A DNA stretch of 64,000 nt from Lunularia cruciata. Its lineage: Eukaryota > Streptophyta > Marchantiopsida > Lunulariales > Lunulariaceae. Under the pieces are notes generated by a model that saw only the letters and a program-made list of their open reading frames with translations, made no database searches and was not told the origin of the DNA. The stretch lies in contig OX419759.1 in NCBI GenBank assembly GCA_948567375.1, forward strand, positions 49,690,593-49,754,592, in the 5' to 3' direction. The position numbers were made by a program, and so were the translations under genes. Below are positions 1-64,000 of the stretch, piece by piece. Position 1 is the first letter of the stretch, and the number at the start of each line of letters is the position of its first letter.

Positions 1-510
1 GCACACACCCACTTGAATTCCTAATTTAGGGTGAGATTTGGTAGATGTTGGTTAGATTTGGAAGTCTATTAGATCGGTAGAAATCAACCAGATTTGAATT
101 GGCAACAAAGGTATGTTAGATTTGCAAAAGTTAGATTCGCTAGATTTGGGGTATCCATCCTCTTGAATTATTGAGTTAGGATGAGTTTTAGTAGAAGTTA
201 GCCAGATTCATAGGTCTATTAGATTGGTGAAGGTCACCTAAATCTAGAGAAGGTGAGTTGAGTTAGGGTGAGATTTAGTGGAAGTTGGATAGATTCATAG
301 GCCTATTAGATTGGTGAAGGTCACTCAAATTTGAAGAAAGTTTGAATTGGCAACAAATGGAGAAGGTTTGAATTATTGAGTTAGTGTGAGATTAAGTAGA
401 AGTTGCCTAGATTCATAGGTCTATTAGATTGGTGGAGGTCACCCAAATTTGGAGAAGGTTTGAATTAGCAACAAATGTATGTTAGATTGGCAAAGGTCAA
501 CCAAATTTGG
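1..510 (+). repeat. Imperfect tandem repeats in old gypsy leader
   Basis: About four diverged units, each carrying the string GAGTTAGGGTGAGATTTAG or a close variant followed by a conserved TAGGTCTATTAGATTGGTG core, recur at about 80-150 bp spacing. The last unit runs into sequence resembling the untranslated leader of the B-family element (compare 29640-29720). This looks like local expansion of a leader segment in the oldest B copy. No coding signal is seen. Confidence 0.6.
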
Positions 511-3118
511 AGAGGGGTCAAATTTGCACTAAAGAAGGCCTCATTTGGTATTTTAGAACATAAGATTGTGGGCTAAAGAGGCTAGCAAGGTCAACTTGTT
601 GGCATGATACTAGCCAACCATCAATAGTGAAGGGTTTGATCCCTAAACTTTTGATTATTAAACTGGCTCCTTCGCTAACTAGTATGCTCCTACTTGTTGT
701 CCTAAAGATTGGTGGACTCATATCTATACTTGTGTAGCTTTAGTTAGGGGAGGATATTTTATACCATCTTTGGTGATCATGGTAGTATAGGAGTAGACAT
801 GTACTCTTCTTATGCCAAAATGAAAAATGATGATGGAGTCAATCCGGTTGGCTTTGTGAGATGGAAGGCTACCATTGGACTTTTTATGATTGGAACACCC
901 CTCCATTCTTTGCTTCCTATTTGTGTGCCATGTTTGGCTAGGGCGCTTTGTTATTGAGAGTGTTGGTGCTCTAGTGTGCTCTTGATAATGAAGTTGGAAT
1001 GATGACCCATCAAAACTAACTATATTTCTCTTTGGTGAGAAAGGAAGAGACTTGCAGATCATGAGAGTATTGTTGTGATAATTGGTGACAAGTTACCCTT
1101 TCTCCTAGTATAGTTGTCACGGTTAGAGGTAATTAGGCAACATTAGTAGGTGGTGGCACTTGGTAATTGCGGTTGTAGTATTTGGGATGCATTGTCATGA
1201 AGGAGTTCTTTGGGATCTGAGAGAGGTTTTTGCTACAATATGCAATGAGTCTATGCAAAGTTGCACATGATATTAGCCATTACCTCAAGTTCCAATGAAG
1301 GAAGAGATAAACACTAGTTCTAAGTTTGACACAATAATTGACCTATTTGAGAGTCCATACTGTGTGTATATATTCTTGTTGTGGGACATGGACTAGATTT
1401 ATGGGACACCCAAATATCCCAATTGTTACTTTGCTATAGTGTGTACCATTGAGTTGGATCATTTCATCCAAGAATTTGATAGTTAATACAATCTATAATA
1501 GATGCGGAACTCAACTTTGTTCACATCTCTCATGGCATGGAAAGGATTGTTCAAGTACTTGGAGAATCTGCATATGGATGATTGCCATGAGTTTAAGCAA
1601 GCTCACTTAGAAAAGATTGACCAATAGAGATAATATTGATCTTTGAAGTACATCTCCATCACTTGAGGATTAGTTTCTAAAGGGCAAGAAGCAATGCACA
1701 TTATTTCTAGTTCTAGCAATGCTGGTGTATCTAGTGGTAATGCATTGGTTGGAGATGGTGCTACTACAAGAGGTAGTACTATTGCATGAGGTGGTGGGGT
1801 ATTGAGAGGTTTAATCCCATGATGGAGTTCTTCTAATACTTGAGGAAGATAGACCAAGGAATGTGGACTTACAAGTTGAAGAGCTTGCAAGAGTTACAAT
1901 GGAAGGTTGGAGAGAGCTTATGCAAGGCATATACTTACATGAGTTGGTTGATAAGTTTCACTAAGGGGGTTACTAAGGCACATGCTATCTAGTTTTGGTA
2001 TGGGATACTAGACAAACAACTTAGATGTAGAGTACATGGTGTCACTTTATTATAGGCAATCTCACTAACTTTAGCAATTATCTTTGGTTTGGAAAAGTGC
2101 ATTAAGCTTAATATGGTGGAGGAGAGAGTGATGGAATTTAGATTTGGCAGTGAGAACTCATCTAAGATTGTTACTCCTTCTAGGATGCAATGGCGTAACC
2201 CACATTATGTTGGCTTTTGAACATAGATAAAATAATCTTGATCATATAAAGCAAAAGAGGAGGAAGGAAGGGAGGGAGAGAGGAAGGAGGGCTAGCGCTC
2301 ATAGACCCTTATCCTTATCTTTTTGGTTAGTAACAACCCACAAGTGATGGTGTTTCTTGTTAAAATTATAGTGGACCTTACCACAAGAAAGAGTGTACCA
2401 AGGGTAACAAGCATGATACCTTTGGAGCACCTTAGCCAGCCATAGGCAATTTGACCATTGCCATAGATTTGGTCATACTAGTGATAGACACATTGACCTA
2501 CACCCAAAGTTACAACATGGTAGAGCTACTATAGCAAGAGGTAGAAGAGCCACATATCATGGAGGACAAGGTGGTAGAGGTGGTCGTAAAGGACCTACAC
2601 TTGGTAGGGGCACAACCACATAGTACTTGCCTTTGCTTTTAGTATAGGTATGGCTACTTGGATTGAGTAGTTGGAGTAGAGATTGGCTAGCATAGTTATA
2701 GCCAACAAGAAATCAGATGTAAGTGGAGGCTTCCATCTCTTATGCTAGTGATAGAGATGTCCTTTGACTTCATATGAAGATCAACATAGGTAGATGGATC
2801 CACTACAATGACTAGGAATGTAATACATGCTCTTGAGTCTAGAAGAGCAATAATAGATTTGGACCCACAAAGAAGCGAGGCTAGTAGGTAAGTTAGACTT
2901 CCCAAATCTTTCATACTTTTTGAGGCACTATAGACTTCATCCATGGCTCTTGGACATCCTAGTGCATGCTTGGTAGGTAGAGATGGAGGATAAGATGGAC
3001 CAAATGCTAGTCAACCACCTACTTCTACCAAGGCTATTTTTAGCATGATGTTGAGAGCAGCTCAACTAATTATGGACTCCTCTTTGTTCTTAGCAAACAT
3101 TATATCTACATTGGAAGT
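511..3118 (+). mobile_element. Family B Ty3/gypsy copy 1 (oldest, partial, broken)
   Basis: This stretch aligns with the leader, gag and start of the protease region of the better B copy at 28716-38446: leader about 511-1140, gag about 1140-2640, pre-protease about 2640-3118. It is heavily decayed with many breaks, and no useful reading frame survives. At about 3119 the alignment stops abruptly inside the protease region and the terminal repeat of another B copy begins, so copy 2 was inserted into copy 1. The right-hand remainder of copy 1 is not seen in the window. It is the oldest B copy here, judged by nesting and divergence. The left limit is uncertain because the window starts within or near it. 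Confidence 0.75.
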
Positions 3119-3570
3119 TTTCATGCCATTTATAGTGCCACATCTAGATTGCTCAGACAAAGGAATTGTAGTGATAGTAGTTAGAGGTATTTCAGCAATT
3201 TCCCATAGACTACTTTCCGACGGTCAAATTTAGTGTTTGGGGTACTGACTTCACGATGGAGCCCACCATCACTTTGCACCGTTCACACCGTCTAGTGTGC
3301 CATTAGCTGGACCATTAGGGTTTCAAACCTAGCTCAAGTCAAGGGGTATAATTTCAAAGTGCAGCTCCAGAGAGCTCACTTCTTTGATGTTGAGCCTTTG
3401 AGTTCCTGGCTATAGTGGACAGAGGCCGGCGAGTGTCACCTAGATTCTCTTAGCTAGAGTGGGTGTGGCTTGACTATAATCTATGCCCAATTGTTTGCAG
3501 TTTATAGAGTGACAGATCAAGTATTGATCTGAGTTTGAGTTGATTTGAGAATTGTAAACGATCTAATTAC
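3119..3570 (+). repeat. Family B terminal repeat, A part (copy 2)
   Basis: Similar along its length to 28716-29165 and 37886-38344, including the conserved CTCCAGAGAGCTCACTTCT and AGTTCCTGGCTAT blocks. It begins directly at the break in copy 1 and runs straight into the leader, with no B-type segment between, as in the other 5' ends of this family. The first bases have decayed from TGTCAC. Confidence 0.75.
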
Positions 3571-4669
3571 ATTAGAGAAGTGAAGTTAGGGGGAAATTGG
3601 GTGCAAAAACTACAAGTGTTGGTGGTATCTCCAAGTGTAGTGGATCTTTGGTAGCTCAATCAAAGTTCAAGTTTTCCTTGGTGTGCAAAAGCTTGTTGCT
3701 TGATGCAGATTTGGTAGTAAGGTAGACAATGTGCGGAAGCATTGGCTAATTTTTGAGCAAAGAAGGAGCAATTTTCAAGCAATGGTTGTGATTTTGAGCT
3801 CAAGAGGTGAAGGCATGACCAATTTTTTGCAAGTTGTGCTCAAAAAGTAAAATTGAAGGTGGATTTGGGAACCTATTCTCATGAATTTGTCATTTGGAAA
3901 AACTTATTAATTCAATTTGGCTTGAGTGGAGAGTTACTGGAGGACTTTTGCCAGATTTGGAAGAGGTTTGAAGTGGCAAGACAAAAGGCCCCATTTGGCT
4001 GAATTTTGGAGTTTTGAGGCTTCAAAGCATAGGGCTGTGGGCTATGAGAGGCTACAAAGGCCAACAAGCCAGCTTGTTAGTGTGAGACTAGCTAGTTTAG
4101 AGTATATCTTTGTCATTGTTTGGCAAAATCTGCCCATCCTGCTAGATTGTGTGCAACAAGGTTTGACCCCTAGATCTCTTGTTCCTAGACTGGTGCCCTA
4201 GCCAATTGGTCCACCCTCACTTGTTGTCCTAGCGATTGGCCCACTATTATCTATACATTTGTAGCTTTGGCTAAGAGAGGTAGTTTGATCCCATTCTTGG
4301 TGATCTTGGTAGCTTAAGACGTAGATAACAACTTCTCTTATGTCAAATGCCAAATAGTGGCGGAGTCAATCTCGTGTTACTTTATGAGATAGAGGGCTTT
4401 TTTTTAGATTTCCTATGATTGGACACCCTCCATTCTCTGCTTGTGCACCATGTTCGTATGAGGTGCCTTGACTTTTGAGCGTTGGTGCTCTGGTGTGCTC
4501 TTGGTAGTAAGGTTGGAGTGATGACTAATCAAACTACCTTTGTTTCTCTTTGGTGAGGTAGGAAGTGATGACCTATAGACCATGAGAGTGCATGTTGTGA
4601 TGACAAGTTACATGTTACCCTTTTCTCTAGTGTAGTTATCTCAGTTAGAGTTACATTAATGGGTGGTGT

Positions 4670-6400
4670 TTTGTGAGTATTGGCACTTGGTGGTGCTCAG
4701 TTGGTGGTGGCACTTGGTGGGGTACTTGCAGTTGCAATTGTGGTTACTTTGTCATGATAGAGTTCTTTGGGGATTCTAGAGAAGTTTGCCCTTCAATACA
4801 CAATGGGTTTACTCGGAGTGGCGCTTGGTATCAATCTGTATCTCGGGTCCTAGTGAGGGAGGAGATTGGCTCTAAGTTGGAGTTTGACACAGGAGCTAAT
4901 TTAGTTGAGAGTGCACTTGGTGTGTCCACATTGTTCTTGTGGGACATGAACAAGATTTATGGGGCCTCCAAAGGCCTTAAGCATTACTTTGGTATAATGG
5001 GTACCATTGAGTTGGATGACTTCATCTAGGAGTTTGATAGTTGGTGTGATCATCAATAGATGCAAAAATTGATTTTGTTTACACCTTTCATGGCATGGAA
5101 GAGGTTGTTTCAACATTTGGAGGGTCTGCCGATGGATGACTACCATAAGTTTAGGAGAGCTTGTTTGGAGTAGATTGAGTTATGGAGACAATATTGGTCT
5201 CCAAATTATGTCTCCATCACTTTAGGCTTGGTTGCCAGGAGTAGATCGGCCGTACCCACAAGTTCTAGTTCAAGTAGTGTTGGTGGAGCTAGTGGAGGTG
5301 CACTAGTTAGAGATAGTGCTACTACAAGTAGAGGTACCGCCATAGGAGGTGGTGTGGTATTGGGGTTTAAGCCCATGGTGGAGTTCTTCTAGTGTTTGAG
5401 GTAGAACTACCAAGGAGTGCGGATTGACAAGCTGAGGAGCTTGAAGGAGTTCCAGTGAAAGGCTGAACAGAGCCTATGCGAGGCAAACAATCGCATGAGG
5501 CGGTTGATTAGTTTCACTCAGGGAGTTATTGAGGCCCAAGCAGTCCAATTTTAGTATGTGATATTGGATAGGGAGTTATGACGTAGAGTTTGTGATGCTA
5601 CGTTGTTACAAGCTATGCCCACTTTGGTAGTGGTCTTTGGTTTGGCTGAGCGTATTGAGCTCAACATGGTGGAAGAGAGAGTAGTGACATCTGGATTTGG
5701 TAGGGAGACCTCATCCATAATTATAACTTCTTCTAAAGTGCAATAGATTGCACCAAATCTAGTTAGTTTTTGAGGATAGGGTAGATAGCCTAGGTCCGAT
5801 GGAGCGAGTGGAAGGCCTATTGTAGTTAGACCCTTACCTTCATTTTCAGGTCAGTAGCAGCCAATGAGTAGTGGTGTTGCTTGTTGGACTTGTGGTGGAC
5901 CTCACCATAGGAGAAAGTGTACTCAAGGCAGTGCACCTGATACCTCTAGTGCATCATAGCCAAAATAGAGGCAGTGTGAGCATTGCCACAGATTTGGTCA
6001 CACTAGTGACCAGTGCTTTGACCTACACCCGGAGTTATGGAGTGGTAAGGATGCTATGGCAGGTAGTAGAGGAGCTCTAGTTCATGGAGGATGAGGTGGT
6101 AGAGGTGGTGGTAGAGGATCTACACCTAGTTGAGATGCAATACCTACCTTTACTTCTGATATAACTATGGCTACCCGGATTGAGTAGTTGGAGCAGTGAT
6201 TGGCTAGTATGGCCATTGCTCATAGGAGATCAGATTTGGGTGCGGAGGCTTTCACCTCATATGCTAGTGATAGAGATGCTTTGGACTTCATGTGCAGAGT
6301 AGCACAGGTGGATGCATTTGCCATAGTGACTAGGAGTGCATTTGCCATAGTGACTAGGAGTGCATTTCATGCTATAGAGCCTAGAGGAGAATCAATGTAG
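4670..6400 (+). pseudogene. Family B gag (copy 2, broken)
   Basis: Retroviral-type capsid (gag) region. Recognisable blocks include GASKGLKHYFGIMGTIELDD near 4960-5020 and, near the 3' end (about 5878-6030), two CCHC zinc knuckles, CWTCGGPHHRRKC and CEHCHRFGHTSDQC. A Gly/Arg-rich stretch follows the knuckles. The same order is seen in copy 3 at 30400-31950. Zinc knuckles of this kind bind the packaged RNA in LTR elements. The region is broken many times and should be read as a fossil. The assignment rests on the knuckles and on colinearity with copy 3. Confidence 0.75.
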
Positions 6401-6579
6401 TTGGACCCACATAGAGGAGAGGTTGGATGACATGTCAGACTTCCCCAATCTTTCACACTCTCTGAGGCCTTGCAGATAACATCCATGGCTCCTAGACGTC
6501 CCAATGCAAGTGTGGTAGGTGGGGATGGGGTGCATGATGACCTACCTACTAGTCAGCCACCTACTACTACATAGACTGA

Positions 6580-7620
6580 GTTGAGCATGATGTTGGGGGC
6601 GGTTCAGCTGATTATGCATTGCCTTTTGTTTTCAACTAGTGACATGTTTATATTAGGAGTTGACCCAACCTCAATGTTCCGATTGGCTGCCATGCTTTGT
6701 GAGAGTAGAGATGATGTTGTTTCTACTACTAGAGCAAAGGTGGATGATAGTAGAGCTGACTTGGTTGAGGAGCATGGGATCCGTTCAACGACCAATGGCT
6801 TATGGCAGGCAACAACAGCTAGATTGGAGGAGTTGCCAGCTAGACTGGCCTTTGAACAAGCACGGTTTATACCTAATGTTGTCCTATTGGATAACCAGAT
6901 GAGAATTTTCTATTTGGTGGGACCTTCAAGAAAGGGCTATACACCACAAAGAGTCTTATTAGACTCTACTGCGCAACCCCTTATGTTGGGGAAGGTTGCA
7001 GTTGTCAATCTAGGGTTACAAAAGACCAATATGGAGAGGTGTCCATTTCAGATCCAAACATCTCTAGGTGGTGGTTTGACACAATACATCACATGTGTAG
7101 TTGTTAGTAGTTGTTTAGATTCAGCCTGGTCATTTGACTAATAGCTTGGTGATGAGAGCTCAGGCTATTGCGACAATAGCTGAGTCATAGAATGTGCTAG
7201 TTGGGGGAGTAGTGTTTACCCCATGGGTTTTGATATTGACTATTGGGAGGAGATAGCCTCCTATAGACCAAGTTGGCAGTATGGTGAGGTACGGATATGT
7301 CGCCTACTAGTATGCTTCAGTAGTGGCAATCTTGGCTCACTACAGTCCGAGACCATGGCAACATCAGTTTCAGCTTTCAATGGTGTAGTCACTTGGCCTG
7401 GTGACTTGTTGGAGGGGAATGCCAATGTAGAGGATACTCCAATACCAGAGGAGATCAATTGGATTTGGAGTACAAGCGGGATTGTTCCATCCACCTTGGA
7501 TCTTCCATTGTGGAGTTTAGAGGAGGCATGTAGCAACATGTAGATTGGTTGGTGCAACAGGCTTGGAGTGGAGCCTTTGTACCACCAGGAGATGAGTGTG
7601 AGGATGAGCCTTAAGAGTCA
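6580..7620 (+). pseudogene. Family B protease region (copy 2, broken)
   Basis: Colinear with 32100-33200 of copy 3. It contains the block VLLDSTAQPLMLGKVAVV (about 6950-7010), which sits where a retropepsin active-site loop is expected, followed by a DVLVGG-like block near the end of the fold. About 200 codons of unassigned sequence precede the putative active site and are shared by both copies. Decayed, with several breaks. Protease identity is moderately secure because of its position between the zinc knuckles and downstream enzymes. Confidence 0.6.
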
Positions 7621-7665
7621 ATTACCTTGACACTTCTGGATACCATACTCATTGCTTGGTAGTAT

Positions 7666-8600
7666 CCAATAGAGGGAGTATGTCTTTTAGAGTTGTTTGG
7701 TGGGATTAGCACTGGACTAGTTGCGGTACTACAGGCAAGTCTATGAGTACAGAGGTGCTTGTATGTGGAGAGAGATGAGATTGCTAGGTTAGTCTCTCTA
7801 CATCATATGGCACCCTTGGCCTATCGGTATCCTGAGTTATTACTAATGTCAGCAGTCAGGGGCTACTAGAAGGCCCTACCAATAGACATTTCCTTACTAG
7901 GGATGCATGATTTGAAGCGACATGGGCCCATTCACTTGGTGATTTCTGGATGGCCATGTTAGGGACATACACGTGCTGGCAGAGGTTTGGGTCTTCAGGA
8001 TCTCTATTCTGGTGTGTTTTGGGAGATTTTACAAATACTACAACATCTCCGGGTTCATCAGTTCATTTCTCTATCTTACATTTTAGAGAATGTTCTTTTG
8101 ATGGGTGATTCTCGCACCAGAGTGGTGATGAGTACACATTAGGTCCATTCTTGGATGGGACCTGCTGTATTGTTAGATGCAACCAGAGTAGGATCATGGG
8201 CTCATTGTCTTTGTCTTTGGTGGACAAACCTCTTACCCAGAGAGGTTTTACAATGTGCCTATGATAGTATTCAACAACCAACACACCTTCTTGTTGATGA
8301 TATTCAAGATGTTGGGCTCCAGTCTCGAGTGGTAAGAATGACTGATAGGTCTTTTGTGATAGTGTTTAACCTTGTAGTGCAACCCATAGCCACTTTACCT
8401 ACACTTATGAGTTTCCTAACTTCCCTTGCTTATCAAAAGAGAAGTCCTAGACTTGTTTGGGATTCATAGTTATATTTAATTGATGGAGCCTAGTGCCAAT
8501 GAGAGAGAGAGAAAGTAATGTATTTTGATATCAATATCACCATTATTTAAATAGTGTTAGAGGCATCCAAGCATCAAGTGTTAGGTCAAGCTATGGATGT
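7666..8600 (+). pseudogene. DNMT3-like DNA methyltransferase domain (copy 2, broken)
   Basis: Second, older copy of the cytosine-5 DNA methyltransferase domain. Motif I (AdoMet binding) appears as LELFGGISTGLVAV near 7685. Motif IV with the catalytic Pro-Cys appears as VISGWPC near 7942-7962. Motif VI appears as LENVLLMGDSRTRV near 8085-8130, with the canonical Glu-Asn-Val. The later block LCLWWTNLLPREVL (about 8210-8250) matches the place of the HRARYFWGNLPG block of DNMT3 enzymes. Motif order is I, IV, VI, then the late motifs, as in DNMT3 and not permuted as in plant DRM. The domain lies between protease and reverse transcriptase, as in copy 3. Broken and old. Its presence in two copies of different age shows that the domain belonged to the family. 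Confidence 0.8.
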
Positions 8601-9149
8601 GAATTTTTTGACCTAGATTATAAGCCTTGGATTGGCTAAGCAATGTAGGATGTGCTTGACAAGCATCACCACTCGAACACTTGTGAGCTTTGTGCTTATC
8701 AAGACAATTTGGGCACATGTTGGAGTGACAAGCCAAGTGGGCATGGCATTCTTGGTACACAACCAGTGACTACTAATGAGAGTTGCCTACTTGAGGTACA
8801 TCTAGGTGAACAAAGTCTACTTGGGATACATGCTTGGTCTACTTGGGACACAACTAGAAGACATGTGGAGCTTGCGATAGAAGGAGTTTGCTTTGAGATT
8901 GTAGACTTTAGCAATTGGAGGCATGAAAATATTGCTCCCATGGTCTTGGTTTGGTAACTAGCCAATATATCTTTCATCTATATAGCAATTATAGATAATA
9001 CTTGGGATCAAAATATTAGACCCAAGCTTAGAGTTTGGAGGTTCTTGAGGAGCTACATGAGTTGTTTTGCCTTCAAAAGGATTTGGGTGCTATAAAAGGA
9101 CAAGATATTTAGATTGAGCTAACAAGTGATACACCAATATTTTGATGTC

Positions 9150-9484
9150 CCTACAAATATAGTGACATGGAAGGAGTCTTGATTTAGTGCAAGATTCAAG
9201 ACCTTTTTGAGATTGGTTTGCTAGAGATCTCACATGGAGTGTATGCTTCAACTATAATGATTCCAACTAGGAAAGATATACATGTCAACTATAAAAATAA
9301 GCAGATGTGTTAAGATTAATATATTATCACACAATAGACTAGAGCTGATTAGTATGCTATGCCTATACTAAAGAAGATCTTTAATGCAATTGTGCATACC
9401 AACGTCCAAAGTACTATGAATCTTCAAGAAATATATCATGAATTGCATTTTGGGCTATTGATCCTCATGGAAAGGATATATTAG
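9150..9484 (+). pseudogene. Family B reverse transcriptase, first part (copy 2)
   Basis: Colinear with 34680-35080 of copy 3: the N-terminal fingers region of a Ty3/gypsy reverse transcriptase, ending near the block AIDPHGKD. The similarity fades after about 9484 where a large insert begins. Strongly decayed. Confidence 0.65.
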
Positions 9485-9559
9485 GAGTTTTCAATCATAG
9501 AACCCATAGATGTTTATAGGAGAAATAGGGATATTCATAAAAAAATTATGGGTACCCAT

Positions 9560-10994
9560 AAAATGAAGAAGATGTCAAAATTGAATCTTTTGTAAATTGT
9601 TTTTACAAGTGAAAGACCAAGGAGTGCATTCAAATATCAAAGATTTATGGGGAAGTTAGGTGCACTAAGTATGGCCATGAGGGAAGGAGGAGGAAAAGGG
9701 GAGCTCATCATGTGGAAAATTTATCATAACCCATTTGAAAATCTATTGAAAATCTCCAAGTCCTACTTTGAGTGAGAAGATCAAACCATATACTTCAAAA
9801 TGCATGTAATGGAGAGATTGAAGTCTATAATTCTCTCCAAATCAAGATTTATTCTATAGTCTTTGAATCATCACACATGCAATGTGCCATCAAGGACATA
9901 AGAGAATACTTATTACTAGGTGTTAGCATGGCACACAAGGGAGTGGAAGTGGATAGGAGAGTTAAGAAAATTTCAAGCATAATGTCACCAAATAGTGAGA
10001 AAATGGGGGATTTAGGATTCCATGATGAACTTGAGATGGTTGAAAACATGGAATGCTCTCCACCTCCAAACTCCAATCTCATTCTTGACTCAAAAAATCT
10101 CTTGATAGTACATTTGGGGAGCTATTGAGAAAGGTCTCATTGATCTCTTCCTTATTGCTTTTTATTATGAGCAAAGGGAAAGCAATATATGAGGATTGGT
10201 TTAGAATTATTGGACATCATCACTCCCAAATTTTAGATGACCTTGAGCATTTTGCACAAATTCATGGTGAGAATTGCAAGATGCCATTATAAAAAAAAAC
10301 TACCTTAAGTTACACGGATACATATTTGGTTTGGCATTATAGCGTTTTCACACTTTAATGAGATGTGATAGATTATACAAAAAATAGGGATGCTATATAA
10401 AGTCCTACAAGGAAGTGCAAGATTGGAAAGAAAAAAGCACTAGAGAAGGTTTCATGGACAACGAACACCGTAGTGGATAGAAAATGGTCAATGATAAATT
10501 AAATAATCTTTGAATTCATTTTTTAGGATGGATGAGATGTTTGGAGGTCAAGCAAACATCTTTCCACCCACTCTAGTAAGCATGGGGGTTTAAGAATGAG
10601 ATTAATATAAGTGAAGTGTGGTGTGGCATGGGGAGGACAAATATTTTGAGCTAGAAGACATTCTTATATCAAGTACCACATAATTTCCATCTCTTGAGGT
10701 AGAAGTAATACTAAACTCAAGTCCTTTCTTCCTTTAGCAAGCTATGCAGAAAAGAGGAATGCATGTATGGGCTAGAGGAAAAAATGAAAAATGAAAACAT
10801 GAATCATGACATGAGTACAACTCTTTTGCCACTAGACGGGATTCAACAAAGAGAGAGAGAAACAAAATTACTTCATTGATGGACTAGATTCAACAAGGAC
10901 ATAAAGAAGAAGACCAAGAGAGTAAGCAAAGGAGAGTTTCCAAAGGGAGTACCAAGATATTACTAACTATAGCATTTCAAATAGCAAAGATTAC
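9560..10994. other. Anonymous AT-rich DNA
   Basis: No recognisable gene. A 118-codon open frame on the plus strand (9772-10128) resembles nothing I can name. If the minus-strand C-type LTR at 10995-11464 is real, this stretch would be the decayed internal part of that element. GA-rich tracts occur near 10840-10950. Confidence 0.3.
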
Positions 10995-11464
10995 TATAAA
11001 AGACCAACGAGAGAAATAGAGAAATGGAAGATCAAAATAGAAAGTCATATTGGAAATTCTCAAGTGAGAGAAATTACAAATGCTTAGTATGAGCTGTGGT
11101 TGTAGTTTTTATAAGGTACTTAGGTACAAGGTTCTTAAGAAGCTCCAATAGAAGGTTTCTTCCTAAAGTTGCTTTTCTTGGAGTGCAAGCTAAGCTAGCC
11201 ATTTACTTGGCACGTAAGTTAAGCTAGCTATCCACTTGGCATACAAGTTACTCAATCTTTAGAAGTTCCGTAGATGCTTCTCACCTTGAAGCTTCTTAGA
11301 TGCTTCTAGAGTATTCTACCACAAAGCTTCCTAGATGCTTCTAGCATATTCTTAGCACTCATATGTTATGCTAGTTCTACTTCATTTTTGCTCTATGTAA
11401 CTCATTCTACTGACTCCTTAGCTTCTACTAACTTTTCTGCTAACTTTGTATTATTAAAATTACC
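10995..11464 (-). mobile_element. Family C-type LTR, minus strand (degenerate)
   Basis: Read on the minus strand, this stretch shares order and wording with 56090-56479: AAGTTAGCA near the start, GAAGCATCTAGGAAGCTT, CTTGCACTCCAAG, then CCTTATAAAAACTAC in the promoter position, and a TTGGTCTTTTATA end. Several GAAGCTTC-like short repeats lie in the middle. It is a strongly diverged LTR of the same loose family; no partner LTR is seen. Old. Confidence 0.5.
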
Positions 11465-11529
11465 ATGATGAAATTAGAGATTCTTGAATCCAAGAAAGTT
11501 GCAAATTAGCTAAAATTGTAGATCTCCAT

Positions 11530-11739
11530 ATGAGAAAGTTTGAGAAAATGAAAGTGATAGTAGAAGCTACAAAAAGAGCTAGAGTTGAAATAGATAAGTT
11601 GAATGTTGAGTTCAATAGGAGGTTGAGTAAAGAGAAGAGGAGATCTAAAGTAGAGAAACATAGATTCAAAGAAACAAAATTCTTGCACAATATAGGACTT
11701 GAGTTGGTGAGGGTTGGAAAGACATCCAAGGAGATCTGA
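11530..11739 (+). other. Short charged coiled-coil-like open frame
   Basis: A 69-codon frame rich in Lys, Glu and Arg with heptad-like spacing (for example RARVEIDKLNVEF). I do not recognise it. It may be a scrap of a retroelement coiled-coil protein, like the remnants at 13380-14000, 23395-24010 and 39930-40640. No promoter or splice context supports a real gene. Confidence 0.2.
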
Positions 11740-11744
11740 TCCAA

Positions 11745-13370
11745 TGCTCTGCACTTTCAGCTCTTGATTACCCTCATAATATTTATAGCAATGAACTAAA
11801 ATTTCCAATACTCAATTACACACAATGTCAAAGTGCAAATGACAATGATAGTGAAGATAATTTTATGTAACTTTTTCTTGTAACCTTGTGTGTTCAATAA
11901 AATTTAAGCTTCCACTAAAATTTCATTTATTGTATTGAAGAATGAATGCAAAAAACTACAAAATTGTACATTGACAAATATTATGCATGTTGAAAGATAG
12001 GTTGGCAAGAAAAACATCAAAAGGAGCCAAATATTACAATTTGGTGTAATTTGGTATGCATTGGTGTGTATTGATATGTTGTCTTTTGTGCCAAAATCCA
12101 TTGCAAGACATTGGAGGCGGGACTTGGTATTGGTTAGATATCATTATTGCTTGTATGCATTGGGAGATGCTCATATGTGCTCATAAGTTTTTTTTCTTTA
12201 TAGAAACCTTGTATATGCCAAGGTGTGTTAGTTAGTTAATTGCTTATCTCAAATGTGTTGGTAAGTTCTTGTAATCACTTATATGCATATTTGTGAATGG
12301 ATTTCTTAAACAGCAAGAGAAGAACATAAATTTGTACCATAAAATATAAGATATTCTTTAGCATTACAAAGCTCATGCATGGTAGAGGTAGAAAATAAAA
12401 CTTAAGAATTCCATTATTCATCATTGAATCACCATGTTAACACAGTATGAACACAAGCGAGGATGTGAAAATAAATGATCCATCCTTGAATCATTGTGCT
12501 TACACAAGATAAAAACAAGTAATGATGTGCCTACAAAAAGTGTATATACATATAGAGTGGATGTGAGTCTTCTCTGCTCTGGTGCAAGCTAGTGCATCCT
12601 CTACCCATTGCCTATACTTGTGGTGAGATATCAAAAAAGGGACTATATACCCACAAAATACTCATTCCTCTTGCAAGGAGAGATCCTAAAGAGACTTTGA
12701 TAATATCTCATATGGGTTTTTTCTATAAGCTCTAAGACCTCCATTAGTTCACATGTCCTCCAAGAATGTAATAGTAGGGTGTATATGAACTCTAAACCTA
12801 TCTAGAAGAGTTCTCAAGCTCCAATGATGAGGTGTATGATGATTGTGCTAAGGAGTAAATGAAGAGGGTGGATATCACCATGGGGATTGTTCTTATAATA
12901 TGAAAGTGTGTAACTATCAGCTTTCAATATAACCTTAATAGACAATCTAAATGAAGTAAATGTAGCATATGATCTTATTCTGTAAGTGTATACCTTACAT
13001 AAAGTACCCATGATATACTCTCTTGTATGTACTCCTCAAATAAGAAAGTCCATTGACACATGGAATTTTGGACATTAGACATGGAGTAGCCAATCTAAAT
13101 CTCACCTTGCTCTATTTGACCATATTATGACCTCAAAGTGCATCATACAATACTAAAAAAACCATCTAACCCTCGGCTATGGTACATATCAAAAATCATT
13201 TTTCCTTCCATAATGAACCTATCCATGGTCCTTAATTAACTTATACCATTGGGAGAAAGGTGATTAACTAATAGGGAACATAAGATCCACTAGAAAGACT
13301 ATATAGGACTTCCTTTGAAAGTCCCCATAAACTCTATAGAAAGACTTATAGGATTTGTAGTTTGCATCAC
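11745..13370. other. No feature recognised
   Basis: AT-rich DNA with only short open frames on both strands (up to 65 codons). No family motif, terminal repeat or structured RNA was recognised. Confidence 0.3.
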
Positions 13371-13379
13371 CTTAGTCAC

Positions 13380-14000
13380 ACTCTCTAGATTATATGTTTG
13401 AAACTCCATAATTACCCTTTCTAATTGAGCCATCCTTCTCCAAACCATCTATATGAGACCTCTCCAAATCATTTGTCTAAGTCTCATAAGTGACTATGTC
13501 TACACTATCAATCTGAGTCACTATATGCATAGCAAGAAGGAAAGGTGATCTCATTGCCTCATGTAGCTCATCACATGCCTCATCTAACAAAGTTTATGTC
13601 TCATCTTGAGTACTATAAGTCTCTCTCAACTCAACCTACTTGTTCTCCAACCTTTCAATCTCAATAGTAAACTCTGACCTGTAATACTCCTCATGAAAAT
13701 CATAAGCATCAAGCATCAAATCTTGGCAAGCCACATCTAAGTCTAATTGAGACAATCTCTTTATTCTTGCTCTCTCATCTCTCATGAATATCATTTATAA
13801 TTCCTCCTTTAGCAAGTATGCTTTCTATCAATAAGACATCTCTCCCTCTCTGCCATGTTGGCCTCTAAAGTATGCTCTTTCTCCTATAGACTACTCTTTT
13901 TATCACAAATAAGTCTTTTTCTCCTCAAGGGGATGCTCTCTATCAAAAATAAGTTGTTCTCTCTCCTCTAGACTTTGCTTCCAATCAAGAATTCTCCTAT
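13380..14000 (-). pseudogene. Decayed coiled-coil-like coding remnant
   Basis: On the minus strand, short reading blocks rich in Glu, Lys, Leu and Arg follow each other with interruptions (for example EANMAERE near 13850). This gives the look of a decayed coiled-coil protein. I cannot name the family. Comparable remnants occur at 23395-24010 (plus) and 39930-40640 (minus), each within anonymous repeat DNA, so a retroelement-borne protein is likelier than a host gene. Confidence 0.3.
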
Positions 14001-14006
14001 ATGATA

Positions 14007-14042
14007 CTCTAAAGTCTGCTACTCATGTAGCAGACTTTAGAG
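14007..14042. repeat. Perfect 16-bp hairpin, 4-nt loop
   Basis: CTCTAAAGTCTGCTAC at 14007-14022 is the exact reverse complement of 14027-14042, with TCAT as loop. A weaker match (TCCTATA) extends the stem outward on both sides. It could be the edge of a fold-back element, a replication-slip palindrome or a small hairpin RNA; no flanking evidence decides. Confidence 0.7.
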
Positions 14043-14059
14043 CCTATAGGATACTATTT

Positions 14060-15440
14060 AAGCTTGGTAAAGTATGAATTGCAAGGTGGAGGTAGATCTC
14101 TTGCAATTCCAAGGGATCGGAGTGAGTCTCTTGCATCTACACAAGGTGTCTTTGAGGCTCTCCTACTCTTACCATTGGTAGTGTATATGCCTCAATATGA
14201 ATGAGATCCACATGCATATAGTCAACTCTATCACCAACTAATCTATTAGAGCATAGTGACATGTGTATAATAGATAAGCAAAAATACACCATCACCATGT
14301 ATGCACTGAGTAGTGAAAACATAAGATTTTCGAGATAAGAAATATTACACAATCAACACCAGCTCATAATGCCCAAGATCTAGGGAAAGAAAATTTATTG
14401 AATAATCACAATAATAGTGAAAATGTAAGGTTTCAAAAATAAACATAAAGCTTTTTAAAGTGTAGTACTCTAACTAAAATCTCATTCACCCTCCTCTCCC
14501 TCACCTCCTACATTGGCCTCTTCTTGTACCTCCTCCTCTCCTATGCTCTTATATGAGACCCAACCTCACAAATATAACTTCTATTATAAATAGATAAATC
14601 AGTATTTGCTCTGAAAAGATGACCTTGAACCTATGCTTATTTGGATGCTCAAGCTGCCTCTACAACACCACCAACTTGCCCTTATCATAATTTCAACACC
14701 TATTCTCCTCAACCTTGTCTTTGTGTTCAAAATCATGTGCCCATGTACAACCTTGGGGAAAGTCACCCATTATCTAGAAATTTTTTGGAAGGCGGGATGC
14801 ACATATTGGCAAGCTAGATATCTCCTAGCAATGTAATCTTTTACAAGTCAAAAAATGAAAGAGAAAAAGAATGTCAAATACAATTTCTACTTATAACCGT
14901 TAGGATACATTAGAATATACTAAAAAGAATAGGAATGTATTTCAAAAAATGGTATACTCGAGTATATGTTTGACAATGCTAGTGTGCAATCGGCTATGTT
15001 GGGAACCACTAGAAAGCATTGAGGATCTACAAATGGGATCTAAGTATGAACTAGGCAGTGCTAGGTTGCATTGAGTAAAACTAGGAAGTGCTATTTAAGG
15101 TCAGCCGAGTGCTTGGACGTGTGGAGGATTTAGGGTTCAACATAAAGTGCAAGTTTGACTAAAGAATGTAACAATTCAAGAATAAAAATGGCATGAATTT
15201 GCAAATTTAAGGAAAAAACTCATGCTTGGCCTAGGATGTTCCATCCCAATGGCAATCTTGAGCTCCATTATATCGAAATGAAACTCATGAATTTCTTGGA
15301 CAACCTTCAAAATTTTGCTTTTCTCTAGCCAACACCATTTAATAAATTTCATGTGTTTTGGTATAATCTAAAATCAAATCAACCAATCCTGGTCCTCTAG
15401 ATTCTCTATGTTATCTTCATCAATACTTCTCTCATAAAAA
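14060..15440. other. No gene recognised
   Basis: AT-rich anonymous DNA. A few short open frames (up to 71 codons) lack any recognisable motif. No repeats larger than simple low-complexity tracts were noticed. Confidence 0.3.
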
Positions 15441-16090
15441 TTCATGTATGCCATATCTTCTCCTTGATCTCCTCTATTTCCTTTCTCTATTTCTCTCTCA
15501 AAATTCCCCACTCTTCAAAACCTTTTGTCTTTATGAATCTCTTGAAAACTTGTCACTCTTTGACCTTTTTGTCTCTCTTACTTCTCAAAATATCTTTCTA
15601 TTCTTGATTTTCCCTTTGTCCCTAATTTTCCCTTCTCTCTTTTGGTCTTTTGTACTTGTTGAAAATCTCTTCTCTTATATATTTTCCCTTTGTTCCTTAT
15701 TTTTACTTCACTCTTCTACCTCTCTTGCTTCTAGGAAATTCTCTTTTGTCCCTTTGTCCCTTTGTCCCTAAATTTCCTTGTCTCTCTTTGTTTCTCCCTT
15801 CCTCTCAATTTTCCCTAGCTGATTTTCTCCTTGAATTATCTCAATTTTCTCCTCTCCCAAAATTCCCCTCTTTTTGATCTTCCCCTATCTTTATTTTCTT
15901 CTCTCCTTAACTCTCTCAAATATCTCAATTCTCTCATCTCCCAAACTTTGTCAAATGTATAAACTCTACTCTCTAAAACTTTCCAAAATTCTATGCTCTT
16001 CTCTTCTCTTCCTAAATCCATTCTTCAACTTCTCCTCCCAAATTCTCTACTCCTCTCTTCCCAATTCACTTCTCACAAACCTCTCATAAC
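15440..16090. repeat. CT-rich (purine-rich on minus strand) tract
   Basis: About 650 bp dominated by TCTC, CCTT and CAATTTTC words, including three consecutive copies of TTTGTCCC near 15745-15770. Open frames of 60-107 codons here are a by-product of biased composition. Purine-rich leaders are common in plant LTR elements, so on the minus strand this could be the leader of a decayed element. Confidence 0.5.
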
Positions 16091-16328
16091 TTGATGAGAA
16101 TGAAACAAATTGAAACTTGCTCAATTTTATAGGCCTCAAGAGTGCTTATTTGGATCCCAACTTCACCAAGTTTCACTAGCTTTGCCGGATTTTTTGTTAA
16201 AGTTATATTCAAAGTTATATCTCACTCTACACCCAACACACTTTATCATACTTAGGCACCTGCCAACACTCACACAAGTTTAACTTCACTCACAAAAGTG
16301 TTCAAAGGCTCAAACAAGCAAATGCTAT

Positions 16329-18215
16329 TGTGACAACCCGACAAATATCACTTTTGCGGTAATCAGGTTAGTAAAGTTCGTTTCCGTAGAGATACGAGTC
16401 AGAATTGGTCAAATACAAAGCAAGGTAACAATTTAGTTCTTCTTGGTTGCATCTTTAATCTCTCAATAGAAACCACACCCAGAAGAGAGTAACAAGCACT
16501 AATTTGTAGTCTTGTCACAGATTAACACTCCATAATCACAACTCCTTCAATTCTTTCCAAACAATCTTGATTGTGATGATTCAGGCTCTCCCAAAAACAA
16601 CAATTCACTACAAAATGACTTCGTCTCAGAATTGTGTTCCACCCCTCCACTGAAGGCACAACTTCCTCGATCAAAATTGCTTCACATCAACTTCGCATTG
16701 CACTCACAAATGCAGAATACTACCAACACTACAATTTCTCTCAGATCTGTTAAGGCATTGCTTCGATTGCACTTCACTCAAGATCAAATATACAAAATGA
16801 AGATCAAGGCTATGGAATCTAACATCTAACAAACACAATGACTTGCACTTCGAATTTCTTCACACACTCACAAACACAAGTACAACATTGATACTCGGAA
16901 TCAAACTTAAGCGACGAGAACTACTTCACAGCACTTCGCTTTATCTATTCTCAGAAATTATGAGCACTGAACAACAATTCTCTGTGAATGCCACTCTTAA
17001 ATAGTGAAGCAATTGATAGTTCTAACAACTATACCGTTCTACAACAACTCTTCTAACCTGCAGATTGGAAATGACAATTCACCCCTTCATATCTGCCTCT
17101 TCAAATCTCAAAATTGTTACTAATCCAATCCGATGTCTACTTTGTCATCGGCTTTCAAACCCAAACCCGAAGTAAATTTACTTCCTACTACTCTATCCTC
17201 GGGTTTCATAACTTCTAATTCTTCCACTAATTCTAACATTCTCCTTCATGATCTGAAATTCCTATCATAGTTAAGCCTTCTAAATCTCTATCTCCCGACC
17301 CACTCTTCTCTAATGTGTCAAATAATAGATCCAATAACACATGCACTCCTATCTCTCTTACTTCAGGTCTAATTACTATCAATTCTTTTACTAATTCTAC
17401 TGTGTAATAATCAAGAATTGTAATTGAAAGCATGAATACACTATTTACACCTTCAATTTGTAACCCACTTTCTCCTAATCACTCATGTTATTGACCCGAA
17501 GACATTTATAGTCTGATCTTGCACTTCAGGTTTATTCACTATTGCTACTTCTCCTTCAATTCATGTTCCATCTTTAATCAAGACTGAAATTGAAGTCATG
17601 GGTATCCTAACTATCTTTTTTCCCTACTCTTACTTCCTTTGATCCCTCTAGCAAGACTCCCGAAGTCACCTTCACTGCACTCTGAGGTCCAACTACCTTG
17701 GATTTAGTCATCTTCGTCTTGAAGTGAAGTCTTTAGACCCAAAGTCATGTAAACCCAAAGTCCGAAGTACGAAGTCACATTGACCCGAAGAACCTCAACC
17801 TGAAGTACATCTACTCCATAAACTTCAAATATTTGTAACTTCGTCTAAAGACCTCCAAACTTTGTGATTTTGGTGGCAATGGAAAGCCCTGAATGAGACG
17901 CTTCCAACGAGATATAACACGCTTGATTTTGACTTGTGGTCATTGAGATATGGTCTCTGCAAGAATCCTGACCTGCAACTTCTATTTCTCCTTCAGGTTT
18001 GCCCTCCTTCAACATCTGATCCGAGTTTTTCCATCCTTTGACACGAAGTAAGCTTCTTTGGGTCTTATCTAATCCAAGACCTTCTTCCTCTAACATGAAG
18101 TTGACTCTCTCGAGCTTGATCAAAACACAAGTTTCCACTCATTTCTTCTCTATTTGGTTTCTGCAAGGTATTTTTTCTTCTAAACTCGTCCAAAATGAAA
18201 AATGTGGGTACCACA
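16329..18215 (-). mobile_element. Probable solo LTR, 1.9 kb, unknown family
   Basis: The unit has TG...CA ends (TGTGACAACCCG at the left, GTGGGTACCACA at the right) and is flanked by GCTAT (16324-16328) and GCTAC (18216-18220), a 5-bp target duplication with one mismatch. Its base composition is visibly less AT-rich than its surroundings. The minus strand is the likelier sense: a CTATTTAAGAG promoter-like box lies about 1.2 kb from that end, leaving about 670 bp for the rest. Repeated CCGAAGT words occur at 17650-17810. No internal coding region or second LTR is present, as expected for a solo LTR left by recombination. Confidence 0.5.
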
Positions 18216-18489
18216 GCTACTTGCACCAATTACATATGATCACCTTCTAATACACACAAGCACAAGTGCAAAAGCACCTACTTGCAGTTACAAACTACTT
18301 ATAAACATGACTTGAACACTTAACACAAACTTACACTAATTTTCAAACATAAACTTCAAAATATTATGTGCCAAACACTTTACAAACATTTATAGATATA
18401 AAGAATGTTTATTCTCATTCATTAAATATACCATCAACTTGTCTATTAGAAATGAGATAATATTGCATAACTCTATTTTTGATCTCTTC

Positions 18490-19480
18490 TCTACCTTACT
18501 CAAGTTCAAAGTTTGGCTCCTCTATCTCCATTTCTTCAATGAGGTCACAATCTTCCTCAGAACATATGTATGATCTATTTATTAAAATGTTATATAAAAC
18601 TATAAATACATTGATCCACCTCAACAAATATGCATTTCTACTAGGGTACTTGAGTTGCATTCTTTGTTCTCTAAGCAAATGCAATCTAGCTTTTAGCATT
18701 CCTATGCAATGCTCATTGACTATGCGGGTCTGGGCAACACATTTGTTGAAGCATTTTGTATCTTCTATTTGCGCTTGCTTCAAAGATGGCACCAGATGAT
18801 TCAGAGGAACATAACCACAATTGCTAAGGAGATACTGATTATTTTCAAAGTAGTTGCAAGCTCCTTGATGGTCCAATTCAGGCCAAATGAAAGACTTCTT
18901 TATGCAGGTCATGTCATGACATGAACTTAGCATTCTTGGACATACAATAAACATAACAACACCAACAATGCAATATAAATCAAACATACATCAAGCAATA
19001 CCTTGAATCATAAGCCATGTAAGAAAAAAAACCATACATAAAATATCAAATTATAGTGCCACTTACCTCCCATAAAATGAATTATCCTTCTTTATCATCA
19101 CAAATCACTTGTCGATGGATGAATATGAGCCCTTGGGACTAAAATAGAACTCATCATCAACTATTGGTCTAGCTAAAAAGGGAAACAATAATCTATCCAC
19201 CAAGCCGATGCATCTCAAGAAACCTTTCTAAGCTAATGTTGATAAATCCTTCCCTTTTCATCAATTTGGCTACCACACTTCACTTCCAAGAATCAATAAT
19301 CAAGAATCAACAATATAACTATTATGATTTTCATTGTGAATCCATTTGTTGACCTAACACCATTTTCCCATATAGGTCAGTTGTGTGCAACACATACTCC
19401 ATTCTCATGGTGACCAAATTGGTTGAGAGCAAGGGCTAATACAATCCATATAGGGTCTGATTCCTCTTGTATGCTTTTAT
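18490..19480 (-). pseudogene. PIF/Harbinger transposase (HARBI1-like), decayed
   Basis: Minus-strand remnants of the DDE nuclease of a PIF/Harbinger DNA transposon. An upstream block has LALALNQFGHH (about 19400-19440). The first catalytic region reads CIGLVDRLLFPF, then FYFSPKGSYSS (about 19110-19215), matching the family's IGxxDGTxxP...YxxRKGxYS pattern with the Asp kept. The longest open stretch (18496-18987, 163 codons) carries SSCHDMT, YLLSNCGY where the family has DxGY (second Asp replaced by Asn), and TRIVNEHCIGMLKARL containing the third acidic residue. Stops and frame changes separate the blocks, and the usual companion Myb-like ORF was not found. It is an inactive DNA-transposon fossil. 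The N-terminal limit is uncertain. Confidence 0.75.
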
Positions 19481-20406
19481 AAAAACCTCATGATATTTAT
19501 TAAGATTTAACAAAACATAAAACAAATGAATATCCATTTGATTGAGCTATTTGAAAGCTTTTGGACCAAGATCCCTAAACTATTGTGTTATGAATTTTAA
19601 ACTTTGGAAAAAGAAACTCTCTATCAAAGATAAATAATTACAATTTGCAAACTCACACCATTTCAACAAGAGCTCTATTATGCTATTGAAGTAATCTAAA
19701 TCATCAAACCACTCATATTAATCCAAAGAATCATTCTCATTCTCAAGATTCATGATGATACTCTTTTTGATATATTTATCTATCCAAATGGCAATGAATA
19801 CTAGATCATGATATTTTCTAATGGTTCAAGAAGCCAATACTAATAATATCTTAGATATCTCAAAATAAATTGAAAATGTCTCTCCCAATGCCAAGTGCAG
19901 TAGGGATCCCCAATGCAAACAACAATGCACAAGAAACAAGGCTTTAAACATAAAATGCTAAAGTTAGAAACTCACAAATGGGTTTAGGGTTCATTCATCA
20001 TTCACAAGAGATGTTGCAAACATAACTATTCCCAAAATGACCTTTTTTTTGACTACAAATGTGAATGCTGAGAACACCAATGACTTGTGAATGGTGAAAC
20101 GAAAAATAAGAATGTGACTAACAAGGCCAAAACATGCCCATTTTGCAAATGATGAATGAGAAAAAAAATTACTGATGTCCATTCCAAGTTCAAAATTCAA
20201 ATTAGGGTAATTAATGTTTATGGAAGGACTCATAATTGAAAATTTATATGGGTTTTGCAACATTGAAAACTATTTCTATGGATTGGCCATAAAATTTTTA
20301 GAAGTTCCTTGCATATGTCTCCATAAAATAGTTATAAATTGCTTGTCAAATCTTTTATTTATCTTATAGGTACCCATAAAATGATTATAGAACCCCATAT
20401 TCTATT

Positions 20407-20896
20407 AGTGGTGGTTCTTACTATTTGGATCAAAAAAATGCTCCTATCAAGTTCTAGAGAGTCATGTACAAGACCATAAGAAGATTGAAATTTTCTCAGT
20501 ATAATATTGATGACATTTTGGTCTAATACTATTAAGGGCATGAAAGGCATTTATTTTATATGTTTGAGAGATTGAGATGTCATGGATTCAAATCACATCT
20601 TGGGAAATGTAAATTGTTCCAAGAGCAAGTGGAGTACTTGGATCACACTATCTATCCTAATGGGCTTGGTACTCAACAGGACAAGGTGGAGGTTATTGTA
20701 CATATTCCTCAACCCACAAATGTGAATAACATTCCTTGGATTGCTAAACTTGTATTGCCAATATGTTGCCAATATGTTAGAGGAATTAGTGCAATTGCCA
20801 AGGCCTTGATGAAGTTGACCAAGTTTACACATGAGTATTGTTGGAGAGATGAGCAAGAAAGAGCTTTTGTAAAGCTCCAGGAGAATTTGATTGCAT
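20407..20896 (+). pseudogene. Family B reverse transcriptase, palm and thumb part (copy 2)
   Basis: Colinear with 35090-35570 of copy 3. It includes the region of the catalytic IDDILV block (about 20500-20525), then LGKCKLFQEQVEYLDHTIYP (about 20600-20660) and YVRGISAIAKALMKLTKFT (about 20770-20830), standard Ty3/gypsy reverse transcriptase and connection landmarks. Broken. Similarity ends at about 20896, where another insert begins. Confidence 0.75.
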
Positions 20897-21367
20897 TTTC
20901 AATTACTATGACCATAAGAATAATCTCTAAAGTGGGAAAATAAAAATTATATGCATTTTTTGATGCTTGAAGCACCATGATAACATTTGGTTAACCTTAG
21001 CAACCATAGTTGAGAAGTACAACCTCCTTAAATATAGTTAGTGCTAAGGAAGACAATCATCACCTTGATCTAACCTTGGACCGGTTGGGTAAGAAATCAA
21101 AACTGGAAAAGGAACCAAAACTAAATGCCATGCAGGTGCACACTCCACATGAGTGTCAAAAAACATGCATGAAGCACCATTTTATGGATGTCTGGTAACT
21201 TGTTGAATTTCCATGCAAAACCTGATCTGAGCCCCAAGAAGAGTTGGGAATAAAAGTGTTTCCCAAGAGAAGCAAGAAGGAGCATTAGATCACCATACAC
21301 CACCACCACCGTTCCAATGCTCAAAGGAAGACAATGACCCCCTAATTGAGCCTCTAAAATTTCCCAT

Positions 21368-22258
21368 AGTTTCCCACACTTTGAAGGTAGAAATCAAGCT
21401 TAAGAGCAATCTATACTCCTTTCTTTTTCATTGTAGGTTTTTTTGGACAACATTCTTCCTTTAGAGAGAGAATGAATGAAATTTGGATGGAGAGTTGAGT
21501 GTCCTTAGTTTTTTAGGAGGAAGGTCTTTGGAGTTTCCACATTACACTTTTAAGATGGAAATCAAGCTTTGGAGCAATTGAATGTTCTTTCCTTTTCATT
21601 ATAGGTTTTTGGAGATAGCATTCTTCCTTTGGAGAGAGAACCAGTGAAGTAAGGAGGGAGAATTGAGTGTCCTTTACTTTTCAAGGAATAAGGGGAGAGG
21701 TCTTAAGCTTTGGAGTTTCCTAATTACACCTTGAAGGTGGAAATCAAGCTCAAGTGCATTCAACAATATCTTTTTTGTTGTTGTAGGTTTTTGGTACAAC
21801 ATTCTTCCATTGGAGAAAGAATGAGTGAAGAGGAGAGGAAGAACTAAGTGTCCTTAAGTTCAGAGGGAAGTAGGGGAGAGGTCTTGAACTTTAGAGTTTC
21901 CCAATTACACTTTAATGGTGAAAAACAAGCTCAAGAGTATTAGACAATCCTTTCTATTTCACTATAGGTTTTTAGGAATAGTGTTTTTCCTTCAGAGACA
22001 AAACAAGTGAATTAGGGAGGGAGAATTGAGTGTCTTTAACTTTTTTGGGAAGTGGGGTAGAGATCTTGGGCTTTAGAGTTTCACAATTACTCTTTGAAGG
22101 TGGAAATTGAGCTTAAGAGCAATAAAAAATCCTTACTTTTTCACTACAAGATTTTAGGAGTAAAATTCTTCCTCTAGTTAGAGAATGAGTGAAGTGGGAG
22201 GGAGAATTAAGTGACCTTAGCTTTGTAGGGGATTAGGGGAAGAGTTGAGAGCTTAGGA
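21368..22258 (+). repeat. Tandem array, about 5 units of about 181 bp
   Basis: Units begin with GAGTTTCC-like words at about 21368, 21531, 21713, 21894 and 22076, so the period is 163 then 181-182 bp. Each unit repeats, in order, a GGTGGAAATCAAGCT-like block, a CATTGTAGGTTTTTGG-like block, an ATTCTTCCTTTGGAGAGAGAA-like block and a TGAGTGTCCTTA-like block. Units differ from each other by roughly 15-25% by eye, so the array is not recent. Confidence 0.85.
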
Positions 22259-23394
22259 TACCTCCACACTTCACTAAGTGCAACCAAAGGAAGAAAGGTG
22301 ATAGGAAGAGAAAAAGTGGCCAAGTTCAAAACAAATTAAGAGTGGGATGTAGGAGTGACCAAAGCAGTATGAAATTGAAAGAATAGTTAGAGGAACTAGC
22401 CATTATGACCAAATCTTGAATATCTTAAGCTCAATCTCAAGAAGTTGATGCTTGTAATCCGTGAAGTTCAATCAAAACTAGAAGAATTGAGAGTAGACCT
22501 CTGCAAAATTAGTTACAAGTGCCTACTAGACTTGCCATGGAGTTCAAGATGGAGCCAATGGTATTAGATTAGTGATTGGGTAGGTTTTCAAAAAAATGGA
22601 TCCAACTATCAAGGGAAACCTTTGAGGCTAGGATTTGCAAGTGATTTTGAAATATCAAATTAGACAACAAATATTGGTGTAGGTTTTCCTACATCAAGAG
22701 AGATAGCCTTGGATGAGGCAAAAAAAGGACATTTGGAAAAACTCATTGTGATACAAAGGGTGGTTATAATTTCTTATCCATTTCCAACCCTAGATGGAAG
22801 AGAATGCTTTAGTTCCTTTTGCATATACTTCATCTAGAATACCCCAACATGATCAATAAAGTATGTGAATGCCTCACTAGGACACAAAGTAGTGAAGTGG
22901 GGAGTGCTCCTCCATGAGAGTATTCAAAGGTTAGCTCAGAGTAATAGCTAGCATAAAAGTTATGCCTAACTATGTCCCTTGTTGTACTATGTCTATCATG
23001 TATACAACTTTCTTATGCTTAAAGAATGGGAAAAATAGAGTAAACACTAAGAGATTTGGAGACAAAAGATAAAGCCTAGCCTAGCCAAGGAAGAGTGAAA
23101 TAAAAAAAGCATGGTTGGGATGGGTGACTCAAGAGAATATGAAGCCAACCTTTGGGACTCCAATCTTGTTCTTCCCAACCTTAGGAAATCATACTTAAAT
23201 CCTTTGCCAACCCGATTTGAAATCAATGTAGCATCTTGTTCACTGAGTAATGGTTTGAGGAAGTCCAACAAGGGATGAACCAATTGAAGGCCCAAACTGC
23301 AAAGATAGTGTGGGTATTTTGGAGAATTATCCCATTGGTAGTGGAGAACTTTGAGGATAACATCGCATCGCAAGGCTATGCAAATTGTTATAGA

Positions 23395-24010
23395 AGCACT
23401 AGCTTAGAAGCAACAATTGGAAGAGGAGCTTGCTAGCTTGAGATCTGATCGAGATAGATTCTAGTCTGAGTTGGAAGAAATTGAGAACTCATAGGATCCA
23501 TCAACTTGAAACACAAGGAGGAGATGGAGTTCTTGGCAATTGATTCCAAAGTAATGGCAAAGGCTCAAAAGTGGGAGGAGTGGAAAGCATAGAAGATGAA
23601 TAAGAAGCTCAAAGCAAGATCATTACAAATTAATTAGAATTAGGAAAACAAAGTTCATCCAAGGGCTGCCAGAAGAACTCCTTGCTTAGTATCATCACTC
23701 CATTGCTAGTCTCGAGCAAGAAGAAGTAGTGGTAGAGCGCACCTTACCAAGATCAGAAGGGGAAGTCAATTAGGGGATTGTTTTGCCAATGGCAGAGTCA
23801 CTAGAGATTATAGACAAGGATATAAAAGATGTACTAGAAGATCTAAGCACATTTAAGCAAGCACTCAAAAAGTGCACCAAGTCTGAGAGTGAAGAATAGA
23901 TTGCAGAATCCAAGAAAAAATTAGACCAAGAAGTAGACTCTAAGGGGGTCTTGGAAAAGGAAGTTGTAAAGAAGAGAGGGAGACATTGGTAAATCACGTT
24001 GGGCAAGTAG
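23395..24010 (+). pseudogene. Decayed coiled-coil-like coding remnant
   Basis: Plus-strand blocks such as QLEEELASLRSDRDRF (about 23410-23460) are typical of long coiled coils, but interruptions prevent any long frame. The family is not recognised. Similar remnants occur in anonymous DNA at 13380-14000 and 39930-40640 (both minus strand). Confidence 0.3.
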
Positions 24011-24259
24011 TGGAGTGCAAGGAAGCTATAGATTAGACCATGGATGACCAGACAATGTGATAGCTATCCAGATGTCACTAGTAGTGAATGACCCATCCTA
24101 CAAGAAGAAAAGGAAATTGAGGCACAAGGTTATGATTGAGGAGTGATCATTAAAGAAGATGTGGGCAGTGTAGAAAAAGAGGTGGTCAAGTAAGTCCAAA
24201 CCCCCACCATCAATCAAGAGCTCAAGGTGACCATCTGGAGCAATTAAGCAAAGTGGAGG

Positions 24260-26700
24260 AAGAGGAGTGTCCTCAATTTATGCAATCTATCCTTTATTCC
24301 CTTGTAATGAATGGCCATCAAGGCTTGTTATTAGCAAGTGATTAGGAATTACATGATGATTTTAGATTTAAAAGGCATAGGTTTCTATTGTGTAGCCAAG
24401 ATTGTGCCATATCCAACATCATGAGTTATTAATATTATTAAAAGGATGTGGGATTGTTAGAGCACTACCTATGTGAGTACCAAAAATAGGATTAGACGGA
24501 TTGGTGGTAGTAGAGGAGGATTTGTTAGACCCTCCTCAATCCAAATTTGGGATGCTCTTGATTCCACTCAAGTAGGGCTACTATTCAATAAGGAAGTTCT
24601 CAATGCTAGGTGGCAAGGGTAAGCTCATTGATTGACCAACTCAGCAACTAACCAAGTAGTGGCCAATACTTGCATATGATGTCAAGAGAGGTAAAGACAT
24701 GGAAGATTAGTCCTCATGCATTTGGTTAGCATATGAACATTTAAGCTCAAGCACTGCTTATCCATTGTAGCAATTGGAGAGTATCAAAGATAACCATTAG
24801 TGGGCGTAGTAATGAGAGAGAGAGATGGGGAAGTAAGCGCTAGTATTGTTGGGCAAGTATTGGACTATAAGTACTATTTGGTGATTTTATATTTAGGTCT
24901 TATTGGACTACCTATCTATCATAAGATGTTCATACATATTTTAATTTTAGGCTTGTCTATGCTATGTCTAAATGAGGAATGGTGAGAATGGAGTACTGCA
25001 CTTTATTGAAATCTAAAATTATTGAGACAAGTCTAGCAATTGAAGTAGGTCCAATGATTGAGCTTAGTATTTTGCAAGATCAATCATTGGTAGGGTGTAA
25101 ATGGTCAAATAGTGGTCCATTTCATTGCTCATGTTAGTGCTTAGCAAAGCTCTGCTAGGGAATTCTCAATGGCAAGATGGTTTCATTTGAGATTGGAACT
25201 CAAACTAAAACCAAAACCAAAACCACCAAACTCCAAGTTAGCAATTGCAATCCATTTCTCTTTTCCATAAAATCCCAAATAAGGATTTTGACTCCATGCC
25301 TTCTATGCTGGTATTTTGAGATACCCCTATCCACCCTCTTGGTTGCACCTTTGTTTCTTGGTTTGTAGCTTGCTTCCTAAGAGGTTCGTGACCATAGGTC
25401 AACCAAAGAGCTCTAGTGAGAGACCTTAGATTGATTCTAACTTTGGGTAGCACTATCCAAGCTAGTGGAAGGGGTGAACCACCAAATTGGTAAGTAATGA
25501 GTAGGTTAAAATCTAACCTTGGTTATTGGAAGGTTGAGGTTTTGAGTTGTGTGTAGAGACCTTCATAGAAGCACCAAAGGAATGGGTTCATAGGTCCCCA
25601 TGAAGTTAGGAGTTGGGATTTAGTTCAAGGAGGCAGAACATGTCCATGGTGTGGACAATGTGCTTTAGGTTCCAAAACCAAGATTGCATACCTTAATTTG
25701 ATCTCAACTAAGCATTGCAAGTTCTTTACTAAGTATAGAAGGGAGTTTAATATTTGTGCCAAATTGAAATACCAAGGAGGAAGTTCAGTTTGAATCTTCT
25801 AGATGATCTAATCCTATAGATAGATTTTGAGAGTGGAAGATGGGAGGGTAGGAGCTGAAGATTAATTCTAAAGTTTCAATTCATGGAGGAAAAACTAGTT
25901 GTCAACCAACTGGGTGGGTGGAGGGTAAGAGGAACTCATGTCAATGGTCATTGAATACTAGCTTGTGGCTTTAGGCAGCCTTGAGAGTTGCTCAATCTTC
26001 ATAAGAAAAAGATAGTTTGACTAGAGTAACCAAACATCATAATCCATTCAGGAGCAAGTACTATAACCCTGATTGACATTGCATTGGCTTGTTGATCTCA
26101 AAGTTCTCTTTTATTAGTCCTATTGGTGGTTGATAGTTAACAATGTGGTTTTCATCTCTTCTTGTTTGTGTAAATTATTCTAGTGATATTTTGTTTATGT
26201 TGTGTGGTTTAGTTGTAGCAAATCCTTTCAAATAGGGAGTTTGAGAGGAGTTTTGGTGATACTTGGGCCATAATTGGAGGGAGTTAAGTTCTTTCACTTG
26301 CAAGACTTAACTTAACCCTAGGTTGAGAGAGCATACTTGTGTTTTGGATGATAGTGGAAGTGTGTTGGTCAATATGTTGTTTTGATGTAGACTCCTTTGA
26401 GTGTGATAGAGGCTACTCAATATAACTACTCATATTATTAGACCCTTAAAGAAGCAACCTTGCTTTAAGGGACATGTCTTCCCTTCTAGAACCAATAAGG
26501 AAGCGGGTGTAGACCGCAATCAAACCTCTCTTGAACCGGATTGCATGGTGTTTGAAAGAGGCAATTTGCTATAACAAAGATCCCTTATGTTTTCAAGACA
26601 TTAGTTCAATCAGATCTCAAAATTAGAATAGTCACATAGCAACCTTAGGATGCATTCTTACCCTACTTTATGCACTTTTTCAAGGTAGTTGAGAATACTT
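24260..26700. other. No feature recognised
   Basis: Right part of the 5.8-kb insert. Only short open frames (up to 71 codons) with no recognisable motif. A short AACCAAAAC-type run occurs near 25200. Nothing supports a gene. Confidence 0.3.
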
Positions 26701-26715
26701 CCAAACACCTAACCT

Positions 26716-27325
26716 CTACAAAGTTGATATCCTCTCCTATTTTGAAGAGATTGATCAAAGGATGGTTATTCTAGGTTCATATTAATTGTAGTACATTGTA
26801 GTTTAAAGCAATTTTCATCCAATAGGATGACAAGTGGAAAGAAGTTTGTGGTGGTTCATACTAGTTGCTCCAACAATTTAGTGGAAGCTAAATATAGTTT
26901 GTTTGAGAGAGAGCATATTTAGTTGTAGTATGAGCAATAACACCTTTTTTATATAACTTGTTTGGAAACTTCCCTCTCATCATCAATCATCAACCACTAA
27001 AGTGGTTGATGGAGTTTGATAAGCTTTTATGGAAGCTTGCACAATAGGCTCTAATTTTATAGAAGTCTAATTTCACAATTGCTAATAAACTTGGAGTGGT
27101 GAACCATGATATAGATGGGTTGAGTAGAAACATATATACTAGCTAGTATGATCAAATATGAGAAAATAAGCATGATGAGACAAATGAAGAGATGGTCCCA
27201 AGTTGATATGCATTTACCTTTTTGAAAATGTTGATTGGGGCTTTGGTAGTATATTTATCAAAATAGATTGGAAGAGAAGAGTTATTAAGTTTCAAATCCT
27301 CAAGGTGAAGATATTGGTATTGGTC
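26716..27325 (+). pseudogene. Family B RNase H and linker (copy 2, broken)
   Basis: Colinear with 35570-36160 of copy 3. Landmarks include SCSNNLVEAKYSLF (about 26860-26900) and WLMEFDKLLWKLAQ (about 27005-27045), corresponding to the SRSNNSAEAKYS and WLMESDKLSGKLAR blocks of the copy 3 RNase H. The copy ends at the first base of the family A LTR at 27326; the downstream integrase is not found. Confidence 0.7.
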
Positions 27326-28017
27326 TGTAACACCAATTTGTGCATGTGTGTGGTATTGTGATATTTAGCTTGGTATTACAAGTAATTGAGAGATATTATT
27401 TATATAGAGATAAAGGATGGTTCTACATTAATCATGATTAGCTAAAGTTAGTCATAGCTAAGATAGAGGAGACCTTACTTAAGAAGGGAGTGAAAAAGAT
27501 GAGCACCACTATTTTGGATTCTAGTGTGTTGACTTGGTATTATTCCTAGGTGTTTGGCTTTGATGAAATAGTTGAGAACTCTTGGGCCCGCAAGCCTTTT
27601 TGTTTTGGATTCTTCTCTAGTCCAAGGATAGCCCACATGAAGGAATCCTTGACTTAGTGGTTGGGTCAAGATAAGATCACATGCTAGTGGAATATGCCCA
27701 TGTGAATGGATATTCCTTTCTACTTTTTGACTTTACTTGACTTTTAGCCTAGTAACTTGAGTTACTCCAGTAATTAGTAACTTTGGTGCATAACTATTTC
27801 ACAAGTATATAAACAAGGGGTGAGGAAGTACTCATCATCCTTTCATTTGCAACTATCTCTCTCTCATTGAGTTCTCTAGTGAGCAATGTCTTGAGTCTTG
27901 GAGTGTTAGCCTTGGAGGAGTATGATGGAGTTGGGGTTCCTTTCCTTCTTAGTCCATGGTGCGTTACCATAATAGCCATCAGAGGTTCATCTTGAGTGAG
28001 AGACAAGCCGGCTCACA
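27326..28017 (+). mobile_element. Family A LTR (left LTR of a nearly emptied element)
   Basis: A 692-bp copy of the family A LTR, TGTAACACC to GGCTCACA, inserted in B copy 2. It is close in sequence to the young LTRs at 47208 and 54331. Directly after it come 31 bp (28018-28048) matching the last bases before the 3' LTR of the whole A element, then another LTR. Almost the entire internal region is therefore missing. Confidence 0.85.
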
Positions 28018-28048
28018 AGACAAAGTTATATCTTAGTCTGGAGGTAAA
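28018..28048 (+). other. Residual 3' internal end with polypurine tract
   Basis: These 31 bp (GACAAAGTTATATC..., ending CTGGAGGTAAA) correspond to 54300-54330 of the whole A element (ending CCGGGGGTAAA). They are the only internal sequence left between the two flanking LTRs. Confidence 0.8.
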
Positions 28049-28710
28049 TGTAACACCCATTTTTGCATCTATGTACTATTATGATATTTAGTTTGGTATT
28101 ATAAGACTTGAGAGATATTATTTATATAGAGATAAATGATCATCTACATTAGTCATGATTAGCTAAGTTAGTCATAGCTTAGATAGAGAGGACCTTAATG
28201 TAGAGGAAATGGAAAAGATGAGTATCACTATTTTGGATTCTAGTTTATTGACTTGGTATTATTCTTAGGTGTTTGGCTTGAGGAAAGAGTTGAGAACTCT
28301 TGGACCAACAAGCCTTTTTGCTTTTTTGCTTGTCCAAGGATTGCTCATATGAAAGAATCCTTGACTTAGTGGTTGGATCAAGATAAGACCACATGCTTTG
28401 TAGAATATTCACATGAATATAGTTATTCTTCTAGACTTTAGACTTTATTTGAATTTTATCCTTGTAACTTGAGTTACTCAAATAATTAGTAATTTTGATG
28501 CATAATTATTTTCACCAGTATATAACCTAGAGATGAGGAGGTACTCATCATCCTTTCACTTTTAACTATCTCTTTCCATTGAGTTCTTTAGTGAGCAATG
28601 GTTTGAAACTTGGAGTGTTAGCCTTGGAGGAGTATGATGGAGTTAGGGTTCCTTGCCTTCTTAGTCCATGGTGCGCTACCATAATAGCCATTGGAAGTTC
28701 ATCTTGAGTG

Positions 28711-28715
28711 AGAGA
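28711..28715 (+). repeat. Target-site duplication of family B copy 3 (left)
   Basis: AGAGA lies just before TGTCAC and recurs after the right end at 38446-38450. Removing the insert restores a family A LTR end of the usual length. If the element ends in CA at 38446, the duplication is GAGA (4 bp). Confidence 0.75.
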
Positions 28716-29165
28716 TGTCACGCCATTTGTAGTTCCGCATCTAGCTGCTCGGACATTGGAGTTCCAGTGATAGTAGTTAGAGTTATTCTAGTAGTTTCTC
28801 AGGGACTACTTTCCAACAGTCTGATTTGGTGTTCGGGGTATTGACTTCACGGTGGGACCCACCGTCACTTTGCACCGTTCGCACCGTCAAGTGTGCCGTC
28901 AGCGGGACCATTAGGGTTCCAGTGCTTGCTCGAGTCCAAGGGGGTATGGTTTCAAAGTGAGCTCCAGAGAGCTCACTTCTCTGATGTTGAGCCTTCGAGT
29001 TCCTGGCTATGGTGGACAGAGGCCAGTGAGCGTCACCTGGATTCTCTATGCTTGAGTGGGTGTGGCTTGACTGTAATCAGTGCCTAGTTGTTGGCAGTTT
29101 ATAGAGTGACAGATCAAGTACTGATCTGAGTTGAGTTGAGTTGAAAGTGTTAAGCAATCTGATTA
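28716..29165 (+). repeat. Family B terminal repeat segment A1
   Basis: About 450 bp, about 95% identical by eye to 37886-38344 apart from a 9-bp length difference. Similarity stops at GATTA (29161-29165). The sequence then continues into the leader (ACATCAGAGAAG), as in copies at 3119 and 55472, with no B-type segment. ATCAGAG just after the junction resembles part of an initiator-Met primer site, but weakly. A segment of about 45 bp containing ATCAGAGAAGTGAAGTC is duplicated in tandem at about 29166-29250 in this copy only. Confidence 0.85.
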
Positions 29166-30400
29166 CATCAGAGAAGTGAAGTCAGGGGGAAATCGGGTGC
29201 AGTAACATCAGAGAAGTGAAGTCGAGGGGAAATCAGGTGCAAGAACGTTGAGTGTTGGTGGTATCTCCAAGCTCGGTGGATCGTGGTAGCTCGATTCAAG
29301 TTCTGTGTTTCCCTAGTGTGCAGAAGCTTGTTCAAGTGATTCAAATTTGGCAGTTAGGCGGACGGTGTGCGGAAGAGCTGGCCAAATTTTGAGCAAAGAA
29401 GGAGCAATTTTTGAGCAGTGTTGTGATTTTGAGCACAAGAGATGAAGGCAAGACCAATTTGCTACGAGTTGGGCTCAGAAAGTGAAATTGAAGGTGGAGT
29501 TAGGAAGCTCTTCTCATGAAATTGTGATTTGGAAAAACCCGTTTTGTCAATTTGGCTCGAGTGGAAAGTTAGCGGGGGATTTGGCGGACAACCATCTTTA
29601 GGATTTACGTCAGATTTTACGTCAGATTTGGAGGAGTTTCGCTAGTTTGGAGGACTTTTGTAGATTTGGAGAAGTTTCACCAATTTTGGAGGAGGTTTCG
29701 AAGTGGCAACAAGAAAGGCCCCATTTGGCTGAAGTTTGGCATTTCAAGGCTTTGAGGCTTCGAGGCATTGGGCTATGAGAGGCTACGAAGGCCTAGAAGG
29801 GCCAGCAGCCAGCTTGCTGGCGTGAGGCTAGCTAGTTTAGAGTAGATCTTGGTCATTGGTTGGCAAAATCTGCCTTTCTTGCTAGATTGTGCACAATAGG
29901 GTTTGACCCCTAGATCTCTTGTTCCTAGATTGGTGCCCTAGCCAACTGTTCCACCCTCACTTGTTGTCCTAGTGACTGCGCCACTGTTATCTATACACAT
30001 GTAGCTTTGGCTAGGAGAGGTAGTTTGATCCCATTCTTGGTGATCCTGGTAGCTTAGGACTTAGATACGAACTGCTCTTATGTCAAATGCCAAATGGTGG
30101 CAGAGTCAGTCCCATGTTGTATTATGAGATGGAGGGTTTTCATTTAGATTTCTTGTGATTGGATCCCCTCCATTCTTTGCTTCCTGTTTGTGCACCATGT
30201 TTGTGTAAGGTGCCCTAACTTTTGAGCGTTGGTGCTCTAGTGTGCTCTTGGTGGTGAGGCTGGAGTGATGACCAGTCAGACTACCTTTGTTTCTCTCCGG
30301 TGAGGTAGGAAGTGATGACCTGCAGACCGTGAGAGTGCGTGTTATGATGGCAGGTTACAGGTTGCCTTTCCCCTAGTGTTGTTATCTCGGTTAGAGTTAC
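29166..30400 (+). other. Family B untranslated leader
   Basis: About 1.2 kb without a long frame, colinear with 3570-4670 of copy 2 and 511-1140 of copy 1. TGGTGGCAGAGTCAG at about 30096-30110 resembles an initiator-Met primer site (TGGTATCAGAGCCAG) and could be the primer-binding site, which would put it far from A1. This placement is uncertain. Confidence 0.45.
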
Positions 30401-31960
30401 ATGAGTGGGTGGTGTCTAGTTGGTGTTGGTATTTTCTCCTCTGAGTTGGAGTTCGACACAAGAGCTGATTCAGTTGAGAGTGCACTTGGTGTGTACGCAC
30501 CGTTGTTGTGGGACATGGACAAGATTTATGGGGCCTCCAAAGGCCCTAGGCGTTACTCTGGTATAGTGGGTACCATTGAGTTGGATGACTTCATCCAGGA
30601 GTTTGATAGTTGGTGTGATCTGCAGCAGATGCAGAACCCGACTTTGTTCACACCCTTCATGGCATGGAAGGGGTTGTTTCAGCATCTGGAGGGTCCGCCG
30701 ATGGATGACTACCATGAGTTCAGGAGAGCTCATTTGGAGGAGATTGAGTTATGGAGATAGTATTGGTCTCCACACTACGTCTCCATTACTTCAGGCTTGG
30801 TGGCCAGGAGTAGATCGGTTGTACCCACGAGTTCTAGCTCGAGTAGTGTTGGTGGAGCTAGTGGAGGTGCACTAGCTGGAGATAGTGCTACTACAAGTGG
30901 AGGTACCGCTGCAGGAGGTGGTGTGGTACCGGGGTTTAACCCCATGGTTGAGTTCTTCCTATGTTTGAGGCAGAACTACCAAGGAGTGCGGATTGACAAG
31001 CTGAGGAGCTTGCAGGAGTTCTAGTGGAAGGCAAGAGAGAGCCTACGCGAGGCATACACTCGCATGAGGCGGCTGATCAGTTTCACTCAGGGAGTTACTG
31101 AGGCCCAGGCAGTCCAGTTTTGGTATGGGATACTGGACAGGGAGTTGCGACGTAGAGTTCGTGATGCTACGTTGTTGCAGGCTACTTCGCCCACTTTGGC
31201 AGTAGTCTTTGGTTTGGCTGAGCGTATTGAGCTCAACATGGTGGAGGAGAGAGTGGTGACATCTGAATTTGGTAGAGAGACCTCATCCACGGTTGTGACT
31301 TCTTCTAGAGTGCAGCAGAGTGCACCACGCCCAGTTGGTTTTTGAGGACATGGTGGACAACCCAAATCCTATGGAGCGAGTGGAGGGCCTAGTGGAGTTA
31401 GACCCTTACCCTCATTTTTGGGTCAGCAGTAGCCAATGAGTGGTGGTGTTGCTTGTTGGACTTGTGGTGGACCTCACCATAGGAGAGAGTGTACTCAGGG
31501 CAGCGGACCTGATACCTCTGGTGCATCACAGCCAGCACAGAGGCAGTGTGAGCACTGCCACAGATTTGGTCACACTAGTGATCGGTGTTTCGACCTACAC
31601 CCGGAGTTACAGAGTGGTAGGGCTGCTATGGCAGGTAGTAGAGGAGCTCCAGTTCATGGAGGACGAGGTGGTAAAGGTGGTGGTAGAGGATCTACACCTA
31701 GTAGGGGTGCAGTACCTGCCCTTACTTCTGACATAGCTATGGCTACTCGGATTGAGCAGTTGGAGCAAAGATTGGCTAGTATGGCTATTGCTCAAAGGAG
31801 ATCAGATTTGGGTGCTGAGGCTTCCACCTCATATGCTGGTGATAGAGATGCTTTGGACTTCATGTGCGGAGCAGCACAGGTGGATGCATCTACAGCAGTG
31901 ACTAGGAGTGTAGTACGTGCTCCAGAGCCTAGAGGAGCATCAATGGAGTTGGACCCATAG
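30400..31960 (+). pseudogene. Family B gag with two zinc knuckles (copy 3, broken)
   Basis: Capsid/nucleocapsid region. The first part has gag-like blocks (ALGVYAPLLWDMDKIYGASK near 30480-30540, then FTPFMAWKGLFQHLEG near 30645-30690). Two CCHC zinc knuckles follow: CWTCGGPHHRREC at 31454-31492 and CEHCHRFGHTSDRC at 31547-31588, then a Gly/Arg-rich run (about 31650-31710) and an acidic, Ser/Thr-rich tail. In LTR elements this protein forms the virus-like particle and binds the genomic RNA. Copy 2 shows the same order. Broken. Confidence 0.8.
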
Positions 31961-31999
31961 AGAGGAGAGGTTGGGAGACAGGTCAGACTTCCCTAGTCT

Positions 32000-33200
32000 T
32001 TCATGCTATCTGAGGCATTACGGACGACATCCATGGTTCCTAGACATCCCAGTGCAGGTGTGGTAGGTGGTGATGGAGTACCTGCTAGTCAACCACTTGC
32101 TACTACACAGACTGAGTCTAGCATGATGTTGGGGGCGGCTCAGCTGATTATGCGGCATCCTTTATTTTCAACCAATGACATGTTTACATTGGGAGTTAAC
32201 CCAGCCCCAGTATTCCCGTTGGCTGCCACGTTGTGTGAGAGTAAGGATGGTGCAGTTCCTACTACTAGAGCAGAGGTGGTTGGTAGTGGAGCTGACTTGG
32301 TTGAGGAGCATGGGATCTATTCAGCGACCAATGGTTTATGGCAGGCAGCAGCGGCTAGACTGGAGGAGTTGCCAGCTAGACGGGCCTTTGAGAGAGCGCG
32401 GTTTACACTTGGTGTTGTCCTATTGGATAACCAGAGGGGGATCTTTCATTTGGTGGGACCTTCAGGGAAGGTCTATACACCACAGAGAGTCTTGTTAGAC
32501 TTTGGTGCGCAACCCCTTATGTTGGGGAAGGCTGCAGTTGTTGATCTGGAGTTACGGAAGACCGATGAGGAGAAGTGTCCATTTCAGATCCAGACATCTC
32601 TTGGTGGTGGTTTGACACAGTACATCACACGTGGGGAGCTTGTTGTCCAGGTTCAGCCTGGTCATCCGACTGATAGCTCGGTGGTGAGAGCTTAGGCTAT
32701 TGCAACGATAGCTGAGTCATATGATGTGCTAGTTGGGGGAGAAGTGTTATACCCTATGGGTTTCAGCATTGACTATTGGGAGGAGACAACCTCTTATAGA
32801 CCTGGTTGGCAGTCTGGTGAGGGATGGGTATGTCGCCTACCAGTACGCTTCAGTAGTGGCAGTCTTGGCTCACTACAGTCCGAGACCATGGCAGCATCAG
32901 TTTTGGCTTTCAGCGGTGCAGTTACTTGGCCTAGTGACTTGTTGGAGGGGAACGCCCATGCAGAGGATACTCCAGTACAAGAGGAGATCACTCGGCTTTG
33001 GAGTACGAGTGGGATTGTTCCATCCACCTTGGATGTTCCATTGTGGAGTTCAGAGGAGGCATTGCAGCAGCATGCAGATCAGTTGGTGCAATAGGCTTGG
33101 AGTGGAGCCTTTGTACCATCAGGGGATGAATGTGAGGATGAGCCTCCAGAGGTGATTTCTTTGACACCTCTAGATACCACACTCATTGCTTAGTAGTATC
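32000..33200 (+). pseudogene. Family B protease and flanking unassigned region (copy 3, broken)
   Basis: The block VLLDFGAQPLMLGKAAVV near 32490-32550 fits a retropepsin active-site loop, with Asp followed by Phe-Gly-Ala where Ser/Thr-Gly-Ala is usual. DVLVGGEVLYPMGF near 32725-32770 fits the second half of the fold (the family usually shows a DVLLG-like string). About 150 codons before the active site and about 130 after it, up to the methyltransferase, match no domain I recognise, yet both are shared with copy 2. Retropepsins cleave the polyprotein. The identification is moderate; the order around it is secure. Confidence 0.6.
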
Positions 33201-33205
33201 CAGTA

Positions 33206-34160
33206 GAGGAGATATGTCTATTGGAGTTGTTTGGTGGGATCAGCAACGGACTAGCTGAGGTGTTACAAGCGGGTATACGAGTACAGAGGTACTTGTATGT
33301 AGAGAGAGATGAGACTGCTAGGCGAGTCTCTCTACATCATGTGGCACACTTGACTTATTGGTATCCGGAGTTATTACCGATGTCAGCAGTTAGAGGTTAC
33401 CAAAAGGCCTTACCAGGAGACATTTCCTTATTGGGGGCTCATGACCTAGAGAGACATGGGCCTATTCACTTGGTGATTTCTGGATGGCCATGTTAGGGAC
33501 ATACACGTGCGGGCCGTGGTTTGGGTCTTCAGGATCCTCGTTCTGGTGTGTTTTGGGAGATGTTACGGATACTACGACATCTCCAGGTTCATCAGTCTGT
33601 TTCTCCAGCTTAGCTTTTGGAGAGCGTTCCTTTGATGGGTGATTCTCACACTAGAGTGGTGGCGAGTACACATCAGGTCCATTCTTGGATGGGACTTGCT
33701 GTATTGTTAGATGCAGCCAAAGTGGGATCACGGACCCATTGTCTTCGTCTTTGGTGGACGAACCTCTTACCCAAAGAGGTTCTACAGCATAGTTATGATG
33801 GGATTCAGCAACTAGACCACATTCTTGTTGATGATATCTTGGATGCTGGACGTCAGTCTTAGACAGTGGTAGTGGCTGATAGGTCACCTATGGCAGTGGT
33901 GAACCTAGTTGGACAGCCTAGAGCTGCATTTCCCACACTCATGAGTTTCCCAGGCTCTCATGCTTTTTGAGAGGGAGGACCTGGACTTGTTTGGGACTCA
34001 CAGTTATAGCAGTTGGTGGAGCCCAATGCTCATGAGAGAGAGCGGGCGATGGGTTTTTGCACCGGTATTACCACTGTTCCAGCAATGTCAGAGGCATCTA
34101 GGTGTCAGGTGTTAGGTCAAGCTATGGACCTAAACTGTTTGACCTGGATTGTGAACCTTG
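33206..34160 (+). pseudogene. DNMT3-like cytosine-5 DNA methyltransferase domain (copy 3, broken)
   Basis: Enzymes of this fold transfer a methyl group from AdoMet to carbon 5 of cytosine in DNA. Visible motifs, in order: I, LELFGGISNGLAEV at about 33221; IV, HLVISGWPC with the catalytic Pro-Cys at about 33470-33495; VI, LESVPLMGDSHTRVV at about 33615-33660; the HRARYFWGNLPG-equivalent block RLWWTNLLPKEVL at about 33745-33785; and a motif X-like pair, ERERAMGF (about 34034-34057) and CQVLGQAMDLN (about 34103-34135). The length of about 320 codons fits a catalytic domain. Motif order is linear as in DNMT3/DNMT1; plant DRM has the halves swapped. The MGDSHTRV and WWTNL blocks align best with DNMT3. 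It sits between protease and reverse transcriptase. Broken. Confidence 0.85.
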
Positions 34161-34164
34161 GCCT

Positions 34165-34600
34165 GGCAGAGCAGCGTAGGATGTGCTTGATAGGCATCAC
34201 CACTCGGCCACTTGTGAGCCCTGTGCTTATTGAGATGATTCAGGCACATGCTGGGGGCGATGGACCAAGTGGACATGGTATTCTTGGGACACATCTAGTA
34301 GCTACTAGGGAGAGTGGTCTTCTTGGAGTCCATCCAGGTGAGCGTGGGCTACTTGGATTACACTCTTGGTCCACATGGGATGCAGCTAGAGGACGTGTGG
34401 AGCTTGCAGCCAGAGTGGAGGGAGTTTTTTGCACAGAGGTTGGGACCTCTAGTGGTCGGGAGCATGACACTATTGCTCCCAAGGGCCCAGTGTAGCAGCC
34501 AGTTAGTACATCTTCCACTCCTACTACAGTTACAGAGGATACTTGGGAGCCAGATCTTGGACCCAAGCTTACTGGAGAGGAAAGACTAAGGGTTTGGAGG
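34165..34600 (+). other. Linker between methyltransferase and reverse transcriptase
   Basis: About 145 codons shared with copy 2 (8600-9010), for example GLLGLHSWSTWDAARGRVEL near 34345-34405. I recognise no domain. It may be the C-terminal tail of the methyltransferase part or a spacer before reverse transcriptase. Confidence 0.35.
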
Positions 34601-35580
34601 TTCTTGAGGAGTCACACGAGTTGTTTTGCCTTCAGTATGAAGGATTTGGGTGCTCTGAAGGGACCTAGTATACGGATTGAGCTGACTAGCAATACACCAG
34701 TTTTCCGACGTCCTTATTGATATTGTGATATGGAGAGGACATTGATTCAAAGCCGGAGTAGTGACCTTTTTGAGGCTGGTTTGGTGGAGATTTCACATGG
34801 AGAGTATGCATCAGCGACAGTGATGCCAGCCAAGAAGGATATGCATGGCAACTATACAGATAGGCGGATGTGTGGAGATTACTGTCCTATCAACCGACAG
34901 ACCAGGGCTGATTGGTATGCCATGCCTACACCGGAGGAGATTTTTGATGCGATTGGGCATGCAAAGGTCTTCAATACTTTGGATCTTTGAGCAGGATATC
35001 ATCAGTTGCCGATCGGGAAAGAGGATAAGTCCAAGACAACATTTTGGGCTATTGATCCTCACGGCAAGGATGTGTTATATCAGTGGAGGTTCTTACCATT
35101 TGGGTTGAAGAACGCTCCCGCTGAGTTCCAGAGGGTCATGGATAGGATCCTAGCTGGATTGTATTTTGCTCGGTGCTATATTGATGACATTTTGGTTTAT
35201 AGCACTACTGTGGAGGAGCATGAGAGACAATTGTTGGAGGTGTTTGAGAGGTTGAGATCTCATGGACTCAAATTACATCCTGGGAAGTGTAGGTTCTTCC
35301 ACGAGCAGGTTGAGTATTTGGGTCACACTATCTATCTCGGAGGACTTGGTGTCCAACAGACCAAGGTGGAGGCTATTGCATGTATTCCTCGGCCTACGGA
35401 TGTGAGCAGAGTGCGAGCATTCCTTGGGTTGGCAAACTTCTATCGCCGCTATGTTAGAGGATTTAGTGCCATTGCCAAGGCCTTGACAAAGCTGACCAAG
35501 CTAACACAGGAGTGGTGTTGGGGAGATGAGCAGGAGAGAGCTTTTGTAGAGCTCAAGGAGAGGTTGACATCTGCTCCTAT
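34600..35580 (+). pseudogene. Family B reverse transcriptase (copy 3, broken)
   Basis: Ty3/gypsy reverse transcriptase. Landmarks: SDLFEAGLVEISHGEYAS (fingers, about 34757-34810), RRMCGDYCPINRQTRADWY (about 34863-34918), VFNTLDL with the first catalytic Asp (about 34967-34987), FLPFGLKNAPAEFQRVMD (about 35090-35145), YIDDILVYS with the catalytic pair (about 35177-35203) and FLGLANFYRRYVRGF (about 35420-35465). The RRMCGDY and MPTPEEIFDAIG wording differs from ordinary plant chromoviruses (usually RxCVDYRALN), so this is likely a separate lineage. Broken. Confidence 0.85.
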
Positions 35581-36010
35581 TTTGAGGAGACCGATTAGGG
35601 GACGACCATTTCAGGTTCACATTGATTAGAGTATGTTGGGGCTTGGAGCGGTGCTCACCCAGCATGATGATGAGGAGAAGGAGTTTGTGGTGGCCTATGC
35701 TAGTCGCTCCAACAATTCAGCGGAGGCAAAGTATAGTTCATATGAGGGAGAGTGCTTGGCAGCAGTTTGGGCAGTAGTACATTTCCGATGTTACCTATTT
35801 GGTAACCCCTTCACTCTCATCACTGATCATCAGCCGCTGAAGTGGTTGATGGAGTCCGACAAGCTTTCAGGGAAGCTTGCACGATGGGCTCTGATTTTAC
35901 AGGAGTATGATTTCACAGTTGTTCACAGACCTAGAGTGGTGAACCGTGATGCAGATGGGTTGAGTAGAAACCCATGTCCCAGCCAGCAGGATCAGACCGG
36001 AGCACGTTGG
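35580..36010 (+). pseudogene. Family B RNase H (copy 3)
   Basis: Follows reverse transcriptase directly. FVVAYASRSNNSAEAKYSSY (about 35681-35740), YEGECLAAVWAV with the catalytic Glu, LITDHQPLKWLM with a catalytic Asp (about 35816-35850) and NRDADGLSRNP with the last Asp (about 35942-35975) are the usual retroelement RNase H landmarks. It removes the RNA strand during reverse transcription. Confidence 0.85.
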
Positions 36011-36339
36011 CTTGGTGAGACAGATGAGGAGATGGTGCCAGGTTGGCATGCATCGGCCTTTCTGTGTATATTTGCAGAGACTTTGGTGGTATCTCTCTCA
36101 GTGCATACAGGAGGAGTTATTGAGGTCACAGATCCAGAGAGTGAAGATATTGGTACAGTTCAGCGAGACATTCATGATGATGTCTTAGTGATGGACTATC
36201 TTTGCACTAGTATTGTGGGTGGCACAGTTGGGGCCAAGGAGAGAGACCGTGTTCTTCAGCGAGCCAGACGGTTCAGATTGAAGGGTAGACACCTTTTGCG
36301 TGTATGGGAGGATGGTAGAGTGCAAGTAGTACCACTTCC

Positions 36340-37210
36340 ATCACAGAGACCACAGTTGGTCCGTCATGCTCATGAGGAGCTAGGACATTTTGGAGTAAAG
36401 CGTACATATAGCTTACTTCAGAGTCATTATTGGTGGCGCGGTATGCAGACCAAGGTGCAGCAGTTTGTTGCTAGATGCGTGGTTTGTGACCGAGTTAGAG
36501 CATCATTCAATGCTCCTACGCCACAGTTACACCCATTACCTATCATGGGATTGGGTTACCGTTGGAGTTTGGACTTCACCGGACCTTTACCGCTGACTGT
36601 GAGTCATCATCGATATGTTTTGGTGATGGTGGAGCACTTCTCCAAGTGGATTGAGTTGGTGGCACTTCCTGACAAGTCTAGTGAAGGGACAGCTTACTCG
36701 TTCATGGATCGAGTTCTTAGTCATTTTGGTGCACCAGCTGAGGTTTTGACTGATTAGAGTATAGAGTTCTTGGGAGAGTTTCAAGTCTTGTGTGACAAGG
36801 CTTTGATTGATCATCGTACTACATCCTGAGATCACCCTGAGGCAGATGGCTTAGCAAAGAGAGTGGTTCAAACGGTGAAGAGAGGATTGTGAAAGTATGG
36901 TTTGCAGAGAGGCCACTTGGGAGATTGGGATCTCCAGTTACCTTGGTTGGCCATGGGCTATCGGTTCAGCCGGCAAGCCTCCTTAGCATCCTTCTCTCCA
37001 TACTTTCTACTCTATGGACGAGATCCAGATTTACCTGCAGCCATTCGTCGAGATGCTACTGTAGTTTTGGACTTGGATGACCCTGATGTATGGATGAGCA
37101 CATGTTCTCAGTGGGCAGAGATCTTTCGGAGAGTGATGCTGATGGCCTTTGAGAACTTGGCGATTGCTCAACATAGAGATACTTTACGCTATGCTACCAT
37201 TTGAGGAGGA
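36340..37210 (+). pseudogene. Family B DDE integrase (copy 3, broken)
   Basis: The zinc-binding HHCC domain is visible: H and H in HAHEELGHFGVKR (about 36366-36405) and CVVC at about 36479-36490. The catalytic core starts with WSLDFTGPLP, holding the first Asp (about 36563-36595), followed by FSKWIELVALPDKS. The second Asp region (about 36750) and the Glu region follow in the expected order. A block resembling the core end (SPYFLLYGRDPDL) is at about 36990-37030. This is a DDE-type integrase, so the element is not a tyrosine-recombinase (DIRS) element even though its repeats are split. Broken. Confidence 0.8.
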
Positions 37211-37276
37211 GGTTATAGACCCTCGATCCATTGATTTAATCCAGGTGACTATGTATATCTACAGTAGACATCACCG

Positions 37277-37609
37277 ATGACACTTGATGTTTCTACAGGC
37301 CGCACTTTCTTGAGAGTGCGCAAGGTTTTGCCATCTGGAGTCCTTGTCTTAGAAGGACGTGATGGTGTTGTTTGGAAGGATCATGTGCGCAATTGTGCGC
37401 CATGCCACCTCCCAAACATTGATGGTACTATGGACCCAAGCTTGGCACTTGTACGTGCAGGCTTGAGGTGTATGTTATGTGGTTCTTCTGGTGGAGCTGC
37501 TACTATGTTAGTGTGTGATAGCTGTTCGAGAGGATGGCATATGGCATGTATGACTCCTCCCCTCATGGTGGTTCCTCAGGGACAGTGGTTGTGTCCTAGG
37601 TGTACTTGA
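37277..37609 (+). pseudogene. Integrase tail with C-terminal PHD finger
   Basis: The last coding part of copy 3. After a beta-rich stretch (LRVRKVLPSGVLVLEGRDG) comes a complete C4HC3 PHD finger at 37469-37603. The eight zinc ligands are all present: CMLC, CDSC, the His and Cys of GWHMAC, and CPRC, with the usual Trp two residues before the last pair (WLCPRC) and the RGWH turn. PHD fingers read the histone H3 tail, often its Lys4 state. In chromoviruses a chromodomain occupies this position after integrase and steers insertion, so a targeting role is the natural inference. The region ends with a stop and about 160 bp of non-coding DNA before the polypurine-like tract. Confidence 0.85.
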
Positions 37610-37767
37610 CCTATAGCTAGTTCATTCTTTATATGATATAGATTGCAGACAGGCGACTAACGATGGGGCTCCATAGCACCCGGCCTCCTGATCTTTGCCC
37701 ATTAGAGGGTATACCATATACTTAGAGTAGATGGCTATCTGGAGTTAGAGGGACCTAACCGCCAGCT

Positions 37768-37777
37768 AGGGGGGCGA
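37768..37777 (+). promoter_or_regulatory. Polypurine-like tract before repeat B1
   Basis: AGGGGGGCGA lies just before the ATTGTGGCAC start of segment B1, the position of a plus-strand primer in an LTR element. It suggests that the 3' repeat begins with B1 rather than with A2. Confidence 0.5.
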
Positions 37778-37885
37778 TTGTGGCACTTTAGAGTCTATGT
37801 ATGACTTATGTGTGAGTTGTGCTTCTATAGTGTATGATGTTGACAGCAATGTATGTTGTGTAGCGATGTATATACGCATGACAAC
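37777..37885 (+). repeat. Family B repeat segment B1
   Basis: About 109 bp, ATTGTGGCACTTTAGAGTC to GACAAC, nearly identical to 38345-38446. It stands immediately left of A2 and has no counterpart at the 5' end of the element. Confidence 0.85.
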
Positions 37886-38344
37886 TGTCACACCATTTGT
37901 AGTTCCGCATCTAGCTGCTCGGACACTGGAGTTCCAGTGATAGTAGTTAGAGTTATTCTAGTAGTTTCTTAGGGACTACTTTCTGACAGTCTGATTTGGT
38001 GTTTGGGGTACTGACTTCACGGTGGGGCCCACCGTCACTTTGCACCGTTTGCACCATTCGCACCATCGAGTGTGCCGTCAGCGGGATCATTAGGGTTCCA
38101 GTGCTAGCTCGAGTCTAGGGGGGTATAGTTTCAAAGTGAGCTCCAGAGAGCTCACTTCTCTGATGTTGAGCCTTCGAGTTCCTGGCTATGGTGGACAGAG
38201 GCCGGCAAGCGTCACCTGGATTCTCTATGCTTGAGTGGGTGTGGCTTGACTGTAATCAGTGCCCTGTTGTTGGCAGTTTATAGAGCGACAGATCAAGTAC
38301 TGATCTGAGTTGAGTTGAGTTGAAAGTGTTAAGCAATCTCATTA
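37886..38344 (+). repeat. Family B repeat segment A2
   Basis: 459 bp, starts TGTCACACC, about 5% divergent from A1 (28716-29165). It ends at CATTA, where segment B2 begins. Confidence 0.85.
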
Positions 38345-38446
38345 ATTGTGGCACTTTAGAGTCTATGTATGACTTATGTGTGAGTTGTGCTTCTATAGTG
38401 TATGATGTTGACAGCGATGTATGTAGCGATGTATATACACACAACA
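38345..38446 (+). repeat. Family B repeat segment B2 and right end
   Basis: About 102 bp repeat of B1, ending CACACAACA. The target duplication AGAGA/GAGA follows (38446-38450), then the remaining 14 bp of the interrupted family A LTR. Confidence 0.85.
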
Positions 38447-38450
38447 GAGA

Positions 38451-38764
38451 TATGTTGGCTCACAAAAAAAGTTGGTCCTTCATAGATAGATACAAGTTGA
38501 AAGAGGCTAAAATTGAGATAAAGTATCACCTCTTTCTCATTGAGTTCTCTAGTGAGCAATGGTTTAAGTCTTGGAGTGTTAGCCTTGGTGGAGTATGATG
38601 GAGTTGGGTTCCTTGCCTTCTTAGTCCATAGTGTGCTACCATAATAGCCATCAGAGCTTCATCTTGAGTGAGAGACAAGCTAGCTCATAGAACAAGTTGG
38701 TCACACAAGGATACAAGTTGAAAGAGGCTTAAATTGAGATAAAGTATCACAAAGATGAAAGTTT
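38451..38764 (+). repeat. Tandem duplication of a family A LTR end with its 3' flank
   Basis: After the LTR end (38451-38464) comes a flank containing GTTGGTC, ACAAGTTGAAAGAGGCT and GAGATAAAGTATCAC. At about 38528 the terminal 170 bp of a family A LTR appears again (38528-38697), followed by a second copy of the same flank (to about 38750). The unit is about 235 bp, so a segment made of LTR end plus flank was duplicated in tandem. Confidence 0.75.
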
Positions 38765-38769
38765 ATTGT

Positions 38770-39920
38770 TTCATATTTCATCTCTTAGGCAAAGTCATTC
38801 CCAAAAGAGTGTAAAGCTACCATCTTTGGTACATTACAAGAAGATCAAATTATCAATAATCACACTCATTATAGATTTAATCCAAAGGATTCTTGAATGT
38901 GATGATTAATTTGTAACAAAGGTCACTTTGCCTTGGATTCCCTTATTACACACTTAATGTAACTAGTTCTTAATTAATGCTATTGAGTCACTTGGGCAAT
39001 CTAAGTACTTTTTTGCATTACAAGACTGGTAAGCATACAAGATTAACTTGACTACAAGATACTACAAACTGTATCTTAAAATACACATACAAACTAGAGG
39101 TTGGAATTTTGGGAGTACGTTCTATCTCCCTAAAAACTATGATTTTGAGCACTCTTCCCAAAAGGAACTATGTCAAAAGAGTCTCAAATGAACATACTAC
39201 TTAATCTTACAAGATAATCTTAATATAATACTCCAAGTGTTTGGTAGTCTATCACTATATTATTCTTGAACTTTATAGGGCTCCTAGAGTTCCACAAAAA
39301 TGATTCCCCTCACTCAAGTGCTTCCACTCATACATCAAGCTTCCTCACTCCTACTCAATTAAGCATACAATCATTCATACAAAGTGTAGACTAATATACA
39401 TACATAGACTCAAGAGTCTTCATGGCATAAACTTCATTTACTGCAAAAGAAGGATGCATGGAATGGACATGGTGAACACAAGGCCTAAGCCTTTTATACA
39501 TTTCCTCTTGAGCTGCATAGAAATTCAATAGCTACAAAGTGCTAGAGATCTGCTAATTGCATCTAGTACTTGCTAATCTTATCTTAACCTTATCCTAATC
39601 TTATCTTAAGTACACACGGTCCATGTAGAATGGCCACCTCCTCAACCTCTTATAATCTATTGCTAGCTTATTGTTTAAAAAAACTAACACAAGGCCTTCA
39701 TATTGTATCCTATTTAACTATATATGAAGTATATACATGTGAAAAGGGTCTTGGACTACGACTACAAAATTTTCTTAGTTACAAGATGACTTGGGGCATT
39801 CCAAACAAAGTCATTTGTTCCAAACATACTCATTTGTTTCACAAGTGGGTATTATATGTGACAAACTTCCTTCTACTTTATATAGTGGACAAGAAATACA
39901 AGTAATTTGCAACTTCTCTT
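38770..39920. other. No feature recognised
   Basis: AT-rich anonymous DNA without a recognisable gene, terminal repeat or structured element. A 91-codon frame (39630-39905) shows no known motif. Confidence 0.3.
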
Positions 39921-39929
39921 TCAAAGGTA

Positions 39930-40640
39930 GACTATGCCTCATGAAATTTTGAGTTAGTATGGCTTTGCAATTTATCAAACAACACCTTGAGTTGATTATT
40001 CATGTAGACTTTCCACTCCAATGCATCAATTTTTGATATTAAACCCTTCATCTTCATACAATGCATTGCCAATGAGAACATTGGCAATGCATTCCAACTG
40101 GTTCGGAAGTTGAGTTGCTATATGTTTGATTGTTGCGAGCAACTTCATCTATTTGTTCTCTAGATTTGTTAATTTATATTGGAGTTTGTTTAATAGCTAG
40201 TCTTGTATTCTTGTTTTTTTCTCATCCTCCTTTTCTTTTTGGCATTTGAGGCTCATGTTGAGATCTTGGATCCAAAGATTGGTTAACTTCTTTAGATTCT
40301 CATATCATGTTCTTGTCATTGTTGCCTTTGTATGAGCTTCATCCAATTCAGTTTGTAGTGGCAAAAATTTATCATCTCATGCTCATAATTCATCTTCATG
40401 TGTGGCATCAAGTTTGTCCACCTCTTCTTTCAGCTATGATAGAACTACCTTATTATGCTGTTCTTGTAGGGGTTTGTCTTTCTATAGTTACTCAAGTACT
40501 TTATCCTTCTCCATAGGAGTCTTTACTTCTTCCTCCATCCGCTTCTTGGCTTTGTTCAATTCAAAACAAAGGAAGGCCTTATCCTTGGCTGTCATTTGTG
40601 CCATCTTGTGCAAGTGTCATATGAGCATTGCTTGGTTGGT
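39930..40640 (-). pseudogene. Decayed coiled-coil-like coding remnant
   Basis: On the minus strand, reading blocks such as ELNKAKKRMEEEVKTPMEKD (about 40500-40560) and LKEEVDKLDATHEDEL (about 40385-40440) indicate a long coiled-coil protein, repeatedly interrupted. The family is unknown; remnants of the same style occur at 13380-14000 and 23395-24010. The solo LTR at 40653-41343 abuts its upstream end. Confidence 0.35.
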
Positions 40641-40652
40641 TCTAGTAGGGTC

Positions 40653-41343
40653 TATGAGCCGGCCTGTCTCTAACTCAGGATGAACCTCTAATGGCTATTA
40701 TGGTAGCGCACCATGGACTAAGAAGGCAAGGAACTCCAACTCCATCATACTCCTCCAAGGCTAACACTCCAAGACTCAAGACATTGCTCACTAGAGAACT
40801 CAATGAGAGAGAGATAGTTGCAAATGAAAGGATGATGAGTACCTCCTCACCCCTTGTTTATATACTTGTGAAATAGTTATGCACCAAAGTTACTAATTAC
40901 CATAGTTACTCAAGTAACTAGACTAAAGGTCAAGTAAAGTCAAAAAGTAGAAAGGAATATCCATTCACATGGGCATATTCCCCTAAGCATGTGATCTTAT
41001 CTTGACCCAACCACTAAGTCAAGGATTCCTTCATGTGGGCTATCCTTGGACTAGAGAAGAATCTAAAACAAAAAGGCTTGCGGGCACAAGAGTTCTCAAC
41101 TCTTTCCTCAAAGCCAAACACCTAGGAATAATACCAAGTCAACACACTAGAATCCAAAATAATGGTGCTCATCTTTTCCACTTCCTCTAAAGTAAGGTCC
41201 CCTCTATCTTAGCTATGACTAACTTTAGCTTATCATGACTAATGTAAAACCATCCTTTATCTCTATATAAATAATATCTCTCAAGTACTTGTAATACCAA
41301 GCTAAATATCACAATACCACACACATGCACAAATAGGTGTTAT
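40653..41343 (-). mobile_element. Family A solo LTR, minus strand
   Basis: A 691-bp family A LTR in reverse orientation, with GGGTC directly repeated on both sides (40648-40652 and 41344-41348), a clean 5-bp target duplication. No internal region or partner LTR is present, so it is a solo LTR. End bases have drifted from TG...CA. Moderately old. Confidence 0.88.
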
Positions 41344-41348
41344 GGGTC

Positions 41349-42590
41349 CAATTCTCAATAAAATAGCATAAACTCCTCTAAGGCCTCCATCGTTAGTGTT
41401 ATCATGTTGATGGTGTTTACCACCATCAACCACAAGAGTGTGTTGTTTTTGTATTTTAGACAACACCTTAAATCCTTTTGTTAGTGGTCCTTGTCTTTTT
41501 ATCATTTCTTAGATATTGGCCTATAGGTTGATCCTTTTGATCCTTCTTTGTCTCATGGGCTCTGGCTATATAATAAGTTGCACTTGCATCTTCTCTCCCA
41601 TCTTGTAGTCCACCTCCAATAGAATCTTCTTCCTTCATCTTCCACACTTCATCTTTGGTGGGTGGTTGTGGCTAGCATTCTTGCTCAATGGGGCTCTATT
41701 GGGATGACTTGGCTATGTTTTCATTGGTACCTCTAACAAGATTAGCAATGTTGACTACTTCTGTCAACCATTTCATTGATTGAGGAGAGGGAATTCACCA
41801 AAGGTTGCGGCTGTTGATTATTTCTTCAATTTGGAAATAGGGATGTCTTCCTCCTCTTCCATTTTTATTTCCACTTTTTTGGAGATACTTCCATCTCTAT
41901 GTCATCTACTTTTTTGAACAACTACGCTTTGTTGTTCCAATTTCCAACATCTACCTCATCATCCATCCTAAGTGAAAAAATATTTATCATGTTCCAAAAG
42001 AACCATTCCTCTATCATATATAGTATGTGCTCTCAAATGACCTACTTTGTACTCTACATCATCATTTTCTCTTTGCTTCCACTCCCTTTTGAGGATGTGA
42101 CTATCACTTGGGATATTTTTCACTTCTCTGAGACTTGAACCTTAGGCCTCAGACCTAGCACCTTTTACAAATAGTTAATGTATTGTAAATTTCTTCTATT
42201 TATAGATTTCTTTTTATAAGCAAACTACTCATTGCCTTATGATATTTTGTGATGTCTTTTAGCAGGTTTAGGTGCCCGCTAAAATATGTTGGATGGTGGA
42301 AGTAGATTGTCTTCTTTTGTTAGGAGTTTTATCTTATGTAGAAGTGGAGAATGAATGGAGTTACAATTGTTGGTATCTATTTTCTCACATCTTCTAACAG
42401 TTGATTTTTGTGTACAATTTGGAAGAAAATTGCATGATTTAGGTTCACATGCAATATTTGTTTTGACTTGAATAACTTCATTATGGTTTTGGTGACTTTT
42501 GGAACTCATTAATTAGGATCCTTGAGGTTGTCTACATATACCTATTTGTAAACTTCCCACCAACAAATGAATCTTCAATGTGGGCTTTCA
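41349..42590. other. Anonymous DNA right of the solo LTR
   Basis: No gene is recognised. Short open frames up to 79 codons on either strand lack motifs. Minus-strand blocks around 41560-41880 have a Glu/Lys-rich flavour and may continue the coiled-coil remnant seen left of the solo LTR. Confidence 0.25.
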
Positions 42591-42865
42591 TACTCTTACT
42601 TAGATGACCATATGGGGTGTCCATGTACACCGTGGGGTGGCCAAATGTGGGAGCAAATGTAGGTTACAACATGTAATAAGGAGCAATCCATGTGTTGTAG
42701 CTTACATTTGGCACCATGTGAGGTGGCCAAATGGAGAGCAATCATATCCAAGCACTTGTTTCCAACAATTTTTATCCATAGAACAAGATTTCCTCTCAAG
42801 GTTTTGTTGTTCACATTGGTGTTATCTCAAATCTCCTCTAGCTGGGATATTGTAATACAAAGAGC

Positions 42866-43170
42866 TAACCATATGATCTAGATGTGAAATTTGGTTTGGT
42901 AACATCTGGAATGATGTTATACATGATGGGTGAAATAGATTCAATAAAAGTGTCACAAAGAGAGTACTTCTACTAATAGTGCAAAAACTAAAATAGACTT
43001 GAAACCTTAGAATCAATAGCTAGACATATGATTTAAAGGTGAAAATTGGTTTGGTAACATCTAGAAGGATGTTACACATGATGGACTAAACATATCAAAA
43101 AGAAGTATCACCAAAAGGGGACTTCTACTAATAGAGTGGGAACCAAAATATGCCTGAAATCTTTGAAGGC
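42866..43170 (+). repeat. Two tandem units of about 154 bp
   Basis: Units starting near 42871 and 43025 share ATATGATCTAGATGTGAAA-like starts, TTGGTTTGGTAACATCT, GATGTTACACATGATGG and CTTCTACTAATAG blocks in the same order, about 80% alike by eye. Non-coding. Confidence 0.75.
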
Positions 43171-43434
43171 AATCTCGGAGGCCTAAATGGATGAATTAGG
43201 CCTCAAAAATATGCAAATTCCCCTCCCTCCCCAATGGAGGAGAGGCTGGCTTTCTCTCTCCCCTGGTTTGTCTCGTTGAGAGCTTTCCAATAGTACCTCA
43301 CCCACATGATTTTGAGATTCCTACAAGAAGATTCCCTCTGATCAAAGCTTGTTTGACCAACTAGATAGGACCAGGACCGACATGTCACCCATCCAAGTAA
43401 GTAATCCAAGGGTGGAGCTTGCTGACATATCACC

Positions 43435-43573
43435 TAACTATGTGCCTAATCCTATGGTGGAGCTTCCTTGGAGGAGATCCTCTTTGTCTATTTAATAAAG
43501 AGAAGGTGCTCCTTTGGAGTATCAGATGATTGAGTGTGAAATCTATGTTTTCTCTCTTCTCTTGTCCTCGGAG
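43435..43573 (+). mobile_element. Right part of a family C LTR
   Basis: Sequence leading to TATTACA at 43567-43573, immediately before a TGGTATCAAAGC primer site. ATTTAATAAAG near 43490 could be its promoter box. The left end of the LTR was not located. Confidence 0.5.
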
Positions 43574-43574
43574 T

Positions 43575-45080
43575 ATTACAATGGTATCAAAGCAAGTGTT
43601 TTAGTCCAAGAGAGTGGATCACCCCTCTTGGAAGAACATGAACTACTAAAACTAAGTAATTTGAGGTGGAGAACATAGAGTAATTGCTAGACTTAGGAAG
43701 GACTTTAGAGAGCGGATGGGATGGATGCACCGGAAGGACAATTTCCCAAACCTAGTTTTCTATTCTTGGATCCATTCCACATCAAGGTTATGTACATCCA
43801 GCGTGAGCAAATGAGAGTATCGCTAGTTTCTCACTTTGGAGTAGAATTCATGGGCAAGGTGATGAACTCACCAAACTCGGTGATTCTACTTGTGGTGGTA
43901 TATGACAGAGAGTGGGATTTGACAATCTACATTCTATTATGATGTTATGGATGTGAATGTCCCAAATGCTCTCCCGTTCAACACCCAAATAGAAAGTAGT
44001 TATGTTGTGAGACTGAAAGTGATGTTTAGAGATATTGTGGTAAGGAATTTTGGTGACAAGTATTATCAATGAGAGATAGCTTCAAAGGTCCCAATGGTAG
44101 TTCCGATAGTTTGTGCGCCTTTTAGAGTGATCATATTGACTCTATATTGAAGTAAACATTAGCAATTGAGTGTTGCAAGAGCCATGGATCTGCAATTGCA
44201 AGAGCTAGTGCAAGGAATGCAAGGAATGTTGAATGAATTTTGAGAGATTAAGATGACCATGGAGACATCACAAAGTCAAGTGCAGATCCTTAGGAATGAT
44301 CAAGCAATGCAAGAAGAAGAGACGTCTCAAAACCCAATACCTGCAAATGAAGTACTTGGAGAGGAACTCGTGCATACAAACCCTATCAACAATAAAGCCA
44401 TGTTGCTACTCCGGATGAAGATGACCTACAACATTGAGCCTTACAAGGGGCAATGTACAATGGGAGTAGTGGAAAATTGGATCTTGTGAATGAAATGATA
44501 TTTTTGATTGTTCTCAATAGAGATCACGAAGCATGCTATAGGCGTGTTTGCATGTGGGTACTTGACCAATAAAGTCCTCACATAGTACGATGCTTGGGAA
44601 TTATCCATATTGGGAGAGAGAAGGGAGGTCACGTGGACAGTAATGCAAGAAGGATTGCTAAAGAATTTCCAATCGGTGGATTCCGTGCAGATGGTCCGAA
44701 TCCGACTATGGGATTGAGACAAAAGAACAATGTACAAAAGAATGTGGAGGTATTTCTGGATCTACAAGTTGCAATAACTGACATGAGTCCAACAGAGGCT
44801 CTCAATAGTTTCAAATGAGGGTTGAAGGAGTGGATTTGCTAATAATTCATGGTGCAAAATCCATGCATGGTATTTGAAGCCATTGCTTGTGCGTAGAGAA
44901 TAGTAGGAGCATTGGGTGGAGGTGAAGAAGTAGTTCCACCTCAACATTATCAGGCAAAAATGCCACACATGGGTGGACCAGTACCAATGGAATTGGGCAA
45001 CCTTTGATTTGAGATCGAGGAGCATGACCGTTTCAAGAAGAGCGTGGACGGTGTCGTCGGGAAAATAGCCCACGTGTACT
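43575..45080 (+). pseudogene. Family C gypsy leader and gag (broken)
   Basis: The initiator-Met-like primer site TGGTATCAAAGC (about 43577) starts the internal part. A short conserved module follows (REQMRVSLVSHFGVEF, then VVYDREWDL, about 43805-43925). Then comes a typical Ty3/gypsy capsid region: YKGQCTMGVVENWIL (about 44440-44487), VFACGYLTNKVLT (about 44548-44586), ITDMSPTEALNSFK (about 44776-44816) and VPMELGN near 44990, a wording often found just before gag zinc knuckles. Broken several times. The rest of this element may lie beyond later insertions. Confidence 0.65.
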
Positions 45081-45089
45081 CTTGAGGCT

Positions 45090-46330
45090 TTTGGTGTGAT
45101 AAATTTTCTTTTCTCTTTTATTAGTTGTAAGGAACAATGATTTATGATAATATGTCTTGGGTGTGGTTTTGCTATCTTGTTTTGGGAGAAAGTGAGGAGA
45201 CAGAAAAGGGTTGAGGGTTTTCAGAAAATGCCAAAAGATTTTGAGATGGAAGTTCGCAAAAGATTTTGAGAGTGAAGTTTGCAGAGGATTTCGAGAGAAG
45301 TAGCCAAGATTTTTGGAAGAAGAAAGGAGTAGGGTTTTTTTGGACAGGAGAAAGGTTGGACATAAAGTTTTTGAGTTGTACAGGAAGAAGGTGGGACAGA
45401 AAGTTTCGAGTTGGACAGGAGGAAGGGGACAAAAAAAAATTTTGAGTTGGACAGGAGGGGTTTTGGGCAGGAGGAGAAATTCTCAAGAAGATGGAAGGTT
45501 GGACAGAGGAACATACACAGGAGAAATTTTTGAGTTGGACAGGAAGGGCTTGAGAGTGCAAGGGAGAGAAAGGTTTCTTCTTGAAGGAATGAACAAATGT
45601 GCAGGAGAGGAAGTGCTTGGACAGAAGGGCAATTTTTGCAGGTAATGTTAGGGCTTGAGAGTGCAGGGGAGAGAAAGGTTTCTTCTTGAAGGAATGAACA
45701 AATGTGCAGGAGAGGAAGTGCTTGGACAGAAGGGCAATTTTCGCAGGACAAGAAGGGCTTGAGAGTGCAAGGGAGAGAGAGGTTTCTTCTTGAAGGAATG
45801 AACAAATGTGCAGGAGAGGAAGTGCTTGGACAGAAGGGCAATTTTTGCAGGACAAGAAGGGCTTGAGAGTGCAGGGGAGAGAGAGGTTTCTTCTTGAAGG
45901 AATGAACAAATGTGCAGGAGAGGAAGTGCTTGGACAGAAGGGCAAATTTTCGCAGGTAATGTTAGGGCTTGAGAGTGCAGGGGAGAGAAAGGTTTCTTCT
46001 TGAAGGAATGAACAAATGTGCAGGAGAGGAAGTGCTTGGACAGAAGGGCAATTTTCGCAGGTCTGAAGGGCAGGCTGCAAGAGTAGCAAAAGAAACTCTC
46101 ACGAAGGTGAGAACAGGATTGAGGAAGAGAGATTTCAGTGTGAAAATGTTGATAGAGTGTTGAGGGACAGAATTGGAGAGGAATTTTCGCAAGTCTGAAG
46201 GGGATTTGCTGCAGAAGTTGCCAAAGGATAATCTCCCGAAGGTGAGGATAGGAGTGAAGAAGAAAGATATATATTTTTTTGGGAAGATGTTGTGAAGAGT
46301 GACTGAACAGGCAGTGATAGGAGCTAGTCA
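45090..46330 (+). repeat. Tandem arrays: five units of about 105 bp and a 120-bp pair
   Basis: Units starting GCTTGAGAGTGCA at 45548, 45653, 45757, 45861 and 45967 have periods 104-106 bp and are nearly identical, so the array (to about 46068) is recent. Each holds GGTTTCTTCTTGAAGGAATG and GCTTGGACAGAAGGGCAA. Upstream (45340-45540) shorter GAGTTGGACAGGA repeats occur; downstream a unit of about 120 bp (GTCTGAAGGG...CCGAAGGTGAG) appears twice (about 46058 and 46190). Long open frames on the minus strand arise because the period is near a multiple of three. Confidence 0.85.
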
Positions 46331-46339
46331 GGAAGAAAA

Positions 46340-46800
46340 GGAGGAGAATTTCAAGGTGGCTGAGCTCATCTGGAACAAAGGCAAGAAAGATTTGAAGTTG
46401 GTTGGCCTGTCTGAATGGAGTGAATCTGATATGCAAAACAGGGCATAGGAGAATGAAGAGGTTCGGAGGGTGAATTGCCTTGCCTGCTGTCGGACAGAAT
46501 ATATGTGAACTGCCGGCTGAGTTGATGATCAGTTGCAACCTTAGGGCAGGCATTGTCTTGACTAGAACTATTTGACTTATCCAACCTTGTGAACGTTGTT
46601 GTTGAAACTCATGTGAATGATGAATCTTGGAAGCGGATTGTGTTATGAATTGTGACTAGAGTTGAGGAAAACTCCATTCTAGGAACTCTCAGTCCGGTCC
46701 ATGTGAATAGCCTAAGTAAATGATCTGGATGCCTGGGTTTATGTTTGGTTAGATCACTAAGTTGTTGTTTCTTTTATTTTATTAAAGGGCCACCTGACCT
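46340..46800. other. No feature recognised
   Basis: Between the tandem arrays and the next gag-like fragment. Short frames only; no motif recognised. Confidence 0.3.
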
Positions 46801-47207
46801 AGGTCTATGAATTGTCAGATCCCGAACCTTAGCTTGAACCTGACGTGAAAATAGAATATGAGACCAGGCAGAGGTAGAAACCATAACACCAGACTAGCAT
46901 GACAAGATTAATTTTATGAAAGTCAAGGATAAAACAAAACCTTCAGGGAGAGCCAACCTTAGGGAAACTGAAACAACAGGTTCATATAAAGACAAATTCC
47001 CGACAAACCAGGAGTAGGGAAGGAATGTCAGTCTATGGGAAAGACCCAAAAGAAGGACAGTAGGGAAAACTAAACACAAGCAGCCATGTGCTTGGTGCAC
47101 TCTCGAGACCAAACGTTCCCCACAACAACGGGTAGAAGAACAAAGAGATGGAGTCCCACAAGGAGAAGAAACTTGAGGAGAACAATGCCATTGTTACAAT
47201 TGTGGCC
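46800..47207 (+). pseudogene. Gag remnant interrupted by the whole family A element
   Basis: The last bases before the A element, and the first after it, belong to the nucleocapsid part of an older gypsy element, judging by Cys/His spacing on the two sides. The A element therefore landed within a zinc-knuckle region. Upstream of about 46930 the assignment is weak. Confidence 0.45.
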
Positions 47208-47886
47208 TGTAACACCCATTTGTGCATGTGTGTGGTATTGTGATATTTAGCTTGGTATTACAAGTACTTAAGAGATATTATTTATATAGAGATAAAGGAT
47301 GGTTCTATATTAGTCATGGTTAGCTAAAGTTAGTCATAGCTAAGATAGATGGGACCTTACTTTAGAGGAAGTAGAAAAGATGAGCACCACTATTTTGGAT
47401 TTTAGTGTGTTGACTTGGTATTATTCCTAGGTGTTTGGCTTTGGGGAAAGAGTTGAGAACTCTTGGGCCCGCAAGCCTTTTTGTTTTGGATTCTTCTTTA
47501 GTCCAAGGATAGCCCATGTGAAGGAATCCTTGCTTTAGTGGTTGGGTCAAGATAAGGGGAATATGCCCATGTGAATGGATATTCCTTTCTACTTTTTGAC
47601 TTTACTTGACTTTTAGTCTAGTAACTTGAGTTACTACGGTAATTAGTAACTTTGGTACGTAACTATTTCACAAGTATATAAACAAGGGGTGAGGAGGTAC
47701 TCATCATCCTTTCATTTGCAACTATCTCTCTCTCATTGAGTTCTCTAGTGAGCAATGTCTTGAGTCTTGGAGTGTTAGCCTTGGAGGAGTATGATGGAGT
47801 TGGGGTTCCTTGCCTTCTTAGTCCATGGTGCGCTACCATAATAGCCATCAGAGGTTCATCCTGAGTGAGAGACAGGCCGGCTCACA
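47208..47886 (+). repeat. 5' LTR of the whole family A element
   Basis: 679 bp, TGTAACACCC to GGCTCACA. Same length as the 3' LTR, with two mismatches. Short antisense open frames of 61-62 codons recur in every copy of this LTR and are not genes. Confidence 0.95.
47675..47682 (+). promoter_or_regulatory. TATA box of family A LTR
   Basis: TATATAAA lies about 467 bp into the LTR, and the same box recurs at the matching place in the other LTR copies. Transcription would be expected to start about 30 bp downstream, near the TCATCATCCTTTC stretch, so the R-U5 part would be about 180 bp. The start site itself is inference. Confidence 0.65.
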
Positions 47887-47890
47887 TTTT

Positions 47891-47908
47891 TGGTTCCGTT
47901 GTCGGGAC
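47891..47908 (+). promoter_or_regulatory. Primer-binding site, tRNA-Asp-like
   Basis: TGGTTCCGTTGTCGGGAC lies 4 bp after the LTR and matches the complement of the plant tRNA-Asp 3' end (TGGCGCCGTTGCCGGGG) at most positions. Corresponding sites are at 59840 and 63056 in other copies. Athila-type elements are known to use tRNA-Asp. Confidence 0.7.
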
Positions 47909-47927
47909 CTCTCTAGAAGGCAAGATA

Positions 47928-48098
47928 ATGTTCCGCGTCCAATTCTACATTAGGCAGAAGGAGGCTATGAGAACTCACTTGGAGAGAACATTAGGAGAGG
48001 AGAGAGCTGAACTTATGTTAGAGAACCAAGATCTATTTGTATACCCTGTAGTTCATTATGATGTCTTTGAGGTGATTTTGTACATCTTGTACACATGA
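47928..48098 (+). CDS. Small conserved leader ORF (56 aa), unknown function
   Basis: It begins 19 bp after the primer site with MFRVQFYIRQKEAM and ends ...FEVILYILYT. The same frame is kept in the copy at 63093-63263 and, more decayed, near 59876. Related wording appears after the primer sites of family C copies (REQMRVSLVSHFG near 43805; TSHFGQDF near 56605), so this is an old shared module. The predicted peptide is charged at the N-terminal half and hydrophobic at the end (VILYILY). It could be a true N-terminal protein, a regulatory upstream ORF, or a relic of an earlier gag start. No function is known to me. Confidence 0.4.
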   Translation: MFRVQFYIRQKEAMRTHLERTLGEERAELMLENQDLFVYPVVHYDVFEVILYILYT

Positions 48099-48746
48099 GA
48101 GGAATTGGAGAGATTGTGTGAGGTGGATTGCAGATTTTGGGGATTAAGGTGATTTTGGGCAAAATCTCAAGTTTGAGATCTGGACTTGAGATTTCTACAC
48201 ATGATAGCTTGGGTTATCTTTCAGTTATCACACTTGAAATTATTGAGAGAGCTTCTATGCGCACTGGGCTAGAATTTTTGAAAGTTGATAGGGTAAAGTG
48301 CTCCCGCAACTGCATGCTCTCTGGAAAATTGTACAGAGTCTGCCATTTCTTCAATTTTTAGTGAATTGTCCTGAAAATTTCCAAGAAAATTCAGTGCATT
48401 GTATCCTACCTGGTACCTAAAAAATTAGAGAGAGATCATTTTTGCGCAGTGCGTTATGAGCTTTTGAAGTGAGGGGGGTGGTTTTCAGACCAAATCTGAA
48501 ATATGGGTGCTGAATAGAAAGCTGTCTAGGCCAAATGGCTTCATGAAAAGATCTTAAATTTTGCAGGGAGGGACGCCCTAGAGTTGTGATCAAGTGTGGA
48601 AAATTTCAGAGGACTGTGACATATTCGTTGGGAGATTTGAGTGACATTGTGAGGAAGGGTCAATTCTGCAGAGTGGAGATCTCATGCATGAGAAGTTTGA
48701 GATCAACAAAAAGCATGTTTGAGTGTTTAGATTCATCTTTGGGAAC

Positions 48747-49220
48747 ATGGAGGGTCATCAAGAGTGGAAATTGAGATTATGCAAGGTTCCCCAAGGATTT
48801 GAGGTGATTGTAGGGGTGGATTTGAGGAAAAGAGAGTTTACAATAGAATTTGAAGAGAGTGTTGAGAGGATCCAAAAACCTACACCACTTGGAGGAAAGA
48901 GTGAGTCTAAGTGCTTTCTATGTGGAGAGAAGGGACATAAGGCAAGTTCATGTCCATTAACCTTTGAGAGCAAGAGATTGAGGGAAAGGAGAGGCTTACT
49001 TGACTTGGGTTTGCATGTTGGACCTTCTTCACCAAGATTGGGAGGGAGAAGATCTAAGACCAAGGAGTTGTGTGAGGTTTGTGGAGTTGAAGGACTTCCA
49101 AAAGGACATGAGTGTAGTGGAGTAAAAGCACTTTTGGAAACTTTGGTGAAGGATCTTGGAGAGAGTCTTAGTACAGCTACAGAAATACTACCACCTTCAT
49201 CAGCTAGTTCTCAAGATTAG
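48747..49220 (+). CDS. Extra ORF before gag with zinc knuckle (157 aa)
   Basis: The start MEGHQEWKLRLCK is chosen because it is conserved in the other A copies (MAGHQEWKLRLCK near 60691), while the upstream frame is not. The protein has an acidic N-terminal half, a CCHC knuckle CFLCGEKGHKASSC (residues 56-69), an Arg-rich stretch, a second Cys cluster CEVCGVEGLPKGHEC (109-123) and an acidic tail. It likely binds nucleic acid. An extra ORF ahead of gag is known in Ogre and some other Tat-group elements, but I cannot say that this one is homologous. It lies 235 bp before the gag-pol start, separated by a purine-rich AG tract (49393-49450). Diverged copies at 57580-57939 and 60691-61167 suggest past selection for the protein. 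Confidence 0.7.
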   Translation: MEGHQEWKLRLCKVPQGFEVIVGVDLRKREFTIEFEESVERIQKPTPLGGKSESKCFLCGEKGHKASSCPLTFESKRLRERRGLLDLGLHVGPSSPRLGGRRSKTKELCEVCGVEGLPKGHECSGVKALLETLVKDLGESLSTATEILPPSSASSQD

Positions 49221-49455
49221 TGATGGAGATAATCTTTCAACTTATGGATAAATTATCCATGAGAGTTAGATTAATATGCACTCTAGGATTTGATGTTGCT
49301 ATAGAAATCTTGGAGCAACCTGAACCTTTTGTGTTCCCAAGAGTGGATTATTCTCAGATGGTGTTAGTCATGTATATACTCTATTAGTAATAGAGTGAGA
49401 GAAAAGAAAAGAGAAAAAAAAAATTAAGAGAAAAGAAAGATAGTGAGGGGTTAAG

Positions 49456-52400
49456 ATGGGGAAACTTCCGGTTTTCTTTGGCAAGGATGGAGAAGATGTG
49501 GAGGCCTTTGTGAGAGACTTCAAGAGAGCTTGCATAGGAAACAATGAGAGGAGGAAGAATGAGTGGGCCTCATTATTACCAGATTTCTTTGAGGATGCAG
49601 CACTTACATGGTATGAGTCAGAATACCAAAAGAGAGAGAGGAGAGAGGGGGAAGAGGAGTCTTGGGAGACTTTGACTTCAGCACTCATTGAGAACTTTCT
49701 TCCTGATGAGAGTTATGAGAGATTGATGAGTGAGGTTACATTTCTCAAGCAAGGAGATGGAGAGATAGTGAGGGTCTATGTGGAAAGAGTGGAAAAGTTG
49801 GAGTCCAGATTTCGCATAGTGTTGAGGAAGGGTGGGGATGATGTGGAGACTACAATGATTGGCATAGGGGCCATGCTCACCAAGAATTTTGTGGGAGGAT
49901 TGAGACCACAAATTAGAAGCAAGGTGAGATATGAGAAACCTTCTTCCAAGGTTGAAGCTATCAAGATCGCAATTCGTATGGAGGAGAGTTTGGAAGGGGA
50001 TGAGAGTGATTTGGTGGTGAAGGAGGTTATGCATCCTCCTCAAGGCTACAAGTATGGTGGAACTTCTGATACTTTGGTGACAAGGGTTGCACCACAAGTA
50101 GTAGTTGCTCCAGTTCTTGCACCTCCACCAAAAGATCCACTCCAAACCATCACAGAACAACTTGCGGATCTCAAGATCAATGTGGTGCAACTATGGGAGA
50201 AGAGAGAGGTGGATCAGAATGTAGGGAGAGGACCTAGGAGTTATGGAAACTATCCATATAGAGGAGGCCAACCAGCCAACAATTTCAATGATAGAAATTG
50301 TTTTGGTTGTGGAGGAAGAGGCCATATCCAAAGGAATTGCCCAAATTCCACTTACCATGGAGGAAGGGGTTATGAGGGAGCCAATAGAGGGAAAGAGGGA
50401 GGTAGTGAAACCCAAGTGGCTCCTAATCCCAACAAAGGTAAGGGGATAGCATCCATAGATGTGGTTGAGAGCAAGTATGAGAAGGGAGAGTGCTCAAACT
50501 CCAAGGGTCTTAATTTGGAGTTTTTGGCACAAGAGAAGAAGAGAGCTTGTTTTGCAGAGGATGTTCACTCTTCTCAAGGATTTACTTCAAGCAAGGATAC
50601 TCCTATGTCTACTAGGAGCACTCGCACCTCAACACCATCAACAACAAAGACTCCAAGGAAGAAGTTGGGGATGGAGGACTTCTTGATCTCAAAGCAACAA
50701 TGGAACTACAATGTGTTGGAGGATGTTGGTAGTCACAAGGCTAACATCACAGTGGGCCAATTAATTGCTTTGAACCCTACCTTGAGAAAGGAGCTTAGAG
50801 GTGGTTTGAGTTCTACAAGGAGCAAAAAGAAGAAGAAGGCAAAAGTTCCAGTATCAATGGGGGTGGTGGATGCCAAGCCAGCACCATGGGAGGCTTGTGA
50901 ATATGCCTCCAAGATTGATGTGAGAGTGAATGGTCACAACATCAAGGATGCATTGGTTGATGGAGGATCAGCAGTGAATGCCATGTCAGAAAGGTTGATG
51001 AAGAAGTTGGGTATGATACCCTCAAGAGCTTCAACATTTGTGGTGAGCATGGCAAACAAGCAACAAGTTCGACCAGTAGGGGTGATGGATAAGGTGGTAG
51101 TTTCAGTTATGGGAGTTCAAAATCTCATGACTTTCCAAGTCTTGAAGGATTCAAGCTATGACTTACTTCTTGGGAGGCCATGGTTGAGAGCAGCACGCAC
51201 AACTGATCGATGGCACAAAGGGTACTTGAGGATTGGGCCATCAAACCATAGAGTCACTGTTCCTGTGACTAACACCACCAACACTTCACATTCAGATACC
51301 CTATCTTCTAATTATTGGGAATCAGATTCTGAAGAAGGAGCTTCAGGTGTGGACACAAGCATGGAAGAGGAGACTTCCACGGAGGAAGATGAATCTGAAT
51401 CTGATTCAGATGTGTATCCCTTGTGTGCTATGGATTTTGCACCTAAGCCAGAGGTTTTGAAGGACCCAGATAAATCACCATTGACACTTGAGGAGGTAGA
51501 GAGAAGGTTATCTACCCTCAAGTATGGCCCAAATGTTACCAAGGAGGAGAAGGTGAGATTTGAGGAGATTTTCCGCAAGTTCATCCATGTGTTTGCTTTT
51601 AGTTACAAGGATTTGAAGGAAGTCACCTTGGAGGAGCACAAGATAGAGGTGGAGTCACATGCAAGACCAATCCGCCAAAAGCAATGTCGCATTAGCCCAC
51701 CAATATCTTTGGTTGTGAAGGAGGAGATTGATAAGCTCAAGGAGGCTGGATTTATCTTTGAGGTGGAGAATTCAGAATGGGTGTCTCCAATTGTCATTGT
51801 GAAGAAAAAGAATGGCAAGCTTCGGGTATGTGTGGATTACAAGAAGCTTAATGCTGTTACCAAGAAGGACTACTACCCATTGCCATTCATTGATGAGATC
51901 TTGGAGGAGGTTGCAGGTCATGAGAGGTACAGTTTTGGAGATGGTTATAGTGGATATAACCAAATAAAGATTGCACCAGAGCATCAACAACTCACCACAT
52001 TCACCACACCTTGGGGAACTTACGCTTTCAAGGTCATGCCTTTTGGGCTTTGCAATGCTCCAGCCACATTCCAACGGTTCATGAACAAGGTATTTGAACC
52101 TTTCATTGGGAAATTTGTGAGAGATTTCATTGATGACTTTTGTGTCTATGGGAGCAAGGAGGAGCACTTTGAGCACCTAATCAAAGTCTTGCAACGCTTG
52201 GATGAGGCAAATGCATCACTCAACCCAGAGAAGTGCATTTTTGGATGTGAAGAAGGTCTACTTTTGGGGCACATCATCTCCAAGGATGGAATAGCAGTTG
52301 ATCCTCAGAAGGTGAAGAAAATCTCAAACCTTCCATTCCCTTCAAGCTTGACAAAGTTACGCCAATTCTTGGGAATGGTTGGGTACTATAGGAGGTTCAT

Positions 52401-54282
52401 CTTCTCATTTTCCAACAATGCTTATGCATTGACCATCTACATGAAGAAGGGTGTAGATTACATGGTGATTTTGGAAGACAAGGAGGCTCTCAAAGCTTTT
52501 GAGGAGCTCAAGCAATCCCTTGTTGTAGCTCCAATTCTTGCTAAACCTGATTGGAGTAAGCCTTTCATCCTCTACACTGATGCTTCTAATGTAGCTATAG
52601 GATGCACTCTTAGTCAATTAGACCAAGATGGGCATGATCATCCAATAGCTTATGCTAGTAGGCAGATGGTTTCAGCAGAGAAGAACTACTCTGTCACAGA
52701 GAGAGAAGGGTTGGCAGTGATCTTTGGTCTCAAGAAGTTTAGACACTACTTGATTAGAGGGAAAGCCACAATTGTCACGGATCACAAGGCTTTGAAGTAC
52801 ATCTTCAACAAGCCTAATGTTGAAGGGAGACTAGCAAGGTGGATGATACTCTTGTCTGAGTATGACTACACAATTGAGGATAGGCCAGGAAAGAAACATG
52901 CAAATGCTGATTTGTTATCTAGAGCCTATGATCATGATGGAGATGAGCCAGTAGATGATTCCTTCCCGGATGAGGAGCTCATGACAATCTCAGTCACTCA
53001 AGAGATTCCAATGGAGTACAAGGAGATTGTGGATTTTGTGACAAGAGGTAACTATCCAGAAGGGATGCATGCTAGGGAGAGGAAGGCCCTTGCAGCAAGT
53101 TCTAGACCTTACACAATGGTGGAGGATATTCTTTTTCACCAAGGAGCAGATGGTCTACTTCGAAGAGCAGTGGGTAAGGAAGAGTCTATCCTACTCATAA
53201 AGGAGTTTCATGAAGGTTTAGTATGTGGAGGACACTTTGCAGGAAAGGTGACTGCTTTCAAGATTCTAGATGCAGGTTACCATTGGAGAGGGATTTTCAA
53301 CGATTGTCTTGATTATTGCAAAACTTGTCATGTTTGTCAAGCTTTTGCTAGAAAGTCTACATCCACTCCACCACTTAGATCAATTCCATTGCTAGGACCT
53401 TTTGAGAAGTGGGGAATTGATTTTGTAGGACCTCTCAATAGAACCCCAAGGAACAATCGGTACATTGTGGTAGTTACTGATTACCTTACCAAGTGGGTTG
53501 AGGCTAGACCATTGAGGGACAAGAATGAAGATGAAGTGGGTAGATTTCTTTATGAACGCATTATCACTAGGTTTGGATGCCCTTTGGAGTTGGTTTCTGA
53601 TAGAGGAGGAGAGTTTACAGGAAGCATTACTACAGCCATGCTACGACATTTCTCTATCACACATAGAGTAACTACATCCTATAAGCCAAATTCCAATGGC
53701 TTGGCAGAGAGAACCAATCAGACCTTGTGCATGATGTTGGCCAAAGATGCAGAAATGGAGGGGGCTAAACATCATTGGGACAAGAGGATTCATGCAGTTT
53801 TGTGGGAGTATAGGACAACCATGAAGACTTCCACTGGATATTCTCCATTCCAATTGGTGTATGGTATTGAGTCTACCTTACCTATTCACTTTGATCTTCC
53901 TACCTTCCAAAGCATTCATAGGAGATTGAAGAAAGCACAAGGAAGTGATGCAGAGAAGTCAAGGAAGGATCAACTCATGGAGTTGGAAGAGGCAAGAGCA
54001 GTTGCTATGGTTCGAGTGGAGCAAGCCCAAAGGAAACAAAAGGAGAGCTATGACAAGAGGCAAGGCAAGAAGAAGGTGGAGCCTTTCAAAGAAGGTGATT
54101 GGGTAATGTTGTTTGATTCCATTCGATTCAAGAGAGTGCAAAAGAAGTTTTTGCCTAAGTACTTTGGACCTTTCATAGTAGAGAAGGTGTGGGGCAATTA
54201 CACCTATGATCTCAAGGAGTTGGGAGGAAGACACTTTGATAGGATTAACCATGATAAGTTGAAGATGTACCATAGAAGGTAG
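49456..54282 (+). CDS. Gag-pol polyprotein, single frame, 1608 aa (family A)
   Basis: One uninterrupted frame codes for all retrotransposition enzymes. Gag is about residues 1-400 with one CCHC knuckle, CFGCGGRGHIQRNC (282-295). Protease is about 485-600 with VDGGSAVN (501-508) and LLLGRPWL (570-577). Reverse transcriptase is about 720-970 with FGDGYSGYNQ and FIDDFCVYG (891-899). RNase H is about 1035-1160 with LYTDAS, VTDHKAL and ADLLSR. Integrase is about 1245-1600: HHCC zinc region, then Asp1322, Asp1382 and Glu1418 with 35 residues between the last two, and a GPF module (about 1570). No chromodomain follows; the protein ends DKLKMYHRR. The protease-RT-RH-IN order defines Ty3/gypsy. Gag and pol share one frame, so product ratios would have to be set some other way. 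Looks whole. Confidence 0.95.
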   Translation: MGKLPVFFGKDGEDVEAFVRDFKRACIGNNERRKNEWASLLPDFFEDAALTWYESEYQKRERREGEEESWETLTSALIENFLPDESYERLMSEVTFLKQGDGEIVRVYVERVEKLESRFRIVLRKGGDDVETTMIGIGAMLTKNFVGGLRPQIRSKVRYEKPSSKVEAIKIAIRMEESLEGDESDLVVKEVMHPPQGYKYGGTSDTLVTRVAPQVVVAPVLAPPPKDPLQTITEQLADLKINVVQLWEKREVDQNVGRGPRSYGNYPYRGGQPANNFNDRNCFGCGGRGHIQRNCPNSTYHGGRGYEGANRGKEGGSETQVAPNPNKGKGIASIDVVESKYEKGECSNSKGLNLEFLAQEKKRACFAEDVHSSQGFTSSKDTPMSTRSTRTSTPSTTKTPRKKLGMEDFLISKQQWNYNVLEDVGSHKANITVGQLIALNPTLRKELRGGLSSTRSKKKKKAKVPVSMGVVDAKPAPWEACEYASKIDVRVNGHNIKDALVDGGSAVNAMSERLMKKLGMIPSRASTFVVSMANKQQVRPVGVMDKVVVSVMGVQNLMTFQVLKDSSYDLLLGRPWLRAARTTDRWHKGYLRIGPSNHRVTVPVTNTTNTSHSDTLSSNYWESDSEEGASGVDTSMEEETSTEEDESESDSDVYPLCAMDFAPKPEVLKDPDKSPLTLEEVERRLSTLKYGPNVTKEEKVRFEEIFRKFIHVFAFSYKDLKEVTLEEHKIEVESHARPIRQKQCRISPPISLVVKEEIDKLKEAGFIFEVENSEWVSPIVIVKKKNGKLRVCVDYKKLNAVTKKDYYPLPFIDEILEEVAGHERYSFGDGYSGYNQIKIAPEHQQLTTFTTPWGTYAFKVMPFGLCNAPATFQRFMNKVFEPFIGKFVRDFIDDFCVYGSKEEHFEHLIKVLQRLDEANASLNPEKCIFGCEEGLLLGHIISKDGIAVDPQKVKKISNLPFPSSLTKLRQFLGMVGYYRRFIFSFSNNAYALTIYMKKGVDYMVILEDKEALKAFEELKQSLVVAPILAKPDWSKPFILYTDASNVAIGCTLSQLDQDGHDHPIAYASRQMVSAEKNYSVTEREGLAVIFGLKKFRHYLIRGKATIVTDHKALKYIFNKPNVEGRLARWMILLSEYDYTIEDRPGKKHANADLLSRAYDHDGDEPVDDSFPDEELMTISVTQEIPMEYKEIVDFVTRGNYPEGMHARERKALAASSRPYTMVEDILFHQGADGLLRRAVGKEESILLIKEFHEGLVCGGHFAGKVTAFKILDAGYHWRGIFNDCLDYCKTCHVCQAFARKSTSTPPLRSIPLLGPFEKWGIDFVGPLNRTPRNNRYIVVVTDYLTKWVEARPLRDKNEDEVGRFLYERIITRFGCPLELVSDRGGEFTGSITTAMLRHFSITHRVTTSYKPNSNGLAERTNQTLCMMLAKDAEMEGAKHHWDKRIHAVLWEYRTTMKTSTGYSPFQLVYGIESTLPIHFDLPTFQSIHRRLKKAQGSDAEKSRKDQLMELEEARAVAMVRVEQAQRKQKESYDKRQGKKKVEPFKEGDWVMLFDSIRFKRVQKKFLPKYFGPFIVEKVWGNYTYDLKELGGRHFDRINHDKLKMYHRR

Positions 54283-54321
54283 AGAGACCTTCACTTTGAG
54301 GACAAAGTGAAAACTTAGTCC

Positions 54322-54330
54322 GGGGGTAAA
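54322..54330 (+). promoter_or_regulatory. Polypurine tract of family A element
   Basis: GGGGGTAAA directly before the 3' LTR, the primer site for plus-strand DNA. A related GGAGGTAAA precedes the LTR at 28049. Confidence 0.7.
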
Positions 54331-55009
54331 TGTAACACCCATTTGTGCATGTGTGTGGTATTGTGATATTTAGCTTGGTATTACAAGTACTTAAGAGATA
54401 TTATTTATATAGAGATAAAGGATGGTTCTATATTAGTCATGGTTAGCTAAAGTTAGTCATAGCTAAGATAGATGGGACCTTACTTTAGAGGAAGTAGAAA
54501 AGATGAGCACCACTATTTTGGATTTTAGTGTGTTGACTTGGTATTATTCCTAGGTGTTTGGCTTTGGGGAAAGAGTTGAGAACTCTTGGGCCCGCAAGCC
54601 TTTTTGTTTTGGATTCTTCTTTAGTCCAAGGATAGCCCATGTGAAGGAATCCTTGCTTTAGTGGTTGGGTCAAGATAAGGAGAATATGCCCATGTGAATG
54701 GATATTCCTTTCTACTTTTTGACTTTACTTGACTTTTAGTCTAGTAACTTGAGTTACTACGGTAATTAGTAACTTTGGTACGTAACTATTTCACAAGTAT
54801 ATAAACAAGGGGTGAGGAGGTACTCATCATCCTTTCATTTGCAACTATCTCTCTCTCATTGAGTTCTCTAGTGAGCAATGTCTTGAGTCTTGGAGTGTTA
54901 GCCTTGGAGGAGTATGATGGAGTTGGGGTTCCTTGCCTTCTTAGTCCATGGTGCGCTACTATAATAGCCATCAGAGGTTCATCCTGAGTGAGAGACAGGC
55001 CGGCTCACA
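54331..55009 (+). repeat. 3' LTR of the whole family A element
   Basis: 679 bp, with two mismatches to the 5' LTR. Followed by GGCC (55010-55013), which also precedes the 5' LTR. Confidence 0.95.
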
Positions 55010-55013
55010 GGCC

Positions 55014-55471
55014 GTATTGGGCACATATCTACCAACTGTTGTGCTTATTTCCCTAGAGGCCTTTGGCCTTCATACACGCAATCTTTGAACAACATGGAGA
55101 GGTGTACTAAAGGAGAGGAGGTGGAAATCACTTTGGAAAATGAAGATTTCCATTAAATGTACCTTGTAGCCTCATTGGCTCAATAAGGAAGCAAAGAAGC
55201 AAGGGAAGGAAGAGACAAACATGTAAGGTCCCAAAAGGCAACCTCACAATTGATTGTTGTGAATGGAGTCCTACAAGGCAATCAAAAGAGAGTATTAATA
55301 GACCCGGGAGCAATAGAGAATTTCTTGTCTTGCTTTGTTGCAATAAGATTGGGAACGGATTTGGAGAGAGATGAGAGTGAAGAAGTAGAGTTACCTAATA
55401 GGCAAATAGAGAGGATTGAATCATTACCTAGACGGGTGTCACTCTCTATAGGAGAATGTCAAGAAGAAATT
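55014..55471 (+). pseudogene. Gag end and protease remnant of an older gypsy element
   Basis: Right-hand side of the element into which the whole A copy inserted. VLIDPGAIENFLSCFVAIRLG-like wording near 55290-55350 is a retropepsin active-site region (usual form LIDSGATHNFI), followed by RRVSLSIGECQEE (about 55431-55470). It is cut at 55472 by a family B terminal fragment. Old and broken; probably family C. Confidence 0.6.
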
Positions 55472-56089
55472 TGTCATGCTATTTGTAGTGTTGCATTTAG
55501 ATTACTCGGACATTGGGGTTCCAATGTTAGTAGTTAGATGCATTTTGGCAGTTACTCATAAACTACTTTCTAACGGTCAGATTTTGTGTTTAGGGTACTG
55601 ACTTCATGGTGGGGTCCACTGTCACTTGCACCATCCGTGCCATTGGGTGTGCCGTGAGCGGGACCATTGGGATGAGACTTAGGTCAAAATCAAGAGTATA
55701 CCTTGGAAGTGCAGCTCTAGAGAGCTCACTTCTTTGATGTTGAGCCTTTGAGTTCCTAGCTAGAGTGGACAGAAAGCTGACAAGTGTCACCTAGAGTCTC
55801 TTAGCTAGAGTGGGTGTGGCTGGACTGTAATCAATGACCAATTGTTGGCAAGTTGTTGAGGATCAGATCAAGTATTGATCTGAGTTTGATTGATTCAAGT
55901 TGTAAACAATCTGATTACATCAGAGAAGTGAGTCAAGGGGGAATTGAGTGCAAGAATTGAGAGTGTTGGTGGTATCTCCAAGCTTGGTAGATTGTGGTGT
56001 CTTGATCAAGTAGTTCAGATTTCCTTGAGAGAGAGTGTGTGCGGAAGTGTTGGCAAAATTTGGAGCCTAGGAAGAAACAATTTTCAAGT
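55472..56089 (+). mobile_element. Family B terminal fragment (copy 4)
   Basis: It starts TGTCATGCTATTTGTAG and aligns with A1 (28716-29165), then with the first 250 bp of the leader, including ACATCAGAGAAGTGAGTC and a CGGAAGTGTTGGC block. Like the other 5' ends it passes from A1 into leader with no B segment. It ends where a C-type LTR begins. Roughly 20% diverged from copy 3, so old. Confidence 0.8.
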
Positions 56090-56479
56090 TGTAACAATAT
56101 GGAGTTTAGCAACATAGTTAGTAAGGCTAACGAATTAGAGAATAAGAGAAATTAGCCTAGAATATTCCAAAAGCATCTAGGAAGCTTCTTGGGAAGCTTC
56201 CCAACTAGTTAACTTGCCTCCAAGCAGGTAGCTTCTAGAAGGAAGCTTCTAACTAGCTTAGCTTGCACGCCAAGTAGGAGGCTTCTAAAAGGAAGCTTCC
56301 TAGTTAAATTGGCTTGCACTTTAAGAAAGAGGCTCAAGGAAGCTTCTCAAAGGCCTTATATGCTACCTATAAATACCAAAGCCGAAGCTCATGCTAGGCA
56401 TTCGGAGTTTTCCTTCATTCAAGTGTCCCAATGTGAGTTTCCATTCTCCTATTTCTCTCCTTGGATTTGGTCTTTTACA
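56090..56479 (+). mobile_element. Family C-type LTR
   Basis: About 390 bp, TGTAACAATATGG to CTTTTACA, followed by an initiator-Met-like primer site TGGCATCAGTGC at 56481-56492. Promoter box CTATAAATAC near 56369. The middle contains repeated GGAAGCTTC-type words. The minus-strand copy at 10995-11464 is its diverged relative. The left end is inferred from that comparison. Confidence 0.55.
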
Positions 56480-56480
56480 T

Positions 56481-56930
56481 TGGCATCAGTGCAGGAATGG
56501 GATGGATGGAATTTATGGACCACCAAATCCACTTCCACCAAACCATTGGGATTTTTTCATCCAAATACTACCCAAGCATCGTTTCACACAATTCCTCACC
56601 TCACACTTTGGACAAGATTTTTTGTATATGATCACCATATCCGAGGAACCCTTGGTGCTTCCGGTTGTAACTTATGGAGAACGGTGGACATGATGTTTCT
56701 ATGTGTTAATAAATTAGATAGATTGGGAGTGGTGTGATAGAGGAGCAACCATGGCGGCAATACTTGATGTTATCCTTGCTATGCAACAACAAATCTTGCA
56801 CCTACTTGATTGTTGTATGAACAAGATCTTCGACGACAAGAGCAAGTGGAGAGAGTACCAATTTGAGAAGGAGAAGATTGGATCAGATTCCCTAAACCCA
56901 AGTATTTGAAGGCAAAAATCTCCTGGGATT
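56481..56930 (+). other. Family C leader with conserved module
   Basis: Begins at the primer site. A frame with MDGIYGPPNPLPPN and FLTSHFGQDF (about 56498-56620) parallels the modules at 43721-43940 and 47928-48098. After about 56740 a short coiled-coil-like stretch follows. At about 56931 the sequence switches to family A internal DNA. Confidence 0.45.
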
Positions 56931-59144
56931 GTGTGAGGTAGATTGCAGATTTTAGAGATTAAGGTGATTTTGGGCAAAATCTCAAGTTTGAGATCTGAAC
57001 TTGAAATTTCCACACATGATAGCTTGGGTTGCCTTTCAGTTAGCACACTTTGAATTATTATGAGAGCTATTATGAGCATTTGGCTAGAATTTTTGAAAGT
57101 TGATAGGGTAAATTGCTCCCACAACTGCATGCTCTCTGGAAAATTGTACAGAGTCTGCCACTTCTTTAATTTTGAATGGATTTTTATGAGACCTCTGAAG
57201 AAAATTATGTTATATCCTACTTGCTGACACAAAAATTAAAGAAAGATCATTCTTGAGCAAGGGGTTATGAGTTTTTGAAGTGAGGGGGGTGGTTTTCAGA
57301 CCAAATTTGAAATATGTGTGCTGATAGAACGGTGTCTAGGCCAAGTGGCTGAATGAAAAGATCTGAAATTCTTCAGAAAGGGACACCCTAGAATTGTGAT
57401 CAGGTGTGCAAAATTTAAGATGAGTATCAGATACTTTCTGAGAGATTTGAGTGAAATTGTGAAGAAGAGTCAATTTTGCAAACTGGAGATCTCATGCATG
57501 AGGAGTTTGAGAGCAACAAAAAGCATGTTTGAATGTTTAGATTCATCTTGGGAACATGGAGGGTCATCAAGAGTGGTAATTGAGACTATGTAAGGTTCCC
57601 CAAGGGTTTGAGATGATTGTAGGGGTAGATTTGAGGAAAAGAGAATTTACAATAGAATTTGAAGAGAGTGTCGAGAGGATCCAAAAACCTACGCCACTTG
57701 GAAGACAAAGTGAGTCTAAGTGCTTTCTATGTGGAGAGAAGGAACGTAAGGCAAGTTCATGTCCATTGATCTTTGAGAGCAAGAGGTTGAGGGAAAGGAA
57801 AGGCTTACTTGAATTGTGTTTGCATGTTGGACCTTCTTCACCAAGATTGGGAGGGAGAAGATCTAAGACCAAGAAGTTGTGTGAGGTTTGTGGAGTTGAA
57901 GGACTTCCAAAAGGACATGAGTGTAATGGAGTAAAATAAACTTTGGAGACTTTGGTGAAAGATCTTGGAGAGAGTCTTAGTACAACTACAGAAATACTAG
58001 AGTGGATTACTCTTAAATGGTGTTAGTCATGTACATACTCTCTTAGTTATAGAGTGAGAGAAAAGAAAAGAGAAAAAATGAGAGAAAGAAAGATATTGAG
58101 AGGTTAAGATGGGGAAACTTCTGGTTTATTTTGGCAAGGATGGAGAAGATATGGAGGCCTTTGCGAGAGACTTCAAGAGAGCTTGCATAGGAAACAATGA
58201 GAAGAGTAAGAATGAGTGGGCCTTATTATTACCAGATTTCCTTGAGGATGCAACACTTACATGGTATGAGTCAGAATACCAAAAGAGAGGAGAGATGAGG
58301 AAGAAGAGTCTTGGGAGACTTTGACTTCAGCACTCATTGAGAACTTTCTCCCAGATGAGAGTTATGAGAGATTGATGAGTGAGGCTACCTTTCTCAAACA
58401 AGGAGATGGAGAGAAAGTGAGAGTCTATGTGGAAAGAGTGGAAAAGTTAGAGTATAGATTTTGCATAGTGTTGAGGAAGGGTGGGGATGATGTGGAGACT
58501 AATATGATTTGCATAGATGCCATGCTCACCAAGAATTTTGTGGGAGGGTTGAGACCACAAATAAGAAGCAAGGTGAGATTTGAGAAACCTTCTTCCAAGG
58601 TTGAAACTATTAAGATCGCAATTCGTATGGAGGAGAGTTTGGAAGGGGATGAGAGTGATTTGGTGGTGAAGGAGTTTGTGCATCCTCCTCAAGGTTACAA
58701 GTATGGTAGAACTTCTGATACTTTGGTGGCAAGGAATGCACCACAAGTAGTAATTGCTCCAATTCTTGCATCTCTACCAAAGGATCCACTTCAAACCATC
58801 ACAGAACAACTTGCGGATCTCAAGATCAATGTGGTGCAACTATGGGAGAAGAGAGAGGTGGATCAGAATGTAGGGAGAGGGCCTAGGAGTTATGGAAACT
58901 ATCCATGTAGAGGAGGCCATCCATCCAACAATTTCAATGATAGAAATTGTTTTGGTTGTGGAGGAAGAGGCCATATCCAAAGGAATTGCCCAAATTCCAC
59001 TTACCATGGAGGAACGGGTTATGAGGGAGCCAATAGGGGGAAAGAGGGAGGTAGTGAAACCCAAGTGGCTCCTAATCCAAACAAAGGTTAGAAGATAGCA
59101 TCCATAGATATGGTTGAGAGCAGGTATGAGAAGGGAGAGTGCTC
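56931..59144 (+). mobile_element. Family A internal fragment (copy 2 of A, broken)
   Basis: Aligns with 48110-50510 of the whole element: leader, the zinc-knuckle ORF (57580-57939, CFLCGEKERKASSC, knuckle His lost), the purine-rich tract (58040-58105) and gag (58109-59091 with CFGCGGRGHIQRNC at about 58945-58990). It has a few breaks and lacks an A-type LTR on its left; instead it follows a C-type LTR and leader. At 59145 another A copy is inserted into its gag 3' part. The rest is outside the window. Confidence 0.85.
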
Positions 59145-62100
59145 TGTAACACCCATTTGTGCATGTGTATGGTATTGTGATATTTAGCTTGGTATTACAA
59201 GTACTTGAGAGATATTTTTTATATAGAGATAAAGGATGGTTTTACATTAGTCATGATTAGCTAGAGTAAGTCATAGCTAAGATAGAGAGGACCTTACTTT
59301 AGAGGAGGTGGAAAAGATGAACACCACTATTTTGGATTCTAGTGTATTGACTTGGTATTATTCCTAGGTATTTGGCTTTGATGAAAGAGCTGAGAACTCT
59401 GGGGCCCGCAAGCTTTTTTGTTTTGAATTCTTCTATAGTCCAAGGATAGCCAACGTGAAGGAATCCTTGACTAAGTGGTTGGGTCAAGATAGGATCACAT
59501 GCTAGTGGAATATGCCCATGTGAATGGATATTCCTTTCTACTTTTTGACTTTACTTGACTTTCAGTCTAGTAACTTGAGTTACTATGGTAATTAGTAACT
59601 TTGGTGCATAACTGTTTCACAAGGGTATAAACAAGGGGTGAGGAGGTACTCATCATCCTTTCATTTGCAACTATGTCTTTCTCATGGAGTTCTCTAGTGA
59701 GCAATGTCTTGAGTCTTGGAGTGTTAGCCTTGGAGGAGTATGATGGAGTTGGGGTTCCTTGCCTTCTTAGTCCATGGTGCACAACCATAATAGCCAACAG
59801 AGTTTCATCCTAAGTGAGAGACATACCGGCTCACATTTTTGGTTTTGTTGCCGGGACCTCTCTAGAAGGCAAGATAATGTTCGGCGTTCAGTTCTACATT
59901 AGGCAGAAGGAGGCTATGAGCCCTCACTTGGAGAGAACATTAGGAGAGGAGAGGGCTGAACTTATGTAAGAGAACCAAGATCCATTTGTATACCATGTAG
60001 TTCATTAGGATGTCTTTGTGGTGATTTTGTACATCTTATACACATGAGAGGATTTGGAGAGATTGTGTGAGGTGGATTGCAGATTTTTGGGGATTAAGGT
60101 GATTTTGGGCAAAATCTCAAGTTTGAGATCTGAACTTGAAATTTCTACACATGATAACTTGGGTTGTCCTTCAATTACCACAGTTGGAATTATTGTGAGA
60201 GCTATTATGCCCATTGGGCTAGAATTTTTGAAAGTTGATAAACAACTCCCGCAACTACATGCTCTCTGGAAAATTTTACAGAGTCTGCCATTTATTCAAT
60301 ATTTTGTGGATTGATATAAAACTTTTGAAAAAAATTCAGTACGTTATCTTCTATCTTCAAACACAAAAATTAGAGAGAGATCATTCTTGAGCAAGGAGTT
60401 GTGAGTTTTTGAAGTGAGGGGGGTGGTTTTCAGACCAAATCTGAAATATATGTGTTGAATAGAAAGGTGTCTAGGGCAAATAGCTCAATAAAAAGATCTA
60501 AAATTTTGTAGAGAGAGATGCCCTGGAGTTGTGATTACGTGTGAAAAATTTCAGATGAGTGTCAGATACTATTTGAGAGATTTGAGTGAAATTGTGAAGA
60601 AGTGTCAATTCTGCAGAGTGGAGATCTCATGCATGAGGAGTTTGAGAGCAACAAAAAGCATGTTTGGATGTTTAGATTCATCTTGGGAACATGGCAGGTC
60701 ATCAAGAATGGAAATTGAGACTATGCAAGGTTCCCCAAGCGTTTGAGGTGATTGTAGGGTTGGATTTGAAGAAAAGAGAGTTTACAATAGAATTTGAAGA
60801 GAGTGTTGAGAGGATCCAAAAACCTATGCCACTTGGAGGACAAAGTGAGTCTAAGTGCTTTCTATGTGGAGAGAAGGGACATAAGGCAAGTTCATGTCTA
60901 TTGGCCTTTGAGAGCAAGAGGTTGAGGGAAAGGAGAGGCTTACTTGACTTGTGTTTGCATATTGGACCTTCTTCACCAAAATTAGGAGGGAGAAGATCTA
61001 AGACCAAGGAGTTGTGTGAGGTTTGTGGAGTTGAAGGACTTCCAAAAGGACATGAGTGTAGTGGAGTAAAAGAACTTTTGGAAACTTTGGTGAAGGATCT
61101 TGTGGAGAGTCTTAGTACAACTACAAAAATACAACCACCTTTATCAACTAGTTTTCAAGATAAGTGATGGAGATAATCTTTCAACTTATGGATAAACTAT
61201 CCATGAGAGTTAGATTAATATGCAGTCTAGGATTTGATATTGCTATAGAAATCTTGGAGCAACCTGAACCTTTTTTGTTCCCTTGAGTGGATTACTCTCA
61301 AATGGTGTTAATCATGTACATACTCTATTAGTTATAGAGTGAGAGAAAGAAAAGAAAAAAAATTAGTTATCAAGATCGCAATTCGTATGGAGGAGAGTTG
61401 GAAGGGGATGAGAGTGATTTGGTGGTGAAGGAGATTGTGCATCCTCCTCAAGCTACAAGTATGGTGGAACTTCTGATACTTTGGTGGCAAGAGTTGCACC
61501 ACAAGTAGTAGTTGCTCCAGAGTTGCACCCCCACCAAAGGATCTACTTCAAACCATCACAAAACAACTTGCAAATCTCAAAATCAATGTGGTGCAACTAT
61601 GGGAGAAGAGAGGGGTGGATCAGAATGTAGGGAGAGGGCCTAGGAGTTATGGAAACTATCCATATAGTGGAGGAAAACCAGCCAACAATTTCAATGATAG
61701 AAATTGTTTTGGTTGTGGAGGAAGAGGCCATAGCCAAAGGAATTGCCCAAATTCCACTTACCATGGAGGAAGGAATTATGAGGGAACCAATAGAGGGAAA
61801 GACGAAGGTAGTGAACCCCAAGTGGCTCCTAATCCATCAAAGGTAAGGGGATAACATCCATAGATGTGGTTGAGAGCAAGTATGAGAAGGGAGAGTGCTT
61901 AAACTCCAATGGTCTTAATTTGGAGCTTTTGGCACAAGAGAAGAACAGAGCTCGTTTTGCAGTGGATATTCACTTTTCTCAAGGATATACTCCAAGCAAG
62001 GATACTCCTATGTCTACTAGGAGCACTTGCACCTCAACACCATCAACAACAAAGACTCCAAGGAAGAAGTTGGAGATGGAGGATTTCTTGATTTCAAAGC

Positions 62101-62374
62101 AACAATAAAACTACAATGTGTTGCAGGATGTTGGTAGTCACAAGGTTAACATCACAATGGGCCAATTGATTGCTTTGAACCCTACCTTGAGAAAGGAGCT
62201 TAGAGGTGGTTTGAGTTCTACAAGGAGTAAGAGGAAGAAGAAGGCAAAAGCCCTTGTATCAATGGGGGTGGTGGATGCCAAGCCAACACCATGTGAGGCT
62301 TCTGAATATGCCTCCAAGGTTGATGTGAGAGTGAATGGTCACAACATCAAGGATGCATTGGTTGATGGAGGATC
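59145..62374 (+). mobile_element. Family A copy 3 (partial, broken), nested in copy 2
   Basis: 5' LTR at 59145-59835 (691 bp), primer site at 59840, leader, zinc-knuckle ORF at 60691-61167 (159 codons, best-kept relative of 48747-49220) and a shortened gag (about 61370-62374) with CFGCGGRGHSQRNC near 61710-61750. A stretch equal to the first part of gag is absent. The copy is cut at 62375, in the protease active-site region, by another A LTR. A few breaks. Its LTR is visibly more diverged than those of the whole element. Confidence 0.85.
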
Positions 62375-64000
62375 TGTAACACCCATTTGTGCATGTGTGT
62401 GGTATTGTGATATTTAGCTTGGTATTACAAGTACTTAAGAGATATTATTTATAGAGATAAAGGATGGTTCTATATTAGTCATGGTTAGCTAAAGTTAGTC
62501 ATAGCTAAGATAGAGTGGACCTTACTTTAGAGGAAGTAGAAAAGATGAGCACCACTATTTTGGATTTTAGTGTGTTGGCTTGGTATTATTCCTAGGTGTT
62601 TGGCTTTGGGGAAAGAGTTGAGAACTCTTGGGCCCGCAAGCCTTTTTGTTTTGGATTCTTCTTTAGTCCAAGGATAGCCCATGTGAAGGAATCCTTGCTT
62701 TAGTGGTTGGGTCAAGATAAGGGGAATACGCCCATGTGAATGGATATTCCTTTCTACTTTTTGACTTTACTTGACTTTTAGTCTAGTAACTTGAGTTACT
62801 ATGGTAATTAGTAACTTTGGTACGTAACTATTTCACAAGTATATAAACAAGGGGTGAGGAGGTACTCATCATCCTTTCATTTGCAACTATCTCTCTCTCA
62901 TTGAGTTCTCTAGTGAGCAATGTCTTGAGTCTTGGAGTGTTAGCCTTGGAGGAGTATGATGGAGTTGGGGTTCCTTGCCTTCTTAGTCCATGGTGCGCTA
63001 CCATAATAGCCATCAGAGGTTCATCCTGAGTGAGAGACAGGCCGGCTCACATTTTTGGTTCCGTTGCCGGGACCTCTCTAGAAGGCAAGATAATGTTCCG
63101 CGTCCAATTCTACATTAGGCAGAAGGAGGCTATGAGAGCTCACTTGGAGAGAACATTAGGAGAGGAGAGGGCTGAACTTATGTTAGAGAACCAAGATCCA
63201 TTTGTATACCCTGTAGTTCATTATGATGTCTTTGAGGTGATTTTGTACATCTTGTACACATGAGAGGAATTGGAGAGATTGTGTGAGGTGGATTGCAGAT
63301 TTTGGGGATTAAGGTGATTTTGGGCAAAATCTCAAGTTTGAGATCTGGACTTGAGATTTCTACACATGATAGCTTGGGTTATCTTTCAGTTAGCACACTT
63401 GAAATTATTGAGAGAGCTTCTATGCGCACTGGGCTAGAATTTTTGAAAGTTGATAGGGTAAAGTGCTCCCGCAACTGCATGCTCTCTGGAAAATTGTACA
63501 GAGTCTGCAATTTCTTCAATTTTCAGTGAATTGTTCTGAAAATTTCCAAGACAATTCAGTGCATTGTATCCTACCTGATGCCACAAAAATTAGAGAGAGA
63601 TCATTTTTGCGCAGGGCGTTATGAGTTTTTGAAGTGAGGGGGGTGGTTTTCAGACCAAATCTGAAATATGGGTGCTGAATAGAAAAGTGTCTAGGCCAAA
63701 TGGCTTCATGAAAAGATCTTAAATTTTGCACGGAGGGATGCCCTGGAGTTGTGATCAAGTGTGCAAAATTTCAGAGGACTGTGACATATTGGTTAAGAGA
63801 TTTGAGTGACATTGTGAGGAAGGGTCAATTCTGCAGAGTGGAGATCTCATGCATGAGAAGTTTGAGATCAACAAAAAGCATGTTTGAGTGTTTAGATTCA
63901 TCTTGGGAACATGGAGGGTCATCAAGAGTGGAAATTGAGATTATGCAAGGTTCCCCAAGGATTTGAGGTGATTGTAGGGGTGGATTTGAGGAAAAAAGAG
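62375..64000 (+). mobile_element. Family A copy 4 (5' part, runs off the window), nested in copy 3
   Basis: 5' LTR at 62375-63051 (677 bp, about 1% different from the LTRs of the whole element), primer site TGGTTCCGTTGCCGGGAC at 63056-63073, the small leader ORF (63093-63263) and the start of the zinc-knuckle ORF near 63917. The window ends inside that ORF. Young, judging by LTR similarity; whether it is whole cannot be told. Confidence 0.9.

Follow-up and report, generated by a model that had tools for sequence, protein, structure and literature searches.

A DNMT3-type cytosine-5 methyltransferase domain in a Ty3/gypsy-type element family with split terminal repeats in the liverwort Lunularia cruciata

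Introduction

Plants use DNA methylation to keep transposons silent. A DNMT3 domain lying within a Gypsy element with DIRS-like repeats is already known from KnitGypsy-Dnmt3 of Klebsormidium nitens (PMC5890265). The K. nitens retro-DNMT3s are described as having Ka/Ks values below 0.2 and as forming a clade more divergent than the multi-exon host gene, and the copies of KnitGypsy-Dnmt3 are said to be fewer than those in Symbiodinium (PMC5890265). The K. nitens Gypsy enzyme was inactive in yeast, a result called inconclusive by its authors because human DNMT3B failed as well (PMC5890265). For the SymbioDIRS-Dnmt3 elements of Symbiodinium, CG activity was demonstrated in yeast, and the repeat arrangement A-coding-B-A-B is called typical of DIRS (PMC5890265). 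The genome of Lunularia cruciata has been reported to be large owing to bursts of Ty3/Gypsy elements (PMC9985172).

Here we describe an element in a 64,000-nucleotide stretch of the L. cruciata genome (hereafter the window). The original prediction, made from this DNA, was that a Ty3/gypsy element of a land plant carries a cytosine-5 methyltransferase domain of DNMT3-like class, and that the family had itself acquired the enzyme, perhaps for self-methylation, for shelter in heterochromatin or for hiding from the host.

Results

It is near certain that window positions 33197-34204 encode a DNMT3-type cytosine-5 methyltransferase domain of a Ty3/gypsy-type element. As predicted, the motifs are read in one frame and in order, namely YPVEEICLLELFGG at 33197, VISGWPC at 33473, LLESVPLMGDS at 33614, RLWWTNL at 33746 and GQAMDLNCLTW at 34115, downstream of the protease and upstream of the reverse transcriptase (RT). 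The motif order I-IV-VI-VIII-X is kept, without the rearrangement of DRM-type enzymes. The domain had been placed at 33206-34160, which is the right place, but alignment to another genomic copy, L011, sets a slightly longer extent. A Pfam search with the six stop-free pieces of the domains of the two window copies (copy 1 and the more decayed copy 2, Table 1) retrieved no methylase match, so the profile check proposed for the separate segments did not succeed in that form. Read through with X at the stops, copy 1 scored 21.8 bits (E 1.4e-4) and copy 2 scored 16.8 bits against DNA_methylase (PF00145), both below the cut-off of 22; the same check did succeed with L005, an open-frame copy elsewhere in the genome, at 32.8 bits. 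The DNMT3-like class was likewise borne out, as copy 1 with X at the stops matched solved DNMT3A in the PDB (E 2.7e-8), L005 matched DNMT3A (E 1.1e-11), and the fold found for P0002, a 73%-identical relative, is that of DNMT3A. The match of the domain to a tRNA methylase reached E 1.3 only.

Searching the genome (565,766,749 bases, 74 contigs) for the motif IV pattern gave 1,612 exact matches (796 forward, 816 reverse), a lower bound on the copies of the domain, and the backwards control gave 0 and 0. Together with the 70 relatives found at E<=1e-3 (see below), these matches show that the words of the domain are not chance, and the idea that they would be absent from other copies of the family can be discarded. 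Of 150 places scored out of 8,117 first-look candidates, 5 are within open frames of at least 1,400 residues. Twenty stretches were hand-picked from the 150 scored places, which with the window copy makes 21, and the sample is thus biased to well-kept copies. In a 45-row alignment the domain has the catalytic Cys, Glu and Arg of a DNMT3-type enzyme. The Cys and Glu are retained in 21/21 copies compared, while the first Arg of motif VIII is missing in 10 of the 21 genomic copies, the window copy among them, and a stop lies inside the domain in 15 of the 21.

The window element is dead and belongs to a Gypsy-type family with many copies, in which an unrearranged DNMT3-type domain closes the Gag-protease polyprotein (Table 1). 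After this polyprotein come a UAG and then, in the same frame, RT with RNase H, the integrase and finally a PHD finger. The gypsy order of RT, RNase H and DDE integrase is that of Ty3/gypsy (Metaviridae-type) elements; in place of the tyrosine recombinase of DIRS elements there is a DDE integrase core (rve, 50.4 bits in copy L011), together with a 4-bp target-site duplication. Pfam searches with a Gag piece (31433-31960) and a protease piece (31997-32695) gave no match, and both parts were identified from motifs and from related proteins. Three features come in addition to what had been predicted: the PHD finger, the conserved UAG and the split terminal repeats.

Table 1. Features of the family in the window (positions from the first letter of the window)
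Feature	Position	Strand	Remarks
Second, more decayed family copy	3121..9446	+	A repeat 3121-3569
DNMT domain of second copy	about 7663-8670	+	8 stops; 81% identical to L011
Target-site duplication GAGA, left	28712..28715	+	4 bp
Terminal repeat A1	28716..29165	+	left end TGTCAC; about 450 bp
Gag (minimum extent)	30515..31590	+	start MDKIYGASKG; broken by stops
Two CCHC knuckles of Gag	31454-31492, 31547-31588	+	read by eye
Retropepsin-like protease region	32369..32911	+	around VLLDFGAQ (32489); by motif and position
DNMT3-type cytosine-5 methyltransferase domain	33197..34204	+	5 in-frame stops in window copy
Conserved UAG	34493..34495	+	TAG CAG CCA; parts Gag-PR-DNMT from RT-IN, same frame
Reverse transcriptase, piece	34991..35629	+	RVT_1 90.3 bits
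RNase H, integrase zinc-binding, start of integrase core	35630..36757	+	rve 32.4 bits, cut-off 32.6
C-terminal PHD finger	37460..37606	+	47.4 bits, cut-off 24
Terminal stop of second open frame	37607..37609	+	common to copies
Purine-rich tract, polypurine-like	37769..37777	+	just 5' of B1; by eye
Terminal repeat B1	37778..37883	+	about 107 bp
Terminal repeat A2	37886..38344	+	93.2% identity to A1
Terminal repeat B2	38346..38446	+	right end of element
Target-site duplication GAGA, right	38447..38450	+	4 bp

The layout of the element is A1, coding part, B1, 2 bp, A2 and B2 (A-coding-B-A-B). One LTR of equal extent at both ends, as expected of a Ty3/gypsy element, was not found in the window element; with A at the left end and B-A-B at the right, a plain LTR model was dropped and we class this among Gypsy-domain elements whose repeats are split, not among canonical LTR elements. 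B1 and B2 were both located in 14 of the 21 stretches, and B is missing to the left of A1 in all five copies with at least 90 bp of left flank. By eye, a perfect 4-bp target duplication lies outside A1 and B2 in each of the eight copies with both flanks, and the ends of the element are therefore TGTC...GACA. At the readable B1-A2 junctions the two element ends face each other with 2 bp between them (GACA-2 bp-TGTC). We considered the variable dinucleotide at this junction as a trace of the flank, and dropped this idea since it is mostly GC, with other dinucleotides in the minority. Troyka elements, which are described with 3-bp target-site duplications and CG..CG ends (PMC12440569), were set aside as unlike the window element. 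A further repeat at window positions 55472-55917, about 77% identical to A1, is an old relative or a solo repeat.

The window also contains a second Ty3/gypsy-type element (47208-55009), in whose frame no DNMT was noticed. Between its terminal repeats (47208-47886 and 54331-55009) there are 2 differences in 679 (99.7% identity), and it has an open frame of 1,611 aa (49447-54282), so it is a recent insertion. Copies of this second family's terminal repeat lie at 27326-28015, 40655-41342, 47208-47886, 54331-55009, 59145-59833 and 62366-63049, one of them on the minus strand. On the minus strand at 45172-46655, overlapping open frames in several frames share a repeated unit (SCTFVHSFKKK..., SSPAHLFIPSRRN...) and look like a minisatellite-type tandem array.

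The UAG was surveyed in 22 sequences (the 20 fetched stretches and the two window copies), 20 of which cover it. All 20 have TAG and all 20 have CAG next, while 18 of the 20 fit CAR-YYA, which we take to be the tobacco-mosaic-type readthrough context. Apart from the shared terminal stop, none of the codons in the remaining segments under comparison is a stop in more than 5 copies. The Marchantia proteins P0003 and P0004 likewise stop shortly past the DNMT. A partial Marchantia gene model, P0007, joins DNMT to RT, and in some environmental relatives (P0045, P0063, P0070) DNMT and RT are in a single frame. The context of the UAG suggests that it may be leaky and read through.

Divergence between A1 and A2 (K) ranges from 0.007 to 0.053 in the 13 of 21 stretches that could be compared and is 0.051 in the window copy. 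Against L011, dN/dS is 0.25 for Gag, 0.28 for protease, 0.26 for RT-RNase H, 0.36 for integrase and 0.40 for DNMT (16-20 copies each), DNMT being the highest of the five domains. A neutral simulation, whose substitution spectrum was taken from the non-coding leader with L011 treated, as an approximation, as the unchanged state, gave mean dN/dS values of 0.68-0.81, and the observed value was reached in 0 of 200 runs for any domain. All-pairs medians are 0.33 for Gag, 0.35 for protease, 0.40 for DNMT, 0.30 for RT-RNase H and 0.50 for integrase, which places DNMT second to integrase. In the leader, C-to-T type changes against L011 affect 11.8% of the sites in CG, 6.4% in CHG and 1.0% in CHH context (20 copies). 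This CG and CHG decay is the trace that methylation would be expected to leave, and the host alone could have caused it.

Protein searches retrieved 70 matches at E<=1e-3 in one search and 35 in another, 87 of them distinct. Relatives of the retro-DNMT were found in Marchantia, Calypogeia and Sphagnum, in one Monoraphidium protein and in many environmental proteins. Compared with Marchantia, the DNMT is as well conserved as RT and more so than Gag or protease, while in more distant relatives its identity is lower than that of RT (36.8% vs 57.7% for P0063, 43.6% vs 53.0% for P0045). DNMT, RT, integrase and PHD occur together, in up to 2,461 residues of one frame, in the environmental proteins P0050, P0063, P0071, P0074 and P0078; the set of writer and reader is therefore not special to liverworts.

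For the trees, extraction retained rows from 68 of the 87 retro proteins and 61 of 120 DNMT3-type proteins (those listed of 755). The first tree held 79 of 131 rows and the second 53, and both were flagged for long branches and letter make-up. The second tree grouped 20 retro rows (100/100), 16 plant DNMT3s (100/100) and 7 animal DNMT3s (100/100) as clades. It tentatively placed the retro clade as sister to animal DNMT3 (83/86) on a branch of 1.78, with a single viral-contig row as outgroup and the long branches flagged; such a branch would be compatible with more than one source of capture. Viral contigs gave matches at 54 loci, in short segments with identities of no more than 48%; these were taken as phage or bacterial C5 methylases and set aside. 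Of 396 open frames of at least 230 residues in these contigs, 51 matched the retro profile and 1 passed the coverage filter for the outgroup.

The host's own DNMT3 gene (L083, G000:C7:31.99 Mb) has at least two exons by eye and sits among liverwort DNMT3s in both trees, its nearest proteins among the matches listed being MpDNMT3b (65%), that of M. paleacea (64%) and that of Riccia fluitans (63%); the identity to Calypogeia is 55%. A DRM-like host gene (L086, G000:C6:13.14 Mb) has the rearranged motif order, also by eye. Five methyltransferases have been counted in Marchantia, DNMT3 not among them (PMC5784723); protein records, unlike that count, do name MpDNMT3a and MpDNMT3b.

The further claim that the land-plant family had itself acquired the enzyme found no support. 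The domain is common to elements of a moss, of other liverworts and of environmental samples. Distances between DNMTs track those between RTs (Mantel r 0.89, 16 sequences, 0 of 2,000 permutations), which is the pattern that a single capture followed by inheritance would leave, and those between integrases at r 0.75 (17 sequences). Capture from the liverwort host DNMT3 was rejected by the AU test (p 0.024, for a group named after the trees had been seen and with long branches in play), which speaks against a recent capture by the land-plant family, while a single clade of the retro rows with all plant DNMT3s is compatible with the data (p 0.193).

Discussion

The domain is most likely to have the putative role of methylating the element's own cDNA. 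Taken as a whole, the explanation we prefer is that a DNMT carried in the package marks the cDNA, with its dose set by the UAG and the integrase aimed by the PHD finger, and we give this a probability of about 0.5. The mechanism, judged apart from the identity of the domain, is a tentative proposal that falls somewhat short of an even chance. A leaky UAG would yield the methyltransferase at the level of Gag, so that it is packaged, and RT and integrase at a lower level. Within the particle the enzyme would methylate newly made double-stranded cDNA, chiefly at CG, and the cDNA would arrive in the nucleus with the mark of the host already on it, either shielded from recognition or put into tolerated silent chromatin. 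The PHD finger may help the integrase in the choice of site. Given the A-coding-B-A-B repeats, the DNA intermediate would be circular or contain a junction, and the DDE integrase could open it at a junction like that between B1 and A2 (GACA-2 bp-TGTC). Several points count against this explanation: the inactivity of the K. nitens enzyme in yeast (PMC5890265), the high dN/dS of the DNMT and its weaker distant conservation than RT, the loss of the motif VIII Arg (10/21), the stops (15/21) and the joining of DNMT and RT in P0007. The CG and CHG decay counts against it as well, being attributable to the host alone.

That same decay, concentrated at CG and CHG rather than CHH, would also suit an element that restrains itself, its new insertions being self-methylated and silenced at once so that damage to the host is limited and the family persists. 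Old and young copies do occur together (K 0.007-0.053), and a related possibility is named by the authors of PMC5890265; yet the host's own DNMT3 and DRM-like genes could do the same, and self-silencing would presumably cost transcripts in a family whose motif IV pattern occurs 1,612 times, so we consider self-restraint unlikely. It is quite unlikely that the enzyme instead serves as a counter-defence, upsetting silencing by methylating host DNA or competing with the host DNMTs. Production at the level of Gag, if correct, would favor such interference, and SymbioDIRS enzymes with a nuclear signal act on yeast genomic DNA (PMC5890265), but it requires a putative entry of the enzyme into the nucleus, and K. 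nitens has such elements and a methylome similar to that of land plants (PMC5890265).

A domain that methylates RNA (the element's own genome or tRNA), or that is a structural and non-catalytic part of Gag, is slightly less likely still. RNA has been discussed for a LINE enzyme (PMC5890265) and the motif VIII Arg varies among copies; against this, the best sequence and fold matches are DNMT3 enzymes, with the tRNA methylase far behind, and the catalytic Cys and Glu are invariant among the copies. Finally, the window copies are dead, as would be the case if the likeness were chance or if a few copies had once acquired a dead passenger, but the motif count, the presence of relatives in a moss, in further liverworts and in environmental contigs, and dN/dS below the neutral null already refute this, and we regard it as practically negligible.

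Beyond the preferred explanation of a package-borne DNMT, a broader account is possible but doubtful, namely that a deep, vertically kept plant and algal retroelement lineage combines a DNMT3 writer with a putative PHD reader, dosing by a leaky UAG and a Gypsy integrase with DIRS-type split repeats via a circular intermediate, and that self-methylated cDNA, serving as a passport, helped to enlarge the liverwort genome. The mark by which plants silence transposons may also be written by a transposon. A successful plant transposon with a de novo methyltransferase raises the question of whether being methylated pays, and this is directly testable in a land plant, given open-frame copies in this genome and relatives in Marchantia polymorpha. 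Mutants of M. polymorpha can be made. Its methylomes have been published (PMC5784723). A Gypsy-type integrase with DIRS-like ends also poses the question of how the cDNA is completed and opened.

Compared with known systems, the retro-DNMT shares its enzyme class and motif order with the host plant DNMT3s (MpDNMT3a/b, Physcomitrium and the own host gene), but these form a separate clade from the retro rows, and the top plant proteins among those listed also bear PF11926. In chromoviruses, as in other Ty3/gypsy elements of plants, Gag, protease, RT, RNase H and integrase follow the same order as in the window element; we know of none with a DNMT, and to our knowledge they have a chromodomain or nothing in place of the PHD finger, and plain LTR pairs. 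An orchid Ty3/gypsy element with an m6A demethylase domain (PMC9289625) is likewise a case of an epigenetic enzyme captured by a gypsy element of a plant, but the enzyme is a different one and its acquisition is called recent in the title of that report.

SymbioDIRS-Dnmt3, as described in PMC5890265, resembles the window family in having a DNMT3-like domain in a retroelement with A-coding-B-A-B repeats, but it has a tyrosine recombinase, not a DDE integrase, and belongs to another class of retroelement. Judged by its published description, KnitGypsy-Dnmt3 is closer: like the window family it has an unrearranged DNMT3 inside a Gypsy polyprotein and, per the legend of Figure 4, a DIRS-like repeat structure with Gypsy domains (PMC5890265), and the window family shows this same combination of Gypsy domains, DNMT3 and DIRS-like repeats. 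No protein among the retro-DNMT matches was named as K. nitens, and the likeness is one of description rather than of sequence. The two differ in the position of the DNMT, which is in the Pol ORF in KnitGypsy-Dnmt3 and at the end of the Gag-PR frame before the UAG here, and in the PHD finger, which is present in the liverwort family and absent from the main text of PMC5890265. No description of a DNMT-bearing retrotransposon of a land plant was found in the openly licensed literature, a weak negative. As far as the open-access literature shows, what is new here is the occurrence in a land plant, the UAG, the PHD finger together with a DNMT, and split ends for which the target duplications are the proof.
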